A DNA stretch of 64,000 bases, taken from NCBI GenBank assembly GCA_028281665.1, contig JANQJK010000023.1, positions 62,001 to 126,000 of the forward strand. Reading direction: 5' to 3'. Numbering within the stretch: position 1 is the stretch's first letter; the number at the start of each line of letters is the position of its first letter. A program made the position numbers and the translations under genes. The DNA is from Hyphococcus sp. GTDB taxonomy: Bacteria; Pseudomonadota; Alphaproteobacteria; Caulobacterales; Parvularculaceae. Positions 1 through 64,000 of the stretch are shown here, in pieces. Under the pieces are notes generated by a model. That model was not told the DNA's origin. It did no database searches and saw nothing but the letters and a program-made list of their open reading frames with translations.

Positions 1-909
1 CAGCGAAAACCGAAATCCATGCGCGTCACGTTCGAAGGTGAAACGCCGGCGGGCGTGACGGCGAAAGACATGGCGCTTGCCATGATCGCTGAAATCGGCG
101 CCGATGGCGGGCAGGGATATGCGATTGAATATGCCGGGCCCGCGGTTGAGGCGCTGTCCATGGAAGCGCGCATGACCCTTTGCAATATGTCGATCGAAGG
201 CGGCGCCCGCTCCGGCATGGTGGCCCCGGACGACAAAACCATTGCATGGCTTGAGGGGCGTGACCGCGCGCCGAAGGGCGGCGCCTGGGACGCGGCGGTC
301 AGCGACTGGCTTTCGCTGCGAACTGACGAGGGCGCAACGTTTGACAAGGAAGTCGTAATCGACGCGTCTGAACTGAAGCCGATGATTACCTATGGTGTTT
401 CGCCGGACGCCGCGGCGGCGGTGGATGCGCGAGCACCGGCTGCGGCGAGCGACGAGGAGCGCCGCGCGGCTGACTACATGAAACTTGAAGGCGGCCGGCC
501 GTTTACGGAAAACAGCGTCGACAAGGTGTTTATCGGCAGCTGCACCAACTCAAGACTCTCCGACCTTCGTCTCGCCGCGGAGATCATGCGCGGCCGCAAG
601 GTGAGGGACGGCGTCGTCGCGCTCATTGTGCCGGGATCGGAAGCCGTGCGCCGCGCTGCGGAGGAAGAGGGGCTCCACAAGGTGTTTCTGGATGCGGGCG
701 CCGAATGGCGCGAGCCCGGATGCTCTATGTGCATCGCCATGAATGGCGATGCCGGCGCGCCGGGCGACCTCGTCGTTTCCACCTCGAACCGCAATTTCAT
801 GGGCCGTCAGGGCAAGGACGTCCGCACGGTGCTTGCCAGCCCGGCCACTGCGGCGGCGAGCGCGATCGAGGGCCGCATTGCCGATCCGCGCCCCTACCTG
901 GAGCAATAA
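1..909 (+). CDS. leuC: 3-isopropylmalate dehydratase large subunit, 5'-truncated by window
   Basis: This is the C-terminal part of the aconitase-family subunit that isomerises 2- and 3-isopropylmalate in leucine synthesis. The reading frame is open from base 1, so the gene starts outside the window. The [4Fe-4S] ligands are visible as GSCTNSR and, later, EPGCSMC, both typical of the family, and CNMSIEGGARSGM also fits. About 300 of the usual 465-475 residues are present. It is followed within 3 bases by leuD, its partner subunit, and then by leuB, so the three are surely co-transcribed. Confidence 0.97.
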   Translation, partial: QRKPKSMRVTFEGETPAGVTAKDMALAMIAEIGADGGQGYAIEYAGPAVEALSMEARMTLCNMSIEGGARSGMVAPDDKTIAWLEGRDRAPKGGAWDAAVSDWLSLRTDEGATFDKEVVIDASELKPMITYGVSPDAAAAVDARAPAAASDEERRAADYMKLEGGRPFTENSVDKVFIGSCTNSRLSDLRLAAEIMRGRKVRDGVVALIVPGSEAVRRAAEEEGLHKVFLDAGAEWREPGCSMCIAMNGDAGAPGDLVVSTSNRNFMGRQGKDVRTVLASPATAAASAIEGRIADPRPYLEQ

Positions 910-912
910 CTC

Positions 913-1494
913 ATGTCGTTCGAACCGTTTCGCACCCTGACATCAAAAACGCTGGTTTTGCCGGCGGAAAATATTGATACGGATCAAATCATCGCCGCCC
1001 GCTTCCTGACGACAACGTCGCGGGATGGCCTCGGAAAAGCGGCGTTCTACGATTGGCGTTTTGACGAGAACGGCGCGCCGAAAAATTCGTCGCCCTTCAG
1101 CGGCTACGACCCGGCGGCGCAAAAAATACTGGTGGCCGGCGCGAATTTCGGTTGCGGGTCGTCGCGAGAGCACGCGCCCTGGGCGCTCTACGACCTTGGG
1201 TTTCGGGCAGTCGTCAGTTCCGACATCGCTGACATCTTCACAAGCAACGCGCTGAAAAATGGATTGCTTCCTGTAGAAGTTGACGAACAGACCCATCGGA
1301 CGTTGCTCGATGCGCCCGGCGAAGAAGTAAGTGTGGATCTTGAAGGTCAGACGCTCCGATTTGGCGGCGACCGGCAGGCCGCGTTCAAGGTGGAGCCGTT
1401 TGCACGGCGATGCCTCCTGGACGGCGTTGATCCGCTGGGACACCTCCTCAATCAGGTCGATGCCATCGAAGCCTATGAAAGCGCGCGCCCGTGA
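913..1494 (+). CDS. leuD: 3-isopropylmalate dehydratase small subunit
   Basis: This is the swivel-domain subunit that completes the LeuCD isomerase. At 193 residues it has the normal family length. The hallmark ANFGCGSSREHAPWAL segment is present near residue 75, and the N-terminal region reads LPAENIDTDQIIAARFL as in other LeuD proteins. The ATG lies 3 bases after the leuC stop. The 3' end overlaps the GTG start of leuB by four bases (GTGA), which implies translational coupling. Confidence 0.97.
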   Translation: MSFEPFRTLTSKTLVLPAENIDTDQIIAARFLTTTSRDGLGKAAFYDWRFDENGAPKNSSPFSGYDPAAQKILVAGANFGCGSSREHAPWALYDLGFRAVVSSDIADIFTSNALKNGLLPVEVDEQTHRTLLDAPGEEVSVDLEGQTLRFGGDRQAAFKVEPFARRCLLDGVDPLGHLLNQVDAIEAYESARP

Positions 1495-2537
1495 CAAAAA
1501 AGATTGCCTATCTGCCGGGCGACGGCGTTGGTCCCGAAGTCGCCGGTGCGGCGCGGCTTGTTACTGAAGCGGCGGCGCGGAAATTTGATTTCCCGATTGA
1601 GATAAAGGACTGCCTCTTCGGCGGCGCCGCCATCGACGCTTGCGGCGATCCGTTCCCGGCGGACACGAAAGAGATCTGCCAGGCGTCCGACGCCATTTTG
1701 CTTGGCGCCATCGGCGGGCCGAAATGGGACAATGCGTCGAAACGGCCCGAACCGGGTCTCCTCGCACTGCGTAAGGATCTAGGGTTGTTCGCCAATCTGC
1801 GGCCTGTGAAAATTTTTGATGGGCACGAGGCGAAATCGCCCCTCAAGGACGATCGTGCGCGGGGCGTGGATATCATGTTCGTGCGTGAACTCACCGGCGG
1901 GATTTACTTTGGCGACCGAGAAGAAGGCGAGGACGCGGCGTGGGACCAGTGCGCATATTCCCGCGAGGAAGTGGAGCGGGTCGCACGCGTTGCGTTCGAG
2001 GCTGCACGAAGCCGCAAGGGTCAGGTCACCTCCGTCGACAAAGCCAATGTTCTGGCGACGGGCAGGCTCTGGCGCAGGACGGTGACGGCGCTGCAGGCGA
2101 GCGACTATCCGGATGTGGCTCTCCATCACGAGTATGTCGACGCGATGGCGATGAAACTCATCCAGGCGCCGGCGCATTACGACATTGTGCTGACCGAAAA
2201 TCTGTTCGGCGACATTCTGAGTGACGAGGCGTCGGTGATCGCCGCGTCCATCGGGTTGGCGCCGTCCGCATCTCTTGGCGCCGGCGGGCCTGGGCTATAC
2301 GAGCCGATCCACGGGAGCGCGCCTGACATCGCGGGCGAGGACAAGGCGAACCCCGCCGGGTCGATTCTCTCGGCGGCGATGATGTTTCGTCTCAGTCTTG
2401 GCGCGCCGGAGATCGCCGATGCGATTGAGACTGCCGTGGAAACGGCGCTTGCCGCCGGCCATGGCACCGCTGATGTGGGCGGAAATGACGGCTGCAAGGC
2501 CTTTGCAGACAGGATTGCCGGCGCGCTGTCGTCATAG
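1491..2537 (+). CDS. leuB: 3-isopropylmalate dehydrogenase
   Basis: This enzyme carries out NAD-dependent oxidation and decarboxylation of 3-isopropylmalate to 2-oxoisocaproate, in the cytoplasm. The 348-residue protein shows GDGVGPEV at the N-terminus, the substrate and metal-binding ENLFGDILSDEASV stretch and the nucleotide-binding HGSAPDIAG loop. The start is GTG, chosen because it overlaps the leuD stop and gives the expected N-terminus (MTKKIAYLPGDG). It is the last gene of the visible leuCDB run. Confidence 0.97.
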   Translation: MTKKIAYLPGDGVGPEVAGAARLVTEAAARKFDFPIEIKDCLFGGAAIDACGDPFPADTKEICQASDAILLGAIGGPKWDNASKRPEPGLLALRKDLGLFANLRPVKIFDGHEAKSPLKDDRARGVDIMFVRELTGGIYFGDREEGEDAAWDQCAYSREEVERVARVAFEAARSRKGQVTSVDKANVLATGRLWRRTVTALQASDYPDVALHHEYVDAMAMKLIQAPAHYDIVLTENLFGDILSDEASVIAASIGLAPSASLGAGGPGLYEPIHGSAPDIAGEDKANPAGSILSAAMMFRLSLGAPEIADAIETAVETALAAGHGTADVGGNDGCKAFADRIAGALSS

Positions 2538-2611
2538 CTGCGCGCTCCACTGGATCGCGAAAACCAAACCGTACTAAAAACCCGCCTGACAGCATTGAGG
2601 GCGAGGAAAAG

Positions 2612-4099
2612 ATGTCTGCATATCAAGTCAACCGCCGCTGCGCCCTGAAGGCGGGCGCTGCGGTCAGCGCGCTCGCTGCGGCCGGCTGCGGTCGCGGCGA
2701 CAATGCGCCGGGCGCCAGCGCGGACCTTGCCGGTCTCGACGCCATCGCGACCGCGCAGGCAATCAAGGGCGGTGAGTTATCGGCGGCGGAGGCCGTTGGC
2801 GCCGCTATCGATCGCGCCGAGGCGGTCAACCCACAGATCAATGCGATTGTCTCGCCTTACTTCGACTCCGCGCGGGAACAGGCGACGCAAAACGCAGACG
2901 GCCCGTGGTTCGGCGTGCCGTCCTTCATCAAGGATCTCAGCAATGTAATCGGTCAGCGGACAGCCTACGGGTCAAAGGCGTTTGCCAACAATGTCGCCGC
3001 GACCCAGTCCGACTTTGTGACCGCCTATTTGAACACGGGCATGATCAGCCTCGGTAAAAGCGCGACGCCGGAATTCGGCCTTACCGCGACGACGGAAACG
3101 TCGCTCGCCGGCGATACACGCAACCCGTGGGATCTTAACCACTCCGCAGGCGGATCATCCGGCGGCGCCGCGGCGCTTGTCGCGTCGCGCGTCGTGCCGG
3201 TGGCGCATGCGTCGGATGGCGGCGGATCGATCCGTATCCCGGCCTCCTGCTGCGGTCTCGTCGGTCTGAAGCCTTCAAGCTTTCGCTTTCCCGAACCGGA
3301 ACGGCGCCCCGATCAGCCCGTGCGCCTTTCCGAGCACGGCGTCGTATCCCGAACCGTGCGCGATACCGCGGCGTTTTTCGCGATGATGGAGGTCGAGAGC
3401 GACCTGCCGAAAGTCGGGCTCGTCGAGGCGCCGTCAACGGCGAGGGGAAAGATCGCTGTCGCAATTGATCCGGCGGCCGGGACCGGCGTTGACCCGGACG
3501 TCGCCGCCGCCGTGCGGCGCACGGCGGACGTCCTGTCGGACGCCGGACATGACGTTGTCGAAATCGGACCGCCCTTTGCAAGCGCCGTCGGCCAGGACTT
3601 TATTCTTTACTGGGCTGCGGGCGCCGCGCAAACCGTCGGCGACTGGGAAGCCGCAACCGGGCGAAAAGCGAGCTATAATGATTTCGAAGCGTGGACCTTC
3701 GGTCTCGTCGATTACTTCAACGCATATCAAGGGTCGGCGGTCGACGCCTTCGTCAGATTGAAGAACTTTGCCCGGGACTGGCGGGCCGCGTTCAACAATT
3801 TTGACGTGCTGCTGACGCCGGTGCTGGCGGTGCCCCCTGCGCCGATCGGGTATCTGTCGCCGTCCGCCGCTTTTCCTGTTCTTTTGGATCGCCTCACCCG
3901 ATACGCCGCCTATACGTTCTACGCCAACCTCGCCGGCGCGCCGTCGATTTCGCTGCCGCTTGCACAGTCGGAAAACGGGTTGCCGCTCGGCGTCATGGCG
4001 TCGGCGGTGCAGGGCGGCGACGGCGCATTGATTGAACTTGCCTATGAGCTGGAGGAGGCGATGCCGTGGGACGCGAGAACGCCTGGGGTCGTTGCATAA
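2612..4099 (+). CDS. Exported amidase-signature family hydrolase (lipoprotein)
   Basis: This is a 495-residue amidase-signature hydrolase. The Ser-Ser-Lys machinery can be read as Lys in FIKDLS, Ser in GGSSGGAAA and Ser in DGGGSIRIPA. The N-terminus (NRRCALKAG followed by a hydrophobic run and AAAGC) looks like a twin-arginine-type signal ending in a lipobox, so the enzyme is probably a periplasmic lipoprotein. The substrate cannot be told from sequence; the family covers aliphatic amides, peptide amides and glutamyl-tRNA-like substrates. It stands 74 bases after leuB and converges with plsB, the two stops being 3 bases apart. Confidence 0.88.
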   Translation: MSAYQVNRRCALKAGAAVSALAAAGCGRGDNAPGASADLAGLDAIATAQAIKGGELSAAEAVGAAIDRAEAVNPQINAIVSPYFDSAREQATQNADGPWFGVPSFIKDLSNVIGQRTAYGSKAFANNVAATQSDFVTAYLNTGMISLGKSATPEFGLTATTETSLAGDTRNPWDLNHSAGGSSGGAAALVASRVVPVAHASDGGGSIRIPASCCGLVGLKPSSFRFPEPERRPDQPVRLSEHGVVSRTVRDTAAFFAMMEVESDLPKVGLVEAPSTARGKIAVAIDPAAGTGVDPDVAAAVRRTADVLSDAGHDVVEIGPPFASAVGQDFILYWAAGAAQTVGDWEAATGRKASYNDFEAWTFGLVDYFNAYQGSAVDAFVRLKNFARDWRAAFNNFDVLLTPVLAVPPAPIGYLSPSAAFPVLLDRLTRYAAYTFYANLAGAPSISLPLAQSENGLPLGVMASAVQGGDGALIELAYELEEAMPWDARTPGVVA

Positions 4100-4102
4100 G
4101 CG

Positions 4103-6550
4103 CTAATATTGCGGGGGTGCATCGGCTCTGCGGGCTGATCCGTTGGCGTATCTCGGCGCCGGTCGTTCTGAGCTGTCTGCAAGTCGAGTTTCCGCAGCTT
4201 TGGCGACGAGATCCACGCGTCTCGTAATACCGTCAAGCTGGTCGCGGAATTCGCGCCGCGCTGCATCGAGCGCGGCGGCGTCGCCCGAAATCAGGTTGCG
4301 ATTCATGGCAAGGTCGAACCCGTTTTCGAACATCAGCTTACCGATGGATTCCTCGCTTGCAATCCGGCGCTGCAATAGCGCCTGACGTGCGTAACTGAGC
4401 GCAGCATTGACGACCGCTTTCTTGTCGTTTGCGTCGCTGGCGATCCGCGCGTCAAGCAGGACATCGGCGACAATCGAATAGGCTTCGGCGAAGGGGCGCA
4501 GCGCGGCATGCGAGACAAGCGGCGTCATTTCAGCCAGCAGATCATGGGCTTCGCCGGCCTTTACTCTGGCGGTCCAGTCAGGATCGTGCCGTCGCATCTC
4601 CTCTTCGATATCCGATTTGAAGCGATCCAGCGGGGGATAGAAGAACTCGAATTTAAAGAGGTCGCGGACCTCGGCGACCTCCCGCCAGAATGCGTCTAAG
4701 GGTTCAGTCGGCGCCTCGCCCGCCTTAGCTAGCGCCAATTCCGCGATGGCTTTGGCGACAAAGAAGTGCACGGCCGTGTTGCGATAGTAGCTCGCTTCAA
4801 AGTGCTTTCCCGCCGCAATTGAATAGACCGGCTCCGGTCCGGCGTCGTAACAGGAGACGACGCCCATCTCGATAATGGACTCCGCGACCGTCCGCATTCG
4901 CGTCACGTCGAGGCGCGTAATATCCTTCGTCAACGGCAGCCCGCGCGATTTCGCCCAGTCGCGCAGCGCCAACATGCGACGGTTGATTTCCGTTTCCGTA
5001 AGAGCGCGCGGCGCCGCGCCCGTAAGGATAAGCATGAAGAGAGCCGTCGGCGTTATCGGCGTAACGGCGTTCGCACTCACTGACGCTTCGAAGGCGATTT
5101 TTTGCAGGTGCACCGAAAACCGCTCGTCGCCGGCGGCAATAGCGCCGGCGATCTCCGGCGCTGTCGTATCGACGACTACGGGTTCGCCGAATCCAAATGA
5201 AATCCGGCCGAGGGGCTTGCGCAGGCTTCGCAGATAGTCGGCCATCCAGGCAAGGCTCTCTTTCCTTTTTGCAGCGCCGGTCTGCTCGGTGGCATAGTCG
5301 CTCAACTCCGCGATCAGGTCGTAATAGACCGACACCGGGATGATCGTCAGATCACGCATGTTTTCCTTGGCCGCCGCCTCCACGACATATTTCAGAATGC
5401 CGAAGCGCGGCGGCATGAGCTTGCCGTTGCGCGATCTCGTACCCTCAAGCGCCCAGGAAACGGGAAAGCGCTTTCCCATCAGATAGGACAGATATTGCCG
5501 CATGACGATTTTGTAGACGGCGCTGTCGATTGACCGCCGGATAAAGACAGCGCCAGCCCGGCGCATGAGATAGCCGACCCCCGCGAACGCCATGTTGTCG
5601 CCGCCGATCATGTGGACCAGCGGGAAAGACTCATCGCGCGTCGTGAGCATGATGGCGACGCCGTCAATATGGGTTTTGTGGGTAAAAACCAGCGCCAGCG
5701 GTCGCGTCAGCGCCAATCGGCGAATTTCAGCGACTTTCTGTTTGTCGTAAACAAGCTTGTCTTCATACCCAAGCCGGCATACCGCGCGGGAGAACGCCCA
5801 CGCCGCGCTGATATGGGGCGCACGCGCGTTCGGAACGAGTTCCTTTAGGCATGCACGCGCTTCTTCGCGGACTTCTGCAATCGGGCGGCCGGTCTCGGCC
5901 GCGACTTTTTCAAGTTGCGCCTGAAAACTCTTTCGGCCCCAAAGGGCGCGCGTCACGTAGCGGGGGTATTTGATCGTTTCGCCGGTCACGCTGCGGGCGT
6001 CGCGCTCGATGGTCAGCGCCGCCTGCAACGCCACGTAATCGGCAAATGCGTCTGCGTCAGTGTTTGCGTCGTCGTGGGCGGCGTGTCTCGCGTGGCGCAA
6101 TCGTAACTCGCCAAGCGTTGCGGCCTCGCCGATGACGATTGCGCAACGCTGCGGCCTGTATTTCACCATCCGGCGTTGGCGGAAATCGCTGCCGATCAGA
6201 TGGGTCCAGCCCATAATTTCGCGCCAGGACTGCTGGCGCTGCGTCTTGGGTTTCCAGGCGATGCCGACGGGAACGACGAGGGCGTTCTCCGTTGCGCCAA
6301 GTGCATCGGTCAGGCCGTCATGTTGCAGGTTTTCCTGTTCGCCCGACTCGCGCACCCATGCGATGGTGTTCGCGCCGTCATCGGTTAACGCATTGTCGGC
6401 AAACGCTTGTAAGATGGCGCGCTCGGTCCCGGTCTCCGCATAAAGAACATATAGCCTGCGCGTCGCGTTCGGTTGCTCCGGCGTCGCTCCCACGATCTCG
6501 ATATCGCGCAAGGAAATGGCGCCGGCGGCCCGGTTTTCGTCAACCGCCAT
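4103..6550 (-). CDS. plsB: Glycerol-3-phosphate 1-O-acyltransferase
   Basis: This enzyme makes lysophosphatidate from glycerol-3-phosphate and acyl-ACP or acyl-CoA at the inner membrane, the first step of phospholipid synthesis. Its 815 residues match the length of E. coli PlsB. All acyltransferase blocks are readable: FTHKTHIDG (HX4D), GAVFIRRS, EGTRSRNGKL and IIPVSVYYD. The gene starts 3 bases after the gpsA stop, so supply of the substrate and its acylation are encoded together. A large PlsB rather than PlsX/PlsY is notable for an alphaproteobacterium but is known in several marine lineages. Confidence 0.95.
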   Translation of the reverse strand: MAVDENRAAGAISLRDIEIVGATPEQPNATRRLYVLYAETGTERAILQAFADNALTDDGANTIAWVRESGEQENLQHDGLTDALGATENALVVPVGIAWKPKTQRQQSWREIMGWTHLIGSDFRQRRMVKYRPQRCAIVIGEAATLGELRLRHARHAAHDDANTDADAFADYVALQAALTIERDARSVTGETIKYPRYVTRALWGRKSFQAQLEKVAAETGRPIAEVREEARACLKELVPNARAPHISAAWAFSRAVCRLGYEDKLVYDKQKVAEIRRLALTRPLALVFTHKTHIDGVAIMLTTRDESFPLVHMIGGDNMAFAGVGYLMRRAGAVFIRRSIDSAVYKIVMRQYLSYLMGKRFPVSWALEGTRSRNGKLMPPRFGILKYVVEAAAKENMRDLTIIPVSVYYDLIAELSDYATEQTGAAKRKESLAWMADYLRSLRKPLGRISFGFGEPVVVDTTAPEIAGAIAAGDERFSVHLQKIAFEASVSANAVTPITPTALFMLILTGAAPRALTETEINRRMLALRDWAKSRGLPLTKDITRLDVTRMRTVAESIIEMGVVSCYDAGPEPVYSIAAGKHFEASYYRNTAVHFFVAKAIAELALAKAGEAPTEPLDAFWREVAEVRDLFKFEFFYPPLDRFKSDIEEEMRRHDPDWTARVKAGEAHDLLAEMTPLVSHAALRPFAEAYSIVADVLLDARIASDANDKKAVVNAALSYARQALLQRRIASEESIGKLMFENGFDLAMNRNLISGDAAALDAARREFRDQLDGITRRVDLVAKAAETRLADSSERPAPRYANGSARRADAPPQY

Positions 6551-6553
6551 CGC

Positions 6554-7555
6554 CTATCCGGGGTCCGCTTCAGAGCCGGACTCGCTGCGCAACAGGCCGC
6601 GGAAGGCGCGGGTCGCCGTCGAACCTTCGTGGCAAACCTTGTAGACCTCGTGGGCGATCGGCATTTCGACACCGTATTCATCGGCCAGTTCCATGACGAT
6701 CTTGCTTGAGTTGATCCCTTCGGCGACCTGGTTCATGTCCGCGATGATCTCGTCGACCGTGCGTCCCTTGCCGAGTTCCTCGCCCACGTGATGGTTGCGG
6801 CTGAGGCTTGAGGTACAGGTCGCCATCATGTCGCCGAGCCCCGCAAGGCCGGCGAATGTCGCCGGATCGCCGCCCATGGCGACGCCCAGCCGGGAAACTT
6901 CCGCCAGCCCCCGCGTGATCACGGCGGATCTTGTGTTCTCGCCCGCGCCGGCGCCGTCGCCCATGCCGGCGGCGATGGCGATCACGTTTTTCAGTGCGCC
7001 GCCGAGTTCGGCGCCCACCATGTCCGTGTTGGTGTAAACGCGGAAAAGGCTCGACTGGAACAGGGGTTTCAGTTTGCGCAGGATGACCTCGTCTTCCATG
7101 GCGAGGACGCTGGCGGCGGCGAAGCCCTGCACGATTTCGCGCGCGAGATTGGGGCCCGTGAGGACGCCCGGCGGATGGCCCGGCATGACTTCTTCAATGA
7201 CTTCGGTCATCCGAAAACGGGTTTCCGGCTCGAAACCCTTGGCGAGGCTGATGACGGGAATCCACGCGCGGCAATGTTGCCGTGCGGTCTTGAGCGTTTC
7301 GCGCATGGCCTTGGACGGCACGCCCATGACAAGAAGGTCGGCCGAGCTGACGGCTTCTTCGAGATTATTCGTTGCCTTGAGTTTTGAATTCAGTTTGAGG
7401 CCGGGCAGATAACGCTCATTCGCACCCGTATTATTGATGCTGTCGGCAGTCGCAGGGTCGCGCGCCCAGATGACAGTCGGCGTGTTGGCGCTCATGATGG
7501 AAGCGACGGTCGTTCCCCACGATCCGGCGCCAAGTACCGCTGCCCGTAAAATCAT
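6554..7555 (-). CDS. gpsA: NAD(P)+-dependent glycerol-3-phosphate dehydrogenase
   Basis: GpsA reduces dihydroxyacetone phosphate to glycerol-3-phosphate, the backbone for phospholipids. The 333-residue protein begins with the Rossmann motif AVLGAGSWGTTVA and contains LTGPNLAREI, the KNVIAIAAGMGDG segment with the catalytic lysine, and TRGLAEVSRLG. It lies between the HAD-acyltransferase gene and plsB on the same strand, forming a compact lipid-precursor operon. Confidence 0.96.
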   Translation of the reverse strand: MILRAAVLGAGSWGTTVASIMSANTPTVIWARDPATADSINNTGANERYLPGLKLNSKLKATNNLEEAVSSADLLVMGVPSKAMRETLKTARQHCRAWIPVISLAKGFEPETRFRMTEVIEEVMPGHPPGVLTGPNLAREIVQGFAAASVLAMEDEVILRKLKPLFQSSLFRVYTNTDMVGAELGGALKNVIAIAAGMGDGAGAGENTRSAVITRGLAEVSRLGVAMGGDPATFAGLAGLGDMMATCTSSLSRNHHVGEELGKGRTVDEIIADMNQVAEGINSSKIVMELADEYGVEMPIAHEVYKVCHEGSTATRAFRGLLRSESGSEADPG

Positions 7556-7651
7556 TCAGCCTCCAGAACAAGCGAACGCGCATACTAGCCCGCCGGCGGG
7601 CCCATGGCAAAGGCGTCGCCGGCTTGTTGAAAGCGTGGATTTTGCGGACGA

Positions 7652-9091
7652 TCAGGCGTCGTCTGTCTGGCCGAGGGTTTTCAGATACATCCGGCGAACC
7701 TTGTCGATGTGGTGGTCGAGTTTTTCGGCGCTCCACTTCGAGGTTTTGACCGGCGGCAGGACGGTGACTTTGATCGTTGCGGGCTTGGCAATGTGGCGGC
7801 CTTTCGGCAGGGAGTCCCGGGCGTTGTGAATGACAATGGGCACGATCGGGACGCCGGCCTGCATGGCGATATGAAACGCGCCTTTTTTGAAGCGGCCGAG
7901 TTTCGCCCCGGCGCTCCGCGTGCCCTCCGGCGCAAGACACACCGATAGTTTTTCATCGTTGATGGCGCTGATGACGGGTTTAATCGCCCTGATCGCCTTC
8001 TCGGTTGATCCCCGATCGATGAAGACAACGTCTGCATACTGCATCGCCTGGCCGATGACGGGAAAGTTCAATATCTCTTTCTTGCCGATGCCTGTGAAAT
8101 CTCGCCGTATCAGGCGTGCAAGGATCAAGGGGTCGATGGAACTCTGATGATTAAAGATAAACACGGCCGGGCGGTGCGACCACAGATGTTCCTCGCCTTT
8201 TACGTCAAACTTGATGCCGGCAATCGCCGCCGAGAGTTCGCTCCAGATTGCGGACGCCGCGTTGAGTGCGGTTCTTTTGCTTCCGCTCAGCGCCCAAAGC
8301 GGCGCCGTCGCCGCCAGCGTGGCGGGCAACAACGCGAATACCGACCCTGTGCGCGCGATCTGTTGCAGCGTCGGTCGGCCGCGATTTTCAAAATCGCAGA
8401 CTGGCCAGTAATGTCCCCGCGCGATTGACCTCAATTTGTCGTTCGGGTTCACGGCGCAGGGTTTTCCGACCGCCTCAAAGAGCGGGAGATCATCGTCGCT
8501 GTCGGAGTAAAAATAGCTCTCCGACATCGCCGCCTCATTGCCGGCGCAATAGGCCTCCGCCGCAATGCGCTTGCCTTCTCCAAAACAGGTTGGCCGAATA
8601 ACGTCACCGGTAAAAACGCCGCCGTCGACCTCAAGCTCCGTACAGAGAACGTGATCGACGCCAAGCTCGCGCGCCGCCGGTTCGATCTGATACCGGGTTG
8701 CCGACGATACAATGACCACTTCGTGGCCCTGATCCTTATGAGCCTCGACGAGGGCGCGCGCCTCCGGATAGATTGAGCCTGCTACCTTCTTTTCATAGAC
8801 GCGCTGACCGAATTCCTCCATCGCATACTCGGCCTGACCGCGCAGGGATTTTGCGGTGGAGGCAACGAAGTCCGAAAACCCGATTTCCTTTCGCGAATAT
8901 TTGATCGCCGCGGCCGCCTGGATTCGGAAATCCGCCGGCGACATTTTTCCGCTGCGGATTTGCTCGGTCAAAAAAGCCTGTACCGAGTAGCCGGCGATCA
9001 GCGTCTTGTCATAATCGAAAAACGCAGCAACGCGCGGACCCTTTTCGTCGGTCCGGATATCGTCCAGAAGATCGTCTATCGCATAGCGCAT
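7652..9091 (-). CDS. Fused HAD-IB phosphatase and 1-acyl-glycerol-3-phosphate acyltransferase
   Basis: This is a two-domain protein of 479 residues. Residues ~20-220 form a HAD-IB phosphatase (AFFDYDKTL with the DxDxT nucleophile motif, later YSDSDDDLPLF). Residues ~240-479 form a PlsC-type acyltransferase (FNHQSSIDP with HX4D, VFIDRGS, APEGTRSAG, VPIVPIVIHN). The C-terminal half would convert lysophosphatidate to phosphatidate, the step after PlsB. The role of the phosphatase half is unknown; it may act on a phosphorylated lipid or precursor. It is the first gene of the leftward operon with gpsA and plsB. Such fusions are known in proteobacteria. Confidence 0.9.
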   Translation of the reverse strand: MRYAIDDLLDDIRTDEKGPRVAAFFDYDKTLIAGYSVQAFLTEQIRSGKMSPADFRIQAAAAIKYSRKEIGFSDFVASTAKSLRGQAEYAMEEFGQRVYEKKVAGSIYPEARALVEAHKDQGHEVVIVSSATRYQIEPAARELGVDHVLCTELEVDGGVFTGDVIRPTCFGEGKRIAAEAYCAGNEAAMSESYFYSDSDDDLPLFEAVGKPCAVNPNDKLRSIARGHYWPVCDFENRGRPTLQQIARTGSVFALLPATLAATAPLWALSGSKRTALNAASAIWSELSAAIAGIKFDVKGEEHLWSHRPAVFIFNHQSSIDPLILARLIRRDFTGIGKKEILNFPVIGQAMQYADVVFIDRGSTEKAIRAIKPVISAINDEKLSVCLAPEGTRSAGAKLGRFKKGAFHIAMQAGVPIVPIVIHNARDSLPKGRHIAKPATIKVTVLPPVKTSKWSAEKLDHHIDKVRRMYLKTLGQTDDA

Positions 9092-9210
9092 CGTTTGGCC
9101 TTTCAGCCCGCCCCCAAATTACGGCGATGCTGCATCGATATGGTTACATCTTATGTAAAAGCTGACAATATTAGACGGATTATCATTTGGTTAAAGCACG
9201 AAGGGCCCCG

Positions 9211-9385
9211 ATGGAGCCGGAAACCTGTCAATTCAATTCCGATGCGGACGGCCTGACGATTTCGGCCTGTGCCTGGCCGGGCCCCGATAAACCGATGGGC
9301 GTCGTGCTTATCGCGCATGGACTTGCCGAATACGCCCGGCGATGTAACGGCCGACATCCTGGCCAGGCTAATGAGTAAAGCGTAG
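9211..9385 (+). pseudogene. Internally deleted alpha/beta hydrolase (monoacylglycerol-lipase-like)
   Basis: From the ATG at 9211 the frame reads like the first 40 residues of a lysophospholipase/monoacylglycerol lipase, including the oxyanion-hole segment VVLIAHGLAEYARR. It then loses similarity and stops. A second frame continues as GDVTADILARLMSKA and stops at 9385, which fits the usual C-terminal end of the same family. The catalytic core (around 240 residues) is missing, so this looks like an internal deletion with a frame change. It ends 10 bases before the old dusA start and so lies outside the integrated element. Confidence 0.6.
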
Positions 9386-9394
9386 ACAGGACCG

Positions 9395-9448
9395 GTGATC
9401 GCCAAGCATTCGTCACATCGCTTCTGTGTCGCCCCGATGATGGAATAG
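9395..9448 (+). pseudogene. Displaced 5' end of dusA at the left element boundary
   Basis: From a GTG at 9395 the frame reads MIAKHSSHRFCVAPMME and stops. The segment HRFCVAP-M matches the N-terminus of the intact dusA at 52743 (HRFCVAPLMDG), with differences mostly at third codon positions. It is best explained as the original chromosomal start of dusA, separated from the rest of the gene when the element integrated. Confidence 0.8.
9431..9444 (+). repeat. Candidate attL core in dusA 5' remnant
   Basis: The 14-base stretch gccccgatgatgga corresponds to gcccctctgatgga at 52776 inside intact dusA, with 12 of 14 positions identical in the same orientation. Similarity at DNA level is patchy on both sides. 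Strand exchange most likely took place in one of the short identical tracts, gcccc or tgatgga. The exact crossover cannot be fixed from one sequence. Confidence 0.65.
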
Positions 9449-9752
9449 CGAGAAAAACTAACAAAAACAATTATTTATGATGTTTTGCGTGCACAATGCG
9501 TGCATAGAGAACGAGCAAAAATGGGCAGCGGAGTGTATTTCTAGGCAGGGCTGGGAAGTTTTGATCAGTTGATTGTTCGCCGGGCCTTAGAAGTGCAGTA
9601 CAGCTCGAAGAGCATCGCGTTCGCATCAATTCAACCGGCAAAGCTACGATAAAGGTGCGCACGCTTTGAGGACGCCGACCGTAGTGGTTAGACAGCGACG
9701 ACAACCGCTTCAGCGCTCGTGAAAGATCGCTGCTAGAAAGGCGGTTCCGTTC
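9449..9752. other. Non-coding left end of the element
   Basis: About 300 bases just inside attL without a convincing gene. The 77-codon minus-strand ORF here has no recognisable features and is not called. The stretch is more A+T-rich than its surroundings and contains tgcgtgca and atgcgtgca close together (9486-9504), possible integrase arm sites. Confidence 0.6.
9496..9504 (+). repeat. Possible integrase arm-site repeat, left end
   Basis: The motif atgcgtgca occurs here, with tgcgtgca just before it, and again at 52643-52651 near the right end in the same orientation. Placement about 55 bases inside attL and about 130 bases inside attR would suit arm-type binding sites of the recombinase. 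Nine bases can recur by chance. Confidence 0.3.
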
Positions 9753-11006
9753 TCAACCCATCGGGTCCTCGATCGACGGCGAGAGTCCTGAGAAAAGTTT
9801 CGGCCCGTCCTCGGTCATGTAGACGCAGTCTTCACTGCGCACTCCGAATTGACCCGGCAAGTAGATGCCCGGTTCATTGGAAAAGCACATGCCGGGCGCG
9901 AGGCGGGTTTCGTTGCCGCGGACGACGAAGACCTCTTCATGCACATCCATGCCGATGCCGTGACCGGTTCGGTGTGAGAGACCGGGAAGCGCATAGTCCG
10001 GACCCCACCCTTCGCGCTCATAGTAGTTGCGAACCGCATCGTCGATTTCGCCTATGGGCGTACCAAGCCTTGCGGTTTCCATTACGATCTCCTGACCCCG
10101 TCGAGCCGTTTGCCAAACGCGCTGCTGCAGTTCGTCTGGTTCGCCATGCACCCAGGTGCGCGAAATGTCGGATTTGTATCCGTGCACGTCACAGCCGCAA
10201 TCCATCAGGATGACTTGGCCATCGCGCACCACATGAACTTTCTTCGAGCCGTGGGGATAGGCGCTCGCCTCTCCGACCAGGGCCAGGGCGAAGACCGGTT
10301 GCGCGCCGCGGGCGGCCATCGCGGCAGTCATCAGATTGCTGATCTCCGGCCCGGTCATGCCGTCTTGAATTTGAGGATAGATCTCGCGATAGGCCGCCAT
10401 CGTGATGTCGTTGGCGACTTGCATCAATTCGATTTCGCGGGCGCTTTTTATTCGCCGCAAGGCGCTGACGATCGACGACGCTGAGACAAGCCCCCATTTC
10501 GGCGCATCCTGCTTCAAGCCGTCCGCGACAAAAAACCGGACGGTGCGCTCAAGGCCGATGCCGCCCTTTACGCCTCGGGAATCGAGAACGCCGCTGATCA
10601 AGCGATAGGGGCTTTCGTGCTCGTGCCAGGTCCGGACCTCCATTTCCATGACCATCAGCTCTCGCAGCTTGCTCTCCTCAAACGAGGGGGTGACGATCGC
10701 TGGCGCACCCTCTGCTGGAATAACCACGGCGGTCACGCGGCTGGATTGACGCCAGGGCAATCCGGTGAAGTAAAGCATGGACGTCCCCGCCTCGAGCACG
10801 ATCCCGGCGACGCCCTGGTTTTGCATCAGCGCCTGCGCGCGCTCGATCCGTGTTTGTCGTTCCTCGTTGGTGATCGGTGGCGGCAGGTCTGAAGCCAAGG
10901 CGTCGGAGTTTTTGTTGTTTGCGCTTGCTGCTGTTGCGCTGCTTACGCTGAGAGACGCAGCGCCGCCGGCGATGGTTTTCAGAAAAGTGCGTCTAGTGTT
11001 CATCAC
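9753..11006 (-). CDS. Exported M24 family Xaa-Pro dipeptidase/aminopeptidase
   Basis: This 417-residue metallopeptidase of the pita-bread fold is expected to remove residues before proline. The metal-binding residues are readable in DCGCDVHGYKSDISRTW, GHGIGMDVHEE, NEPGIYLPG and the later RSEDCVY. The N-terminus NTRRTFLKTIAGGAAS is a twin-arginine signal, so the enzyme is probably exported folded to the periplasm. It is the most distal of three leftward peptidase genes, followed upstream by a prolyl oligopeptidase and an S9 peptidase, all beside a TonB receptor. The set looks built to break down proline-containing peptides. Confidence 0.9.
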   Translation of the reverse strand: MMNTRRTFLKTIAGGAASLSVSSATAASANNKNSDALASDLPPPITNEERQTRIERAQALMQNQGVAGIVLEAGTSMLYFTGLPWRQSSRVTAVVIPAEGAPAIVTPSFEESKLRELMVMEMEVRTWHEHESPYRLISGVLDSRGVKGGIGLERTVRFFVADGLKQDAPKWGLVSASSIVSALRRIKSAREIELMQVANDITMAAYREIYPQIQDGMTGPEISNLMTAAMAARGAQPVFALALVGEASAYPHGSKKVHVVRDGQVILMDCGCDVHGYKSDISRTWVHGEPDELQQRVWQTARRGQEIVMETARLGTPIGEIDDAVRNYYEREGWGPDYALPGLSHRTGHGIGMDVHEEVFVVRGNETRLAPGMCFSNEPGIYLPGQFGVRSEDCVYMTEDGPKLFSGLSPSIEDPMG

Positions 11007-11070
11007 GACTCTCTTGTTATGCGCCTCAAAAGAGCCAGCCTATCGCCATTCTTCTAAAATAGAAGGTCCC

Positions 11071-13218
11071 TTATTCGAGGCGCGAATCGATGAGCCGGTC
11101 AAAGAAATAACTATATTGCAGCGCCAGCCGCATTGCCGTCTGTTTGTTATTGGCGGCGCCTGCATGACCGCCTTCGGTGTTCTCATAGTAAAGGAAGCTA
11201 TGGCCTTGCTCTTCCATGCGCGCCGCGAATTTCCGTGCATGGCCTGGATGCACGCGGTCGTCCTTGGTCGAGGTGTAAAGAAAGGTCAGCGGATAATCGG
11301 CGTCTGGATCGAGGTTCTGATAAGGGGAATAGCCAGCGAGAAAGGCCCGCTCCTCTGGAATCGACGGGTCGCCATATTCCCCGATCCAGCTCGCGCCGGC
11401 GAGAAGCTGATCATAGCGCATCATGTCAAGGAGCGGCACATTGATGGTCACTGCGCCGAAAAGGTCCGGACGTTGGGTGAGCGCCACGCCCATCAGAAGG
11501 CCGCCATTGGAACCGCCGGAGATGCCGAGGGTTTGAGGCGTCGCGACACCCCAGTCGATCAGGTCTTCGGCGACCGCGTAAAAATCGTCGAAGATGATTT
11601 GGCGGTTGGTCTTGAGGCCCGCCTGATGCCAGGCGGGTCCGAACTCGCCGCCGCCGCGGATATTGGCGATGACATAAACGCCGCCGCGCTCAATCCAGAG
11701 CTTGCCGACAGTGGCGGAATAACGCGGCAGCTGCGCCACCTCGAATCCGCCATAGGCGTAAAGATGGACCGGCGCACCCGCGCCGGGCTCCAACGCGTCT
11801 TCGTTGCCGATCACGAAATAAGGAATCTTCGTTCCGTCCGAGCTTGTCGCCTCGCGCTGCTGGATGACGACATCGGACGCATCAAACATCGCTGGCAGGG
11901 ATTTGATCGATTCAACATCGCTGGCCTCGCTCACATAGAACAGCGTGTCCGGCCGCGCCGGGCTTTCGAAATTGATCATGAGATCGTCACGGAACGCATT
12001 GGCGGAGGCGATTGAAACAACGCCATTGTCAGGGACATTAACTTGTTGCCGAGTCCAGCCGTCGCCTGATTGATCAAGGCGCCAGACCTTGCCGACCACA
12101 TTGTCGAGCGTTTGCACATAGAGCGCAGACGCCGTCGCTTCGACGCGCCCGATCGCCTCGCGCGCGCCCGGCGCATAGACGAGGCTGGCCTGATCCGTCT
12201 CAAGATCGAGAGAGACAAGCGCGCCCTGGGGATAGGTCGCTCCTTGATAAGTCCAGTCCTGCTGCAGCGTCGCGAAAACATCGCCGTCGACGATATCGAC
12301 GATCTCGGCTTTCAGGGGCAGGGGCAGTTTTTGAAAAGCGCCGTTCTGTTCGACATAGAATTCAGATTCGAAAAACGTCACGGCACGAATGATAAGAGGC
12401 GTTACACCTTCTGGTCGGTGCGCGGCGGCGGTCCAGACGCCGACGTCCTCGCTTTCGCCTTCAAAAACCGCTTCCGCGGCGGCGAGGGGCGTTCCGCGCG
12501 TCCAGCGCTTGACGATGCGCGGATAACCGGACTCGGTTAGCGCGCCGTCGGCCCAGTCAGTGCCGATCAGCAGCGTGTCTTCATCAATCCATGCAAGGCC
12601 GCTCTTGGCTTCGGGAACCTCGAAACCGTCGTCGACGAACCATTTGTCGGCGATCGAAAACTCGCGGCGCACGGCGGCGTCTTTGCCGCCTCGCGAGAGC
12701 CGAACCATGCAGCGCTCGTATTCCGGCGCGAGACAGGACGCGCCCTTATAGACCCAGTTTTCTTCTTCAGCCTCGGCAAGAGCGTCGATCGAGAGCAAGA
12801 GCTCCCATTCTGGATCGTCGGTCTTGTAGCTCTCCAGCGTCGCGCGACGCCAGAGTCCGCGCACATTCTCTTCATCGCGCCAGAAATTGTAGACGTAGCC
12901 TCCGCGCAAATTTCCGTAAGGAATGCGGTCGTCGCTATCGAGGAGGGCGATCGCCTGATTGTAGAGCGTCTCATAACGCACATCGCTTGCTAGATAGGCC
13001 TTGCTGCGCTCATTTTGTTCTTCGACCCATTCAAGAGGACGTTCTCCCTCGATCTCTTCAAGCCAGAGAAACGGATCGTCCTCAACGGTCGTCTCCGTGC
13101 GTTCTGCCGCGCCGAAGTCGGTCGGCGCCTTTTCCGCCTCGTCTCCCTTTTGTCCCGGTAGCTGATCGCAGGCCGCTAAAAATGCGCCGGCGGCAAAGAC
13201 TAATAGTCTCTTTTTCAT
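11071..13218 (-). CDS. Prolyl oligopeptidase family serine peptidase (S9A), lipoprotein
   Basis: This 715-residue prolyl oligopeptidase has an N-terminal beta-propeller and a C-terminal hydrolase domain. The nucleophile motif reads GGSNGGLLMG, the acid is in STKDDRVHPGHA and the histidine in EGGHAGAANN. The N-terminus MKKRLLVFAAGAFLAACDQ ends in a lipobox, so it should be a membrane-anchored lipoprotein facing the periplasm. It would cut short peptides after proline, complementing the neighbouring M24 enzyme 64 bases downstream. The 625-base gap upstream separates it from the S9/receptor genes, so it may have its own promoter. Confidence 0.93.
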   Translation of the reverse strand: MKKRLLVFAAGAFLAACDQLPGQKGDEAEKAPTDFGAAERTETTVEDDPFLWLEEIEGERPLEWVEEQNERSKAYLASDVRYETLYNQAIALLDSDDRIPYGNLRGGYVYNFWRDEENVRGLWRRATLESYKTDDPEWELLLSIDALAEAEEENWVYKGASCLAPEYERCMVRLSRGGKDAAVRREFSIADKWFVDDGFEVPEAKSGLAWIDEDTLLIGTDWADGALTESGYPRIVKRWTRGTPLAAAEAVFEGESEDVGVWTAAAHRPEGVTPLIIRAVTFFESEFYVEQNGAFQKLPLPLKAEIVDIVDGDVFATLQQDWTYQGATYPQGALVSLDLETDQASLVYAPGAREAIGRVEATASALYVQTLDNVVGKVWRLDQSGDGWTRQQVNVPDNGVVSIASANAFRDDLMINFESPARPDTLFYVSEASDVESIKSLPAMFDASDVVIQQREATSSDGTKIPYFVIGNEDALEPGAGAPVHLYAYGGFEVAQLPRYSATVGKLWIERGGVYVIANIRGGGEFGPAWHQAGLKTNRQIIFDDFYAVAEDLIDWGVATPQTLGISGGSNGGLLMGVALTQRPDLFGAVTINVPLLDMMRYDQLLAGASWIGEYGDPSIPEERAFLAGYSPYQNLDPDADYPLTFLYTSTKDDRVHPGHARKFAARMEEQGHSFLYYENTEGGHAGAANNKQTAMRLALQYSYFFDRLIDSRLE

Positions 13219-13843
13219 TATTGATTCCCTTTACCCCAAATGAGCTTTCTATCGAATATTGAAAGAAGCAGCGCTGGATTGGGCCCCAGCGCTGCTTTTA
13301 GTCTCGGTTGGGAATGCGTGTCTCCAGCCAGAGGGCTTAAAGCCGGAACGCAGCGCAGTCGATGAGGCGTGAGCGCCGCGCGTTCCCGTAAGGTAAGACG
13401 TTTTAAAGCTCTTTTCCTTCCACCGGATGACGTTCGATTGGTCACGGAAAGGCCACCTTTCATCGAAACCTGTCGAAACTCTTGTTGTATCGGTGCGTTT
13501 GAAAACGTGGTTTTTGAAAGCGTATTCTGAGCGCTTACATCAGCAAGTCGGGAAGGAATACGCACTGATCATAATTCCACGAAAATTGTGGTCGCTCCCA
13601 GCATCGCCGCTACTAAGCCCTCGAGTAGCTGGATCAACGCGCTAAGCATCGAGCGCTCCTCGCCGTTGTTGATCCCGCAAAACGGAACACTGCAGATACC
13701 GCACATCACGAAGGCGCGAATAGCTCTTTAGCATTTTCTAAGTGTGATCAATATTACTGTTTACAGTGAAGCGCGCTGGAATTATCAGAGTAAGCCTCAT
13801 TTTGCGGCTACGCACGCCCATAACTAACACAAGACTAGTAGTC
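13219..13843. other. Intergenic region with terminator, no gene seen
   Basis: 625 bases between the prolyl oligopeptidase and the S9 peptidase. It holds a strong hairpin at 13266-13297 and presumably the promoter of the prolyl oligopeptidase gene. The ORFs listed here (such as the 115-codon minus-strand one) have no family-like features. This may mark a junction where the receptor cassette was joined to the two-peptidase unit. Confidence 0.5.
13266..13297. terminator. Bidirectional-looking hairpin terminator
   Basis: Perfect 12-bp stem aagcagcgctgg / ccagcgctgctt with an 8-base loop, followed by tt on the plus strand and by tcttt on the minus strand. For leftward transcripts from the S9 peptidase cassette it would stop reading before the prolyl oligopeptidase gene. 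Confidence 0.6.
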
Positions 13844-16057
13844 TTATTCTGTAGCGATTGAAGCACGCTCCTCTCCGGCCGCCATGCCCATGGTACTCCA
13901 TCGATCGTATTGATCTGCATCGATAGGATCGACAGCCTCATTTCCGTTCAACCAATAGTCGAACCATTGGATATTCCGCTTGTACCGAGAATAAACATGT
14001 GCTGGGTGGAAAAACGTATGAAGCTCGTTCGGAAAAACGAACATCTCCATTGGCTTTCCCGCATCATGGAACCGTCTTAAAGCTTCAGACTGCATTGCCG
14101 AGTAGTACTCAGATACTGAGGCTTGAACGAGAATCGGTGCGTCTACGTGATTTGCATTTAACGAAAGTGAAAGGGCTGCCATTCCTATCGTCGGTTGGTC
14201 TTCGATTGGATTAAACATTCCCGCAGCCTTAAGGATATCTGCTCCCAGACTGGGAGCGGGAAGATAGTAAGCAGAGGGATTCCACCGAACCCATGCGAGT
14301 GACGCGGCTGAAAATAAATCAGAATTGATCAAACCATACGCAGCGGGGTTCATTCCATTGCTGAAACCGCATATTCCGACCTTGGATGAATCTATCGTTC
14401 TTTCTGCATCTAACCGACGAACGATTTCCTGAATCAGCTTAAAAGGTGTTGATCCGGCTGGTACTGTCCCGGTGTACTGTGATGTCCAGTAGGTTTTAGA
14501 CATTTGGTCGCGAGATTGCGCGATAGGAAGTGGCGCTGGATCCCATTCGTACAACAGTACCGCTAATCCTTCCGAAGCCATTGCGTGCGTGGGACAGTGG
14601 ACACCGCCGTCCGCTTCTAAGGAATCGGTGAGACCATATCCGTTCACTACAAGTGGAACTGGATCTGATCCGTTGTGATCGGGCGGCAAAAATAGGATTC
14701 CGCGCGCCTGAAATTCGTCGACTGACCAATTTATATACTGAACTCTGCCTTGTCGAAAACCCTTCCAATCAGGGTTTGGATCGACGACAACTTCCGGCTC
14801 GCCGGTCACTAAATGGATTGAAACAAGCTGATTTGTTTGAGTAGGACCCTTTCGAAGGCAATAAAGAAGATCGTTCTTCAAATCACACTTAGAGTACAAG
14901 TCCCTCGTTCTTAGGAGACGCTCTATTGTCTGAGATCCAAAGTTCCAACGGAGAAGGTCAAGTTCATAGCTTTCAGGGTCTCTTGTCCAAAACAAGACGA
15001 ACTGGCCGTCTTCGTCTAACCAAGCTCGCTCAGAGCCAAGACTTAGTATGTATCCCTCGCATTCCGAGAACGAACACTCGATAGTCGAATCACCAGGGCC
15101 GTCGATTAATACTCTCCGCTGGCCACCTCGAATTTGGTCGATGCTTTTCTCGATATCGAGTTCCACGAAGCGAACCCGATACGACGGGACTAAACCCGGT
15201 GGATTTGGAGTGCTGGTTTCACGTGGTTTTGCTGTAAAGGTCCCAACTCTGATTTCCCATTCCAAGGGCCCCTCAGGCAACAGCTCATATATCGGTCGAT
15301 AAGGCTGATGATGCAGATACGACCAACGCGTTTCAGTGTCGACTCGGAACCCAGATCTTGCATCTGCCTCTTGCGTCGAAAGTAGCTCTTCTCTTGTCGC
15401 GTAGGTAGAAAACAGAATTAGGTTTCCGTCATTTGACCATTCAAAATCAATCACATCTCCTTTGCTGAAAGTCACTTGCCGAGATGGCGCGCCATCGACG
15501 AATGATTGCCAAATTTGGACCTGGTCGTCGGTCTGTTTCAAGTACAGAAACGACTCACCCTGGGGTGACCATTTTGGACGTGCCGACCAATTCACCGCAG
15601 GTGAACGTAATCCGCGGGCGTGATTAAGCCTCGTGTTCCAGTCGAAGAGTTCATCTTTCCCTGCATCTCCGACTTCTGACACGAGGCCACCATCAGACAA
15701 ATCGGTTACAAACCATCTACTGTCAAATGAGTTGCTATCGACGTTAGGCTCGTAAGCGATGAAAGCAAGGTGTTTTCCGTTGGGGCTAATTGAAAACCCA
15801 CCAAGCCCGCGCAGCTGAGCGATGGTTGCAGCATTAATATCAATGGTCGCGTCAAAAATTGTTTCGGTTTTTTCAAACCAGCTGTGATTTTTTTGAGGCT
15901 TAAAGTTTGCCGCTGAACCATGTTGAGATATTCCTGCAGATAACAGGATTAGCCAAACTGCGGCTCCGCGAGCTGGACGCCTTACGGCATTCAGCGAGCG
16001 CAAACCAACATTCACTGCAGTATTGAGCGTTGGCTTTAAACCGTAGAACTTGAACAC
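13844..16057 (-). CDS. S9 family serine peptidase, lasso-peptide isopeptidase-like (cargo A)
   Basis: This secreted S9 peptidase has about 737 residues: a hydrophobic signal (GAAVWLILLSAGIS), a propeller with SPNGKHLAF and SPQGESFLYL repeats, and a C-terminal hydrolase. The nucleophile motif is ICGFSNGMN and the histidine lies in FPNELHTFF. The acid position is unclear because SVSEYY stands where D/E-rich motifs are usual. The ending ALRRFHDAGKPMEMFVFPNE..PAH..SRYKRNIQWFDYWL resembles the Atxe2-type lasso peptide isopeptidases known to me, a recollection and not a search. GTG at 16057 is chosen because GGAGG precedes it; the track's TTG at 16084 lacks this. It is noticeably lower in G+C than the sigma and FecR genes. 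Confidence 0.75.
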   Translation of the reverse strand: MFKFYGLKPTLNTAVNVGLRSLNAVRRPARGAAVWLILLSAGISQHGSAANFKPQKNHSWFEKTETIFDATIDINAATIAQLRGLGGFSISPNGKHLAFIAYEPNVDSNSFDSRWFVTDLSDGGLVSEVGDAGKDELFDWNTRLNHARGLRSPAVNWSARPKWSPQGESFLYLKQTDDQVQIWQSFVDGAPSRQVTFSKGDVIDFEWSNDGNLILFSTYATREELLSTQEADARSGFRVDTETRWSYLHHQPYRPIYELLPEGPLEWEIRVGTFTAKPRETSTPNPPGLVPSYRVRFVELDIEKSIDQIRGGQRRVLIDGPGDSTIECSFSECEGYILSLGSERAWLDEDGQFVLFWTRDPESYELDLLRWNFGSQTIERLLRTRDLYSKCDLKNDLLYCLRKGPTQTNQLVSIHLVTGEPEVVVDPNPDWKGFRQGRVQYINWSVDEFQARGILFLPPDHNGSDPVPLVVNGYGLTDSLEADGGVHCPTHAMASEGLAVLLYEWDPAPLPIAQSRDQMSKTYWTSQYTGTVPAGSTPFKLIQEIVRRLDAERTIDSSKVGICGFSNGMNPAAYGLINSDLFSAASLAWVRWNPSAYYLPAPSLGADILKAAGMFNPIEDQPTIGMAALSLSLNANHVDAPILVQASVSEYYSAMQSEALRRFHDAGKPMEMFVFPNELHTFFHPAHVYSRYKRNIQWFDYWLNGNEAVDPIDADQYDRWSTMGMAAGEERASIATE

Positions 16058-16141
16058 GAAACCTCCATACGCGCCAACAGGCAATGCAGTTAGCGATCAT
16101 TTGAATTGCACACGCATTAACCGCAAAAGCGCTTCAAATAA

Positions 16142-18835
16142 CTACCAACTCTTGGTCAGTTGGATTGAGACAAATCTTTCTAGAGGTGACGCGTTAGTGG
16201 GGTCATACGCTGCGATTAGAAATGTAGGATCGCCTGGCGTGCTCGGCGGAGGGGAATCAAATAGGTTTTGAACAGAAACTTGAAGGGAAAGATTCCTGAA
16301 AAAATCAGTCCGGGAGCTCGATCCTAGTTGATACCGAAAATTTAAATCCACGGTAAACCAATCATCAATTCGATCCGATCCTGGAGTCAGATCAACCCGA
16401 TAATCGTTCACGTAGTTAAAAAATAGATTTGCCGCGAGCACTTCGCTTGCATATCCGACAGAGCCTCGTGCGCGAAAATCAACGGGATTGAAAAGTGTGC
16501 TAACTTCATCGACGACAGGTGTTCCGACCGAAGCTTGCTCCGTAAACTTAATTATATAAGTGCCATTCAGCCCTGCACTAAGCGTACCGGAACCGATTTC
16601 TCGGCCGTAATGTACGCCTACATCAATCCCCTGTGATTGCGTCTCGCTAATGTTTGTCAGAACATTAAGCCGACTGATTATACTAATCGTTGCAGGGTCT
16701 ACACCAAATAAATTGGATACCGGCAAATCTAAGTTTGCGAGAGCTTCTTCTATTTCAGCAGTACTTGGGTTAAAGACAATTATCCCTGCTGGGAACAGCT
16801 CAGGGGAATTGAACGCCAAATTCCAAGCGTCTAAAGCGCTTCGTCCTTGTGGAACCGGAGTCTGGTTGAGCCGCCCCTTGAAATTTATGTCGTAAAAATT
16901 CGCTGTTAGTCGGACATTATTTTTGCTGAAAGTCTGATCTATCTCAACGCCGGCGGTGAATGCTCGCGAAGTTTCCGGATCTAATGATGGATCAGTACCC
17001 GAAAGAGACAAAACTGTCGTATCAGCAATCGAGGGATCGCCTGGTGTAAATCCAAAGAAGGAGTTGATTAATGCTGTGGGCAGCAGACTCCCGGTATTGA
17101 ATGAGTTTCCGATGCGCCCAAGCGCTGGCGGCTTGAACGAGGTACTGTATGTCCCTCGCAACTTTACGCCATCTATTGGTTCCCATAAGAGGCCTACTTT
17201 TGGATTCGTTGTAACGCCAAAGTCGCTGAAGTCGGAATGGCGAACTGATGCGTTTATATCAAGCCGATTGATACCACGCACGCCATTGTCGGGGCTAATG
17301 ATAGGAATGTAGATCTCGCCAAAAGCCGCGATGACATCACGATCGATAATTTCGGAGTCGTCCGTAAGTTCTTCAAAACGTAAGTGTCCTCCTACTGCGA
17401 TGCTTACGTCATTCCCGTTAACTGAAAGTATTCGCCCCGAGCTTATCAAGTCAGCAGCCCAGATATTGGAGTCCACCCCAAAGGCAGCGTCACCGAAAGT
17501 GGGGTCGATGGTCTGTATATCATTTGCAATGTTGCTGTAGACGGTAGAAAAGCGAACATCCCAATTTTCTTCAATATCCCAAGTGAGGCCGCCACCAATA
17601 CTGAACCCTTCAGAACTAGCGTTTTGTTGGGTAAGCCGACCGTCACCACGCGTTGTGTCCAAGACAGTTTCGCGACGAGAAAAAAGTAGATCTAAATCGA
17701 GCGAAACGTTGCGTGTTATATCTTGGCTGCCGGCAACAACAACGGAGTTCCGCTCTTGACTAGGAAGTAGATCGAAAGGCAGCATTGCATTGCTCGCAAA
17801 ATCTCGATCCTCCGCCCCAAGATCCGTTTGATTAAGATATTCATATGATGCGACTGCATTTCCAGATTTCCAGGTCAAACCACCCGTTACACTACCGCGA
17901 AACTCTTCGCGGTCTCCGGTGGTCACCGTTCCGTATCTGGTTGAGGCCTCGAGACCTTCGTAGTCATCCCGAAGCACAAAGTTGACCACACCCGCAACCG
18001 CATCCGCGCCGTAGATGGAAGAGGCGCCATCCGAGAGAATTTCAACGCGCTCAATCGCCGAGACCGGAATCATTGAAACATCGACGAATCCGCCGTTATT
18101 TGAAGTGGGAGCAATTCGACGACCATTAAGAAGTGTCAGTGTGCTGCCAGCTCCTAAACCGCGAAGGTTTACACTTGAGCCGAACGTAGAATTGCCCCGC
18201 GAGGAACTGTCGTCGGCGAGACCAAAAGGAATATCCGGGTTGGCGCCGCCCCCAAAGTTTTCTGGAAGAAGCTGCAAAAAGTCATCAATAGTGCCGACGC
18301 CGGAATTCAGAATGTCATTTCGATCAAAAACCCGAGTTGGTGAGCTATCAGGCGCAATGCCGCGGATATTAGTACCAGTAACAATGATCGTATCTCGCTC
18401 TTGTTCATTGTCTTCCGTCGACTCATTTTCTTGAACTAGAGTCACGGAATCGTTTGCTTGATCGACCTGAGCCATTCGAAGAAGGCGCGCTTCGTTCGAT
18501 CGCTCACCTAGGGATGCACTCGCCAACGTGATTGTGTAGGCCCCGTTTGGTGCGTCGGCAGCTTTGAGACCCGACCCGGTGAGGATCTTATCGAGAGCGT
18601 CCTCGGGCTCCATGGAGCCTTTCACGGCTGGCGACGTTTTGCCATCAACGAGATCACCGGACACCATCACGATAACGCCGGCTTGCTCGTTGAATTCCAA
18701 AAGCGCGGATGAAAGCGGTTGGGCTTCAATGTCGAATTCCATCGCCTGCGCCTGGGCCGCGGCGATTGAAATCGCCATCGCCGTGATTGACGCCGCCCCG
18801 GTCAGCGCAAATTTCGAGATTATTGATTTTGTCAT
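16142..18835 (-). CDS. TonB-dependent receptor with STN signalling domain (cargo A)
   Basis: Outer-membrane receptor of about 897 residues. Order: signal peptide ending AAAQAQA, STN domain (FDIEAQPLSSALLEFNEQAG..., residues ~35-110), linker, TonB-box-like DTIIVTGTNIRG, plug (NLRGLGAGSTLTLLNGRR, DGASSIYGADAVAGVVNFVL), 22-strand barrel and a terminal aromatic (TKSW). The STN domain should contact the FecR protein encoded upstream and signal occupancy to the ECF sigma factor. The second ATG of MPTMTK is preferred because the GGAGG abuts the first. From the plug onward G+C drops compared with the signal/STN part. It is closely similar to the receptor at 38906 in plug and barrel, but not in STN. 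Confidence 0.93.
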   Translation of the reverse strand: MTKSIISKFALTGAASITAMAISIAAAQAQAMEFDIEAQPLSSALLEFNEQAGVIVMVSGDLVDGKTSPAVKGSMEPEDALDKILTGSGLKAADAPNGAYTITLASASLGERSNEARLLRMAQVDQANDSVTLVQENESTEDNEQERDTIIVTGTNIRGIAPDSSPTRVFDRNDILNSGVGTIDDFLQLLPENFGGGANPDIPFGLADDSSSRGNSTFGSSVNLRGLGAGSTLTLLNGRRIAPTSNNGGFVDVSMIPVSAIERVEILSDGASSIYGADAVAGVVNFVLRDDYEGLEASTRYGTVTTGDREEFRGSVTGGLTWKSGNAVASYEYLNQTDLGAEDRDFASNAMLPFDLLPSQERNSVVVAGSQDITRNVSLDLDLLFSRRETVLDTTRGDGRLTQQNASSEGFSIGGGLTWDIEENWDVRFSTVYSNIANDIQTIDPTFGDAAFGVDSNIWAADLISSGRILSVNGNDVSIAVGGHLRFEELTDDSEIIDRDVIAAFGEIYIPIISPDNGVRGINRLDINASVRHSDFSDFGVTTNPKVGLLWEPIDGVKLRGTYSTSFKPPALGRIGNSFNTGSLLPTALINSFFGFTPGDPSIADTTVLSLSGTDPSLDPETSRAFTAGVEIDQTFSKNNVRLTANFYDINFKGRLNQTPVPQGRSALDAWNLAFNSPELFPAGIIVFNPSTAEIEEALANLDLPVSNLFGVDPATISIISRLNVLTNISETQSQGIDVGVHYGREIGSGTLSAGLNGTYIIKFTEQASVGTPVVDEVSTLFNPVDFRARGSVGYASEVLAANLFFNYVNDYRVDLTPGSDRIDDWFTVDLNFRYQLGSSSRTDFFRNLSLQVSVQNLFDSPPPSTPGDPTFLIAAYDPTNASPLERFVSIQLTKSW

Positions 18836-19032
18836 TGTCGGCATCCTCCCGCCCGCTATTTCGTCTCAATGCGGACCAAGGCCGTCGGCGCGGCCGATCC
18901 CCTCCCTGGTCTCGGCTCTGTGACGCATGACGTGGCGACGCGTTCCAAAAAAGTTCACAAAAGCTTTACGTTCGCGCTTGCGGGACGGCCAGATCGTAGC
19001 AAAATGCATTGAAAACGCGCGTCTTTGCGGTG

Positions 19033-20079
19033 TCAGGACTTACGTCGCAGAACGATCGGGCCAGCGCCGCTGTCGTCAACTTCGATCGGTTGCACCACTT
19101 CCAGAACTTCCAGCATTTGCGGGATTTCCGAAGTGCGGAAGGCGGTCGTGAGCCTTAAGTCCTCAAGGTCGGACGAGGCGATGCGCAACGGACGTTCGGC
19201 GTACCGATTGACGTCGTCGACAATGACTTTCAGGCGTACATTGTCATAGGCGAGGCGGCCGTCGCGCCAGGCGCCTGGCTCGATATTCTCCAGCGGGGAG
19301 GCGGTCGGGACCGATTGCCGGCGTTCGACAGACACTTGCAATCCGGCGGTGAGCACTTGTTTTTGTGCTTGGCTGTCCGCCGTCGAAGTAAGAGCCTCGT
19401 CTTTCATCACTTCGACGACGCCTTCAAGCACCGCCACATGAACCTGACCAGCGCTGCGCTTGACGTCGAACTTCGTGCCGACGACGCGCACGACGGTATC
19501 GTCAGCTGCGACGTAGAAAGGGCGGCTCGCGTCTTTCGCAACGTCAAAGAAGGCCTCGCCGGTAAGGAGCGTGACGCGTCGGGCGTCGCCTGAAAACGCC
19601 GCAGCGATTTCCGATTTGGCGCCAAGGGTGACAATGGTCCCGTCTTCCAGCGTGATCTCTCGGATTTCTGCGATCGCCGTCGCGAAATCAGGCGTCAACG
19701 CAATCTGGTCGGGCGCGCGCAGGTTCGTCGCATTGATCGCCACCAATGCGAACATGGCGATGGTCGCTGCTGCGCCGCCGAAGGCATAAGCCGGTCTGGC
19801 GAAGGCCGCTTGCAGCCAAGCCATAGCGCGCTCGAAGATCGATGGTTCCGCCGCCGTCAGATCAGCTTTCCGCGCCACATAATCGAAATCGCGCCAGATC
19901 TGTTCGGCTTCCCGGAAGGCCGTGCGATGGGCCGTTGATTGCGCGATCCAGGCCTCAAACCCTTCTCGGGTCTCGGCGCTGAGATCGCCCGCGTGGAGGC
20001 GCACCAGCCATTCGCGCGCTTGGCCCGCGACATCCTCGCTGGTTTCGCTTCCCTTCGACATATGCCGTTCAGTGATCAT
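19033..20079 (-). CDS. FecR-type transmembrane sigma regulator (cargo A)
   Basis: This 348-residue anti-sigma/signal-transfer protein has an N-terminal cytoplasmic domain (VAGQAREWLVRLHAGDLSAETREGFEAW), one membrane segment near residue 100 (GGAAATIAMFALVAI) and a periplasmic FecR domain (LEDGTIVTLGAKSEIAAAF, LTGEAFFDVAKDASRPF). It should relay the state of the receptor's STN domain to the ECF factor. The ATG overlaps the sigma stop by four bases (ATGA), which supports the longer start over the internal MSKGSE. Confidence 0.93.
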   Translation of the reverse strand: MITERHMSKGSETSEDVAGQAREWLVRLHAGDLSAETREGFEAWIAQSTAHRTAFREAEQIWRDFDYVARKADLTAAEPSIFERAMAWLQAAFARPAYAFGGAAATIAMFALVAINATNLRAPDQIALTPDFATAIAEIREITLEDGTIVTLGAKSEIAAAFSGDARRVTLLTGEAFFDVAKDASRPFYVAADDTVVRVVGTKFDVKRSAGQVHVAVLEGVVEVMKDEALTSTADSQAQKQVLTAGLQVSVERRQSVPTASPLENIEPGAWRDGRLAYDNVRLKVIVDDVNRYAERPLRIASSDLEDLRLTTAFRTSEIPQMLEVLEVVQPIEVDDSGAGPIVLRRKS

Positions 20080-20681
20080 CCGCCGCGTTGCTTCTTTCGT
20101 CCGCGCTCGACCGCCTCACCGAGCGCTTCGATCGCCATGGTCATCTGTCGGCTGATATCGCCAGCCGACCAGCCCGTTTCGCGGGAAATCTCCGCATAAC
20201 TTTTGCCTTCAACCCGGTTCATGATCAGAACACGCTGTTGCTTTCGCGGCAGCTTTTGCGCCGCAGCGATCATCAATTCGAACCGGTCTTTCTCCACTAA
20301 GACGCGCTCAGGCGTGATCTCTTCCAATTTTGTTTCGCTGTCGTCAGCGAGAACCGCATCGATATAGGCCGCAGCGTTTTTCGCGCGCCGCTTGTGATCA
20401 AGCACGATGTTGCGCGCCGCCTTATAAACAAAAGCGCGCGGATTTTCGATGTTTTCGGGTGAGGGGAGGCTTGCATATTTGACAAAGGCCGCCTGGACCA
20501 CGTCTTCAGGGTCAGGCGGGCCGGGTCCAAACAGCTTGGCGATCCGCCCGCACATTTCTCTGAAATAGGCGCGATAAAGATCGTCCAGCAGACTTGTCGC
20601 AACGGTTGTATTCGCCGATGCGTTCGCGCCGCCGGATTTTGCGGTCGATTGCTTGACCGTCAGTTCACTCACGAAATCCAA
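20076..20681 (-). CDS. ECF sigma factor, FecI-like (cargo A)
   Basis: RNA polymerase sigma factor of about 201 residues. Sigma-2 is seen as LYRAYFREMCGRIAKLFGPGPPDPEDVVQAAFVKYA and sigma-4 as LPRKQQRVLIMNRVEGKSYAEISRETGWSAGDISRQM. It presumably drives the downstream receptor and peptidase genes when released by FecR. The start is TTG with GGAGG close upstream; GTG nine bases in is the alternative. It is divergent from the isochorismatase-fold gene, with a 387-base gap. Confidence 0.93.
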   Translation of the reverse strand: MDFVSELTVKQSTAKSGGANASANTTVATSLLDDLYRAYFREMCGRIAKLFGPGPPDPEDVVQAAFVKYASLPSPENIENPRAFVYKAARNIVLDHKRRAKNAAAYIDAVLADDSETKLEEITPERVLVEKDRFELMIAAAQKLPRKQQRVLIMNRVEGKSYAEISRETGWSAGDISRQMTMAIEALGEAVERGRKKQRGG

Positions 20682-21068
20682 TGTCCTCCCAATGGCTTAG
20701 GGTAAGACCGATCACTTCGCTTATGCAAGATCAGGTCCGGCGCGCGGGCCTGGAAAGTCGCGCACTGCGCTTATTCGGACACAAACAAGCGAACCGTCGA
20801 CGGGCTTGAATGTCGATGGTGCCTAACAGCAGTTCAAAAAAGTAAACGCGGTCGTTTAATCGGCCGTCCGTTCAAACCGTCTGGATGTTGGAACGCCTAA
20901 GCGCGTCGCACGTCATATGAGGCGCAGGAACGCGACAGACGCTTCGACGCAACAATTGCCGGTGTCAAATGCAGCGAGCGATTATAGGCCGGCATAATCG
21001 ATCGATTGCGTCGCAACTATCGACGGTGTTCAAGAATGAGCGGTTCTGAAATTGAGGCTTAGGCGGAC
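20682..21068. other. Divergent intergenic region of cargo A
   Basis: 387 bases between the sigma gene (leftward) and the isochorismatase-fold gene (rightward). It should hold both promoters. I see no gene, no clear hairpin and no convincing sigma-70 boxes. Confidence 0.5.
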
Positions 21069-21623
21069 ATGACCAGCGATCCTGAAAGCGAGCCATTGCT
21101 GACGCCTGCGAATTCAGCGCTCGTCTTCATTTGTCCGCAGGCGAAGTTTGCGTCGTCTTTGAACTCTGCCGAGCGGACCGAACTATTTAACCATCTCCTT
21201 GAAATCGCGACGGAGGCACAGTCACTGTCTATCCCCGTGCTGTCCTTTGTCGAATCAACGATGGCGGACCGCAATGCGCTAGACAGCCGACTGCGCGACG
21301 TTATCGACGACCAGGCGGTTCATTTTTCCAGCGCCGCCCATCCGTGGCGCGACGAGGCGTTTGTCGAAAAGCTTAATGAATTCGGTCGACGCCGTTTAAT
21401 CGTCGGCGGATTAACGACCGAAGGCCCGGTTTCATTTGCTGTCTTGAGCGCGCTCGCAGACGGCTTCGCAGTTTATGTGCTGACCGACGGCTGCGCTGGT
21501 GTTTCTGCGTCCGATCATGAAATAGCCCTGGCGCGTATGGCGCAAGCGGGCGCCGTACTCGTATCAACTGCAGGCGTTCGCCATGAATGGGGGGCGGCCG
21601 GCAAGGGCGACGCCGTGACCTGA
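21069..21623 (+). CDS. Isochorismatase-fold protein, apparently inactive (cargo A)
   Basis: 184 residues with the isochorismatase/cysteine-hydrolase layout: ALVFICPQ, then HPWRDEAFVEKL, RRRLIVGGLTTEGPVSF, ALADGFAVYVLTDG and ARMAQAGAVLVS. In active family members the first motif carries Asp, a Lys precedes the W segment and the TE-x-C-V motif carries the nucleophilic Cys. Here these positions read C, no Lys and P, so the usual hydrolase chemistry should be absent. A homologous but shorter protein sits in the same divergent position beside the second sigma factor (36334-36780). This suggests a binding or regulatory role in the receptor system. Function unknown. Confidence 0.75.
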   Translation: MTSDPESEPLLTPANSALVFICPQAKFASSLNSAERTELFNHLLEIATEAQSLSIPVLSFVESTMADRNALDSRLRDVIDDQAVHFSSAAHPWRDEAFVEKLNEFGRRRLIVGGLTTEGPVSFAVLSALADGFAVYVLTDGCAGVSASDHEIALARMAQAGAVLVSTAGVRHEWGAAGKGDAVT

Positions 21624-21707
21624 TCAGAACGAAATCCAGTTGGCGCATCCCTTCGGCGCCTGGCCCCGCGCGGCCTTCGCCCTCTGAGGCGCGCGGGCGG
21701 TCTCTGA

Positions 21708-21736
21708 CCCCGGGCGCGAGAGCGTCGGGGGTTTTT
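21708..21736 (+). terminator. Probable intrinsic terminator after isochorismatase-fold gene
   Basis: The stem ccccg...cgggg with extra pairing inside is followed by gttttt. It lies 85 bases after the stop at 21623 and just before the end of the convergent Cap15-like gene. Confidence 0.5.
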
Positions 21737-21744
21737 CGCATTTG

Positions 21745-22350
21745 TCATTGTCTTTCTACGGATATATCCCCAGTAGTCTTTCGTGCTGTGTAATACTGTC
21801 CGGTAAGTTTGTCGGGATCGCCGTCGTAATCGAGCTCAAGAAACGCAACGCCTTCATGAGGCGCGCTTCTATGTCGGAACTTGGCCTGCGGTTCGTTCGC
21901 GTAACTATACCAGAGCCGGAAGCGGCGGGTTTCATAAAACGGTTCAAGAAATGTACGCGTCGAGTGCGATGTCGACTCGCCAGTCGTCATGGCGACATGC
22001 GTGGCGAAGAGGGTTTGACGAATCTTGAACTCGACCGGAATTGCCGGCGCGGTTGTCCCCGTATCAGGATTGATCCAAGTCGATTGGAGCTCCCCGCGCC
22101 ATACGCCGTTCAAGTCGGGAAAGGTCCGCAATCCGATCGCTGGGTGCGCTGACCAGACTCGTCGCCATGTGTGATCAAGAACGATGACGCCGGCAGCCGA
22201 CAGCACGCCGACCGATAGCATTATTGTTTTCAATGCGCCCGGACTATCGCCGGACACAAGCGACCATAGCGCGTCAATACTCCATGCAACAGCGACGCCC
22301 GCGGCGACCACCAGCGTCAAGCGCAATTTTTGCGGAAGCAGCGCCCACAT
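21745..22350 (-). CDS. Cap15-like CBASS effector (two TM helices plus beta-barrel)
   Basis: A 201-residue protein with two N-terminal membrane helices (LTLVVAAGVAVAWSIDALW and TIMLSVGVLSAAGVIVL) and a beta-rich domain (FPDLNGVWRGELQS..., ending LTGQYYTARKTTGDISV). This is the plan of Cap15 effectors, whose barrel binds a cyclic nucleotide and whose helices then disrupt the inner membrane. Its ATG overlaps the stop of the CD-NTase by one base (TAATG), so the pair is translationally coupled. No Cap2/Cap3-like accessory gene follows, so it is a minimal type I CBASS. Confidence 0.82.
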   Translation of the reverse strand: MWALLPQKLRLTLVVAAGVAVAWSIDALWSLVSGDSPGALKTIMLSVGVLSAAGVIVLDHTWRRVWSAHPAIGLRTFPDLNGVWRGELQSTWINPDTGTTAPAIPVEFKIRQTLFATHVAMTTGESTSHSTRTFLEPFYETRRFRLWYSYANEPQAKFRHRSAPHEGVAFLELDYDGDPDKLTGQYYTARKTTGDISVERQ

Positions 22351-23417
22351 TAGGCGTCGCCAAGATGGAAAAGCGCCGCATCAAGAAAACGCGCCGCCGT
22401 TTCAAGCCGCCAGGGCTGGCTCGCTGCGAAGAGCGGTTTGATAGCGTTAATTTCGGTCAGCCCTGCGGCTGCCAGCGGCGCATTGACAAGTTCGCGCATG
22501 CGCCTCGTGACTCGACGGACACGGTCATAGGCGTCATCGTTCTCGACGAGAAAATACTGATCCTCAACTGCGTAGACGAGACATTCGATGAAGAAGGAAG
22601 GGATATCGGCTGTAAATATACCGCGTGCCGCCATGTCGGCGCGTAGGCGTTTGACGATCCGCACGACTTTTTTGAAGCGCCGTGCAGTTCGCAGATTTTT
22701 GGTTTTACCGTTCGCGTGATGCTGTTCGGGAAAGTTGAACGTCCAACGTCCGTCGCCGCCGAGAATCGCGACGCCTTCCGAAACGTCGTAACGCCGAAAA
22801 TAATCATTCCACCGGACCTTATTATATTGCACCATGGGAACAACATCGACTTCCGCGCGGCTGCCGGTAATGCCCTTGACTCGGATCGCCTTATTGCCGG
22901 CGTCAATCTTTAGATATCCAAACGCATCGCCTAAAGTCGTCGTCAGGGCTGAACGCATGACGCCAAAAACCTGCGGGTAAGTCTTTCCGCTCGATTGATA
23001 CCCGAGATATTCGCGGGCGGCCGACTGCACGACATTCGGATCGTATTCGACATAGACTGCAGGATAGACGACGCGCAGATCGATATCGGCGTCGATGCGC
23101 ACATTGGTGTTGTTGTGATAAGACCCTTGCGGGCTTACCTGTACGTTTTCGTCTGTAAGCCAATCATTTCGCGCGATGGCGACCCGAACATTTCGTTCGG
23201 CGCGCTCAATCGTGCCTTCCTCGCTGACGCTGGCTGGTTTTTCCCAATGGGCGAAACGCTTGTTCCATTCACTGCGCCGGCGATAGGCTTCGCTGAAGAT
23301 CCCGAGGCCATTGTTGGGCGGCGGGATAAGATTGTCGAAAATGCCCCGGCCCGCGGATGGCGCGCCGCCAAGGAGAATATCGGCCGCCGACAGCGGCTTT
23401 TTGGAGTAATCGGTCAT
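22350..23417 (-). CDS. CBASS CD-NTase (cGAS/DncV-like nucleotidyltransferase)
   Basis: A 355-residue nucleotidyltransferase with the signature GSYHNNTNVRIDADIDLRV (GS followed by DxD) and a third acidic residue in AEVDVVPMV. It is expected to make a cyclic oligonucleotide on phage infection, which the adjacent Cap15-like protein senses. The ORF track runs back to 23825, but the start is placed at the ATG of MTDYSKKPLSAAD, which has a GAAAGAGAT ribosome site. The clade and product cannot be told by eye. Confidence 0.9.
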   Translation of the reverse strand: MTDYSKKPLSAADILLGGAPSAGRGIFDNLIPPPNNGLGIFSEAYRRRSEWNKRFAHWEKPASVSEEGTIERAERNVRVAIARNDWLTDENVQVSPQGSYHNNTNVRIDADIDLRVVYPAVYVEYDPNVVQSAAREYLGYQSSGKTYPQVFGVMRSALTTTLGDAFGYLKIDAGNKAIRVKGITGSRAEVDVVPMVQYNKVRWNDYFRRYDVSEGVAILGGDGRWTFNFPEQHHANGKTKNLRTARRFKKVVRIVKRLRADMAARGIFTADIPSFFIECLVYAVEDQYFLVENDDAYDRVRRVTRRMRELVNAPLAAAGLTEINAIKPLFAASQPWRLETAARFLDAALFHLGDA

Positions 23418-23515
23418 AATATCTCTTTCGCTTGCGGTATTCAGGCCAAATAGGTATTCGGGGGCCGTGCTACAATATCTAGGGGCCGGACCCATTTTCC
23501 CACACAATCCTGCTC

Positions 23516-23556
23516 TTGAATGTTGCCATTTGTCGTTATATATGTCGCCATATGGC
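23516..23556 (+). promoter_or_regulatory. Candidate promoter and operator of RES-Xre operon
   Basis: TTGAAT and TATATG are spaced by 17 bases, followed by the perfect palindrome gccatatggc (23547-23556) just before the ribosome site AGGAG of the antitoxin. Such placement suits autoregulation by the Xre-type antitoxin. The same 150-base gap must also contain the leftward CBASS promoter. Confidence 0.45.
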
Positions 23557-23567
23557 AGGAGATAAAT

Positions 23568-23984
23568 ATGAGCACGCCAGTAGTCATTGAACGGCCCGCG
23601 TCTGACCTTAGCGCCCGCGATCCGGACCGGGTCGCCAGCGTGGCGATCAAGGCCTTTGCGCGCATTGTGGAGGCTTGGGAATTGAAGAACGAGACCGCCG
23701 CGGCGTTGATCGGAGCGAGCGCGCGCACTTGGGCGCGCATGAAAAAAGAGGATTGGACCGGGCGCTTGTCGAAAGATCAGTTGCTGCGGGTGAGCGCGCT
23801 TTCGGGACTCTATAAAGCCCTGCATCTTTATTTTTCAGACACGCTCGCCGACCGCTGGGTCGGACTTGATAATAAAGGCCCGCTTTTCGGCGGACGCTCG
23901 CCCCTCGAAATGATGGAAGAGGGCGGGCTTCCGGCGATGATGGAGACCCGCGATTATGTGGACGCGCTGAGAGGCGGAGCGTGA
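23568..23984 (+). CDS. Xre/MbcA/ParS-family antitoxin
   Basis: This 138-residue antitoxin has an N-terminal helix-turn-helix-like part (AAALIGASARTWARMKK) and a C-terminal toxin-binding part typical of the family (LYKALHLYFSDTLADRWVGLDNKGPLFGGRSPLEMMEEGG). It should bind and silence the RES toxin encoded next and repress the operon. The ATG at 23568 is chosen for its AGGAG site; the track's upstream start extends into the promoter. It overlaps the toxin gene by four bases (GTGA). Confidence 0.9.
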   Translation: MSTPVVIERPASDLSARDPDRVASVAIKAFARIVEAWELKNETAAALIGASARTWARMKKEDWTGRLSKDQLLRVSALSGLYKALHLYFSDTLADRWVGLDNKGPLFGGRSPLEMMEEGGLPAMMETRDYVDALRGGA

Positions 23985-24676
23985 CGGCGCCGGAACTGGC
24001 ACCGGTTTCCCTAATCGAGAAATCCGACACGGTGCGGCTCATCCCGACGGCCTATTACAAGCCGCCGGTGTTAAAGGCGCTGATTGAAGATGACGACGAC
24101 TTGGAAATCCTCGAAGAGATCGAAGGGTTAACTAATCGACGTCTGCGAGCGCAGGCGCGAGGGCTGTCAGGCATGGACGCGCGTGAGTTCGTTTTCGGCG
24201 TGTGGGGTGAAACGCACGTCAATGCGGCGTTCGCTTATACGCGCGCCGAAGGCAATCGTTTTAACGACGCAAGCCGCGGCGCTTGGTATTGCGCATTTGA
24301 CGACTTAACAGCGATTGAGGAAGTCGGATTTCATAAATCGCGGGAACTCGCACGGATCGATTTTTTCGAAGAAAAATGCGTCTATCAAGCGCTGCTCGCT
24401 GGTTTCATTGGCGAGTTTCATGACGTTCGCAACGTTGATCCGGTGCCGGACTTTCTCGCCAAAGACACAGAAGTCGCTTACCCCGCGGGTCAAGCCTTCG
24501 CCGCGGAATTGCGCAGCGCCGGCGCGCGGGGACTTGTCTATCCGTCTGCGCGGCGCGAAGGCGGAACTTGTCTCGTCGCATTTCATCCCGGTCTTGTACA
24601 GAATGTGCGGCCAGGGGCCCGGTGGAAACTCACTTGGGACGGAACGCCCGAATATGCGGTGACGACGGATCCGTGA
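23981..24676 (+). CDS. RES-domain toxin (NAD+-depleting family)
   Basis: This 231-residue RES-family protein has an ART-like fold; characterised members degrade NAD+. Family-like features are the N-terminal RLIPTAYYKPPVL, NRFNDASRGAWYCA with the arginine/tyrosine region, a central acidic position and RSAGARGLVYPSARREGGTCLV (the Ser motif). The start is GTG, overlapping the antitoxin stop. It is followed after 46 bases by the STAND NTPase gene, so the three may be co-transcribed as a defence operon. Confidence 0.88.
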   Translation: MTAPELAPVSLIEKSDTVRLIPTAYYKPPVLKALIEDDDDLEILEEIEGLTNRRLRAQARGLSGMDAREFVFGVWGETHVNAAFAYTRAEGNRFNDASRGAWYCAFDDLTAIEEVGFHKSRELARIDFFEEKCVYQALLAGFIGEFHDVRNVDPVPDFLAKDTEVAYPAGQAFAAELRSAGARGLVYPSARREGGTCLVAFHPGLVQNVRPGARWKLTWDGTPEYAVTTDP

Positions 24677-24722
24677 ACCGGCTCAACAAAAGCGGGATCT
24701 GCCGCATGAATTGAATAATGTG

Positions 24723-27700
24723 ATGTCGAAAATTGAAGATGAAAATTTGGCGCGCGAATTGCGCGAAAAGATCGCAGCGATAGCGGCGACTGGCGCCAAT
24801 GGCTTTGAGGGACTTATCCGCGACGCCTATTATGAAGCAACCGGTGTCCGTCTGCGCCTTCTCAAGTCCGGGCAGCAACAAGGCGCGGACGCGATAGCCG
24901 TTGAAGACAAAAAATCAATATATGCAGCGATTGAGGCGAAACGATACGGTCAAGGCTCCGAATTGTCGCTCGATCATCTCCGTTCAAAACTTGAAAGCGC
25001 GATTGCGCGCCGCGGAAATCCTGTTGAGCTTTGGATATTGGCGGCGAGTCGAGAAGTCAGCGGTGACGACGCAGAAGATTTGATGTCCCTCGGCGCACAA
25101 CGCGGCGTCGCTGTTTTAATCTTGGATTGGGGTGCGGAGGGGGACTTATTGGCGCCGCTTCCCCTCCTTCTTGCGTTAGCGCCGAAAGTTGTTTCCAGCC
25201 GGTTTGATTCTGGTTTCGCGTCGCGCCTTGCGTCGGTGCGGCGCTATCCGGACTTTGACGATCGCGCCGCCGCCCTGAAGCAACGCCTGACGGGCGGCGA
25301 TCTCGGTCTCGTCTATACGGCCGATGTGCTTCATACGGCCTTGGAGAAGGCAATGATGTCTCGGTCCGCTGCGCTCCAGGCGTTTGGGTCGAGCGCAAAT
25401 CTTAAGGACAATAGCAGAATACGGATAAGCCGTCCGTCCATTAGCAAGCGCATCGACGCATGGTGGGAGCACAATGACGCGCCTGTCGGGGTTTGCTTGG
25501 GCGAGGCAGGATACGGAAAGAGCTGGTCGGCTCTCGACTGGATACTCAGCAAACAAGAAAGTGATCAGCGTTCCTTCGTCGCCTGGCTCGCGGCGCGAGA
25601 CCTTAACGGGAAAAGCGTAGCGGATGCAGTGGCCCAAAGCTTGGTCCAATGGCTTCCGGAATTGCGCCGCGATAAAGTATTTTGGCGCCAACGTGTTGAG
25701 CGGTGGCGCGCCGCAGCGAAGAGCGCGGTAGAGACGCTCGACGCCACGGCAGTTCCAGCGCTGACATTGGTCTTGGATGGAGTGAATGAGGGAGACCGAC
25801 AACAAGAGGTCCTGAATGTCCTGCTTAATGCGGTTTCTGACGACTGGAAGGGCGTCGTCAAAATCCTCATCACCGAACGCACGCCGCACTGGCGAGAGGT
25901 ATTCAACGAAGGAAAGGGGTTATCGGCGCACCCTTTCTCCGTCGATGTGGGTCCGTTTAGCGCACATGAGCTAGAAACGTTGCTGTCCGCCCATGAACGC
26001 CGCCTTTCGGATTTTCCGCAATCGGTTCGCGACCTCCTCTGCGTGCCGCGATGGTTCGAGGTCGCGTCCACCCTTTTCGGCGAAAAGATCGACTGGGCGG
26101 CGATGACCCCTGACGGTTTGATGTTTCATTATTGGGCTGTTCGGCTTCGCGACCGCGGCGCCATTTCAGATGTAAGCGCAGACCGATTTCGCAATTTTAT
26201 TGTTAGCCTCGGCCGGACGTTAAAAGCGTCGGACGGCGGTGCAGTATACGGAAGAGATAGTCTTTTGGCGCGTCTTTCCGGGTCGAGCGGTCGCGCGCAG
26301 GAGGAATTCCAGTCAGCGATCGACGATATCGTCGACGGGCATTGGTTTGAAGAGGATCAGTTGGACGCCTTAAGGTTGACGTCTCTTGCGTCACTATTCG
26401 CCATCGGATTGGCGCAACTCGATGATTTGAAACGCTTTGAGACCGACGAAGAAATAGACGAAGCGCTGAGCGCTTTTCTGGGTCCTATCGAAGAGCTTGA
26501 CGAAGGCGTCTCGATTCTAAAGTCGACCGCCGTCCTCGCCTTTTGTGATCACGCCTGCCCGGTTTCTGTTCGCCAAGCGCTCATTCGTCGCTGGAGTCTC
26601 GCCAGAAATTTCAATTCATCAGACTACGAACTCTTTTGGCGGATGGGAATAGAAGCGCCGCAGGCCCATCTTAGGGCAGCAAAAGACGTTTGGATCGCGC
26701 AAACCGGGTCAAGCTTTGTTGACCACCTCTGGGTCGGCGCACTGGCGTCGCTCGCCCAAGAAGGCGGCCAGCGCGACGCTGTCGTAACTTTTCTGACCGA
26801 TGAAATGCGTGTTTATTGGCACGATTCCCATGAAGGGCTCTTCATCGGTTACCATCCCTCGGAAGAGGACGTGGCGGCGCGCACCGTTGAAACGAAGCAA
26901 AAGCTCGCCGAAATCGAGAGGATTGCGGAAGGGGCGGGGCAAGGTCTTCAGTTCAGAGATAATGGCGCTGGGGCCAGTTGGCTGCATTACCGGCTATTCG
27001 CGGTCGCTTCTCACTTGCCGCGCGCAGCTCTAGGACCATTCTTTCGCGCATGGGCTGTATCAAGGGCGGTTATTGGCGGCAGTCACGATTTTGATCTGTT
27101 ATGCTGGTTGCTTCGGGAGAACAGGGTTGATCCGCTGGAAACCGATGAAATGGTCATCGAAACCGCCCGTTTCGTGCGGGCGCTTGGGCATGACCTATTT
27201 GAGGCCCCGTCAGAAAACCTGCTGACTGCCCTTGCTACGCCGACGGCCAACGCGGTCCTTGCCGAATGGGGCACGGAACCCAAAGTGGGACGGTGGTACG
27301 GCCACGAAAATGCAGTGACGGTGATTGACAATGAAATCCGCCGACGACGCGGTGATGATTGCGTTGATCCGAAGATATTCGACATCGCCGCCTTGGCGTT
27401 TGACCCGTCCTTGGCATTGGACCGCGATCTAGAACCACTATTGGATGAAGCGCCTGAAGACTTGGCTCCCGATGCGCTCGGGAACGGTCGTTTTACGACA
27501 GCAGCCGATATAGAGCGAGAACGATCGGGGCCGGCGTGGGCGCGATGGCGTTCCGCATGGTTTGCCGATCTGCATCGAACATATGTGAATTCCGCGCCGG
27601 ACCGAACCGGAGAGGCTCAACGCGGCGTCTCTTTCGATATTCACGAGCTTGTTGTGCTTTTGTCTGAGAATACCAAAGATCGATTGGCGAACATGTTGCC

Positions 27701-29171
27701 CGCCATGGCCCCAAACAAAAGCGATAATTGGTTCGTACTCTATCGTTTTTGGGCCGCGGCGCTTTTTGATCGTCCGGCGCAGGAGCAAATTGAAATTTGG
27801 CGTAAGATCCCGCCAATTGCCGCCGTGCCTTATAGCCTCGACGGCGTGCTGCGTACCCCTTCTATCCGCCTTGCAGAGCCGATCTGGTTGACAATATTGA
27901 ATTCTGACGAAACGGATGAACAAGTATTTTGGCTCTGTTATATGTTGATGAGCAGAGCGCCACTGTGCGGACGATGGAAGGAAACGATCGACAATTGCCT
28001 TCAGTCTGACTGCGCGACGGTTCGCGAGCTTGTGCTTCTTATTGCGCTCGAACACGACGAAGGATCAATTGCGGCGGGCGAGCGATTATATGCTCGGGGA
28101 TGGACGGCAAGTGCTGAGCAATCAGACCGCGAACGCCGTCTCGGATCTGATGCTCTTGTATCCCTCGCTCAAAAATATCCCTTAGAGGATTTGCTGGCGC
28201 GGATTGACAAGGCTCATGGACCAACATTGTGGCGCGCTGCTGGATTCCCGGATGAACATTGCGGGCTTATATTCGATTTGTTGAACGATGCGTTGCGCGA
28301 TCCATTGGCGCCGTTTCGCGGCCGATCTAAACCCGAGGCGTTCGCGGAGGGATTAAGGACTCTTTACAACCGCGACCCGAAAATGGTCCGGCGATTCGGC
28401 GAGCAACTTTTTGAAGCGCCGCCGGAATATGTCTACCGAGCGTTGCCCTGGCCGCACAGAGCGATGCTTCGGCTTTTTCTGGAAACGGAGCCGGACTTTG
28501 CTGTTGGGCTAATTGATCGTTTGCCTTCCGCAACAAAGAATGCGTTTTCATACGACCTTCGACAATTGAGTCTTTCCGCTCCAGATCATGCCATAGCCGA
28601 CCGACTCCGCCGCGAGGCGTTGAAAACTCTGGTCACTGATTGGGACATTGAAGAGTTTGCCGCTGACATTGTCGCCCATGGCCGGGAGGCCTGGGCTGCA
28701 AAAATAATCCGGGAAGATGTATCATCATTCGCGCCGGCTGGAACATGCGCGCGGGCGATGATGCTCGCAGGTTTTCTGGCCTCCTTGCCGGCCGTTGCCG
28801 AAATCTGGGAGAACGAGTTGGCGCAAGCGCCGGCAGAGGGCTGGCTAACCGTCGTTTACAAGGAAGCCGCTTGGCGCGCGCGTCGCGCACGGGCTAACGC
28901 CTTTTGGTGGCAAAAAGCGACGAATGCTGAATCAGACGAGGCGTTTTTCTGCGCCATGTTTCTGTTCGACGAAACCCTTGACTGGCCGCAATGGCGTCTC
29001 GCCGGTCGCGTTCTTCGGGCAAGCAGAGACGACGTAACGCCGCGATATTTGTCAGCTATTGATCTGGCTTGGGATGACTTTAAGCAACGGGTGGATCGGC
29101 GGAAAACAAAGCGCGATCGTCGCCTGTACGCCGAAAACACTGGTCCAAAATCAATGATGCCGTGGGCCTAA
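24723..29171 (+). CDS. PD-(D/E)XK nuclease-STAND NTPase, Avs-like candidate defence protein
   Basis: A 1482-residue protein. Residues ~20-150 look like a PD-(D/E)XK nuclease: NGFEGLIRDAYYEATG, GADAIAV (Asp) and AAIEAKRYG (ExK). Around residue 270 is Walker A (GEAGYGKSW), then Walker B in LTLVLDGVNEGD and ILITERTP after it, as in STAND NTPases. The remaining ~1000 residues are helix-rich with no recognised domain and would be the sensor. The order effector-NTPase-sensor is that of Avs-type antiphage proteins. The ATG at 24723 is preferred to the track's TTG 12 bases upstream. It lies between RES-Xre and ardA. Exact family not settled. Confidence 0.75.
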   Translation: MSKIEDENLARELREKIAAIAATGANGFEGLIRDAYYEATGVRLRLLKSGQQQGADAIAVEDKKSIYAAIEAKRYGQGSELSLDHLRSKLESAIARRGNPVELWILAASREVSGDDAEDLMSLGAQRGVAVLILDWGAEGDLLAPLPLLLALAPKVVSSRFDSGFASRLASVRRYPDFDDRAAALKQRLTGGDLGLVYTADVLHTALEKAMMSRSAALQAFGSSANLKDNSRIRISRPSISKRIDAWWEHNDAPVGVCLGEAGYGKSWSALDWILSKQESDQRSFVAWLAARDLNGKSVADAVAQSLVQWLPELRRDKVFWRQRVERWRAAAKSAVETLDATAVPALTLVLDGVNEGDRQQEVLNVLLNAVSDDWKGVVKILITERTPHWREVFNEGKGLSAHPFSVDVGPFSAHELETLLSAHERRLSDFPQSVRDLLCVPRWFEVASTLFGEKIDWAAMTPDGLMFHYWAVRLRDRGAISDVSADRFRNFIVSLGRTLKASDGGAVYGRDSLLARLSGSSGRAQEEFQSAIDDIVDGHWFEEDQLDALRLTSLASLFAIGLAQLDDLKRFETDEEIDEALSAFLGPIEELDEGVSILKSTAVLAFCDHACPVSVRQALIRRWSLARNFNSSDYELFWRMGIEAPQAHLRAAKDVWIAQTGSSFVDHLWVGALASLAQEGGQRDAVVTFLTDEMRVYWHDSHEGLFIGYHPSEEDVAARTVETKQKLAEIERIAEGAGQGLQFRDNGAGASWLHYRLFAVASHLPRAALGPFFRAWAVSRAVIGGSHDFDLLCWLLRENRVDPLETDEMVIETARFVRALGHDLFEAPSENLLTALATPTANAVLAEWGTEPKVGRWYGHENAVTVIDNEIRRRRGDDCVDPKIFDIAALAFDPSLALDRDLEPLLDEAPEDLAPDALGNGRFTTAADIERERSGPAWARWRSAWFADLHRTYVNSAPDRTGEAQRGVSFDIHELVVLLSENTKDRLANMLPAMAPNKSDNWFVLYRFWAAALFDRPAQEQIEIWRKIPPIAAVPYSLDGVLRTPSIRLAEPIWLTILNSDETDEQVFWLCYMLMSRAPLCGRWKETIDNCLQSDCATVRELVLLIALEHDEGSIAAGERLYARGWTASAEQSDRERRLGSDALVSLAQKYPLEDLLARIDKAHGPTLWRAAGFPDEHCGLIFDLLNDALRDPLAPFRGRSKPEAFAEGLRTLYNRDPKMVRRFGEQLFEAPPEYVYRALPWPHRAMLRLFLETEPDFAVGLIDRLPSATKNAFSYDLRQLSLSAPDHAIADRLRREALKTLVTDWDIEEFAADIVAHGREAWAAKIIREDVSSFAPAGTCARAMMLAGFLASLPAVAEIWENELAQAPAEGWLTVVYKEAAWRARRARANAFWWQKATNAESDEAFFCAMFLFDETLDWPQWRLAGRVLRASRDDVTPRYLSAIDLAWDDFKQRVDRRKTKRDRRLYAENTGPKSMMPWA

Positions 29172-29503
29172 ACCCAGAAAATTTGCTTAAGTGTAATCGA
29201 CGATTAGTGAGCAGACGCATCGCTCCGTCCCTGGCGCGGCCGGCCCCGTTGGGGCCGGAGAACCGGACGCCGCCCTACGGGCGGCGGCTTTTTGGGTGTT
29301 TTTTCCCTTCGGGCGGGGGCGGGAGCGGACGGTGAGCCGCCAGCGGTCGGCGCGCAACGCCTTTGGCTCCAAGTCCATCTAAATTTTCTTTCTTCTCCTA
29401 CCAAAAACATTGCCCGCCGCCCTGCAAGCTGGCGGCTCTTGTGTCCGCTCTCACCGCCCCCGCCCGTGCGGGAAAAAACGGCGAAGGCGAGGAGGAGCGA
29501 GCC
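29172..29503. other. Intergenic region with terminator before ardA
   Basis: 332 bases. It contains two G+C-rich hairpins, the second with a T-tract (29268-29293), and presumably the ardA promoter. No gene is seen. Confidence 0.5.
29268..29293 (+). terminator. Intrinsic terminator downstream of STAND gene
   Basis: The stem cgccgccc / gggcggcg has a tac loop and is followed by gc and ttttt. It lies 97 bases after the STAND stop and separates it from ardA. Confidence 0.65.
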
Positions 29504-30151
29504 ATGACGATCAGTACACAAACAACCAGCGACAGCGCCGGCGGAGAGGTCGGAGGCGCGCGCGGCGAGGGCGCGAACGCAGGCGCAGACGCAACCCTAA
29601 GCGCAGGCGCGCACGCCAGCGCAAGCGACGACATGAGAGACGGGCCGCGCGTCTACGCGGCCTGCCTTGCCGCTTATAATAACGGCATACTGCATGGGTG
29701 CTGGATCGACGCGGCGCAAGAACCCGAAGACATTTGGCGGGAAATTTCCGCGATGCTTAGCGCTTCGCCGATCCCAAACGCGGAGGAGCACGCCTTTCAT
29801 GATTTCGAAGGCTTTGGCAAAGCGGACATTCCCGAATATGCAGGCGTTGACACAATCGCACGGCTGGCGGCCTTCATCGTTGAGCGCGGCGAGGATTTGG
29901 GCGGCGGCGTCCTTGAACATTTTGGCGGCGACATCGACGACGCCGAAGCGGCGTTCGAGGACTATGCGGGCGAATGGAAAAGCCTCGCCGAATTCGCGCA
30001 GGACGTCACCGAAGATAGCGGCGTTGAGATTCCCAAGCCCCTCGAATACTACATCGACTGGCAGGCCATGGGCCGCGACATGGAAATGTCAGGCGATATC
30101 TTCACGGTAGAGACGGGATTTGAAGAAATTTACGTCTTCTGGTCACGCTAA
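29504..30151 (+). CDS. ardA: ArdA family antirestriction protein
   Basis: A 215-residue acidic protein that mimics DNA and blocks type I restriction enzymes when a mobile element enters a host. The ArdA core begins near residue 48 (PRVYAACLAAYNNGILHGCWIDA) and ends with FTVETGFEEIYVFWSR. It carries an additional low-complexity Ala/Gly-rich N-terminus of about 45 residues. The ATG at 29504 is preceded by GGAGGAG. Typical ICE or plasmid cargo, here directly after defence genes. Confidence 0.92.
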   Translation: MTISTQTTSDSAGGEVGGARGEGANAGADATLSAGAHASASDDMRDGPRVYAACLAAYNNGILHGCWIDAAQEPEDIWREISAMLSASPIPNAEEHAFHDFEGFGKADIPEYAGVDTIARLAAFIVERGEDLGGGVLEHFGGDIDDAEAAFEDYAGEWKSLAEFAQDVTEDSGVEIPKPLEYYIDWQAMGRDMEMSGDIFTVETGFEEIYVFWSR

Positions 30152-30178
30152 GGAATAAGACGACGCTGAAGCGGCGCC

Positions 30179-30592
30179 TCAGCGTTTGTCTTTCACGGCG
30201 CGCGCCGCCGCGCGCAAATCCTCAGCGAGTTTATCAAGCGTGCTAGCGAAACGCTCTAGCTCGTCGCTCGTTTCGTTGTCGGGAACTGATCGGGCGAGGG
30301 CGATGTGGTCCGCGATCAGATTATCGAGCGTCGCTGACGGCAGCGCGCCCGACCGATGCATATCCATCAACTCAGCATCGTCAATAATGTCAGTCTCGAA
30401 ACTGATATACCCGGCGGACGTGATATCGAATTTAGGCTTAAGCGCCGACATAATCGCCGCCGTCGCGGCGCCCGCAGGCAAACGCAGCGATGCGATGACG
30501 GCGCCGCCGGCGTCTTTGACGCCCATCACAATCATGTCGGCGTCTGACGCGTCAGCGTCATAGCGCGCGAAGACTTCTAATTCCGCTGTCAT
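30179..30592 (-). CDS. Hypothetical acidic protein
   Basis: A 137-residue acidic protein that I do not recognise. The N-terminal half looks beta-rich (ELEVFARYDADASDADMIVMGVKDAGG), and the C-terminal half is helical with a possible coiled coil (LERFASTLDKLAEDLRAAARAV). No signal or membrane segment. It lies between ardA (convergent) and the Xre regulator (divergent) in the ICE backbone. G+C and codon use are like its neighbours, which supports a real gene. Confidence 0.6.
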   Translation of the reverse strand: MTAELEVFARYDADASDADMIVMGVKDAGGAVIASLRLPAGAATAAIMSALKPKFDITSAGYISFETDIIDDAELMDMHRSGALPSATLDNLIADHIALARSVPDNETSDELERFASTLDKLAEDLRAAARAVKDKR

Positions 30593-30706
30593 ATTAAATG
30601 TGGACCGCCTTCGTTCGCGCCCACCGGAATAGGGCTGTCCGTTAAAAGATATGCCATAGCCTAGCGCCGTCCCGACCCGGCGCCAAACGTCCCGCGCATG
30701 AAAAAT

Positions 30707-30722
30707 ACCTAATATACTAGGT
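30707..30722. promoter_or_regulatory. Inverted repeat upstream of Xre regulator
   Basis: acctaatatactaggt has perfect 5-bp arms (ACCTA/TAGGT) around six bases, with TAATAT resembling a -10 inside. It lies 35 bases before the Xre ATG, so it is a plausible autoregulatory operator. Confidence 0.45.
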
Positions 30723-30757
30723 GGCGCGCTATCGCGGACGCGGGCTCATGTCCCGCC

Positions 30758-30976
30758 ATGCGCCTCAGAGAAAGAATCGCCGACAATCTCAAACGCCTCA
30801 GATTGGCGCGCGGAATCAGTCAGGAAGATCTTGCCGACCTCGCCGGGATCAACCGCAATTATGTGGGCATGATCGAACGCTGCGAGAGCGCGGCGAGCGC
30901 CGACATGCTGGAAAAACTCGCCGACGCCCTTGAGATCGACGGCGAGGAATTTCTGCGTCGACGCGGCGCAGCGTAG
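30758..30976 (+). CDS. Xre-family HTH regulator
   Basis: A 72-residue protein consisting of a single Cro/C1-type helix-turn-helix: IADNLKRLRLARGISQEDLADLAGINRNYVGMIERCESAAS. Small Xre regulators of this kind are common at the start of Trb-type ICE backbones and may control transfer or excision genes. An inverted repeat lies just upstream. Confidence 0.88.
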   Translation: MRLRERIADNLKRLRLARGISQEDLADLAGINRNYVGMIERCESAASADMLEKLADALEIDGEEFLRRRGAA

Positions 30977-31534
30977 AGCCGAAGATTGCGGCTGCAAGCG
31001 ATGCGCGAGGTTGCAGCGAAACGCACGACTTGCCGCTCGCTGCGTTGCAATATTCGGCGTGCGGCGTTCGCCTGCCGGCGAAAGCGACGCGATGTCGACG
31101 GGCGGGCGCTCGCTTTCTTTCACCGGATTCGTGATGGGATCATCGTCTTAAACGCCGGGCGGACAGCGCACCCTCATAACCGTTTTCCGGTGTGCGCCCC
31201 CTTATCAAGTCTTGAACGCGGGTCTTCCGTCTGCGGTTTTTTCGGAAAGGCCGACCCCTCGGCGTGGCTTTCTTGGACCTATGGCGAACGCCGCGCCGAT
31301 GAAACCGGCGGCGCCGGCATTTTTTCCCCGATGGGCGGGCGCGCCGCCCATCTTCCTCGCGCATGGGCGCTGAAAAGCGCCCCAAAAAATACCGTCCCGC
31401 CGGTCCTCCGCTAACGCTTCGGCCCCTCATTTTCCCATGCGTTTATCGCTTGGGGTTCATCGGCGCGGCGCGCGCCATCGCCGGTCCGACGCTCGCGAGG
31501 GGATCGACTCCTCGCAAAAACTGGAGACGGAAAG
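30977..31534. other. Long intergenic region with a possible inverted DUF736 fragment
   Basis: 557 bases without an intact gene. The reverse complement of about 31155-31190 reads ENGYEGALS, matching the N-terminal ENGYEGTLS of the DUF736 gene that follows, with about three quarters of bases identical over 30. This may be a decayed inverted copy. The rest is G+C-rich and holds several short hairpins; no function is evident. Confidence 0.4.
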
Positions 31535-31861
31535 ATGGTTCAAGCCCTAGGATATGTGACGAAACAGGAAAACGGTTACGAAGGCACGCTCTCAATGCTG
31601 ACGCTCAAGACCCGGATCAGGATCGTTCCGAATACGGCGAAAGAAAACGAGCGCCAGCCGGACTACCGCGTCTATGCGGGCGACGGCGAAATCGGCGGCG
31701 CCTGGAAGCGGATCGGCAAGGCGAGCGGCAAGCCTTACGTGTCGCTGACGCTTGCGCACCCGGCCTTCCCGGACGGGCGGAAAATCTACGCCAATCTCGG
31801 CCGCGCCGCCGGTCAGGACGATGAAAGCGTCCTCGCGATCTTGTGGTCGCCGGCGACTTAA
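31535..31861 (+). CDS. DUF736 family protein
   Basis: A 108-residue protein of the DUF736 family (ENGYEGTLSMLTLKTRIRIVPN, PDYRVYAGDGEIGGAWKR, GKPYVSLTLAHPAFPDG), small beta-rich proteins of unknown role found in many alphaproteobacterial conjugative elements. GGAGACGG precedes the ATG. A second member occurs at 50098, and the two are only moderately similar. Confidence 0.85.
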   Translation: MVQALGYVTKQENGYEGTLSMLTLKTRIRIVPNTAKENERQPDYRVYAGDGEIGGAWKRIGKASGKPYVSLTLAHPAFPDGRKIYANLGRAAGQDDESVLAILWSPAT

Positions 31862-32063
31862 ACCTTGCAGTCGATGCGCTCGCCGCCATCGCGGCGGGCG
31901 CGTTTTTACTTGCCGGGCGCCGTCTTGTACGGTGCCAAATTCAACCCATTTTAACGATTGCGCCCGAAAATTCGGGACGCGGCGGCGCCATTGGTAAACA
32001 ACGGCGCCGCCACTTTAGTCCGCGTCGCCAAGGCTTGCTGTTGTTGTTCGAGGGAGCCGATCC

Positions 32064-32894
32064 ATGCGGAGAAACACGCGGCGGGTGACGCATCCCGCTG
32101 ACATGCATGTTCCCTTGCGCCTGCCCAATCCGGGCTGGGCGTGGGAATGTTTGCGCCGAAATCCGGACTACGCCCGCGACTTTCGATGTAACTTGCCGGG
32201 ACGGCCGCGCGCCATGACGCTCACATCATCGGCTGCCTTGTTGCGCCAGCGCCGCCGCTTTCTCGATGCGGAAAAATGGGGCCTCCTGACCTTCGCCGAC
32301 CCGGCGGTCCCTGCGCCGCAGGCCGATGTTTTTTGGACGCGCGAGGCGCTACCGGGCGGCATCGACGTCGCCTTAAGCCGCGTATCGGGCGCCGATGCGC
32401 AAACTGACATAGACGGCGATATTATTCTCTTACATAAGATTGATTGCCGGCGGACGATTTTGGAAACGGCGAACGGCGCGCAGCATATTTTGCTCGACGG
32501 CACGCGCTTTTGGGTGCAACTAAACGCGGCGCAATCGACCATGATTGGCGACCGCGGCGCCGTGGCGATTCACATTGACGGTGCGCGCCACGCCAATAAA
32601 AAGCTGAAATCCGGCGCGCAATTATTAGAGCTTTATCGGCGCACGGACGGGCGGCTCAGCGCCATCACGGCGCGTCGCAACGCTAAGAAGATCCATAAAG
32701 CGTTGATCGCTTATGACATCAAAGCCGCCGGCGGCAGTTATAAGGACATTGCGATCGCGCTGGTCGGCGAGGCGCGCGTCAAGGAAGACTGGATCGGCGG
32801 CAGACGCCATCTCAAGGACCGCGCAAAACGCGCGTTCGAGCCGGCGCAGGAACTGATTGACGGCGGATATCGTCGTTTGCTAGTCAACGAGTAA
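32064..32894 (+). CDS. DUF2285 domain protein (ICE backbone)
   Basis: This 276-residue protein begins with an N-terminal WECLRRNPDYARDF motif, as in DUF6499-type segments, and has a C-terminal DUF2285-like region (LLELYRRTDGRL, KKIHKALIAYDIKAAGGSYKDIAIALVGEARVKEDW). The last part resembles a DNA-binding fold and family members are standard in ICE backbones upstream of AlpA-like genes. It may take part in regulation of transfer. The first ATG sits in a weak context, and a later start is possible. Confidence 0.78.
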   Translation: MRRNTRRVTHPADMHVPLRLPNPGWAWECLRRNPDYARDFRCNLPGRPRAMTLTSSAALLRQRRRFLDAEKWGLLTFADPAVPAPQADVFWTREALPGGIDVALSRVSGADAQTDIDGDIILLHKIDCRRTILETANGAQHILLDGTRFWVQLNAAQSTMIGDRGAVAIHIDGARHANKKLKSGAQLLELYRRTDGRLSAITARRNAKKIHKALIAYDIKAAGGSYKDIAIALVGEARVKEDWIGGRRHLKDRAKRAFEPAQELIDGGYRRLLVNE

Positions 32895-32908
32895 TACTGT
32901 TGTGCATG

Positions 32909-32922
32909 ACACTAAATAGTGT
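32909..32922. promoter_or_regulatory. Inverted repeat upstream of AlpA-like gene
   Basis: acactaaatagtgt has perfect 6-bp arms around aa. It lies 126 bases before the AlpA-like ATG and just after the DUF2285 stop, so it is a plausible operator for a regulator of the transfer genes. Confidence 0.35.
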
Positions 32923-33048
32923 AAAATCAGTGATGGTGTCGGTTTCGGATTTTTCATAACGATACTCCCACAATACTGAATCCTCATACAAACTGGTCCT
33001 GATCCTTCACGGGGAAGGGTCGGGGTACACTGAGTTTGTGGGGTTATC

Positions 33049-33276
33049 ATGAGTGAGACGACGACGAGTCCCTATTTGACGACGGAAGAAGCCGCTCAGT
33101 TTTTGCGGCTCGGAAAACGCACCCTCGACAATATGCGCTGGCGCGGCGAAGGCCCGAAATACCGTAAGCATGGCGGGCGCATTCGCTATCATATCGACCG
33201 CTTAAAAGAATGGTCGGAAAGACGCGAAAACGATCCGCCGAAAAAGCGTCCCGACAACGATGATGACGGGAATTGA
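33049..33276 (+). CDS. AlpA/excisionase-like HTH protein
   Basis: A 75-residue winged-helix DNA-binding protein of the excisionase type: YLTTEEAAQFLRLGKRTLDNMRWRGEGPKYRKHGGRIRYHIDRLKEW. Such proteins head the DUF2840-traF-relaxase run in many ICEs and may act as activator or excision factor. It overlaps the next gene by 17 bases. Confidence 0.85.
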   Translation: MSETTTSPYLTTEEAAQFLRLGKRTLDNMRWRGEGPKYRKHGGRIRYHIDRLKEWSERRENDPPKKRPDNDDDGN

Positions 33277-33727
33277 AGTCGTCTACATTGAGGCGCGCGT
33301 CAACTGCTGGCTCAAGTTCGGCGAGATTTCCGATCGCGTCGTAGTCGACAGATGCCGCATGTTGGCGTTCATCGAAGCGGGCGAGATGTTCGCCTATGTG
33401 CGGTGGTTCGCCAATGAATACGGCACGCAGCATTGGAGCGCCTACGTTCTGAAAGCGCGTAGCGCCGGCGCGCGCGCAGCGCGTATTCCGGGGGTTCATC
33501 CGGGCGGCGAACTTTTGTGTGTTTTTAAGGGTGCGGCGCTCGTCAAACGGTTCTTGGCCTTGGCGGATGGGCTGGAAGGGCGGGGGATCAGGTTGCCCAA
33601 GCTTTCGGAAGACTACTGGCGGCAATGCCATTTGCGGCTTCCGCTTCGCATGAAGCCGAATCCGGTTTCAGCGCAAGACGTAAGCGTCGCCGCGGTGCGA
33701 TGCAAAGCGCGCGTCTCAAATGCGTAG
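33260..33727 (+). CDS. DUF2840 domain protein
   Basis: A 155-residue DUF2840 protein (VNCWLKFGEISDRVVVDRCRMLAFIEAGEMFAYVRWFANEYGT, PGVHPGGELLCVFKGAALVKRFL, DYWRQCHLRL). Function unknown; the family is confined to conjugative elements and is regularly placed before traF. The start overlaps the AlpA-like gene and the end overlaps traF by 8 bases, so the genes are coupled. Confidence 0.82.
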   Translation: MMTGIEVVYIEARVNCWLKFGEISDRVVVDRCRMLAFIEAGEMFAYVRWFANEYGTQHWSAYVLKARSAGARAARIPGVHPGGELLCVFKGAALVKRFLALADGLEGRGIRLPKLSEDYWRQCHLRLPLRMKPNPVSAQDVSVAAVRCKARVSNA

Positions 33728-34232
33728 CGCTTTTTATATTGGCTCCTGCGTCGCAGGGGTCGGCGCAATCGGCGTCGCGGCGACCATGAGTTTTACGTCG
33801 GTAATTATTTACAATCCGAGCGCCAGCGCGCCTGTCGGTTTTTATGCGATCAAGAAGAAACACCCTATCCGCAAAGGCGCGCTGGTGGCGGCCTATCCGC
33901 CGCAATGGGCGCGAAGTTTAGCGGCGGAGCGGGGCTATTTGCCGGCTGATTTGCCCGTGTTGAAAAGCGTTTGGGGCGAGCCCGGCGACAAGGTTTGCGC
34001 CTCGAAAACATATATTTCCGTAGATGGCAATCCGGATATCCCGGTCCGCGAAACCGATCGTATTGGGCGCGTTATGCCCCGTTGGAAGGAGTGCCGGACG
34101 CTGCAAGCGGGCGAGTACTTTCTCATCTCTATCGATGTGCAGACCTCCTTCGACAGCCGGTATTTCGGGCCGGTGCCAGAAGAGAACATCATCGGCAATG
34201 CGCGCCTGATGTGGCGTACAATGCGTGATTAA
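33720..34232 (+). CDS. traF: TraF-type signal peptidase (S26) for conjugation
   Basis: A 170-residue membrane-bound peptidase that, in RP4-like systems, processes and cyclises the TrbC pilin. An N-terminal membrane helix is followed by the Ser motif YNPSASAPVGFY, the Lys region LPVLKSVWGEPGDKV and the C-terminal SFDSRYFGPVPEENIIGNARLMW. Its expected substrate, TrbC, is still encoded at 48153. Confidence 0.9.
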   Translation: MRSAFYIGSCVAGVGAIGVAATMSFTSVIIYNPSASAPVGFYAIKKKHPIRKGALVAAYPPQWARSLAAERGYLPADLPVLKSVWGEPGDKVCASKTYISVDGNPDIPVRETDRIGRVMPRWKECRTLQAGEYFLISIDVQTSFDSRYFGPVPEENIIGNARLMWRTMRD

Positions 34233-34417
34233 TTCAGTATCATGAGGAAATCGTATGAATGGGAGAAGTCGGCGTGAGTGAGGGCAAGATAAAAGAGGGC
34301 GGCGCTAAGCGAGGTTAGCGCCATGTCTGCACATCTTTTTCGCCGCGCTGCGGTTTTTGATCGTAGCGCTGTGGTTTGCGCTTAAGTAGTTGGCATCATG
34401 AGGAATTTGATAGCGCT

Positions 34418-36337
34418 ATGACGGGCGCAGGCGAAAATGACTTCAAGCCAAAGCTCGGGCGTATCCGCGCCCGCGGCGGCAAGCGTTCAAAGGCGTATCT
34501 GAACCGCATCGTCGCGGCCATGAAACGCGCGGGGCCTGGCCCGTCGCGAGGCGCCGGGCGCTATCGACGCAGTATGCCAGGGCGGACGTTCGCGCGGCGC
34601 GTCATCGTCAAGGCGCGAATAATCAAGATGGCGGGCGTCGGCGTCGCCGCGCAGCGCCTGCATCTCAGATACATTCAGCGCGACGCTGTAGGGCCGGACG
34701 GTGAGAAGGGAAAACTGTTCGATCAAACGAGCGAACTAGTGGGCGGCAAGGCGTTTCTGAAACGAGGCGCCGCAGACCGTCATCAATTTCGCTTGATCGT
34801 GTCGCCGGAAGACGGCGTTGAGATGCGCGATCTCAAGGCTTTCACGCGTGATCTGATGACGGCGATGGAAAAGGATCTCGACACGCGCCTCGATTGGGTC
34901 GCAGCGGCACACTACGACACAGGCCGCCCCCATGTGCATATCGTCATCGGCGGCAAGCGTGATGACAGCCGCGATTTGGTCATCCCCCGGAAATATATCT
35001 CCAACGGGATGCGCGAACGGGCGTCAGAACTCGTTTCCATCGAGTTAGGACCGCAGACGGAAATGGAAGTGCGATTGAAGCTCGCGGCGGAGGCGGGCGC
35101 TGAACGGTTGACGCGCCTTGACCGCCAGCTCGCCGATATGGGCGTCGACGACGAACTCGATCTGACGCCGGATCATCGAGGACAAGCCTGGCGGCGGCGT
35201 CTGCATCTGGCGCGGCTTAAAAAACTGGAGCGCTTGGGGCTTGCCGAGAAAACCGGCGCCATGCGTTGGCGACTAGCGCCGCAATGGCAAGCGACCTTGA
35301 AACGCATGGGCGAGCGCGGTGATATCATCAAGACGTTAAACGCCAAGCTTGCAGAACGCGGCGTCTCAGCGCCCGTCGGCGCCGACGCGATTTACGACCC
35401 GGCCGATCCGCGTTCAAAACCGTTCGAAGGCCGCGTTCTGGCTGCCGGCGTCGCCGGCGAAAACCACGATCGCGTCTACGGGGTCATCGAGCGCGTCGAC
35501 GGCCGGGTTTTTCATGTCGATCTTGGAAGCGCTGGCGTCGCGCCGGAAGTCGCGCGGGGCGCCATCGCGCGTGTCGCGCCAATGGACGTGAAACCGAAAC
35601 CGTCCGACCGCACGATTGCGAAGATCGCCGCCAGTAATAGCTGTCGGTATTCGGCGGCGCTCCATCTCGATCATGACACGCGCGCTCGGCCGGAGTTTAT
35701 TGCTGCGCATGTGCGGCGGCTTGAAGCTTTGTGCCGCGCCGGCCATGCGGAGCGTTTGTCCGATGGAAGCTGGTCTGTTCCGGACGACTATCTTGTCCGC
35801 GCCGAAAATTATGAGCGCCAACGCGCAAGGTCGGCGCCCGTGAACATGCAAATCCTGTCGCGCCTTTCGCTCAGCGCACAGGAGCGCGCTATCGGCGTGA
35901 CCTGGCTTGACCGCCAATTGATGAGCGACGGCGAAAGGCAGAAGACCTTCGGCGCTGCATTTCGAGATAGTCTCGCTGCGCGGCGTCTCTTTCTCATCGA
36001 ACAGGGGATGATGCGTGCAGACGACAAGACGCTCGATCCATCGGCGCTCAAAGACCTCGAACGCCGCGATCTCGCGGATGCCGGCGAAGCGCTCTCGAAA
36101 TCGCTCGGCAAACCTTACAAGCCGGCGACAAGCGACGGCAAAATCGAAGGCACATATCGCGCGCCCATCGACCGCCCGAGCGGGCGGTTCGCCGTCATCG
36201 AACGGACGAAAGATTTCACGCTGGTTCCTTGGCGAGACGTCCTTGAACGCAATCGCGGCAAGACCGTCGCCGGCATGGTCCGCGGACGCTCGATGTCCTG
36301 GACGCTGACGCGATCGAAAGGGCTCGTCAGAGACTAG
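34418..36337 (+). CDS. Relaxase (VirD2-like, with DUF3363)
   Basis: This DNA-nicking mobilisation protein of 639 residues begins DFKPKLGRIRARGGKRSKAYLNRI, typical of ICE relaxases. It has LRYIQRDAV with a tyrosine, GDxxA-like RHQFRLIVSPED, the histidine motif RPHVHIVIGG, and a C-terminal DUF3363 region ending GRSMSWTLTRSKG. It should nick oriT and lead the strand out through TraG. The ATG at 34418 is preferred to the upstream non-ATG start of the track. The stop shares bases with the stop of the convergent isochorismatase-fold gene of cargo B. Confidence 0.9.
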   Translation: MTGAGENDFKPKLGRIRARGGKRSKAYLNRIVAAMKRAGPGPSRGAGRYRRSMPGRTFARRVIVKARIIKMAGVGVAAQRLHLRYIQRDAVGPDGEKGKLFDQTSELVGGKAFLKRGAADRHQFRLIVSPEDGVEMRDLKAFTRDLMTAMEKDLDTRLDWVAAAHYDTGRPHVHIVIGGKRDDSRDLVIPRKYISNGMRERASELVSIELGPQTEMEVRLKLAAEAGAERLTRLDRQLADMGVDDELDLTPDHRGQAWRRRLHLARLKKLERLGLAEKTGAMRWRLAPQWQATLKRMGERGDIIKTLNAKLAERGVSAPVGADAIYDPADPRSKPFEGRVLAAGVAGENHDRVYGVIERVDGRVFHVDLGSAGVAPEVARGAIARVAPMDVKPKPSDRTIAKIAASNSCRYSAALHLDHDTRARPEFIAAHVRRLEALCRAGHAERLSDGSWSVPDDYLVRAENYERQRARSAPVNMQILSRLSLSAQERAIGVTWLDRQLMSDGERQKTFGAAFRDSLAARRLFLIEQGMMRADDKTLDPSALKDLERRDLADAGEALSKSLGKPYKPATSDGKIEGTYRAPIDRPSGRFAVIERTKDFTLVPWRDVLERNRGKTVAGMVRGRSMSWTLTRSKGLVRD

Positions 36338-36780
36338 CCCGCATTTATGGCTGCTCCCGCGTCGGCAGTGGAAGCGCATTCGTTGAGGAAGTGTTCCCAC
36401 CCCATCACAATCGCGCCCGCCTGCTGCAAGCGAGGCAGGGCCAAGGCGTCCGCCTTCCCGACATCGCTGCAGACGACAAATGTGTTGTAGCCGACTTCGA
36501 GAGCCATATAGCTCAGCGAGACAACGAAGGGTGAGGCGTCAGCGCACAGAAGGACGAACTGCCGCCGCTCCCGAGCGTCAATCAGGGCCGCAAGATCGGG
36601 GTTCGTCCAGGGGCCGGCCGCAGACTCTTCGAATTGTGCCATGTCGACGCCCGCTTGTTCCAACAAGGAAGGCAAACCTTGAAGAGGATCAGATGACTCG
36701 GCGCCGCTTTCCGCTCTTGGCGCAACGCGAACGACGGTCGCGTCGGCGAGCGTTACAATATTGCGCGGCGGCGTGGTCAT
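36334..36780 (-). CDS. Short isochorismatase-fold protein, apparently inactive (cargo B)
   Basis: 148 residues. From about residue 58 it aligns with the protein at 21069: AAGPWTNPDLAALI, ERRQFVLLC, SLSYMALEVGYNTFVVCSD and LPRLQQAGAIVMG. The first beta-strand with the catalytic Asp is missing or replaced, and the region where the Cys belongs reads ADASPFVV, so it should not be a normal hydrolase. It is divergent from the second ECF sigma gene just as its homologue is in cargo A. This is taken as evidence for a conserved accessory part of the cassette; function unknown. Confidence 0.65.
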   Translation of the reverse strand: MTTPPRNIVTLADATVVRVAPRAESGAESSDPLQGLPSLLEQAGVDMAQFEESAAGPWTNPDLAALIDARERRQFVLLCADASPFVVSLSYMALEVGYNTFVVCSDVGKADALALPRLQQAGAIVMGWEHFLNECASTADAGAAINAG

Positions 36781-37165
36781 GACGGTGTTCAGCGCCCCTA
36801 TTGTTTCAAATCCGTCAGCGTTGACGCCGTTCTTGATTGCAACCTTAAAGCGCGTATGCCCGCAAGGGAAAGGCGACGCAGCCGAAGCCGCGTCGCGAAG
36901 TTTCTCAGAGGGCGCGAAGCCGGAGGGATTTCCGGCTTACAATGATAAGGACGTGTGGAACGGAAAAAGCCCCCGAAAAAACCGCCGCGTTTTCTTTTGC
37001 AACGAATGATCGCCGCATAACATGGGCTCCTGATAGGCCCGCCAATTGCAGCGATTTGCCAAAAGGAGCGTTCCGTTTCAAAATAGCGAGCGCGGTGCGC
37101 AGGGGGAACAAGGGGAAATCGCCGCGATGTGAAAGGCGCGGGGGCGGCAGATAACCAATAAACTG
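36781..37165. other. Divergent intergenic region of cargo B
   Basis: 385 bases between the isochorismatase-fold gene and the sigma gene, close in length to the matching gap in cargo A (387). It must hold both promoters. No gene is seen. Confidence 0.5.
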
Positions 37166-37705
37166 ATGACCAAAAGTTCGGACATTAAGGCGAGAGAGAC
37201 CGCGGCAAACGCACAGCTGCAAGACTTTGCGCGTCAATATGGGACGGCGCTCAAACTCTTTTTCCGCCGGCGCGGCGCCGCGCCGGATCTCTGCGACGAC
37301 CTCGTTCAGGACGTGTTCGCGCGGCTCGCCGCCCGCGCCGGCGGCGAAGAAATCGAGAAATCGGAAGCCTATTTGATGGTGACCGCTTCCAATGTCTGGA
37401 AGGATTTTCTTCGGAAAAAACAAACCCATAGCGAGGACGCCCATTGCGCCTATGAAGATTCCGCCCATTCGCCGGAAGGTTTTTCGCCCGAGCGCGTCTT
37501 TCTCGGTAAGGAAGCCGTGCAGCGGCTGGTCAGCGTCTTGGAGGCGTTGCCGGCGCGGACGCGGAATATTTATCTTCTGTGCCGAGCGCATGGATTTAAG
37601 CGCGCGGAAGTCGCCGACCGGTTGGGCGTTTCGCTCACCACGGTCGACCGGCATCTGATGACGGCGGCCGAGAAAATCGGCGCGGAACTTGGCGATCTTA
37701 AATGA
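37166..37705 (+). CDS. ECF sigma factor, FecI-like (cargo B)
   Basis: A 179-residue sigma factor: sigma-2 FARQYGTALKLFFRRRGAAPDLCDDLVQDVFARLAAR and sigma-4 LPARTRNIYLLCRAHGFKRAEVADRLGVSLTTVDRHLM. It is clearly different from the cargo A factor in both regions, so promoter choice may differ. Four-base overlap (ATGA) with fecR. Confidence 0.93.
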   Translation: MTKSSDIKARETAANAQLQDFARQYGTALKLFFRRRGAAPDLCDDLVQDVFARLAARAGGEEIEKSEAYLMVTASNVWKDFLRKKQTHSEDAHCAYEDSAHSPEGFSPERVFLGKEAVQRLVSVLEALPARTRNIYLLCRAHGFKRAEVADRLGVSLTTVDRHLMTAAEKIGAELGDLK

Positions 37706-38769
37706 CCGTAAACGGACTAAAAGCGGATGAGAGGAATGTGGACGAAATGGCGTCCTATTGGCTCGTGCGCTTGACGGCGTCCGATTGTTCGCCGGAGGAG
37801 CGTTGCGCTTTCGAGGCGTGGAAGGAAGAAGACCCGGCCCATGAAGACGCCTATTTGCGCTTGCAGCGCGGCGGGGCGATGTTCGACCGCCATTTGGGCG
37901 ATCCGCAGATCCAGGCGCTCGCCGACCGCGCCTTGAAAGAAACCGAGCCCAGTTTCTGGCGCCGGCGGCTGTTTCAGTACGCCGCCATTGCTGCGTCGCT
38001 CATCCTCGCGGTTGGCGTCGCTGTCTCGCTGAATACCGGCGCTGGGTTTAATCGAGAACCGGCGCGTCAGACGATTGCAAGCGTCGAACGTTACGAGACC
38101 GCCATCGGCGAGCGCTCGACGGTGGCCTTGCCGGACGGGTCTGTCATTACGCTCAACACGAATTCCTTAATGGAGGTCGACTTCACGACCGCGACGCGCT
38201 CGGTTCGCCTTCTGAAAGGGCAGGGGTTTTTCGAGGTCGCAAAGGACGTAGGCCGACCTTTTGTCGTGACCGCAGGCGATAAGCGGGTCGTCGCGCTCGG
38301 GACGGCCTTCGATGTGCGCTTCGATAAAGCTGATGTCGTTGAAGTAACGCTTGTCGAAGGCCTTGTTGAGGTTGCAGGGCTTGATGCGCCGGAGCCGGCT
38401 GAGAATGCGAGGGCCTTGCCGGAGGCGGACCAATCGAAAGTACGGCTCAATCCAGGGGAACGGCTGATCGCCAAGGCTGAAACCGCGCCGGCCGTTCAAA
38501 AAACCGACGCCATCGAAGAAACCAGCTGGCGGACCGGGAAACTGATCTTTCGGGATCGAGCCCTCAGCGCTGTGGTCGAGGAAATGAATCGTTACAGCAC
38601 GCAACGGCTTGTTCTTGACAGTGATGATGTTCGCCTTGCTGAAATGCGGGTGAGCGGATCGTTTAACGCCGGCCGTGCGACGACGTTCGTTGATGCTCTG
38701 GAGGTCATGCACCCCCTGAGAGCGATGCGCACCGGCGAGAACGAACTGACCCTTGTGTGGCAAGATTGA
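37702..38769 (+). CDS. FecR-type transmembrane sigma regulator (cargo B)
   Basis: This 355-residue protein has an N-terminal cytoplasmic domain (ASYWLVRLTASDCSPEERCAFEAWKEEDPAHEDAYLRL), one membrane helix near residue 95 (YAAIAASLILAVGVAVSL) and a FecR domain (IGERSTVALPDGSVITLNTNS, LKGQGFFEVAKDVGRPFVV). It is the expected partner of the sigma factor and of the STN domain of the receptor that follows. Confidence 0.93.
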   Translation: MTVNGLKADERNVDEMASYWLVRLTASDCSPEERCAFEAWKEEDPAHEDAYLRLQRGGAMFDRHLGDPQIQALADRALKETEPSFWRRRLFQYAAIAASLILAVGVAVSLNTGAGFNREPARQTIASVERYETAIGERSTVALPDGSVITLNTNSLMEVDFTTATRSVRLLKGQGFFEVAKDVGRPFVVTAGDKRVVALGTAFDVRFDKADVVEVTLVEGLVEVAGLDAPEPAENARALPEADQSKVRLNPGERLIAKAETAPAVQKTDAIEETSWRTGKLIFRDRALSAVVEEMNRYSTQRLVLDSDDVRLAEMRVSGSFNAGRATTFVDALEVMHPLRAMRTGENELTLVWQD

Positions 38770-38905
38770 CACAAGTCTCGCCGTTGCGACGGTTTTTTGA
38801 AATCTTTGTGAAAGCATTTTTGAAGCGTCCCGTCTTTCTTTCTGAGGGCGCGAAAATCCGCGCCCCGATAGAACACGGCGTCTCTGACGTGCGGGAGGGA
38901 AAACT

Positions 38906-41623
38906 ATGACATTCGCGACTTCGAAAACCTTTAAATCAATCGTCCTGGCGGGCTGCGCGACGAGCGCCTTGATCTTAAGCGGCGCCGCATCGGCGCAAGC
39001 TGCGGAACAACATGAGTTTGAAATTGCGCCGCAGGACTTGGGCGACGCGCTCGCTGAATTCAGCGTGCAAGGGGATGCAGAAGTTTATTGGCTGAAAGAA
39101 GATGTCGCGGGCAAAAAAACGGATGGCGTGAGCGGTTCCTACACGAAGCAGGAAGCAATCCGAGAACTTCTCGACGACGCTGGTGTGGAGTACCGCGTTG
39201 ATGGTAACGGTACGCTGCTTGTTGGCGAGGCGGTAATTCAGCAAGCGACGTTGCGGGAGGATGATCGCCAAGGCGGTGTATTTCGCGTGGCTTCGCTGGC
39301 TCAGGAGAATGACTCCGTGGCTTTAGTTGAAGAACCTGAGTCGACAGACGATGCCGAGCGAGAAAGGGACACCATCATTGTAACAGGTACGAATATTCGT
39401 GGAATCGCTCCCGAAAGTTCACCAATACGCGTTTTCGACCGAGAAGCCATTCTCGAATCCGGTGTCGCCACTACCCAAGACTTTATTCAGTTATTGCCCG
39501 AAAATTTTGGCGGCGGTGCTAACCCTGACTTGCCTTTCGGTGTGCCGGGCGACACTAGTTCTCTGGGCAACCGCACCTTCGGAGCCAGTATAAACCTGCG
39601 CGGTCTTGGTTCAGGAAGCACTCTTACGCTCTTGAATGGAAGGCGAGTTGCCCCAACCTCCATCAACGCTGGATTCGTAGACATCTCAATGATCCCAGCG
39701 GCTGCGCTGGAGCGAATTGAGATACTGACCGATGGGGCTTCCTCCATTTATGGATCTGACGCCATTGCGGGTGTTGCCAATTTTGTCCTCAGAGATGATT
39801 ACGAAGGCATTGAAGGAACCGTTCGATATGGGAGCGTAACTTCTGGAGATTTCGAAGAGTTCCGCGGAGGACTTACGGCAGGTACAAGCTGGGACTCAGG
39901 CAACATTCTTGCTGTCTACGAGTACTTCAATCAGACTGATCTTGGAGCTGAAGATAGATCGTTCTCAAGTAATGCTACCCAACCGTTTGATCTTCTTCCA
40001 AGTCAGGACCGCCACTCTGTAGTCGTTGCGGCCTCTCAAGACATCGGTCGAGACGTGAGTTTGGATGCTGATCTTCTATACTCAAATCGTAGTACCGTTT
40101 CTAACACAAGCTCCGACCTTCAATCGCAGGATAACAGTACCACCTCAGAATCAATCAATTTGGGCGCTGGTGTCACTTGGGATGTGAGCAAGGATTGGGA
40201 GGCTAGGTTCTCTGCAGTATATAGCGCCATTCAAGCTGAGACCACTCTCCTCTCTTTTGGCTCTTCAGAACCCGCCGATCTCCAGCTCGATACTGAACTG
40301 CTCTCATTCGACCTGGTTACGTCAGGCACGTTATTCACGTTAAATGGAAACGACGTCAAAATCGCAATTGGCGGCCATGCGCGTTTCGAAGATTTGAATA
40401 ACGACGATTTTGTAGTTTTGGGAAGAGATGTGTATGCAGCATTTGGCGAATTATACTTGCCAATCATCTCGCCGCAAAACGACGTGCCAGGTTTTCGCCG
40501 GCTTGAAGTGAATGCCTCCGTTCGACACTCAGATTTCAGCGACTTCGGTTCGACCACCAACCCCAAAGTGGGGGTGCTGTGGTCACCAGTCGAGGGACTT
40601 CGCCTTCGAGGATCGTATAGCACCTCCTTCCAGGCTCCAATTCTTGGTCGCGTAGGGGCGGCGGATTCGCTTGGATCATTATTTCCTACATCTCTGCTTT
40701 TATCCGCTTTTGGCGTGGAGCCAGCAGATCCCTCAATTGCAGATGTAACACTTTTGAGTCTCAGTGGGACTGACCCCAACCTCGAACCCGAAACATCCAG
40801 GGCCTTCACTTTGGGGGCCGAGGTGGAAAATGAATGGAGTGACCAGAGACTGCGTCTTTCGCTGAACTACTACAACATCAGGTTCAAAGACCGAGTTGAT
40901 CGAGTTCCAGTCCCCGACGGCGTCAATTCAATCCTCGCGTTCAACCTCGCGTTTGACAATCCTAATCTCTTCCCTCCCGGAATTGTGACCTTCAACCCTT
41001 CACAAGATGAAATTGCTGAAGCAGCATCCGGCCTCGATAGGGGACTGCTGAACTTCTTCGGTCAGACGCTTGAAGACACTGCGATAATCACACGGGCGAA
41101 CACAATCACCAATGTATCAGAAACGAACTCTCAAGGCCTCGATTTCGGCTTTGAATACTCGAAAGAAACACCGATCGGACGCTTCAATGCAGCATTCAAC
41201 GGCACCTATATAATTGAGTTTTCTGAACGGGCGTCGACATCGACACCAGCGATTGACGAAATTAACACCCTTTTCAACCCGGTAGATTTTCGCGCTAGAG
41301 GATCGATTGGTCTATCGGGCGAACATTTTTCTGGCAACATCTTCGTTAACTACACGGACGACTATACAGTAGATTTGACTCCAGATTCGCCAAGGGTCGA
41401 CGATTGGCTAACATTCGATCTGAGTGTCGTCTATAAATTTGGCTCCTCCGGAAACAGTAGCTTGCTAAATGATGTATCGCTTCGAGCGTCAGTCTTGAAT
41501 GTTTTTGATCAAGATCCGCCTGCAATTCCTGACAACAACCAATTCTTGATATTCGGTTTTGACCCGACAAATTCTTCGCCGCTGAATCGCTTTGTTTCCT
41601 TTGAGGTCACAAAAGCATTCTAG
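38906..41623 (+). CDS. TonB-dependent receptor with STN signalling domain (cargo B)
   Basis: Outer-membrane receptor of 905 residues: signal ending ASAQA, STN domain (FEIAPQDLGDALAEFSVQGD..., residues ~37-110), DTIIVTGTNIRG, plug (NLRGLGSGSTLTLLNGRR, DGASSIYGSDAIAGVANFVL), barrel and terminal TKAF. The ATG follows GGGAGGG. From DTIIV onward it is strikingly similar to the receptor of cargo A (TGTNIRGIAP-SSP-RVFDR, QLLPENFGGGANPD-PFG), while the STN segments hardly match. G+C falls after the STN-coding part. The cargo is probably a related peptide-like ligand. Confidence 0.93.
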   Translation: MTFATSKTFKSIVLAGCATSALILSGAASAQAAEQHEFEIAPQDLGDALAEFSVQGDAEVYWLKEDVAGKKTDGVSGSYTKQEAIRELLDDAGVEYRVDGNGTLLVGEAVIQQATLREDDRQGGVFRVASLAQENDSVALVEEPESTDDAERERDTIIVTGTNIRGIAPESSPIRVFDREAILESGVATTQDFIQLLPENFGGGANPDLPFGVPGDTSSLGNRTFGASINLRGLGSGSTLTLLNGRRVAPTSINAGFVDISMIPAAALERIEILTDGASSIYGSDAIAGVANFVLRDDYEGIEGTVRYGSVTSGDFEEFRGGLTAGTSWDSGNILAVYEYFNQTDLGAEDRSFSSNATQPFDLLPSQDRHSVVVAASQDIGRDVSLDADLLYSNRSTVSNTSSDLQSQDNSTTSESINLGAGVTWDVSKDWEARFSAVYSAIQAETTLLSFGSSEPADLQLDTELLSFDLVTSGTLFTLNGNDVKIAIGGHARFEDLNNDDFVVLGRDVYAAFGELYLPIISPQNDVPGFRRLEVNASVRHSDFSDFGSTTNPKVGVLWSPVEGLRLRGSYSTSFQAPILGRVGAADSLGSLFPTSLLLSAFGVEPADPSIADVTLLSLSGTDPNLEPETSRAFTLGAEVENEWSDQRLRLSLNYYNIRFKDRVDRVPVPDGVNSILAFNLAFDNPNLFPPGIVTFNPSQDEIAEAASGLDRGLLNFFGQTLEDTAIITRANTITNVSETNSQGLDFGFEYSKETPIGRFNAAFNGTYIIEFSERASTSTPAIDEINTLFNPVDFRARGSIGLSGEHFSGNIFVNYTDDYTVDLTPDSPRVDDWLTFDLSVVYKFGSSGNSSLLNDVSLRASVLNVFDQDPPAIPDNNQFLIFGFDPTNSSPLNRFVSFEVTKAF

Positions 41624-41754
41624 AGCGGCTTTTTCGCGTGAGTGAAAAGCCAAGGGAATGGTTCGCGCGATTAGATTCGCGCTGCCAAGTTGAAACGAGT
41701 CATCCCTGCCAATTGAAAACCAAATCCATTTTAGAAGCGAAGGCGAAAAGAACT

Positions 41755-44298
41755 ATGTTCCGATTCTTGTTGTCGATTGTTTTAGCGATCGTGCTCTTCG
41801 TCCCGAATTCAGTTGAGGCCCGCGATGCGAGACCATTCACTATCGAAGACATCTTGTCTCTGGAGGCCGTCGGTGACGGGGCTGCGTCAAAGCAACAGAT
41901 CGTTTGGGAGCAAGCTCCACCTTATCAATCCATTGGTTACTATGGCCAAGGTCTTTTTGGGACGTGGGACAATGCAGGGTTCGTTCTGAAATCGATCAGT
42001 TTGGAGGCTGATAACCTTGTTTCCGAATCCTTATTCGAACAAGATGACGGGGCCACATACTGGTTGGATTCCATTTCTCCGGGAGGTCGATACGTCGTCT
42101 ATTATGCGGCAAAAGACGCTCAGATCTTCATGGGGGCCTACGACAACCTGACCAAACGTGTTCACCGGTTCGAAGCCGCTCCACTCGTCCATCATACAAG
42201 AGGGCATAAAGTCGTTTGGGTGTCCCAGGATGAATTTATCTTCTCGGCCCATTCTGACCGAGAGCAGCCACTCCTAATGGCACGGCCTTACACCACAAGA
42301 AAACTCCTCGAAGAGTCGGAAAAGTCTTGGCGGGGTGAAGTAGGCGTATCCATTTCAGTTTCAGGTTCAAATGACGTTTCGTCCGTGCAGCCAAACTGGA
42401 AGGAAGGTCGTCTATACAGAGCCAACGCCCGTACAGGTGATCTGTCGCTTCTTGCCGAAGGCTTGTACAAGAGCCTGAAAGTATCTGCTGATGGTCAATA
42501 TCTGGCAGCGTTGCGCCAGGCTGAGCTTCCGTCCAACAGCAAAGAAAAGTCAAACGACGATTGGGTAACGACTAAGTCCCAGCTTTATGTCTTTGACCTT
42601 ATAAACGGCCAAGAGCCAAAGGTCTTTGTACAAGACAAGAATATAATGATCGAGACCCTTGCATGGTCACCAAGTCAAAACCTTCTAGCATTCTTCGGTT
42701 GGGAGAATGGGACGGGTGTCCAATCTGGGGTATTCCACGCTCTTTCGCCTAAAAGCGGACAGATCATTCAGTATCCTCACCGCGGGCTTGATCTCGCGTC
42801 TGAGAGAGAACGTGGGTTTGCTCAAAAGCCTGAGAGAGTAATGTGGGTCGACGGACGGCTTGCAGTCTTCGCCCGTCCACATGAGGGCGAAGAAGCGCTT
42901 TTAACCTACAGAGACATCGCTCAGCCCGGCGACGCTGCGTATCCAGGAAAGGCTGATTGGATCCTACTTGATGCAGACGGTAGTATCGAGAATCTATCAG
43001 AGCCGTTTGCGTTCATCTCACCAATACCTCTCCACGCTGATGAGGACACGATAACTGTTCTTGCGGACGGAGATGTATGGCGTTTGGGGCCCGGCCTCGA
43101 ACCACTCAATCTAACATCGAATGTGAAGAGCCAACTTACGCATCCCGATGCCGTACGATATTCTACTTTTCATCTGCCTTTCACCGACGGCCTCGTTCTC
43201 GTCGGAAGAGACCAAAGTAGTCCAAGCTTCGTTCTCGTCGATCTGGAGTCGGATAGTGTGACAGAAGTGATGTCGCCAACTCCTCACGCCGAATTCGTGG
43301 CTGGTTCGATCAAAGCTAGTGCCTTACTTTTCCGTTATGAGCAGGGGGATGTTAGCTACCTAACTCTGAAGTTCGCAAACGGTCGCGAAGTAGAAATTGA
43401 TCAGCTCAATACACACCTCATTGACATCGCGCGAACCGAATGGGGCCCAATTACATACGAACTGGACCACCACGCGGGGGAACGTACTGTCGGAGGCTGC
43501 ATACTGCTCCCGCCGGACTATGAACCTGGTAAGAAATACCCCGTAATCGCATCGGTTTATCCGAATGTTAGCGGTGATTGGTGCAAAGATCCAACCTACA
43601 GAAGTTCACTCGCCCGTCGACGCCCATCCTCAAGCCATCTTCTTGCAGGTGCGGGATACATTGTTTTTTCGCCCAACACTTTACGTGAGTTTATTCGCAC
43701 GAGTGAAGGGCCGATCAACGGTATGCCCGCAATTGTCGAACAAGGATTGGACGCTTTGATTGAGCAAGGTTACGCCGATCCTGAAAGGCTTGGCTTATTC
43801 GGCTTCAGCCAAGGCGGTTTTGCATCGCTGTATGTCGGAGCTCGGTCGGAACGATTTCATGCGGTCGTTTCCATGAATGGCTGGGCTGACATGTATTCAC
43901 ACTTCTTTGACGGGGCATCGTTTCTGAATGCATTCTACGAGAAGGAATATGGCTTCACACTTGAATCAAAGCGATATATGGCTACCGCTGGTACCGAATT
44001 CTCAATCGGTGCATCGCCATTCGCAAATCCAGATTCTTACGTGAGAAACAGTCCACTGTATCATGCGCAGAGCGTCTCGTCCCCAATGCTCTTGATTCAT
44101 TCAGACCGTGATGTCTTCGCGCTAAATCAATACGAAAAGATGTTTGCTGCGTTGGAGTTCGAAAACAAAGAAGCTCGATTACTGAGATACTGGGGCGAAG
44201 GACATGCGCCCTCAAGTCCGGGTAACCTTCGCCACATGTGGAGCGAAATTCTCGACTGGTTTGATAAACATCTAAGTGAACCGTCTTCGTCACCGTAA
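41755..44298 (+). CDS. Secreted S9 family serine peptidase (cargo B)
   Basis: An S9-type peptidase of 847 residues: signal peptide MFRFLLSIVLAIVLFVPNSVEA, a long propeller region and a C-terminal hydrolase domain with GLFGFSQGGFASLYVG (Ser), HSDRDVFALN (Asp) and YWGEGHAPSSPGN (His), all present. The ATG at 41755 is chosen because it gives a clean signal peptide; the track's start adds a charged N-terminus. It differs in length and motifs from the cargo A peptidase, so the two cassettes may handle different peptides through similar receptors. Lower G+C than the regulator genes. Confidence 0.88.
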   Translation: MFRFLLSIVLAIVLFVPNSVEARDARPFTIEDILSLEAVGDGAASKQQIVWEQAPPYQSIGYYGQGLFGTWDNAGFVLKSISLEADNLVSESLFEQDDGATYWLDSISPGGRYVVYYAAKDAQIFMGAYDNLTKRVHRFEAAPLVHHTRGHKVVWVSQDEFIFSAHSDREQPLLMARPYTTRKLLEESEKSWRGEVGVSISVSGSNDVSSVQPNWKEGRLYRANARTGDLSLLAEGLYKSLKVSADGQYLAALRQAELPSNSKEKSNDDWVTTKSQLYVFDLINGQEPKVFVQDKNIMIETLAWSPSQNLLAFFGWENGTGVQSGVFHALSPKSGQIIQYPHRGLDLASERERGFAQKPERVMWVDGRLAVFARPHEGEEALLTYRDIAQPGDAAYPGKADWILLDADGSIENLSEPFAFISPIPLHADEDTITVLADGDVWRLGPGLEPLNLTSNVKSQLTHPDAVRYSTFHLPFTDGLVLVGRDQSSPSFVLVDLESDSVTEVMSPTPHAEFVAGSIKASALLFRYEQGDVSYLTLKFANGREVEIDQLNTHLIDIARTEWGPITYELDHHAGERTVGGCILLPPDYEPGKKYPVIASVYPNVSGDWCKDPTYRSSLARRRPSSSHLLAGAGYIVFSPNTLREFIRTSEGPINGMPAIVEQGLDALIEQGYADPERLGLFGFSQGGFASLYVGARSERFHAVVSMNGWADMYSHFFDGASFLNAFYEKEYGFTLESKRYMATAGTEFSIGASPFANPDSYVRNSPLYHAQSVSSPMLLIHSDRDVFALNQYEKMFAALEFENKEARLLRYWGEGHAPSSPGNLRHMWSEILDWFDKHLSEPSSSP

Positions 44299-44651
44299 CG
44301 ACATACGGACGCATGGACATAGAGAAGATGTTGCCTACAGCCGTAATTGCGGGTGTATGATGAGTGTTGCTGTTTCATGTGATCAAATCAATGCATGAAG
44401 AACCACGAGAAACCGACAGTAACTCCGCGACATACAAATTAAGGTGTGTGTAGCCGTCGTTCTTGATCGAAGGCGCAAAAATTGTTCGCAACAACTGAAT
44501 TCACGCTATCACACCGTTGCTCCACACGGCTGCACAAGACCCAACGGAATAGCTCCGTAAACCTCTGAAACGTCACGCTTTTCCGTCTTGACGAAAAATC
44601 GTTAGCGCAGGCATCGTTCGCCTTGTCGTGAACTTGTTTGTGAGCTGCGCC
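44299..44651. other. Intergenic region between cargo B and traG
   Basis: 353 bases of mixed composition without a recognisable gene. It is the right junction of cargo B with the conjugation genes and probably holds the traG promoter. Confidence 0.5.
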
Positions 44652-46676
44652 GTGACGCCAACTAAAATCCTCATTGGACAGATTATTCTGGTTTTTGCAG
44701 TCGTAATCGCCTGTGTCTGGTTCGCGACACAATGGGCGGCGGCGGCCCTCGGCCACGATCCCGCGTTAGGCGCCCCATTTACCGAAATCGCCGGTCAATC
44801 GATCTACTACCCTTGGCGCCTTTTCGAGTGGTGGTACGCCTATGAAGCTTACGCGCCTGGCGTCTTCAATCGCGCCGGCGCGCTTGCCGCCGGCGGCGGG
44901 TTTCTCGGCGCCGGGGTCGCTATTGCTGGATCGGTATGGCGGGCGCGGCAATCGAAAAACGTCACCACCTACGGGTCGTCGCGCTGGGCGTCGGTCAAGG
45001 AAATCGCCCGCGCCAAATTATTCCAGCCGGCCGGCGTTTTCCTCGGAACATTCAAAAACAGATATCTCCGCCATGACGGACCGGAGCATGTGATGGCATT
45101 CGCGCCGACGCGTTCGGGCAAGGGCGTCGGGCTCGTGGTGCCAACGCTGCTCTCCTGGCCGCACTCCGCGGTTATTCACGACATCAAGGGCGAGAACTGG
45201 TCGCTCACCGCCGGCTGGCGCTCAAAAATTTCCCATTGTCTATTGTTCAATCCAACAGACGGAAATAGCGCCAAATATAACCCACTCCTCGAAGTGCGCC
45301 GCGACGAGCATGAAGTGCGCGACGTTCAGAATATCGCCGACATTCTCGTCGATCCCGAAGGCGCGCTTGAACGCCGCAGTCATTGGGAAAAGACCGCTCA
45401 TGCGCTTCTCGTCGGCGTCATCCTCCATGTTCTCTATGCGGAAAAAGAAAAGACGCTGGCGCGCGTCGCAGAATTTTTGAGCGATCCGGACCGGTCTTTC
45501 GAGCAGGCGCTTCTCATCATGATGACGACTAATCATGTGGGCGACGAGAAGTCCCCGCGCGCGCACCCGGCCGTGGCCGCGGCGGCGCGCGAGCTATTAA
45601 ACAAGGCGGATAACGAGCGCTCAGGCGTCTTATCGACGGCCGTCAGTTTCCTAAGCCTTTATCGCGACCCAACCGTGGCGAAAGTGACGAGCGCCTGCGA
45701 CTGGCGCATCGCCGACTTCACATCTGCGGAAAAGCCGGTTTCTCTTTATCTTGTCATTCCGCCCTCGGATATTTCCCGGACCAAACCGCTGGTGCGTCTG
45801 GTCCTGAATCAGATCGGCCGGCGTCTCACCGAAAAGCTCGACGGCGATGAGACACTTAAAAAGCGCCGCAAGGTTCTTTTGATGCTCGATGAGTTTCCCG
45901 CGCTTGGCCGGCTCGATTTCTTCGAATCAGCGCTCGCCTTCATGGCCGGTTACGGCGTCAGAGCCTTTCTGATCGCCCAAAGCCTTAATCAGATCGCCAA
46001 AGCCTATGGCGAGAACAACGCTATTCTCGACAATTGCCATGTGCGCGTCGCCTTCGCGTCAAACGATGACCGCACTGCCAAGCGTATCTCCGACATGCTG
46101 GGGCAAACGACGGAATTGCGCGCCATGCGCAATTACGCGGGCCATCGTCTCGCCCCCTGGCTCGCCCATGTCATGGTCTCGCGGCAGGAAACTCAGCGAC
46201 CGTTGTTGACGCCCGGCGAAGTCATGCAATTGCCGCCGGATGACGAGCTGGTGCTGGTCTCTGGATTGGCGCCGGTGAGGGCCGCAAAACTGCGGTACTA
46301 TGAAGATCGGAATTTTACCGAGCGGGTAGCTGCTGCGCCGCAGTTATCGGACGACCAATACGCAGATTCGCCGGCCACGCGGAAAGATGATTGGCGCGGC
46401 CAGATTCGCTTTGTCGATGACCGCCTTGTCGAGCAATGGCGGGAGCGCCGAAAATCGTCATTCGGCGAGGGTGGCTTAAGACGCCAGCCGGAGCTGGACG
46501 CCCCCGACGCCGACCGCGCTGAAACGAAGACTTCGCCAGAACCGCCAAATGCGGACGAGGACGATCCGTCGATCGCCGCGCGGCGTCTTGCCGACATGCA
46601 AAAACGTCTTTCCCCCGCCCAGCGCGCCCATGGCGTCAATCTCTCTCAAGATCACGACATTCTGAAAGGAGTTTGA
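44652..46676 (+). CDS. traG: TraG/VirD4 type IV coupling protein
   Basis: An inner-membrane ATPase that hands the relaxase-DNA complex to the mating channel. It has about 674 residues: two N-terminal membrane segments (LIGQIILVFAVVIACVWFATQ and a second near residue 75), Walker A APTRSGKGVGLVVP, Walker B VLLMLDEFPALGRL and the C-terminal RYYEDRNF typical of TraG. The GTG at 44652 giving MTPTKILIGQ is preferred to the track's ATG because family members start this way. In related ICEs traG follows the relaxase directly; here cargo B separates them. Confidence 0.92.
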   Translation: MTPTKILIGQIILVFAVVIACVWFATQWAAAALGHDPALGAPFTEIAGQSIYYPWRLFEWWYAYEAYAPGVFNRAGALAAGGGFLGAGVAIAGSVWRARQSKNVTTYGSSRWASVKEIARAKLFQPAGVFLGTFKNRYLRHDGPEHVMAFAPTRSGKGVGLVVPTLLSWPHSAVIHDIKGENWSLTAGWRSKISHCLLFNPTDGNSAKYNPLLEVRRDEHEVRDVQNIADILVDPEGALERRSHWEKTAHALLVGVILHVLYAEKEKTLARVAEFLSDPDRSFEQALLIMMTTNHVGDEKSPRAHPAVAAAARELLNKADNERSGVLSTAVSFLSLYRDPTVAKVTSACDWRIADFTSAEKPVSLYLVIPPSDISRTKPLVRLVLNQIGRRLTEKLDGDETLKKRRKVLLMLDEFPALGRLDFFESALAFMAGYGVRAFLIAQSLNQIAKAYGENNAILDNCHVRVAFASNDDRTAKRISDMLGQTTELRAMRNYAGHRLAPWLAHVMVSRQETQRPLLTPGEVMQLPPDDELVLVSGLAPVRAAKLRYYEDRNFTERVAAAPQLSDDQYADSPATRKDDWRGQIRFVDDRLVEQWRERRKSSFGEGGLRRQPELDAPDADRAETKTSPEPPNADEDDPSIAARRLADMQKRLSPAQRAHGVNLSQDHDILKGV

Positions 46677-46680
46677 CGTC

Positions 46681-47172
46681 ATGGGTAAGCCGCGCATCCA
46701 CCCTTACATCTCTGAAAGCGTCTACGCGAAGCTCTCTGCGGCGTCGAAAAAGCCCGGTTTAAGCGAATCGCAAGTCGTTGAAGCCGCACTTGCCGCGTTC
46801 TTTTCCTATGACGTCGATGACGCCCGCGACGCCGCCATCATCCGCCGGCTTGATCGCATGACGCGTCAATTCGGGCGGATTGAACGCGATCACATGATCC
46901 TCGGCGAAACTCTGGCGCTCTTTATACGGACCTATCTCACCGTGACGCCGCCAGTGCCGGAACAGGACAAAGCCGCCGCTCGGGCAAAAGGCGCAGAGCG
47001 ATTTGAAATCTTTATCGAACAGCTCGGCCGCCAACTCGCGGCGGGAAAGCGCGCTTTTGAGAACGCCTTTGAAGAGATCGCGCCGGGCGCGGAAGAATTT
47101 TTCACCGCTGACGACATCGCCGCGATGAAGGAAAACGGCGCGGGCAAGACGACGGAGGCCGTCGATGCGTGA
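46681..47172 (+). CDS. Ribbon-helix-helix (CopG-like) protein of the tra operon
   Basis: A 163-residue protein with an N-terminal ribbon-helix-helix (KPRIHPYISESVYAKLSAASKKPGLSESQVVEAALAAFF) and a helical C-terminal part. It lies between traG and trbB in many alphaproteobacterial ICEs and may regulate the operon. AAAGGAG precedes the ATG; the 3' end overlaps trbB by 8 bases. Confidence 0.85.
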   Translation: MGKPRIHPYISESVYAKLSAASKKPGLSESQVVEAALAAFFSYDVDDARDAAIIRRLDRMTRQFGRIERDHMILGETLALFIRTYLTVTPPVPEQDKAAARAKGAERFEIFIEQLGRQLAAGKRAFENAFEEIAPGAEEFFTADDIAAMKENGAGKTTEAVDA

Positions 47173-48139
47173 TCTTTGCCGGCCCGAGACCCGTGCGCGT
47201 CAACGCGCCATGCTTTCAACCGCCTTTGGTCCGGCGGTGAACGCAGCGCTGGAGGACGGGTCGGTTATGGAAGTCATGGTCAATCCCGACGGCCGGTTAT
47301 GGGTCGAGCGTCACGGAACGGGACGGGTCGACACCGGCGAACGGATGTCGCAAGCCAATGTGGAGCGGGCCATTCGCCTTGTCGCTAGTCATATTGGCCG
47401 TGAGTGCGATCGCGAACGACCCATTGTCAGCGCCGAACTCCCGGAAACCGGGGAACGGTTCGAAGGCGTGTTACCGCCGGTCTCAACAGCGCCGTGCTTT
47501 TCCATACGGAAGGCGGCGGGCCGCGTCTTCTCGCTCGACGATTATGTCGCCGCCGAGATTATGACGGAGCCCCAAAGCCGTACACTACGTCATGCAGTCC
47601 GGGAACGGATGAATATCGTCATCGTCGGCGGCACGTCGTCGGGCAAGACAACACTTGCCAATTCGCTGCTCGCCGAAATCGCGGTAAGCGGCGATCGCAT
47701 CGTGATGATAGAAGATACAAGAGAGCTTCAGTGCGAAGCGCCTGACGCCGTTGCCTTGCGAACAACGCCCGGCGTCGTGTCGCTCGCCGATCTTGTCCGT
47801 TCGACTATGCGATTGCGTCCCGATCGAATTATCGTCGGAGAGGTGCGGGGGCCTGAAGCCCTCGACATGCTGAAAGCCTGGAACACCGGTCATCCAGGCG
47901 GCGTCGCGACTTTGCACGCGAATTCTGCGCGGGCGGGCCTCTACCGTCTCGAACAATTGATTCAGGAAGCCGTCGTCACAGTCCCTCGCGAATTGATCGC
48001 CGACGCCATCGATTGCGTCGTCTTCATTCGCGGTCGCAACGGCGCGCGCCGCGTCGAGACCGTCGCCGCGGTCCGCGGATTGGAAGCGGGCAATTATGCC
48101 CTCGGCGATCTCGACTTCAATCTTGTTACCGCCGCTTGA
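47165..48139 (+). CDS. trbB: TrbB (VirB11-like) conjugation ATPase
   Basis: A 324-residue hexameric secretion ATPase at the base of the mating channel. Walker A is GGTSSGKTTLAN, and EDTRELQCEAPDAVALRTTPGV and GEVRGPEALDMLKAWNTGHPGGVATLHAN are characteristic. It looks intact, although the channel genes after trbD are mostly deleted. Confidence 0.95.
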   Translation: MRDLCRPETRARQRAMLSTAFGPAVNAALEDGSVMEVMVNPDGRLWVERHGTGRVDTGERMSQANVERAIRLVASHIGRECDRERPIVSAELPETGERFEGVLPPVSTAPCFSIRKAAGRVFSLDDYVAAEIMTEPQSRTLRHAVRERMNIVIVGGTSSGKTTLANSLLAEIAVSGDRIVMIEDTRELQCEAPDAVALRTTPGVVSLADLVRSTMRLRPDRIIVGEVRGPEALDMLKAWNTGHPGGVATLHANSARAGLYRLEQLIQEAVVTVPRELIADAIDCVVFIRGRNGARRVETVAAVRGLEAGNYALGDLDFNLVTAA

Positions 48140-48152
48140 GAAAGGAACGCCC

Positions 48153-48464
48153 ATGTTGAGACAATCGGTATTATTCGCAGCGATCTTTATCGCATTCATC
48201 GCTTGGCCTGCCGCCGCCCATGCCGCCGGCTCTGGGATGCCGTGGGAAGCGCCGCTGCAACAAATTCTCGACTCTATTGAAGGACCAGTCGCCCGCATCG
48301 TCGCCGTGATCATCATTATCATAACGGGCCTGACGCTCGCCTTCGGCGGCGCTGACGGCGGGTTCAGGCGAATGGTTCAGATTGTCTTCGGCCTTTCCAT
48401 CGCTTTCGCTGCCACGTCGTTTTTTCTGGCGTTCTTCTCGTTCGGCGGCGGCGCGGTGATTTGA
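48153..48464 (+). CDS. trbC: TrbC (VirB2-like) pilin
   Basis: A 103-residue pilin precursor: signal MLRQSVLFAAIFIAFIAWPAAAHA, then two membrane helices (VARIVAVIIIIITGLTLAFGG and IVFGLSIAFAATSFFLAFF). The ATG at 48153, after AAAGGAACG, removes the 19-residue extension of the track, which only reads through the end of trbB. Confidence 0.9.
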   Translation: MLRQSVLFAAIFIAFIAWPAAAHAAGSGMPWEAPLQQILDSIEGPVARIVAVIIIIITGLTLAFGGADGGFRRMVQIVFGLSIAFAATSFFLAFFSFGGGAVI

Positions 48465-48474
48465 GGTAACTCCT

Positions 48475-48747
48475 ATGACTGTTCCCACACAAATGATTGA
48501 CGGTTATACGGCGCCGCTGCACCGCTCGCTCACCGAGCCTATTCTTCTTGCCGGCGCGCCGCGCTCGGTCGCCATCCTCAACGGCACTATCGCGGCGGCG
48601 CTTGGTCTCGGCCTGCAACTCTGGCTTGCCGGAATCGTCTACTGGCTCGTCGCCCACGGAATATGCGTTTACGCCGCTAAGCGCGATCCAAAATTCATGG
48701 AAGTCCTAATCCGCCATGTGCGGCACAAGGGGTATTTGGGATGCTGA
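48475..48747 (+). CDS. trbD: TrbD (VirB3-like) conjugation protein
   Basis: A 90-residue inner-membrane protein with the VirB3 pattern: APLHRSLTEPILLAGAPRS followed by a hydrophobic hairpin and RDPKFMEVLIRHVRHKGYLGC at the end. It overlaps the start of trbE by 7 bases, the usual arrangement. Confidence 0.92.
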   Translation: MTVPTQMIDGYTAPLHRSLTEPILLAGAPRSVAILNGTIAAALGLGLQLWLAGIVYWLVAHGICVYAAKRDPKFMEVLIRHVRHKGYLGC

Positions 48748-49455
48748 ATCTCGCCGAATATCAAAAACGCCCCGCTGCTCTTGCCGATTATCTACCGTGG
48801 GCTTGTCTCATAGCGCCGGGCGTCATTCTTAACAAAGACGGGAGCTTTCAGCGAACGTTTGCCTATCGCGGGCCCGATCTTGAAAGCTCGACGTTCGAAG
48901 AACTGGTCGGCGTTTGCGCGCGAGTTAATAACGTGCTGCGGCGCTTCAGTTCGGGTTGGGCGCTGTTTTTTGAAGCGCAGCGATTGCCCGCGCTCGGCTA
49001 TCCGACATCGGAATGGCGAGATGCGCTCGCCTGGCTTGTGGACGAGGAACGACGCGCGGCATTTGAGGAAGCGGATACTCATTTCGAAAGCGCATACTAT
49101 TTGACGTTCGTTTATTTGCCCCCGGCCGAAACGATCGACCGCGCGGAAAACCTGCTGCTTGAACGTCCGGACGGGCGAGAGGGACGCGCTTATCGGGAAC
49201 ATCTGGAGCGTTTCATCGCGGAGACGACTCGCGCCCTCGATCTATTGGGTTCGATCATGCCGTCGGCGCGCGCCCTTGATGATGATGAAACGCTGACCTT
49301 TCTTCATTCAACCATTTCTCCGAAACGCCATCGCGTCGTTGCGCCAGAGATTCCCGCCTATCTCGACGGCGTCCTGGTGGACGCCGATTTATCCGGCGGC
49401 CTTGAACCGACGCTCGGCAGCGAGGTCTTAAAGACCATTTCGATTCTTGGCTTAT
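48741..49455 (+). pseudogene. trbE: trbE (VirB4 ATPase), 5' part only
   Basis: The first ~235 residues of TrbE are present (YLPWACLIAPGVILNKDGSFQRTFAYRGPDL ... LVDADLSGGLEPTLGSEVLKTISILGL). At about 49450 the sequence switches to the 3' part of trbI in another frame, and the trbE frame then runs to a chance stop at 49526. The Walker motifs of this normally ~800-residue ATPase are missing, so the product cannot power secretion. Confidence 0.88.
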
Positions 49456-49456
49456 C

Positions 49457-49798
49457 TTCCCGAACGGCGCGTCCATCGTCATCCAAAATCTGCCCGGCAC
49501 TGACGCTCAAGGATTTGCGGGCCTAGAAGACGAGGTCGACTTCCATACCTGGCGGCTATTGAAAGGCATTGTGCTGTCAACGCTTCTCGGCGTCGGCACG
49601 GAATTGAGTTTCGACGACAATGAGAGCGATATTGTCGAAGCCTTGCGCGAGTCGGCGCAAAGCTCCGCCAACCAGGCCGGCCAGCGCCTTATCAATCGCA
49701 CGTTGAACATTCAGCCAACCATCACCATCCGGCAAGGCTGGCCGTTGCGGGTTGTTGTGAATAAAGACCTGGTGCTTCGTCCCTATGAGGAGTTTTAG
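49457..49798 (+). pseudogene. trbI: trbI (VirB10-like), 3' part only
   Basis: The frame reads FPNGASIVIQNLPGTDAQGFAGLEDEVDFHTWRLLKG...STLLGVGTELSF...INRTLNIQPTITIRQGWPLRVVVNKDLVLRPYEEF, the C-terminal ~113 residues of TrbI. No start or N-terminal region is present. Together with trbE' it marks the loss of the end of trbE, all of trbJ, trbL, trbF and trbG, and the start of trbI, assuming the usual gene order. Confidence 0.85.
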
Positions 49799-49802
49799 CC
49801 CC

Positions 49803-50093
49803 GTGACTTCGCCGTCATTGAAACTCTCCCGGTTGCCGGACTTAAAGCCCGTCAAGATGACGATCTCGCTTGATCCGGAACTCGCCGAGGATTTGAAAAT
49901 CTATTCGGAGGTTTACCGGGAATTTTACGGCGAGGCGAAATCCGTCGCCGATCTTTCACCTTACATTTTGCGCGCATTCATCGACGCCGACGCCGCCTTC
50001 AAGCGTGCACGCAAAAAGCGATCTGCCGGCGGCCCGTCCGCGCCGGCCAGTCGCAATGGTAAAGCATCGGACGCAAGTAACCCCACGGAGTAG
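49803..50093 (+). CDS. DUF2274 family protein
   Basis: A 96-residue protein with the DUF2274 pattern LKLSRLPDLKPVKMTISLDPELAEDLKIYSEVYREFYGE...LSPYILRAFIDADAAFKRARK. It normally follows trbI in Trb clusters and does so here after the trbI remnant. The GTG at 49803 is preferred because it lies after the trbI stop and gives the usual N-terminus. Role unknown; it resembles a small DNA-binding protein. Confidence 0.82.
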   Translation: MTSPSLKLSRLPDLKPVKMTISLDPELAEDLKIYSEVYREFYGEAKSVADLSPYILRAFIDADAAFKRARKKRSAGGPSAPASRNGKASDASNPTE

Positions 50094-50097
50094 AAAA

Positions 50098-50400
50098 ATG
50101 GCGAATATTGGAAAATTTAAGCCGAGCAAGAACGGCTATGACGGCGTTATCCAAACGCTGACCTTAAATGCCGAAGTCAGCATCATCCCAAATGAGAAGA
50201 AAAACGGAGACAAATCGCCGGATTATTTTGTCAAAGCCGGGGACAGCGACATCGGGGCCGCCTGGAAGATGAAGTCCAAGGGCGATGAACCGATCGATTA
50301 TCTGAGCGTGTTGCTTGACGATCCGAGTTTCGCCGAACCCATTCGTGCTGCGCTCTTCGATAAGGGTGAGCAGGCGCACCTCGTTTGGGACCGAAAATAG
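50098..50400 (+). CDS. DUF736 family protein (second copy)
   Basis: A 100-residue DUF736 protein (ANIGKFKPSKNGYDGVIQTLTLNAEVSIIPNEKKNGDKSPDYFV...IGAAWKMKS), 4 bases after the DUF2274 gene. The ATG at 50098 matches the usual family start; the track's longer version reads back into DUF2274. Function unknown. Confidence 0.88.
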   Translation: MANIGKFKPSKNGYDGVIQTLTLNAEVSIIPNEKKNGDKSPDYFVKAGDSDIGAAWKMKSKGDEPIDYLSVLLDDPSFAEPIRAALFDKGEQAHLVWDRK

Positions 50401-50678
50401 GGTACGTGGGCCGGTTGTGCGACTTGAGCGTCGAGCGAAGCCAGCATCCCCGTTGGCGGCGGGCCTGATTCACCAAGCGGGTACATCTCGGCCTAATGGC
50501 AAGCCGGCTGGCCGCCTCACTTTTTATATTGCGGCAACGGCCAATAGCTCTTGAATTTCATAAGGTTAATACCCATTTACCCAATGTGCGCAAAAAACGG
50601 CTAGAGTAGTCTTATCCGGCCTGCGCATTGCAAATTTAGCGCGGATGGCCCATATTCGCGTCAAGAAAGGAGGAAGCT

Positions 50679-50810
50679 ATGACCGCAGCTATTAAAGCTT
50701 TTCAAGAGCGGCCGTTTGACACGGCGCTGGTGGCGTCAGCCGTCCTCCTGATTGTCGGCGGCGCCGCCGGCATTCTGATTGTCGGCGGACTTAGGCTTAT
50801 CGCCGGCTAA
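50679..50810 (+). CDS. Small single-helix membrane protein (43 aa)
   Basis: Too short for the ORF track. The ATG is preceded by AAGAAAGGAGGAAGCT, one of the strongest ribosome sites in the window. The 43-residue product MTAAIKAFQERPFDTALVAS... continues with one hydrophobic helix (AVLLIVGGAAGILIVGGLRLIAG). Its last 75 bases overlap the 3' end of the convergent potassium-channel gene. Function unknown; a small inner-membrane protein is likely if translated. Confidence 0.5.
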   Translation: MTAAIKAFQERPFDTALVASAVLLIVGGAAGILIVGGLRLIAG

Positions 50811-51431
50811 ACGCCAGTGTTTGCGGGCGGCGTTAATCGCCTGTGCCGGCCTGCAAACAATTGCCTTAATTCCCCACCAGAGATCATCGAAATCCCATTG
50901 TTTATCGTCGCCGTCCGGCTGCGTCGGATAGCGCATCCAGTCGTTTGCGACAGCGACGACGAACCCTAGAAAGACATATCCTGAAAGCGCTTGTATTGCA
51001 GAGACAAGTCTCAGGTCAGGAGACGGTTGAAAGTCGCCATATCCAAGAGTCGTGAACGTCACAATTGAAAAATAGAGACTGTCGCTAAATGTCGGCGTTT
51101 CGGGCGTTTTCAAATGCGCTGGTCCAGCAAACGTGATGGGAAAAGCTTCGTGGATAAAAGCGAAAGCGAGGATCAGCAGAAAGCCATTCACCACAAGCCA
51201 AAAAAACGCGAAACGATCCGCTATGGTTGTTACGAACGCCCCGCGAAACGCGCCGACAACCGCAAGGAAAGCTCCTGCCAAAACGAAATAAATCGCAGGC
51301 AGCACTGCCGGCAAAAGCGGGCGTGCGAGCCAAAACAGCGTAACGACGAAGATGTTGCCGAGTGTTGGGGCAACAACGTAAAGCGCCAAATCCCGCTTTG
51401 CGCCTTTGCCTTCTGATCTTTGGCTATCCAT
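50736..51431 (-). CDS. Ion channel (two-pore-like potassium channel domain)
   Basis: A 231-residue membrane protein with about five hydrophobic segments, the last pair framing the selectivity filter FTTLGYGDFQPS, followed by LSGYVFLGFVVAVANDWM. It is probably a potassium channel. The cytoplasmic tail ends in a charged, low-complexity stretch. It is cargo near the right end of the element, between the backbone and the integrase. Confidence 0.85.
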   Translation of the reverse strand: MDSQRSEGKGAKRDLALYVVAPTLGNIFVVTLFWLARPLLPAVLPAIYFVLAGAFLAVVGAFRGAFVTTIADRFAFFWLVVNGFLLILAFAFIHEAFPITFAGPAHLKTPETPTFSDSLYFSIVTFTTLGYGDFQPSPDLRLVSAIQALSGYVFLGFVVAVANDWMRYPTQPDGDDKQWDFDDLWWGIKAIVCRPAQAINAARKHWRLAGDKPKSADNQNAGGAADNQEDG

Positions 51432-51491
51432 GCCGCTCCCCTATTGCTCCGACGCTCGCGGAATTCGCAAGGAATCGCAATCGTAACTTCA

Positions 51492-52616
51492 TCATCCAGC
51501 GTGCTTTGACCACGGCGATGTCGTCGTAATCAGGATCCCCGATGGCGGAGGTGTTGGCGGCAAGTCGTTAGGAGCGTATTTTTTCGTAAGATGCTCCGGA
51601 CGAAGGTGCGTATATCGATTGAGCATTTTCCAGTCGCGATGGCCGGTTACAAGGGCGACCTCTTGAATTTTCAGACCAGCCTCAAAGAGCCGGCTTGTCG
51701 CTTCGTGCCGCAAATCATGGAAACGCAATCCTTCAATCCCGAGCGCTCGGCAGGCGCGCCGGAATGCGGCGCCAACGGATCGCGGATTGTATGGGAAAAT
51801 ACGATCGCCGTTAGGAACCGCCGCAATCTGCTCCTGGATCAATTCCCATGCGTCATACCCGTTGATATCGAGCAGCGGCACTTTCTGATGATTGCCTTCT
51901 TTCTTGCGGGGGTCTTTGCGATTCCGCACCAATTGTGTGCGCGTCCGAGCGCAAACGTCTTTGCGCGCGATCATGCAGATTTCTTCTTGGCGCATGGCTG
52001 TCGCTACAGCGAATTTGATGATCCTCCCGACAGGAATAGTCTGTCGCGGATTGCTGTCGACATAGGCGATCAGCGCGTCGAGTTCATCCTGCGTCGGCCG
52101 GCGATCCCGTTCCTGACTGTGGCCGACAAGGCCGAGCCGGTTCAACGCCTTGCGCGCCAATTGCACCGGTTCAATACTGACATTGAGGCCGTGAACGGCG
52201 GCGGCGTGTGTTAAAATGGTTCCGATGTAAGATAGCTCCGAACCAAGCGTTGACGGTGAGATCCCGTCCTTGGCGCGTTTCTTGCCGAATTCAATCAAGC
52301 GTTCGCGGGTCAGCTGATCGATTCGGAGATGGCCGATACGCTGTCGGAGAGCCTTCAAGGCGCCTCTTTTAGACCGTCTTATTCTCTTGCCGACCTCGCG
52401 TAGATCGTCGAGGTGGATATCTAACAGTTCGCCGAATGTTGTCGCATCGTGAGCGTTCGACAACGCCACGTCCTCGCCGCGGTCGATCCGGCGTTCGGTC
52501 TCAAGCGCCCATCGTTCGGCTTCGGCCTTGCGTCGAAAAGTGGCCGACGCATACTGGCCTTTACGTCGGACTTGGACACGCCAACTATCGGATTTTGTTT
52601 TTATGAAAGTTGCCAT
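51492..52616 (-). CDS. int: Tyrosine recombinase/integrase of the dusA-inserted element
   Basis: A 374-residue site-specific recombinase: N-terminal arm-binding region (KTKSDSWRVQVRRKGQYASATFRRKAEAERWA), core-binding region and catalytic domain with ATAMRQEEI (Arg), HDLRHEATSRLFE (His-x-x-Arg), GHRDWKMLNRYTHL (His and Tyr). It is transcribed away from dusA and ends the element, as in known dusA-specific integrases. The ATG of MATFIKTK is preferred because GAGG lies 9 bases upstream. Confidence 0.93.
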   Translation of the reverse strand: MATFIKTKSDSWRVQVRRKGQYASATFRRKAEAERWALETERRIDRGEDVALSNAHDATTFGELLDIHLDDLREVGKRIRRSKRGALKALRQRIGHLRIDQLTRERLIEFGKKRAKDGISPSTLGSELSYIGTILTHAAAVHGLNVSIEPVQLARKALNRLGLVGHSQERDRRPTQDELDALIAYVDSNPRQTIPVGRIIKFAVATAMRQEEICMIARKDVCARTRTQLVRNRKDPRKKEGNHQKVPLLDINGYDAWELIQEQIAAVPNGDRIFPYNPRSVGAAFRRACRALGIEGLRFHDLRHEATSRLFEAGLKIQEVALVTGHRDWKMLNRYTHLRPEHLTKKYAPNDLPPTPPPSGILITTTSPWSKHAG

Positions 52617-52642
52617 GTTAGTATTCCTCAATGGTGTGCGCT

Positions 52643-52651
52643 ATGCGTGCA
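52643..52651 (+). repeat. Possible integrase arm-site repeat, right end
   Basis: atgcgtgca, identical to 9496-9504 and in the same orientation, between int and attR. Confidence 0.3.
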
Positions 52652-52742
52652 GGGCCAGCGTGAAACTCCGAGAATTGAGGTGAAATTATGAGCGTATACG
52701 GAGTAAATCGGCTTCCCTCAATGTCTTGAATATACTCGAAAA

Positions 52743-53726
52743 ATGCTTGAAAAACAATCACATAGGTTTTGCGTGGCCCCTCTGATGGACGGCACGGATC
52801 GTCACTGCCGGTACTTCCACCGGCTGATGACGAAGCATGCCCGGCTCTATACCGAAATGATTACCGCAGAAGCGATTGTGCATGGAGACCGCGATCATCT
52901 GCTGGCGTTTGACGACAGCGAACACCCGGTCGCCTTGCAGGTCGGCGGCAGCGATCCTGCGAAGCTCGCCGAAGCCGCAAGCATTGGCGCCGATTATGGT
53001 TATGACGAAATCAATCTGAACGTCGGCTGTCCGTCGGATCGCGTGCAGTCCGGGGCTTTTGGCGCCTGTCTGATGAAAGAGCCGATGCTGGTCGCAGACT
53101 GTGTGGCGGCGATGAGCGATGCCGCAGACATACCGGTCACAGTCAAATGCCGCATTGGCGTTGACGATCAGGATCCGGAAACTGCGCTGCCCGCGCTCGT
53201 TGACGCCTGCACCGACGCCGATTGTCGGATTTTTATCGTGCATGCCCGCAAAGCGTGGCTCGACGGGCTCAGCCCGAAGGAAAACCGCACCATACCGCCG
53301 CTCGACTATGATCTCGTCCGGCGGCTCAAAGACGACCGCCCGGAGCTGACGATCGTGCTTAATGGTGGCGTCGAAACGCTGGCGGAAGCCGCGAGGCGCC
53401 TGCATGATGTTGACGGTGTCATGCTCGGCCGCGCGGCCTATGGCGCGCCGTTTCTTTTGTCGGATGTGGATGAGATGATCTTTGGTTGTGAGTCTGGCGG
53501 GGTGACGAGGGAGATGGTGATCGGCAAGATGTCCGCCTACTTGAAACAAGCGTTCGCGCTCGGCGTCCGTCCGCATTCCGTCACCAGACACATGCTGGGC
53601 CTTTATCACGGGGCGCCGGGCGCACGGGCGTGGCGACGGTTTCTTTCCGAAAACGCTCCGTCAGCGCGCAGCGACATTCTCGATCGCGCTCTTGATGAAA
53701 TGCGCGCTGCGCGCGCGCCGGCATAG
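52743..53726 (+). CDS. dusA: tRNA-dihydrouridine synthase A, 5' end supplied by element
   Basis: A flavoenzyme that reduces uridines in the D-loop of tRNA. The 327-residue protein shows FCVAPLMDGTDRHCR, the active-site cysteine in NLNVGCPSDRVQSGAFGACLM, KCRIGVDD, HARKAWLDGLSPKENR and NGGVETL. The first ~12 codons and the promoter lie on the element side of attR. They differ from the old start left at 9395, so expression of dusA now depends on element DNA. It otherwise looks intact and functional. Confidence 0.95.
   Translation: MLEKQSHRFCVAPLMDGTDRHCRYFHRLMTKHARLYTEMITAEAIVHGDRDHLLAFDDSEHPVALQVGGSDPAKLAEAASIGADYGYDEINLNVGCPSDRVQSGAFGACLMKEPMLVADCVAAMSDAADIPVTVKCRIGVDDQDPETALPALVDACTDADCRIFIVHARKAWLDGLSPKENRTIPPLDYDLVRRLKDDRPELTIVLNGGVETLAEAARRLHDVDGVMLGRAAYGAPFLLSDVDEMIFGCESGGVTREMVIGKMSAYLKQAFALGVRPHSVTRHMLGLYHGAPGARAWRRFLSENAPSARSDILDRALDEMRAARAPA
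52776..52789 (+). repeat. Candidate attR core within dusA
   Basis: gcccctctgatgga, 12 of 14 identical to attL at 9431-9444, same orientation. It lies about 11 codons inside dusA, the position reported for dusA-specific islands. Confidence 0.65.
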
Positions 53727-53735
53727 ACGGCGCCG

Positions 53736-54566
53736 ATGGCGGAGCTTTTATCCGAATACGGATGGCTTCTGGCGGGGATGCTGGCGGCCGGATGCGCCAC
53801 CGGGTTCGCCGCCGGCCTCTTTGGCATTGGCGGCGGCATCATCACCGTCCCGGTGCTCTATGCGGTTTTTCACGCCCTCGATATCGCGGAAGATCCAAGC
53901 CTTAAAGCCGCCATTGGCACGTCGCTCGCGGTGATCATGGTTACGTCCATCCGCTCGCTCGCCGCGCATCACAGCGCCGGCCATGTGGACAGGGATATCC
54001 TTCTCGGCTGGGGACCGTGGATTGCCGTCGGCGCCGCCATAGGCGGCGCGGTCGCGCGGTGGGTTCCCGCAGAAGCGCTGGCGGCCGTTTTCGTCATCGG
54101 CGCGTTCTACATTGCGAGCCGGCGGGTTCTCGCGAGCGACGCCGCCGGCAACAAGCGAAACATCGATCTCCACGCCGCTTATCTCAAGATTCCCGTGGGC
54201 GCCGGCGCCGGGGTCTTTTCAGCGTTAATGGGGCTTGGCGGCGGCGCGGTCGGGGTCATGGTCATGACGCTTGCGGGCAGGCCGATGCATCAGGCGATTG
54301 CGACGTCCGCCGGCTTCGGTCTTGCTGTGGCGGCGCCCGGTGTCGCGGGGTTCGTCCTGTCCGGCTGGGGCGCGCCGGGGCTGCCGCCGGCGTCGATCGG
54401 GTTTGTCAATGTACCCGCCTTCGCCGCCGTCGCCGTCACCGCGGGCCTTATGGCGCCGGTGGGCGCCCGGCTTGCCCACCGCCTGGACGCTATTCTTCTG
54501 TCGCGCATTTTCGCCGCCTATATCCTGATTGCGGCGGTATTGCTCGGCATCGATATCTTTGCTTAG
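53736..54566 (+). CDS. TauE/SafE family membrane permease
   Basis: A 276-residue protein with about eight hydrophobic segments in two repeats (FAAGLFGIGGGIITVPVLYAVF and GVFSALMGLGGGAVGVMVMTLAG), the GxGGGxxxVP signature of TauE/SafE transporters. These export organosulfonates, sulfite or similar anions; the substrate is unknown here. It starts 10 bases after dusA and is likely co-transcribed with it. Confidence 0.9.
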   Translation: MAELLSEYGWLLAGMLAAGCATGFAAGLFGIGGGIITVPVLYAVFHALDIAEDPSLKAAIGTSLAVIMVTSIRSLAAHHSAGHVDRDILLGWGPWIAVGAAIGGAVARWVPAEALAAVFVIGAFYIASRRVLASDAAGNKRNIDLHAAYLKIPVGAGAGVFSALMGLGGGAVGVMVMTLAGRPMHQAIATSAGFGLAVAAPGVAGFVLSGWGAPGLPPASIGFVNVPAFAAVAVTAGLMAPVGARLAHRLDAILLSRIFAAYILIAAVLLGIDIFA

Positions 54567-54670
54567 CCGAAATCTCTGCACGCCCCGGCGCCGATAACAA
54601 TTTCCGCCTGAACTGGTATCCTTTCGGGCGGGTTGCTGCTAGCGTCTTCGCAGTTGCAGCGTGGGCCAGT

Positions 54671-55648
54671 ATGACCGACATAGAAACGATCGTCTCCGGA
54701 GTTGGAAGCTATCTGCCGGAACGCATTCTGACGAATGCAGAACTCGCCAAAACCGTAGAGACGTCCGATGAGTGGATCCGCTCGCGCAGCGGCATCGGTC
54801 AGCGCCACCTGGCGGCGGACGATCAGGCGACCTCGGATCTCGCCCGCGAAGCGGCGTGGGCCGCGCTCAATGACGCGGGACTGAAGCCCGCCGATATCGG
54901 GCTGATCATTGTTGCGACCGTCACGCCGGACAAAACCTTTCCGTCCACGGCGGTTTACGTTCAGGAAAAACTCGGCGTCCCGTCCGGCATTGCGTTTGAC
55001 GTATCGGCGGCCTGCGCCGGGTTCATATACGCCATGAACGTCGCGAACAATTTCATTTCAACGGGACAGATCAAACACGCGCTGGTGATCGGCGCGGAAA
55101 AGCTTTCCTGCTTTCTCGACTGGACCGACCGCTCGACCTGCGTGCTGTTTGGCGACGGCGCGGGCGCGGTGGTGTTGAGCGGAGAGAGGCCGGCTGTCGC
55201 CCGCCGTCCGCGCGGGGTGCTCGCAACGTATCTTTCCGCCGATGGACGGCTGGCGCCGCATCTTTACGCAGATGGCGGCCCGTCGACAACGGGGACCGTC
55301 GGCCTCGTAAAAATGAACGGCAAGGAAGTCTTCCGCAATGCGGTGGAGGAGATTGCCGGCGCGGTCTTTGAGGTGACCGAAAGGGCCAAGGTCTCCCGCC
55401 ACGAAATTGACTGGTTCGTACCGCACCAGGCCAATATCCGCATCATTCAATCATGCGCCAAAAAGCTTGAACTGGCCGACGAAAAGATCATCGTCACGAT
55501 CGACAAACACGCCAATACCTCGTCGGCGTCGATACCGTTGGCGCTGGATGCGGGGATCAAGGACGGCCGCATTAAGCGGGGCGAACTTCTCGTCTTTGCG
55601 GCCCTCGGCGGCGGCCTTGCCTGGGGCTCTGCGCTGGTTCGGTTCTAG
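54671..55648 (+). CDS. Beta-ketoacyl-ACP synthase III (FabH-like)
   Basis: A 325-residue condensing enzyme: active-site Cys in DVSAACAGFIYA, His in WFVPHQANIRI and Asn in KHANTSSASIPLAL. It is expected to start fatty-acid chains from acyl-CoA and malonyl-ACP. The ATG at 54671 gives the standard MTDIETIVSGVGSYLPE start; the track's upstream extension reads through the permease gene in another frame. The lone location away from plsX/fab genes suggests a paralogue of the main FabH. Confidence 0.88.
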   Translation: MTDIETIVSGVGSYLPERILTNAELAKTVETSDEWIRSRSGIGQRHLAADDQATSDLAREAAWAALNDAGLKPADIGLIIVATVTPDKTFPSTAVYVQEKLGVPSGIAFDVSAACAGFIYAMNVANNFISTGQIKHALVIGAEKLSCFLDWTDRSTCVLFGDGAGAVVLSGERPAVARRPRGVLATYLSADGRLAPHLYADGGPSTTGTVGLVKMNGKEVFRNAVEEIAGAVFEVTERAKVSRHEIDWFVPHQANIRIIQSCAKKLELADEKIIVTIDKHANTSSASIPLALDAGIKDGRIKRGELLVFAALGGGLAWGSALVRF

Positions 55649-55772
55649 GAGCCGGGCCCGGCGGATTCGCTAAGCCGTCACACGGCCGTTTCGAATGCGA
55701 ACGACATTCATCCTTCAGCGGCCAAATTCTGCGCGGTCATCAAGTCTTGTCGCCGGCAAGTGTGTTGGGGTG

Positions 55773-56591
55773 TCAGGCCGGTTTTGCGGCGGACGCCGGC
55801 CTTCGCACAATCGGCCAGAGCAATTGTTCGGCGGCGCTGGTTTCGGGCAGGTTCTCCACGCCAAACGCTTCCGGAACGCGGCGCGTGATCCTGGCGGTGC
55901 CGAACAAGATATCCCAGAAGAACAGGAGATTGCCGAAATTGCCTTTGTAATTCGTAACCCCGTCGTTGGCGTGTTTGCCGTGATGAGCGCTGTGGGTCGC
56001 CGGCGTCGAAATCGTGCGCTCAACCACCCACATGATCGGGGACAGCCATTTGATTTTGTATAACGGCAGATCCCAGCGGACGTCCGAATGCGCGGCATAG
56101 ATGATCGCCATCTTGACCATGATATAGCCGGCGTAGATCCATCCGAGGCCGAGATAGATAAGCGCGCCCGAAAACCAGAGCCCCGGCATCAGCGCGTAGT
56201 AAAACAGGTTGTTCCGGTAGACGACGCGGATGGAAAGATACTCTGCATTGTGATGGGGGCGATGCAGGCTGTAGAGCCACGGGAACGTGTGAGACGCCCG
56301 GTGCCACCAATATTGCGTCATGTCGTCGAAAATGAGGAAAAGGGCGACACCGGCGACAACCGGCAAGCCGGTCAGCGCGCCCGCCGCCTCCGGTGCGATG
56401 AAATGTGCGGTCGCCGCGCCGGCCGAAAGGACGAGGGGTTGCGTCACCGCCACGAGCATCAGTGAACTGACGAGTTCGACGCTGATGTCGCCCCGCCGCT
56501 GACCGGCTTTCCGAAAAAAACCGGTGAACAGAAATTCGAGCAGCGCGAACGCGAAAAATATCGTCGCGATAATCATCAGTTCCGGTTTCAT
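55773..56591 (-). CDS. Sterol desaturase/fatty acid hydroxylase family protein
   Basis: A 272-residue membrane enzyme with the di-iron histidine clusters WWHRASH, HRPHH and HSAHHGKH between hydrophobic helices. Family members hydroxylate or desaturate lipids; the substrate is unknown. It is divergent from the Crp-family regulator, with 95 bases between. Confidence 0.88.
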   Translation of the reverse strand: MKPELMIIATIFFAFALLEFLFTGFFRKAGQRRGDISVELVSSLMLVAVTQPLVLSAGAATAHFIAPEAAGALTGLPVVAGVALFLIFDDMTQYWWHRASHTFPWLYSLHRPHHNAEYLSIRVVYRNNLFYYALMPGLWFSGALIYLGLGWIYAGYIMVKMAIIYAAHSDVRWDLPLYKIKWLSPIMWVVERTISTPATHSAHHGKHANDGVTNYKGNFGNLLFFWDILFGTARITRRVPEAFGVENLPETSAAEQLLWPIVRRPASAAKPA

Positions 56592-56686
56592 GGGATCGGC
56601 CTCGATTTTCGGCGCTGCGAAAGCGCTTCCGCCCTATTGACGTAGCAGGCGGCGCGAGGAAAGAATGCTAAAAATTTATCATTTAT

Positions 56687-57361
56687 ATGGCCGACCTTCT
56701 CACTCTTGGCGACCAGCCGTTGGACGCGCTTTTACGGCCGGAGATATCGGCGCGTCTTGAGGCCGTCGCGTCGCGAGTTCGTTATCGCGACGGTCGCCTT
56801 ATTCACGCCCGCGGCGATAACAAACCGGGATTTTCCATTGTCGCCGAGGGCGCGGTGCGTTTCGTCAAACCTCTCGTCGACGGCGGAGAACTGACGATCT
56901 CCTTGTTGGGCCCCGGACATTTTTTTGGCGAGGCGACGGTCTTTGCCGATACCGGCCGCGCCTATGATGCGATCGCCGTCGGCGAGACCGCTGTCGATCA
57001 GATCTCCAAAACCGCTTTCGAGCGCTTGCTTGAAAAGGAACCGGCGCTTTCGCGAGCGTTGTTGGCGGCAACGACGCGGCGGCTTTATGCGGCGCTTTCG
57101 TTTCTCGACGATTTGCGCAGCCTGCCGCTGGAAGCGCGCGCCGCCAAGCTGGTGCTGGGCATGGCGGCGTCAGCAAAGAACCCCGCATGCGTTGCGTGCC
57201 GCCAAAGCGATCTTGCCTTTACGCTGGGCGTTTCGCGCGTGTCGGTCGGTAAGGCGCTCGGCGCGCTGCAGGAGCGCGGCCTGATCGACCTTGGTTACGG
57301 TGAAATCAGGCTCCCGGACAGAACCGCCCTCGCGCGATGGATCGCGGCATACGAAGCCTAA
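56687..57361 (+). CDS. Crp/Fnr family transcription regulator
   Basis: A 224-residue regulator with an N-terminal cyclic-nucleotide-binding-like domain (GFSIVAEGAVRFVK, LLGPGHFFGEATVFADTGRAYDAIAVG) and a C-terminal winged helix (SDLAFTLGVSRVSVGKALGALQERGLIDLGYGEIRL). The N-terminal iron-sulfur cysteines of Fnr are absent; a CVAC pair lies before the HTH. It may control the divergent hydroxylase gene. Its stop overlaps that of the convergent hydrolase gene. Confidence 0.9.
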   Translation: MADLLTLGDQPLDALLRPEISARLEAVASRVRYRDGRLIHARGDNKPGFSIVAEGAVRFVKPLVDGGELTISLLGPGHFFGEATVFADTGRAYDAIAVGETAVDQISKTAFERLLEKEPALSRALLAATTRRLYAALSFLDDLRSLPLEARAAKLVLGMAASAKNPACVACRQSDLAFTLGVSRVSVGKALGALQERGLIDLGYGEIRLPDRTALARWIAAYEA

Positions 57362-58467
57362 CGGGCGGCAGCGCCGTGTTTTCGCAGGAAATCGGCGATT
57401 TCGTCCATGGCTTCGTGCGCTTCCGGCAACATGCGGTCGAAGGCGTGCCAGACATGAGGCATGTGCTCCCAGATCTGGAAGTCCGCCGGGCTCCCATGCG
57501 CCGCGCGTTTGGCGGCGTAGCGCCGGGAATCGTCGAGCAGCATTTCCGCGGCGCTGGCGTGAATCAGCGTCGGCGGCAGATTGGACAGATCTGCGAATAT
57601 GGGAGAAATCGCGGGATGCGAAGGGGAGGCCCTGTTGCCGCGCCAGAGCGCCCACAAAAGAACCGCATGCGGAGTATTCATGAGCGGCTCGAAAAGCGGC
57701 TGCAGCATAATATCGGTCTTGTAGTTCTCGCGCAGGCTCGGGCTCGTAAAGGTGGAGTCCGTCGCGGGTGAAATCACAAATACCGCATCGGCGGGCCGCT
57801 TCTTTCCGTCGCGCGCCCAGTTGATCACGGACAGGGCAAGATTGCCGCCTGCGGAGTCGCCGCCAACCGCGACGCTGGCGGCTTTTGCGCGTCCGTTCGG
57901 GCCGTTTTCGCAAATCCACTTATAGGCCGCGCGGCAATCGGCGACGCCCGCCATGCGCGGGTTCTCCGGCAACAGTCGATAATTCGGCGCGAAGACCGCG
58001 CAGCCCGTGCGACTGGCGATGTTGGTAATGATCGGCCGGTGGCTGACGGCGCTCCCGACCGTGTGGGCGCCCCCATGCAGATAGAGGATGCGCCGGGACG
58101 GGTCGCAATCCTTGGGCAGCGTCCACTCGCCGTCGACTTTTGTATTGCCTGACCGCGCCGTGCCGTCGCGGAACTCGCAGTCGAACTCCCGCGTCAGGCC
58201 GACCTGATCAAAGCGTTGTCGTTTCGCGGCGAGCTTTTGCCTGGCCGATCCTTGCGCCGCCGCCGGTTTGACGAAGTTCTCGATAAGATAATCATGGACC
58301 TTTCGCAGCCCTTCCGAATTCGGATCGGGCCGAAAGGCCACGGGAAAATCTGCATCGTCATATTTCGACAGGTCGTCGCCTGACAAATGAAACCGCGTAA
58401 CGGCTGCGGCGGCGACCCCGGCGACAGCGACGGCGGGCGCGCCAATGGCGAGGGCTGCGTAAAGCAT
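57358..58467 (-). CDS. Alpha/beta hydrolase, hormone-sensitive-lipase type
   Basis: A 369-residue esterase-like protein with the oxyanion motif YLHGGAHTVGSAVS, the nucleophile motif VGGDSAGGNLAL, the acid in the LLDDSRRYA region and the histidine in HMPHVWHAF. The N-terminal hydrophobic stretch (ALAIGAPAVAVAGVAAAAVT) suggests export or membrane anchoring. Substrate unknown. Confidence 0.87.
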   Translation of the reverse strand: MLYAALAIGAPAVAVAGVAAAAVTRFHLSGDDLSKYDDADFPVAFRPDPNSEGLRKVHDYLIENFVKPAAAQGSARQKLAAKRQRFDQVGLTREFDCEFRDGTARSGNTKVDGEWTLPKDCDPSRRILYLHGGAHTVGSAVSHRPIITNIASRTGCAVFAPNYRLLPENPRMAGVADCRAAYKWICENGPNGRAKAASVAVGGDSAGGNLALSVINWARDGKKRPADAVFVISPATDSTFTSPSLRENYKTDIMLQPLFEPLMNTPHAVLLWALWRGNRASPSHPAISPIFADLSNLPPTLIHASAAEMLLDDSRRYAAKRAAHGSPADFQIWEHMPHVWHAFDRMLPEAHEAMDEIADFLRKHGAAAR

Positions 58468-58545
58468 GGCCAGTGACTCCAGATCCTGGCGATCAGTTTA
58501 CGTCAGTCGCAAGTTCGGCGCGACGGGAAATTGCAGTGCGCGGAT

Positions 58546-60033
58546 TCAGATTTTCTGGTTGTAGTCGCCGACTTCGCTGTGCTTTTGCAGCTCCCGGTCA
58601 AGCTCGGAAAACATGGACTTCATATTCTCTTCCGAGACGGGGCTTTCAACCACGACGACCAGTTCCGGCTTGTTGGACGATGCGCGGATAAGGCCCCAGG
58701 TTCCGTCCTCGGCGGTGATGCGCACGCCGTTGACGGTGACGACGTCGCGGACCGGCTGGCCGATAATCTCCTTGCGCGCCGATAGCGACGCAACGACCTT
58801 TTCGACGACGCCGTATTTTTCTTCGTCCGGGCAATGGGGCGACATGGTCGGCGACTGCCAGGTTTTCGGCAGGGCTCTTCGCAAGTCGGAAAGCTTTTTT
58901 CCGGGGTTTCGGTCAAGCATCTGCAGCAACGCGATTGCTGCAACGAGCCCATCATCATAGCCGCGCCCGATCGGCTTGTTAAAAAAGAAGTGGCCGGATT
59001 TTTCAAAACCGGCCAGCGCGCCGAGTTCGTGGCTCTTGCGTTTGATATAGGAGTGGCCGGTTTTCCAGTAAATCGTTTCCGCCCCGTTCTCGACGAGAAC
59101 CGGGTCGGTCATGAAAAGCCCGGTCGATTTAACATCGACGACGAATTGCGCATTTTTGTGCAGAGCCGAAAGATCCCGGGCGATCATGACGCCAATCTTG
59201 TCGGCGAAAATTTCCTCGCCTTCGTCGTCGACAACGCCGCAGCGGTCGCCGTCGCCGTCAAAGCCGAGCGCAACGTCTGCACCATGCTCCCTGACAGCTT
59301 CCTGCATCGCGTGCAGCATCTCCATATCTTCGGGGTTCGGATTATAGCGTGGAAACGTGTGATCGAGCGCCTCGTCCATGGGAACGACGTCGAGCCCCAG
59401 GCGAGACAGCGCTTCGGGCGCATAGGCGCCGGCCGTGCCGTTGCCGCAGGCGGCAATCACTTTCATTTTTCGCTTGAAAGAAACGCCGTCAATGACGTCG
59501 GCGATGTAGCGCTCGCGCATGCCGGAGACATAGTTGTACGCGCCGCCGTCGCAGGGTTTGTATTCGCCCTTCAGGACGATTTCCTTCAGACGTCCCATTT
59601 CATCGGGTCCGAAGGTGAGCGGCCGCGCCGCGCCCATTTTAACACCGGTCCAGCCATTTTCGTTGTGGCTCGCCGTCACCATCGCGACGCAGGGAATATC
59701 GAGATCGAACTGGGCGAAATAGGCGACCGGCGAGAGGGCGAGCCCTATGTCGTTGACTTCGATGCCGGCGCTCATGAGGCCGACCGTGAGCGCCTGTTTG
59801 ATTGAGGTCGAATAGCTGCGGAAATCATGCCCGACGACGATGCGCGGGGCCTTGCCCATTTCATGGATCAGCGTGCCGAGCCCGGCGCCCAGCGCCTGGA
59901 TGCCGAGGAGATTGATTTCTTTTTCAAAAATCCAGCGCGCGTCATATTCGCGGAAGCCGGTTGGTTTGACGAGCGGCGTGATCTCATAGTCGAGGGTGTT
60001 GGAGACAAGATCGGCGCGGGGAAGCGGCAACAT
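58546..60033 (-). CDS. Phosphomannomutase/phosphoglucomutase
   Basis: A 495-residue alpha-D-phosphohexomutase: phosphoserine loop VTASHNENGWTGVKMG, metal loop GFDGDGDRCGVVD, sugar-binding loop and C-terminal phosphate-binding region (NGVRITAEDGTWGLIRASSNKPELVV). It interconverts hexose-6- and hexose-1-phosphates for nucleotide sugar and envelope polysaccharide synthesis. Similar to ManB/AlgC types. Confidence 0.92.
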   Translation of the reverse strand: MLPLPRADLVSNTLDYEITPLVKPTGFREYDARWIFEKEINLLGIQALGAGLGTLIHEMGKAPRIVVGHDFRSYSTSIKQALTVGLMSAGIEVNDIGLALSPVAYFAQFDLDIPCVAMVTASHNENGWTGVKMGAARPLTFGPDEMGRLKEIVLKGEYKPCDGGAYNYVSGMRERYIADVIDGVSFKRKMKVIAACGNGTAGAYAPEALSRLGLDVVPMDEALDHTFPRYNPNPEDMEMLHAMQEAVREHGADVALGFDGDGDRCGVVDDEGEEIFADKIGVMIARDLSALHKNAQFVVDVKSTGLFMTDPVLVENGAETIYWKTGHSYIKRKSHELGALAGFEKSGHFFFNKPIGRGYDDGLVAAIALLQMLDRNPGKKLSDLRRALPKTWQSPTMSPHCPDEEKYGVVEKVVASLSARKEIIGQPVRDVVTVNGVRITAEDGTWGLIRASSNKPELVVVVESPVSEENMKSMFSELDRELQKHSEVGDYNQKI

Positions 60034-60212
60034 TAAACGGGTCCTGATCAGCGAAAACCTGGGCGCCGATTAAGCCACGCGGCGCGAAACCGCAAGGCGG
60101 CCGCTTCATAATCACAATTGTGTTTGCGCCGGCGGCGGAGCCTCATGGGTGCTTTCCATTGAGGCTGCTGGCGCTTATCTGGGGTGCTTAAACCATCGAA
60201 TGGAATGATAAT

Positions 60213-60818
60213 GTGAGAAAGCCAGCGCTCGGGCCGTTAATTAAGGAGATCCGCGCATGCCGGATCTGCATTGATGCGCCGGAAAAGACGCCATTGCCCC
60301 ATGAGCCGCGCCCCGTGCTTCAGGCGGCCCGCAGCGCTCGGATCGCCATCTTCGGCCAGGCGCCGGGCAATCTCGTTCACCAGACCGGCGTGCCGTTTAA
60401 CGACCCATCCGGCGATCGCCTGCGCGAATGGATGGGGATTTCCCGTGACGCGTTCTACGATCAGAAAAAGCTGGCCATCATACCGATGGGGTTCTGTTTC
60501 CCCGGCTATGATGCAAAAGGCGGCGACCTGCCGCCGCGCAAGGAGTGCGCGCGGGCGTGGCGGGCCCGGCTGCTGACGGCGCTGCCGAATATCGAGACGG
60601 CGATCCTCGTTGGCGGTTATGCGCAGAAATGGCACCTTGAAACGCGCGCCGCCAAAAGCCTGACCGAGACGGTGAAAGCATGGCGCGACTTTGCGCCCGC
60701 CTATTTCCCGACGCCGCACCCCTCCTGGCGCAACAACGCCTGGCTGAAGAAGAACCCGTGGTTTGAAAGCGATGTTCTGCCGACCCTTCGCCGACGCGTC
60801 GCCCGTTTGATGAAATAG
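60213..60818 (+). CDS. Uracil-DNA glycosylase family protein
   Basis: A 201-residue protein of the uracil-DNA glycosylase superfamily: IAIFGQAPGNLVHQTGVPFND (motif 1 region), CFPGYDAKGGDLPPRKEC and the late FPTPHPSWRNNAWLKKNPWF. It resembles the YqiG/family-4-related group rather than Ung. Start GTG. A role in base-excision repair is inferred from the family only. Confidence 0.82.
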   Translation: MRKPALGPLIKEIRACRICIDAPEKTPLPHEPRPVLQAARSARIAIFGQAPGNLVHQTGVPFNDPSGDRLREWMGISRDAFYDQKKLAIIPMGFCFPGYDAKGGDLPPRKECARAWRARLLTALPNIETAILVGGYAQKWHLETRAAKSLTETVKAWRDFAPAYFPTPHPSWRNNAWLKKNPWFESDVLPTLRRRVARLMK

Positions 60819-60933
60819 CGTCGTTAACGCCTTGGTAAGGACTGTCCGTAAGCGGTGTATTTAACGATTTGTCAGCCATCGAGCGCCTAGATTTCCCGGT
60901 GAAATTGCGATCGCTCCAATCGGGACGTTCTGA

Positions 60934-61809
60934 ATGACCGCGACATTTGCGAAACGGCCGGGCATGGGCGCGCGGCTCGCGCTGGCGAGCCGGCGTTTCC
61001 ATGCGTGGTGGGAGGGCTATGCGTTCGACGAGGCGGCCGAGCGCGCCGCCCTTCAGGCGCAACTGCCGATCGGCGGCGGGGCGTCCGGTCGGCCGCCCCA
61101 TGAACTTGTCGCCGAGGCGATCTGGGGCGCGGGCCGGCTTGAGCCGGGATCGCCGGCCTTCACGATGCGATATGCGCGAATGCTTGGACTGCCGGTCAAA
61201 GCCAATGTGGTTGTTTTCGGCGCCGGCGCGGGCGGGCCGCTTGCGGATCTCGATCACGGGACGCGCTGGAAGGTGAAGGGGTTTACCCATGCGAAGTCCG
61301 CCGCCGGCGGCAATCTGAAATTCTATGGCGGCGCAATGGGGCGGATGAACAAGTCCGACGCAGAGGCGGTGATCTCGTTTTTTCAGTTGGGCAGCGACGC
61401 CAATCCCGCGGCGTTTGCGGAATTTGCCGCTGAGTTTCTGGACAGCGGCGCGAAAGCGGTGTTTGCGGATTTCGCGGTGGTGCGAAAGGGCGCGCGCCTG
61501 CCGAAGTGTTTTCCCGCAGGCACGAGCGCGTCGCCGAAAACCGAAAGCGAATATCGCGACGCGCTGCGCGCCGGGGGCTTTGTCATTGAGGAAGCCGGCG
61601 ATGATACGGCTGCGTTCCTGCCATTGATTGCGAATGCGTGGTCTGGCTGGCGCAGCGCATATGATGCGATCGGCAATATCGAAGACGCAAGGCTGCGCGC
61701 CGAGATGTTGCGCGCCATGTCCGATCATGCGCGTCTTTGGGCGGAGCGCTACGAAGCCCTGAAATCCGGTCAGCTCCGGATCCTGTTCATGCGCTGCGCC
61801 CGTCGTTAG
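60934..61809 (+). CDS. Methyltransferase-like hypothetical protein
   Basis: A 291-residue protein. The segment ANVVVFGAGAGGPLADLDHGTRWKVKGF resembles the glycine-rich start of a SAM-dependent methyltransferase, and KNVVF-like strands follow (AVFADFAVVRKG, GFVIEEAGDDTAA), but the motif is imperfect. No signal or membrane segment. It may be a diverged methyltransferase fold without activity; function unknown. Confidence 0.6.
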   Translation: MTATFAKRPGMGARLALASRRFHAWWEGYAFDEAAERAALQAQLPIGGGASGRPPHELVAEAIWGAGRLEPGSPAFTMRYARMLGLPVKANVVVFGAGAGGPLADLDHGTRWKVKGFTHAKSAAGGNLKFYGGAMGRMNKSDAEAVISFFQLGSDANPAAFAEFAAEFLDSGAKAVFADFAVVRKGARLPKCFPAGTSASPKTESEYRDALRAGGFVIEEAGDDTAAFLPLIANAWSGWRSAYDAIGNIEDARLRAEMLRAMSDHARLWAERYEALKSGQLRILFMRCARR

Positions 61810-61830
61810 TCGCCCGCCGGCTTACTCATC

Positions 61831-62505
61831 TCACAACTCAGACCCAGGCGTTGGCGTCGTCAAATAGGCGTATGTCATTTGTACAACTTCGTCGCAAAAT
61901 GCGGCGTCGGCCAACGCCATTGCTCCATACGCGCCATGTTCGCCGTTCACGCAGCGTTCCGCCAGGCTGATGCTCAAAAAGTAATTGAGCATCTTTTTCG
62001 CTTTTTCTTTGTCCTTATGAACGACTTCATCCGTATAGATATCGACTAACAAAGCTATGGTCTCATAAGCCTCACGGCGCAGTTCGTCCCATGGGCGCCA
62101 TTCTTCCGCATTGCAGCTGCGCAGATAGTCTTCGGTCGCGCGAATGATATGAGCGTCCGCACTTACTTGCTCGTGGCCGTGGGCGACCACCACCAGCAGC
62201 GCTTTGTACAAGCTCCCGCAGGATCGGTATTCGGCCTCAAGGTCCGACTGTTGAACCATGCGCAGGCGCTCCGCGATGCGGCTGCGCCATAGTTCCAGCA
62301 GGGCGGCGAGGAATGCGTCCTTGTCGGCGAAGTGCGAATAGACTGAGCCCACGGAAACCCCGGCGGCCGCGGCGATATCGGTAACCGCGATGTCCTCGAA
62401 TGATTGCGATTTCAACAGGTGTTCGAGGGCCGCCAGCAGCTTTTCGCGGGTGCGTATGGCCCGTGACTGACGAGGCGGCGGCGGCGCTTCCCTCGATTTC
62501 TTCAT
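61831..62505 (-). CDS. TetR family transcription regulator
   Basis: A 224-residue regulator with the N-terminal HTH IRTREKLLAALEHLLKSQSFEDIAVTDIAAAAGVSVGSVYSHFADKDAFLAALLELW and a helical ligand domain. It is divergent from the CPBP protease gene; a perfect 15-bp inverted repeat sits in the gap, probably its operator. Confidence 0.93.
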   Translation of the reverse strand: MKKSREAPPPPRQSRAIRTREKLLAALEHLLKSQSFEDIAVTDIAAAAGVSVGSVYSHFADKDAFLAALLELWRSRIAERLRMVQQSDLEAEYRSCGSLYKALLVVVAHGHEQVSADAHIIRATEDYLRSCNAEEWRPWDELRREAYETIALLVDIYTDEVVHKDKEKAKKMLNYFLSISLAERCVNGEHGAYGAMALADAAFCDEVVQMTYAYLTTPTPGSEL

Positions 62506-62532
62506 TATCGCCCTACATCTCCAACGGTTGCA

Positions 62533-62572
62533 GCACCATACTTGAATCTGAATTCGTATTCAAGTATGGTGC
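62533..62572. promoter_or_regulatory. TetR operator candidate (15-bp inverted repeat)
   Basis: Perfect arms gcaccatacttgaat / attcaagtatggtgc around ctgaattcgt. It lies 28 bases upstream of the tetR start and 75 bases before the CPBP gene, so it could repress both directions. Confidence 0.75.
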
Positions 62573-62646
62573 GATAATCGCCGGCTGCGTGGGGCGGTTC
62601 GGCTCGGGTGAAGCTTCGAAAGCGTTGCTTTTGTGCAGGAGGCGTC

Positions 62647-63384
62647 GTGGAGTTCCTTCAACAGTCAAACCTTGCGGTTTTCGATGCGGTTTTACTGGCG
62701 CTGATTTTCATTGCCTGGCCGCTCGCGGGCGAACTCGGGCGCCTGTCCAAGCGCGAGGACGGTGCGCCGCCTTTCGAACCGCTTGAGGCATATAACAGCT
62801 CCATGATCATGCTTTGGGCGACCGCGATAGTGACGCTCGTCTGGTGGGCCGTCGCAAATCGCCCCTGGCCGGATTTGGGATTTCAGATCTCGAACAATGC
62901 TGCGACGAAAGCGGCGTTCGTCATTGCAGCGGCAGTCGCGCTGTTCGTCTTTGTCCAAATGATACGGTCGGTCTTCAGCGAGCCCATGCGCGCGAAAATG
63001 CGCACCGACATTACAAAAGTCGGTGACGCAATCTACCTTGTTCCGCGCAATGCAAAAGAGTACCGGCGTTCAATGGCGTTAGCGGTGACGGCGGGCTTCA
63101 CCGAAGAAGTGATCTTTCGGGGTTATCTCATCTGGGCGCTGACGCAACTGTCGAACATATGGGTCGCGGTTGTCGTCTCCATTGCGCTTTTTGTTTTTCT
63201 GCACAGATATCAGGGATGGCACGGTATGAAGCAGGTCGCGATGATAACGGCGTTGCTGACCGGACTGTTCATCCTGAGCGGATCGCTGATCCCGGGAATC
63301 GTGCTTCACATATTTGTTGACGTCGTCAACATCACGCGACTGAAGATCAGCATGAATAGCGAAGCCGGCGCTCATCATGAGTGA
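62647..63384 (+). CDS. CPBP family intramembrane metalloprotease
   Basis: A 245-residue membrane protein with about six hydrophobic segments and the signature GFTEEVIFRGYLIWAL (EExxxR), followed by the histidine-containing FVFLHRYQGWHG and the later LHIFVDVVN. Such CPBP/Abi-type glutamic or metal proteases modify membrane or small-peptide substrates. The GTG at 62647 is chosen because AGGAGG lies just upstream. Probably regulated by the divergent TetR protein. Confidence 0.87.
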   Translation: MEFLQQSNLAVFDAVLLALIFIAWPLAGELGRLSKREDGAPPFEPLEAYNSSMIMLWATAIVTLVWWAVANRPWPDLGFQISNNAATKAAFVIAAAVALFVFVQMIRSVFSEPMRAKMRTDITKVGDAIYLVPRNAKEYRRSMALAVTAGFTEEVIFRGYLIWALTQLSNIWVAVVVSIALFVFLHRYQGWHGMKQVAMITALLTGLFILSGSLIPGIVLHIFVDVVNITRLKISMNSEAGAHHE

Positions 63385-63396
63385 TGCGAACGCGGA

Positions 63397-64000
63397 TCAC
63401 CGGCGATAGTTTCGCCAGTCATCGATGCGCGCGATGATCACAAAGAGCACCGATAAAACAATGAGAACGAGCAGGGCGAACTGCACCTGCGCCTCGACCG
63501 CATGGACTTCATGCTTGGACGGTCGTTGCGGCATGGTATCGCTCAGGACGATTTCGCCGCTTTCAATGTCGGGCTCTTCCGGAACAACGACGCCTTCGTC
63601 GGTTTCGGCGACAACGTCTGACGAGGGTTCATCTTCCGCGGCTGCGTCGGCGCCTTGTGGATCGGGCGCCTCGTCGCCAGTCTCGCCCGGCGATTCACTT
63701 TCCTCGCTCGAAGGCGCATCGATGTCTTCCGGCGGGGCGGAGGGCGTTTCCGATTCCTCCTCGGACGGCGATGGCTCGCCCTCGATTTCACAATCCGCGT
63801 CCCCGTTTTGAACGCGTGGGTCGTTCGCGAAGTCAATTTCTCCGTCGAACAGCGTATCGCGCCCGCATGTGTCCTCGGGTTTGTCGTCGACCAGACTGCG
63901 CGGGGGCGTTGAGCCTTCGCGAGCGGATGGGTCCTCGGTGGCGCCGCGCCCGGATTCAATGTTTGTTTCGATCTGATCAAGCTCTTCGGCGCTGTCGCGC
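63397..64000 (-). CDS. Acidic, low-complexity protein with C-terminal membrane helix, 5'-truncated by window
   Basis: Not in the ORF track because the start lies beyond base 64000. The minus-strand frame is open across the edge for 201 codons. It reads RDSAEELDQIETNIESGRG..., then a long Glu/Ser/Pro/Asp-rich stretch without structure, then a helix FALLVLIVLSVLFVIIARIDD and a basic end (WRNYRR). The strong acidic bias and clear helix favour a real gene over the overlapping plus-strand ORF 63425-63811. Function unknown; perhaps a tail-anchored or periplasm-facing envelope protein. Confidence 0.65.
   Translation of the reverse strand, partial: RDSAEELDQIETNIESGRGATEDPSAREGSTPPRSLVDDKPEDTCGRDTLFDGEIDFANDPRVQNGDADCEIEGEPSPSEEESETPSAPPEDIDAPSSEESESPGETGDEAPDPQGADAAAEDEPSSDVVAETDEGVVVPEEPDIESGEIVLSDTMPQRPSKHEVHAVEAQVQFALLVLIVLSVLFVIIARIDDWRNYRR

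Follow-up and report, generated by a model that had tools for sequence, protein, structure and literature searches.

The locus and its integrated mobile element

The window, as the whole stretch of 64,000 nucleotides analysed here is called, carries at 21069–21623 (forward strand) a gene for a protein of 184 aa, w1, which profile searches, alignment and a structure model identify as a catalytically inactivated YcaC-like isochorismatase-fold protein. Divergent from it, across a gap of about 390 bp, lies a gene for an ECF sigma factor of the FecI type (20076–20681, reverse strand), placed opposite w1 as a preliminary description of this DNA had stated. Also on the reverse strand are a FecR anti-sigma regulator with DUF4880 and FecR domains (19033–20079), a TonB-dependent receptor with an STN signalling domain (16142–18844) and an S9 peptidase resembling the Atxe2-type lasso peptide isopeptidases (13844–16057), which scored 394.7 bits against model NF033523 over 633 of 638 positions, the cut-off being 400. 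The combination that marks an Atxe2-type operon, namely sigma and anti-sigma factors, a TonB transporter and an isopeptidase, is thus found together opposite w1. Among the ORFs examined near this operon, no lasso precursor or B/C biosynthesis gene was recognised. Next to the operon (13844–20681) lie a prolyl oligopeptidase gene (11071–13218) and an M24 aminopeptidase gene (9753–11006), and the operon with its peptidases is perhaps a peptide-scavenging locus.

A second, shorter degenerate isochorismatase-like protein of 148 aa, w2, is encoded at 36334–36780 on the reverse strand and belongs to a clade termed Sho below. It is faced by a second module on the forward strand, which comprises an ECF sigma factor (37166–37702), a FecR protein (37702–38769), a TonB receptor (38906–41623) and an S9 peptidase (41638–44298).

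Both degenerate genes and both sigma modules are located within an integrative conjugative element (ICE) of about 43.5 kb at 9202–52748. Homology of the window to a close relative (G001) ends at 9201 and restarts at 52749; the element is absent from that relative, in which the HAD gene (window 7655–9091) and dusA (window 52743–53726) directly adjoin. A tyrosine integrase (51492–52616, reverse strand) adjoins dusA. The ICE block, read forward, includes the anti-restriction protein ArdA (29441–30151), a DUF736 protein (31535–31822), an FseA-like regulator with PF20109 and PF10074 (32064–32894), which we take to be the FseA domain pair, a TraF-type S26 peptidase (33720–34232) and an RlxS-type relaxase (DUF3363; 34418–36337) that matched its model at 695 bits over nearly full length, against a narrow cut-off of 850. 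TraG and trb genes, including trbB, also lie inside the element. With RlxS, TraF, DUF736, the FseA-like regulator, TraG and trb in an integrated element absent from the corresponding site of G001, the window ICE belongs to the ICEMlSymR7A-like elements, the core of which consists of rlxS, traF, trb, DUF736 and fseA (PMC8627217). No exact repeat of 14 bases that could mark an integration site (att) was present, and a search with word size 7 returned only chance-level matches. The trb set looks truncated, with a short TrbE-like ORF at 48741–49526 and no later trb genes seen, so that, judging from gene order, the window ICE may have lost its own transfer.

Genes for a CBASS system, for an Xre-RES pair and for a protein of NACHT type are located between w1 and ArdA. 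The CBASS pair, a Cap15-type 2TM effector and a CD-NTase cyclase (21745–23825, reverse strand), adjoins the Xre-RES toxin-antitoxin pair, the two together spanning 21745–24676; the start listed for the cyclase ORF is probably too early. Between the RES toxin and ArdA, a protein of 1486 aa (24711–29171) weakly matches NACHT/NPHP3 P-loop models and may have a nuclease-like N-terminus. It had no match in PADLOC, and is perhaps a defence protein. On another ICE, a Gabija pair (GajA/GajB, L304:7424–11766) lies between the degenerate isochorismatase gene and ArdA. A role of w1 as a CBASS part was considered and rejected, as no PADLOC model has such a component and other members of the group have no adjoining CBASS.

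Fold and lost active site of w1

The protein w1 matches the isochorismatase profile PF00857 with an E-value of 5.8e-18 and a score of 66 bits, where the cut-off is 27, and its sequence matches among solved structures were 1yac and 4wgf. A single-chain AlphaFold2 model with a mean pLDDT of 90.5 and a pTM of 0.87 shows the alpha/beta/alpha fold, and its best Foldseek matches were 4wgf (TMq 0.83) and 1yac (TMq 0.87), both YcaC. Membership of the isochorismatase superfamily by fold is thereby established, and the preliminary description, which had placed this fold at the ORF now confirmed and had proposed comparing a predicted structure with YcaC, is borne out. Membership of the YcaC cysteine hydrolases does not follow: the corresponding model (NF041461) gave 7e-19 and 68.1 bits, under its equivalog cut-off of 310, and the Asp-Arg/Lys-Cys triad is missing.

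To examine the loss of this triad, w1 was aligned with 126 homologues of the active type taken from the loci analysed; one extra row (L071) was left out as a degenerate member. The catalytic Asp column holds Asp in 126/126 homologues and Cys22 in w1; the third catalytic column holds Arg or Lys in all 126 and Ser87 in w1; and the nucleophile column holds Cys in 123 and Ser in three, with Pro120 in w1. The entire triad is present in 123 of the 126. The preliminary description had reported the loss of Asp (Cys in FICPQ), Lys and Cys (Pro in TEGPV); the loss itself stands, and the naming of Lys needs correction, since the triad of YcaC is Asp19-Arg84-Cys118 (PMC4519933). With Arg84 as the middle residue, the proper test for w1 is the absence of Arg or Lys at this position, and it has neither there. 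Among the 23 columns that are at least 85% conserved, 15 are kept in w1 and eight are lost. The lost columns take in all three catalytic positions and Asn91, a residue near the active site that is 92% conserved among homologues and replaced by His in w1, so that the loss is concentrated at the active site. In YcaC hydrolases the active site lies between the chains of an oligomer; the conserved Trp93 is present in w1 and in every Sho member. Besides Cys22, the only cysteine is Cys142, and the lysines are at 26, 101 and 179; an Asp-Lys-Cys triad re-formed elsewhere in w1, which would have contradicted the earlier reading, is unlikely from sequence and predicted secondary structure. With its acid, basic residue and nucleophile all gone, w1 is predicted from sequence to be a protein that cannot act as a normal hydrolase of its family. 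The 15 retained columns and the confident YcaC-like model agree with the earlier view of a fold kept without catalysis.

Other degenerate copies and clades

At least 19 further degenerate isochorismatase-fold genes were found in the same bacterial order, giving at least 20 with w1. In w2 the N-terminal part that bears the Asp is missing and Phe replaces the Cys; a single-sequence structure model of this protein reached a pLDDT of 46 and was set aside. A third copy in the same genome, apparently truncated, is on contig C28 (G000:C28), where a third sigma-FecR-TonB-S9 unit lies about 2.6 kb away. Eight sequences of about 135–150 aa form the Sho clade, in which the Trp of an APPW motif is kept. 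A further clade, Lon, has 11 members found, eight of them in the tree, which are about 155–185 aa long when complete, share the motif GxLLEGAVTQ and have Ala in place of Cys. In the tree, Sho (support 97/96) and Lon (100/100) are each monophyletic on a long stem. Grouping of w1 with Sho or Lon received a support of 17/76, and neither clade has w1 as a supported neighbour. Among three close Lon genes (G005, G022, G025), dN/dS is about 0.16–0.23, which indicates purifying selection on the Lon clade; the estimate applies to Lon, the one set close enough, w1 having no close relative. Truncated copies occur as well, namely a Lon fragment in G304, G000:C28 and G031, and several Lon copies are truncated.

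The distribution of these genes was followed by profile searches. The Lon profile, run against genome contigs, returned seven close members only, which belong to Marinicaulis, Parvularcula(ceae), Hyphomonas and other Alphaproteobacteria. In a class-wide search with the Sho profile, all matches besides w1 and w2 sit in open frames of about 185–730 aa; these look like full-length ordinary hydrolases, and the family therefore looks restricted to the order. In a search of plasmids for relatives, w2 had no match and w1 matched ordinary hydrolases only, and the queries L013 and L015 gave scattered weak matches of isochorismatase/YcaC type, none above 60% identity and few covering most of the query.

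Two side observations concern individual members. An isochorismatase on an RlxS-ICE contig (L300:9178–9963, G109) keeps Asp and Arg and has Ser for Cys, and possibly represents an early stage of the same triad loss. In addition, GC-rich hairpins occur about 100–120 bases ahead of the start codon of three sigma-facing Sho genes (36780–37165, L013:5133–5525 and L077:5263–5784); their energies are only 1.4–2.8 SD below those of shuffled sequences, and a leader or terminator is possible.

A recurrent position at the edge of the ICE block

The surroundings of the degenerate genes were annotated with profiles for ArdA, ArdC, ParB, DUF736, FseA-like proteins (DUF6499), TraF, RlxS, sigma, FecR, TonB and S9 peptidase. 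In 13 of 13 assessable ICEs, the degenerate gene lies outside the block ArdA/ArdC-ParB-DUF736-FseA-like-TraF-RlxS, is codirectional with it and reads toward it (window w1, L013, L077, L078, L081, L169, L170, L171, L172, L173, L174, L177 and L304). A sign test gives p = 2.4e-4 for these 13, relatedness ignored. Some of the contigs or stretches stop short of RlxS (e.g., L171, L177 and L304), and the block is seen there in part; G018 and G031 were left out of the count because their contigs are too short. Five members are off this slot: w2, G000:C28, G129, G160 and G142a, the last lying 26 kb outside a slot copy on the same contig. The slot is held even where the gene has no sigma neighbour (L078, L081, L173, L174, L177 and L304), and it is ICE genes rather than sigma genes that neighbour the degenerate genes most constantly. 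The place beside ArdA/ArdC, which an anti-defence protein of the leading region would occupy, is taken in 13 ICEs. Leading regions of conjugative DNA are known for an enrichment of anti-defence genes, according to a passage in PMC11602122 that cites Samuel and Burstein.

For comparison, 43 RlxS loci that carry no degenerate gene and extend at least 15 kb upstream were hand-picked from the relaxase list as a non-random control set. With 0/43 of the sampled RlxS ICEs carrying it, most such elements are without the degenerate gene, which is therefore not core. A module that combines an S9 peptidase with FecR or with genes for lasso biosynthesis lies beside 6/12 ICEs that have the gene (the window, i.e. 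G000, G020, G007, G278, G005 and G022) and beside none of the 43 that do not (Fisher p 3e-5). For FecR alone the figures are 5/12 and 4/43 (p 0.017), the four gene-free elements being L240, L262, L264 and L265. Shared ancestry is ignored in all these counts. Co-occurrence with a sigma gene is not constant, as six of the 12 gene-bearing ICEs with enough flank have no sigma-FecR-S9 or lasso module. The degenerate gene is thus linked beyond chance with a type of peptide-uptake cargo, which half of the gene-bearing ICEs do not have.

The arrangement of gene and module varies. The gene is divergent from the sigma gene at a distance of about 390–520 bp in four loci (w1, w2, G020 and G007), and no ORF obviously common to these four gaps, as a small peptide gene would be, was seen. 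In G278 it lies downstream of the peptidase, and in G022 lasso genes separate it from the sigma-FecR-TonB-S9 module. The G022 ICE carries a complete lasso cluster of the isopeptidase type, in which sigma-FecR-TonB-S9 is joined by Transglut_core3 and Asn_synthase proteins. In this genome (L172 and L279; Lon gene L183, Marinicaulis flavus), PhyH and AraC genes lie between the lasso cluster and the degenerate isochorismatase. The genome of the window contains six FecR loci; three have an S9 peptidase and each of these is near a degenerate isochorismatase, and the three others are without.

Possible roles of the degenerate protein

Given these results, the role that we favour, at roughly even confidence and largely from genomic position, is that of a non-catalytic protein that binds a ligand or partner in the service of its ICE. 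This preference follows from neighbours that are mostly ICE genes and from a local sigma unit already complete with FecR and an STN-domain receptor. The protein is carried on an RlxS-type, ICEMlSymR7A-like element as one of at least 20 degenerate proteins, mostly encoded at one slot, and would bind without hydrolysis; its service to the element could lie in establishment, in defence or counter-defence, or in the regulation of these. The FecI-FecR-TonB-peptidase modules of the lasso-isopeptidase type would be frequent cargo docked at the slot edge, which is our proposal for why a sigma gene adjoins w1, and a functional tie of the degenerate gene to the module is possible in ICEs that have one. 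The earlier suggestion of binding rather than chemistry holds for the loss of catalysis and the retained fold, and binding itself is a reasonable reading of the conserved frames and motifs and of the Lon dN/dS of about 0.16–0.23. A more specific version seems quite unlikely, though worth stating: nicotinamidases are isochorismatase relatives, and the dead proteins might form a new ICE-borne class of counter-defence or defence-tuning factors. These would bind a small signalling or cofactor-derived molecule, or a partner protein, without hydrolysing it, shielding the incoming element or restraining its own CBASS or Gabija, the site having been lost repeatedly under the same pressure.

The position of w2 and the C28 copy, off the slot and still near sigma-FecR-TonB-S9 modules, speaks against a role defined by the ICE slot, and the enrichment of S9 modules (6/12 against 0/43) also fits a role tied to the module. 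As the main rival reading, the degenerate protein might be an accessory of the peptide-uptake module. In the cytoplasm it would bind a peptide product brought in by import, or another small ligand, and tune the module, with which alone it would travel on ICEs. The complete lasso cluster in the G022 ICE and the coincidence of three degenerate genes with exactly three S9-bearing FecR loci in one genome are in its favour. We regard it as possible but doubtful, considering that six ICEs have the gene and no such module, that the gene-module arrangement is not fixed and that the constant set of published isopeptidase clusters includes no such protein (PMC9266682). The preliminary description had gone further and proposed a cytoplasmic sensor or anti-sigma helper acting on the adjacent ECF sigma factor or the FecR N-domain. 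Its link to FecI/FecR survives in the module counts, and the divergent placement in four loci and the kept fold with lost catalysis agree with it. As a general role, however, the helper is very unlikely: a sigma gene is missing from the neighbourhood of about half of the members and the 13 assessable ICEs hold the slot instead, the unit opposite w1 is already equipped with FecR (DUF4880) and the STN-domain receptor, and FecR systems do without the gene both at the three other loci of the genome and in the four gene-free ICEs.

Two further explanations concern the protein itself. It could be a decaying passenger, once a YcaC-type hydrolase, that is carried on mobile DNA with its function fading and no present role, as the truncated copies, the fast sequence divergence and the long stems might suggest. 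Against this stand the diversification of two monophyletic dead clades with frame and motifs kept (GxLLEGAVTQ in Lon, APPW in Sho), a Lon dN/dS of about 0.2, and the retained columns and confident fold model of w1, which leave decay only a slim chance. An altered enzyme is exceedingly improbable. Cys22, perhaps with Lys26, would run a different reaction from the loop after strand 1, beside the old active site, and some Cys-less family members are active, e.g., PhzD with Asp-Lys-Gly (PMC5353710); w1, however, lacks the Asp, an Arg or Lys at 87 and a Cys on the nucleophile helix, and neither Cys22 nor Lys26 is common to Sho or Lon.

Comparison with known systems and significance

Pseudoenzymes are mostly spotted singly. 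The present set has at least 20 members, with two or more dead clades among them, and most occupy a single position in conjugative elements of a widespread family, with anti-restriction genes on one side and cargo on the other. The recurrence of the slot makes them candidates, open to testing, for a function of ICEs that has so far gone unrecognised. ICEs also prove, unexpectedly, to be linked with modules for lasso-peptide uptake; the purpose of these modules is still termed enigmatic (PMC9266682). In the literature searched, nothing on point was found for isochorismatase together with ICEs, pseudoenzymes or FecR, nor any order-restricted set of at least 20 dead isochorismatase-fold genes at a recurrent ICE slot, and the word isochorismatase is absent from the text of PMC8627217.

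Among known proteins, YcaC (1yac, 4wgf, NF041461) is the best match to w1 in sequence and structure, sharing its fold, length and most core residues. It differs in the triad Asp19-Arg84-Cys118, for which w1 has Cys, Ser and Pro, and in the model score (68 against 310 bits). Relatives of this fold without the nucleophilic Cys are already known in kind, as PhzD-type isochorismatases lack it and PhzD itself has D38-K122-G155 (PMC5353710). The natural loss of Cys in the same fold is thus common to both; unlike PhzD, which keeps Asp and Lys, w1 is also without the acid and the basic residue.

The surroundings of w1 likewise combine familiar and divergent features. Published isopeptidase clusters have a constant set of GntR regulator, precursor, isopeptidase, TonB transporter and sigma/anti-sigma factors (PMC9266682). 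The operon opposite w1 resembles Atxe2-type clusters in its sigma factor, FecR, TonB receptor and Atxe2-like isopeptidase, but has an isochorismatase-fold gene in place of the lasso biosynthesis genes, none of which were seen around it in the window. Similarly, the window element shares RlxS, TraF, DUF736, FseA-like domains, TraG, trbB and an integrase with ICEMlSymR7A-like ICEs, and is distinguished from them by its place in a Parvularculaceae-type genome, beside dusA, and by the degenerate isochorismatase genes that it carries.
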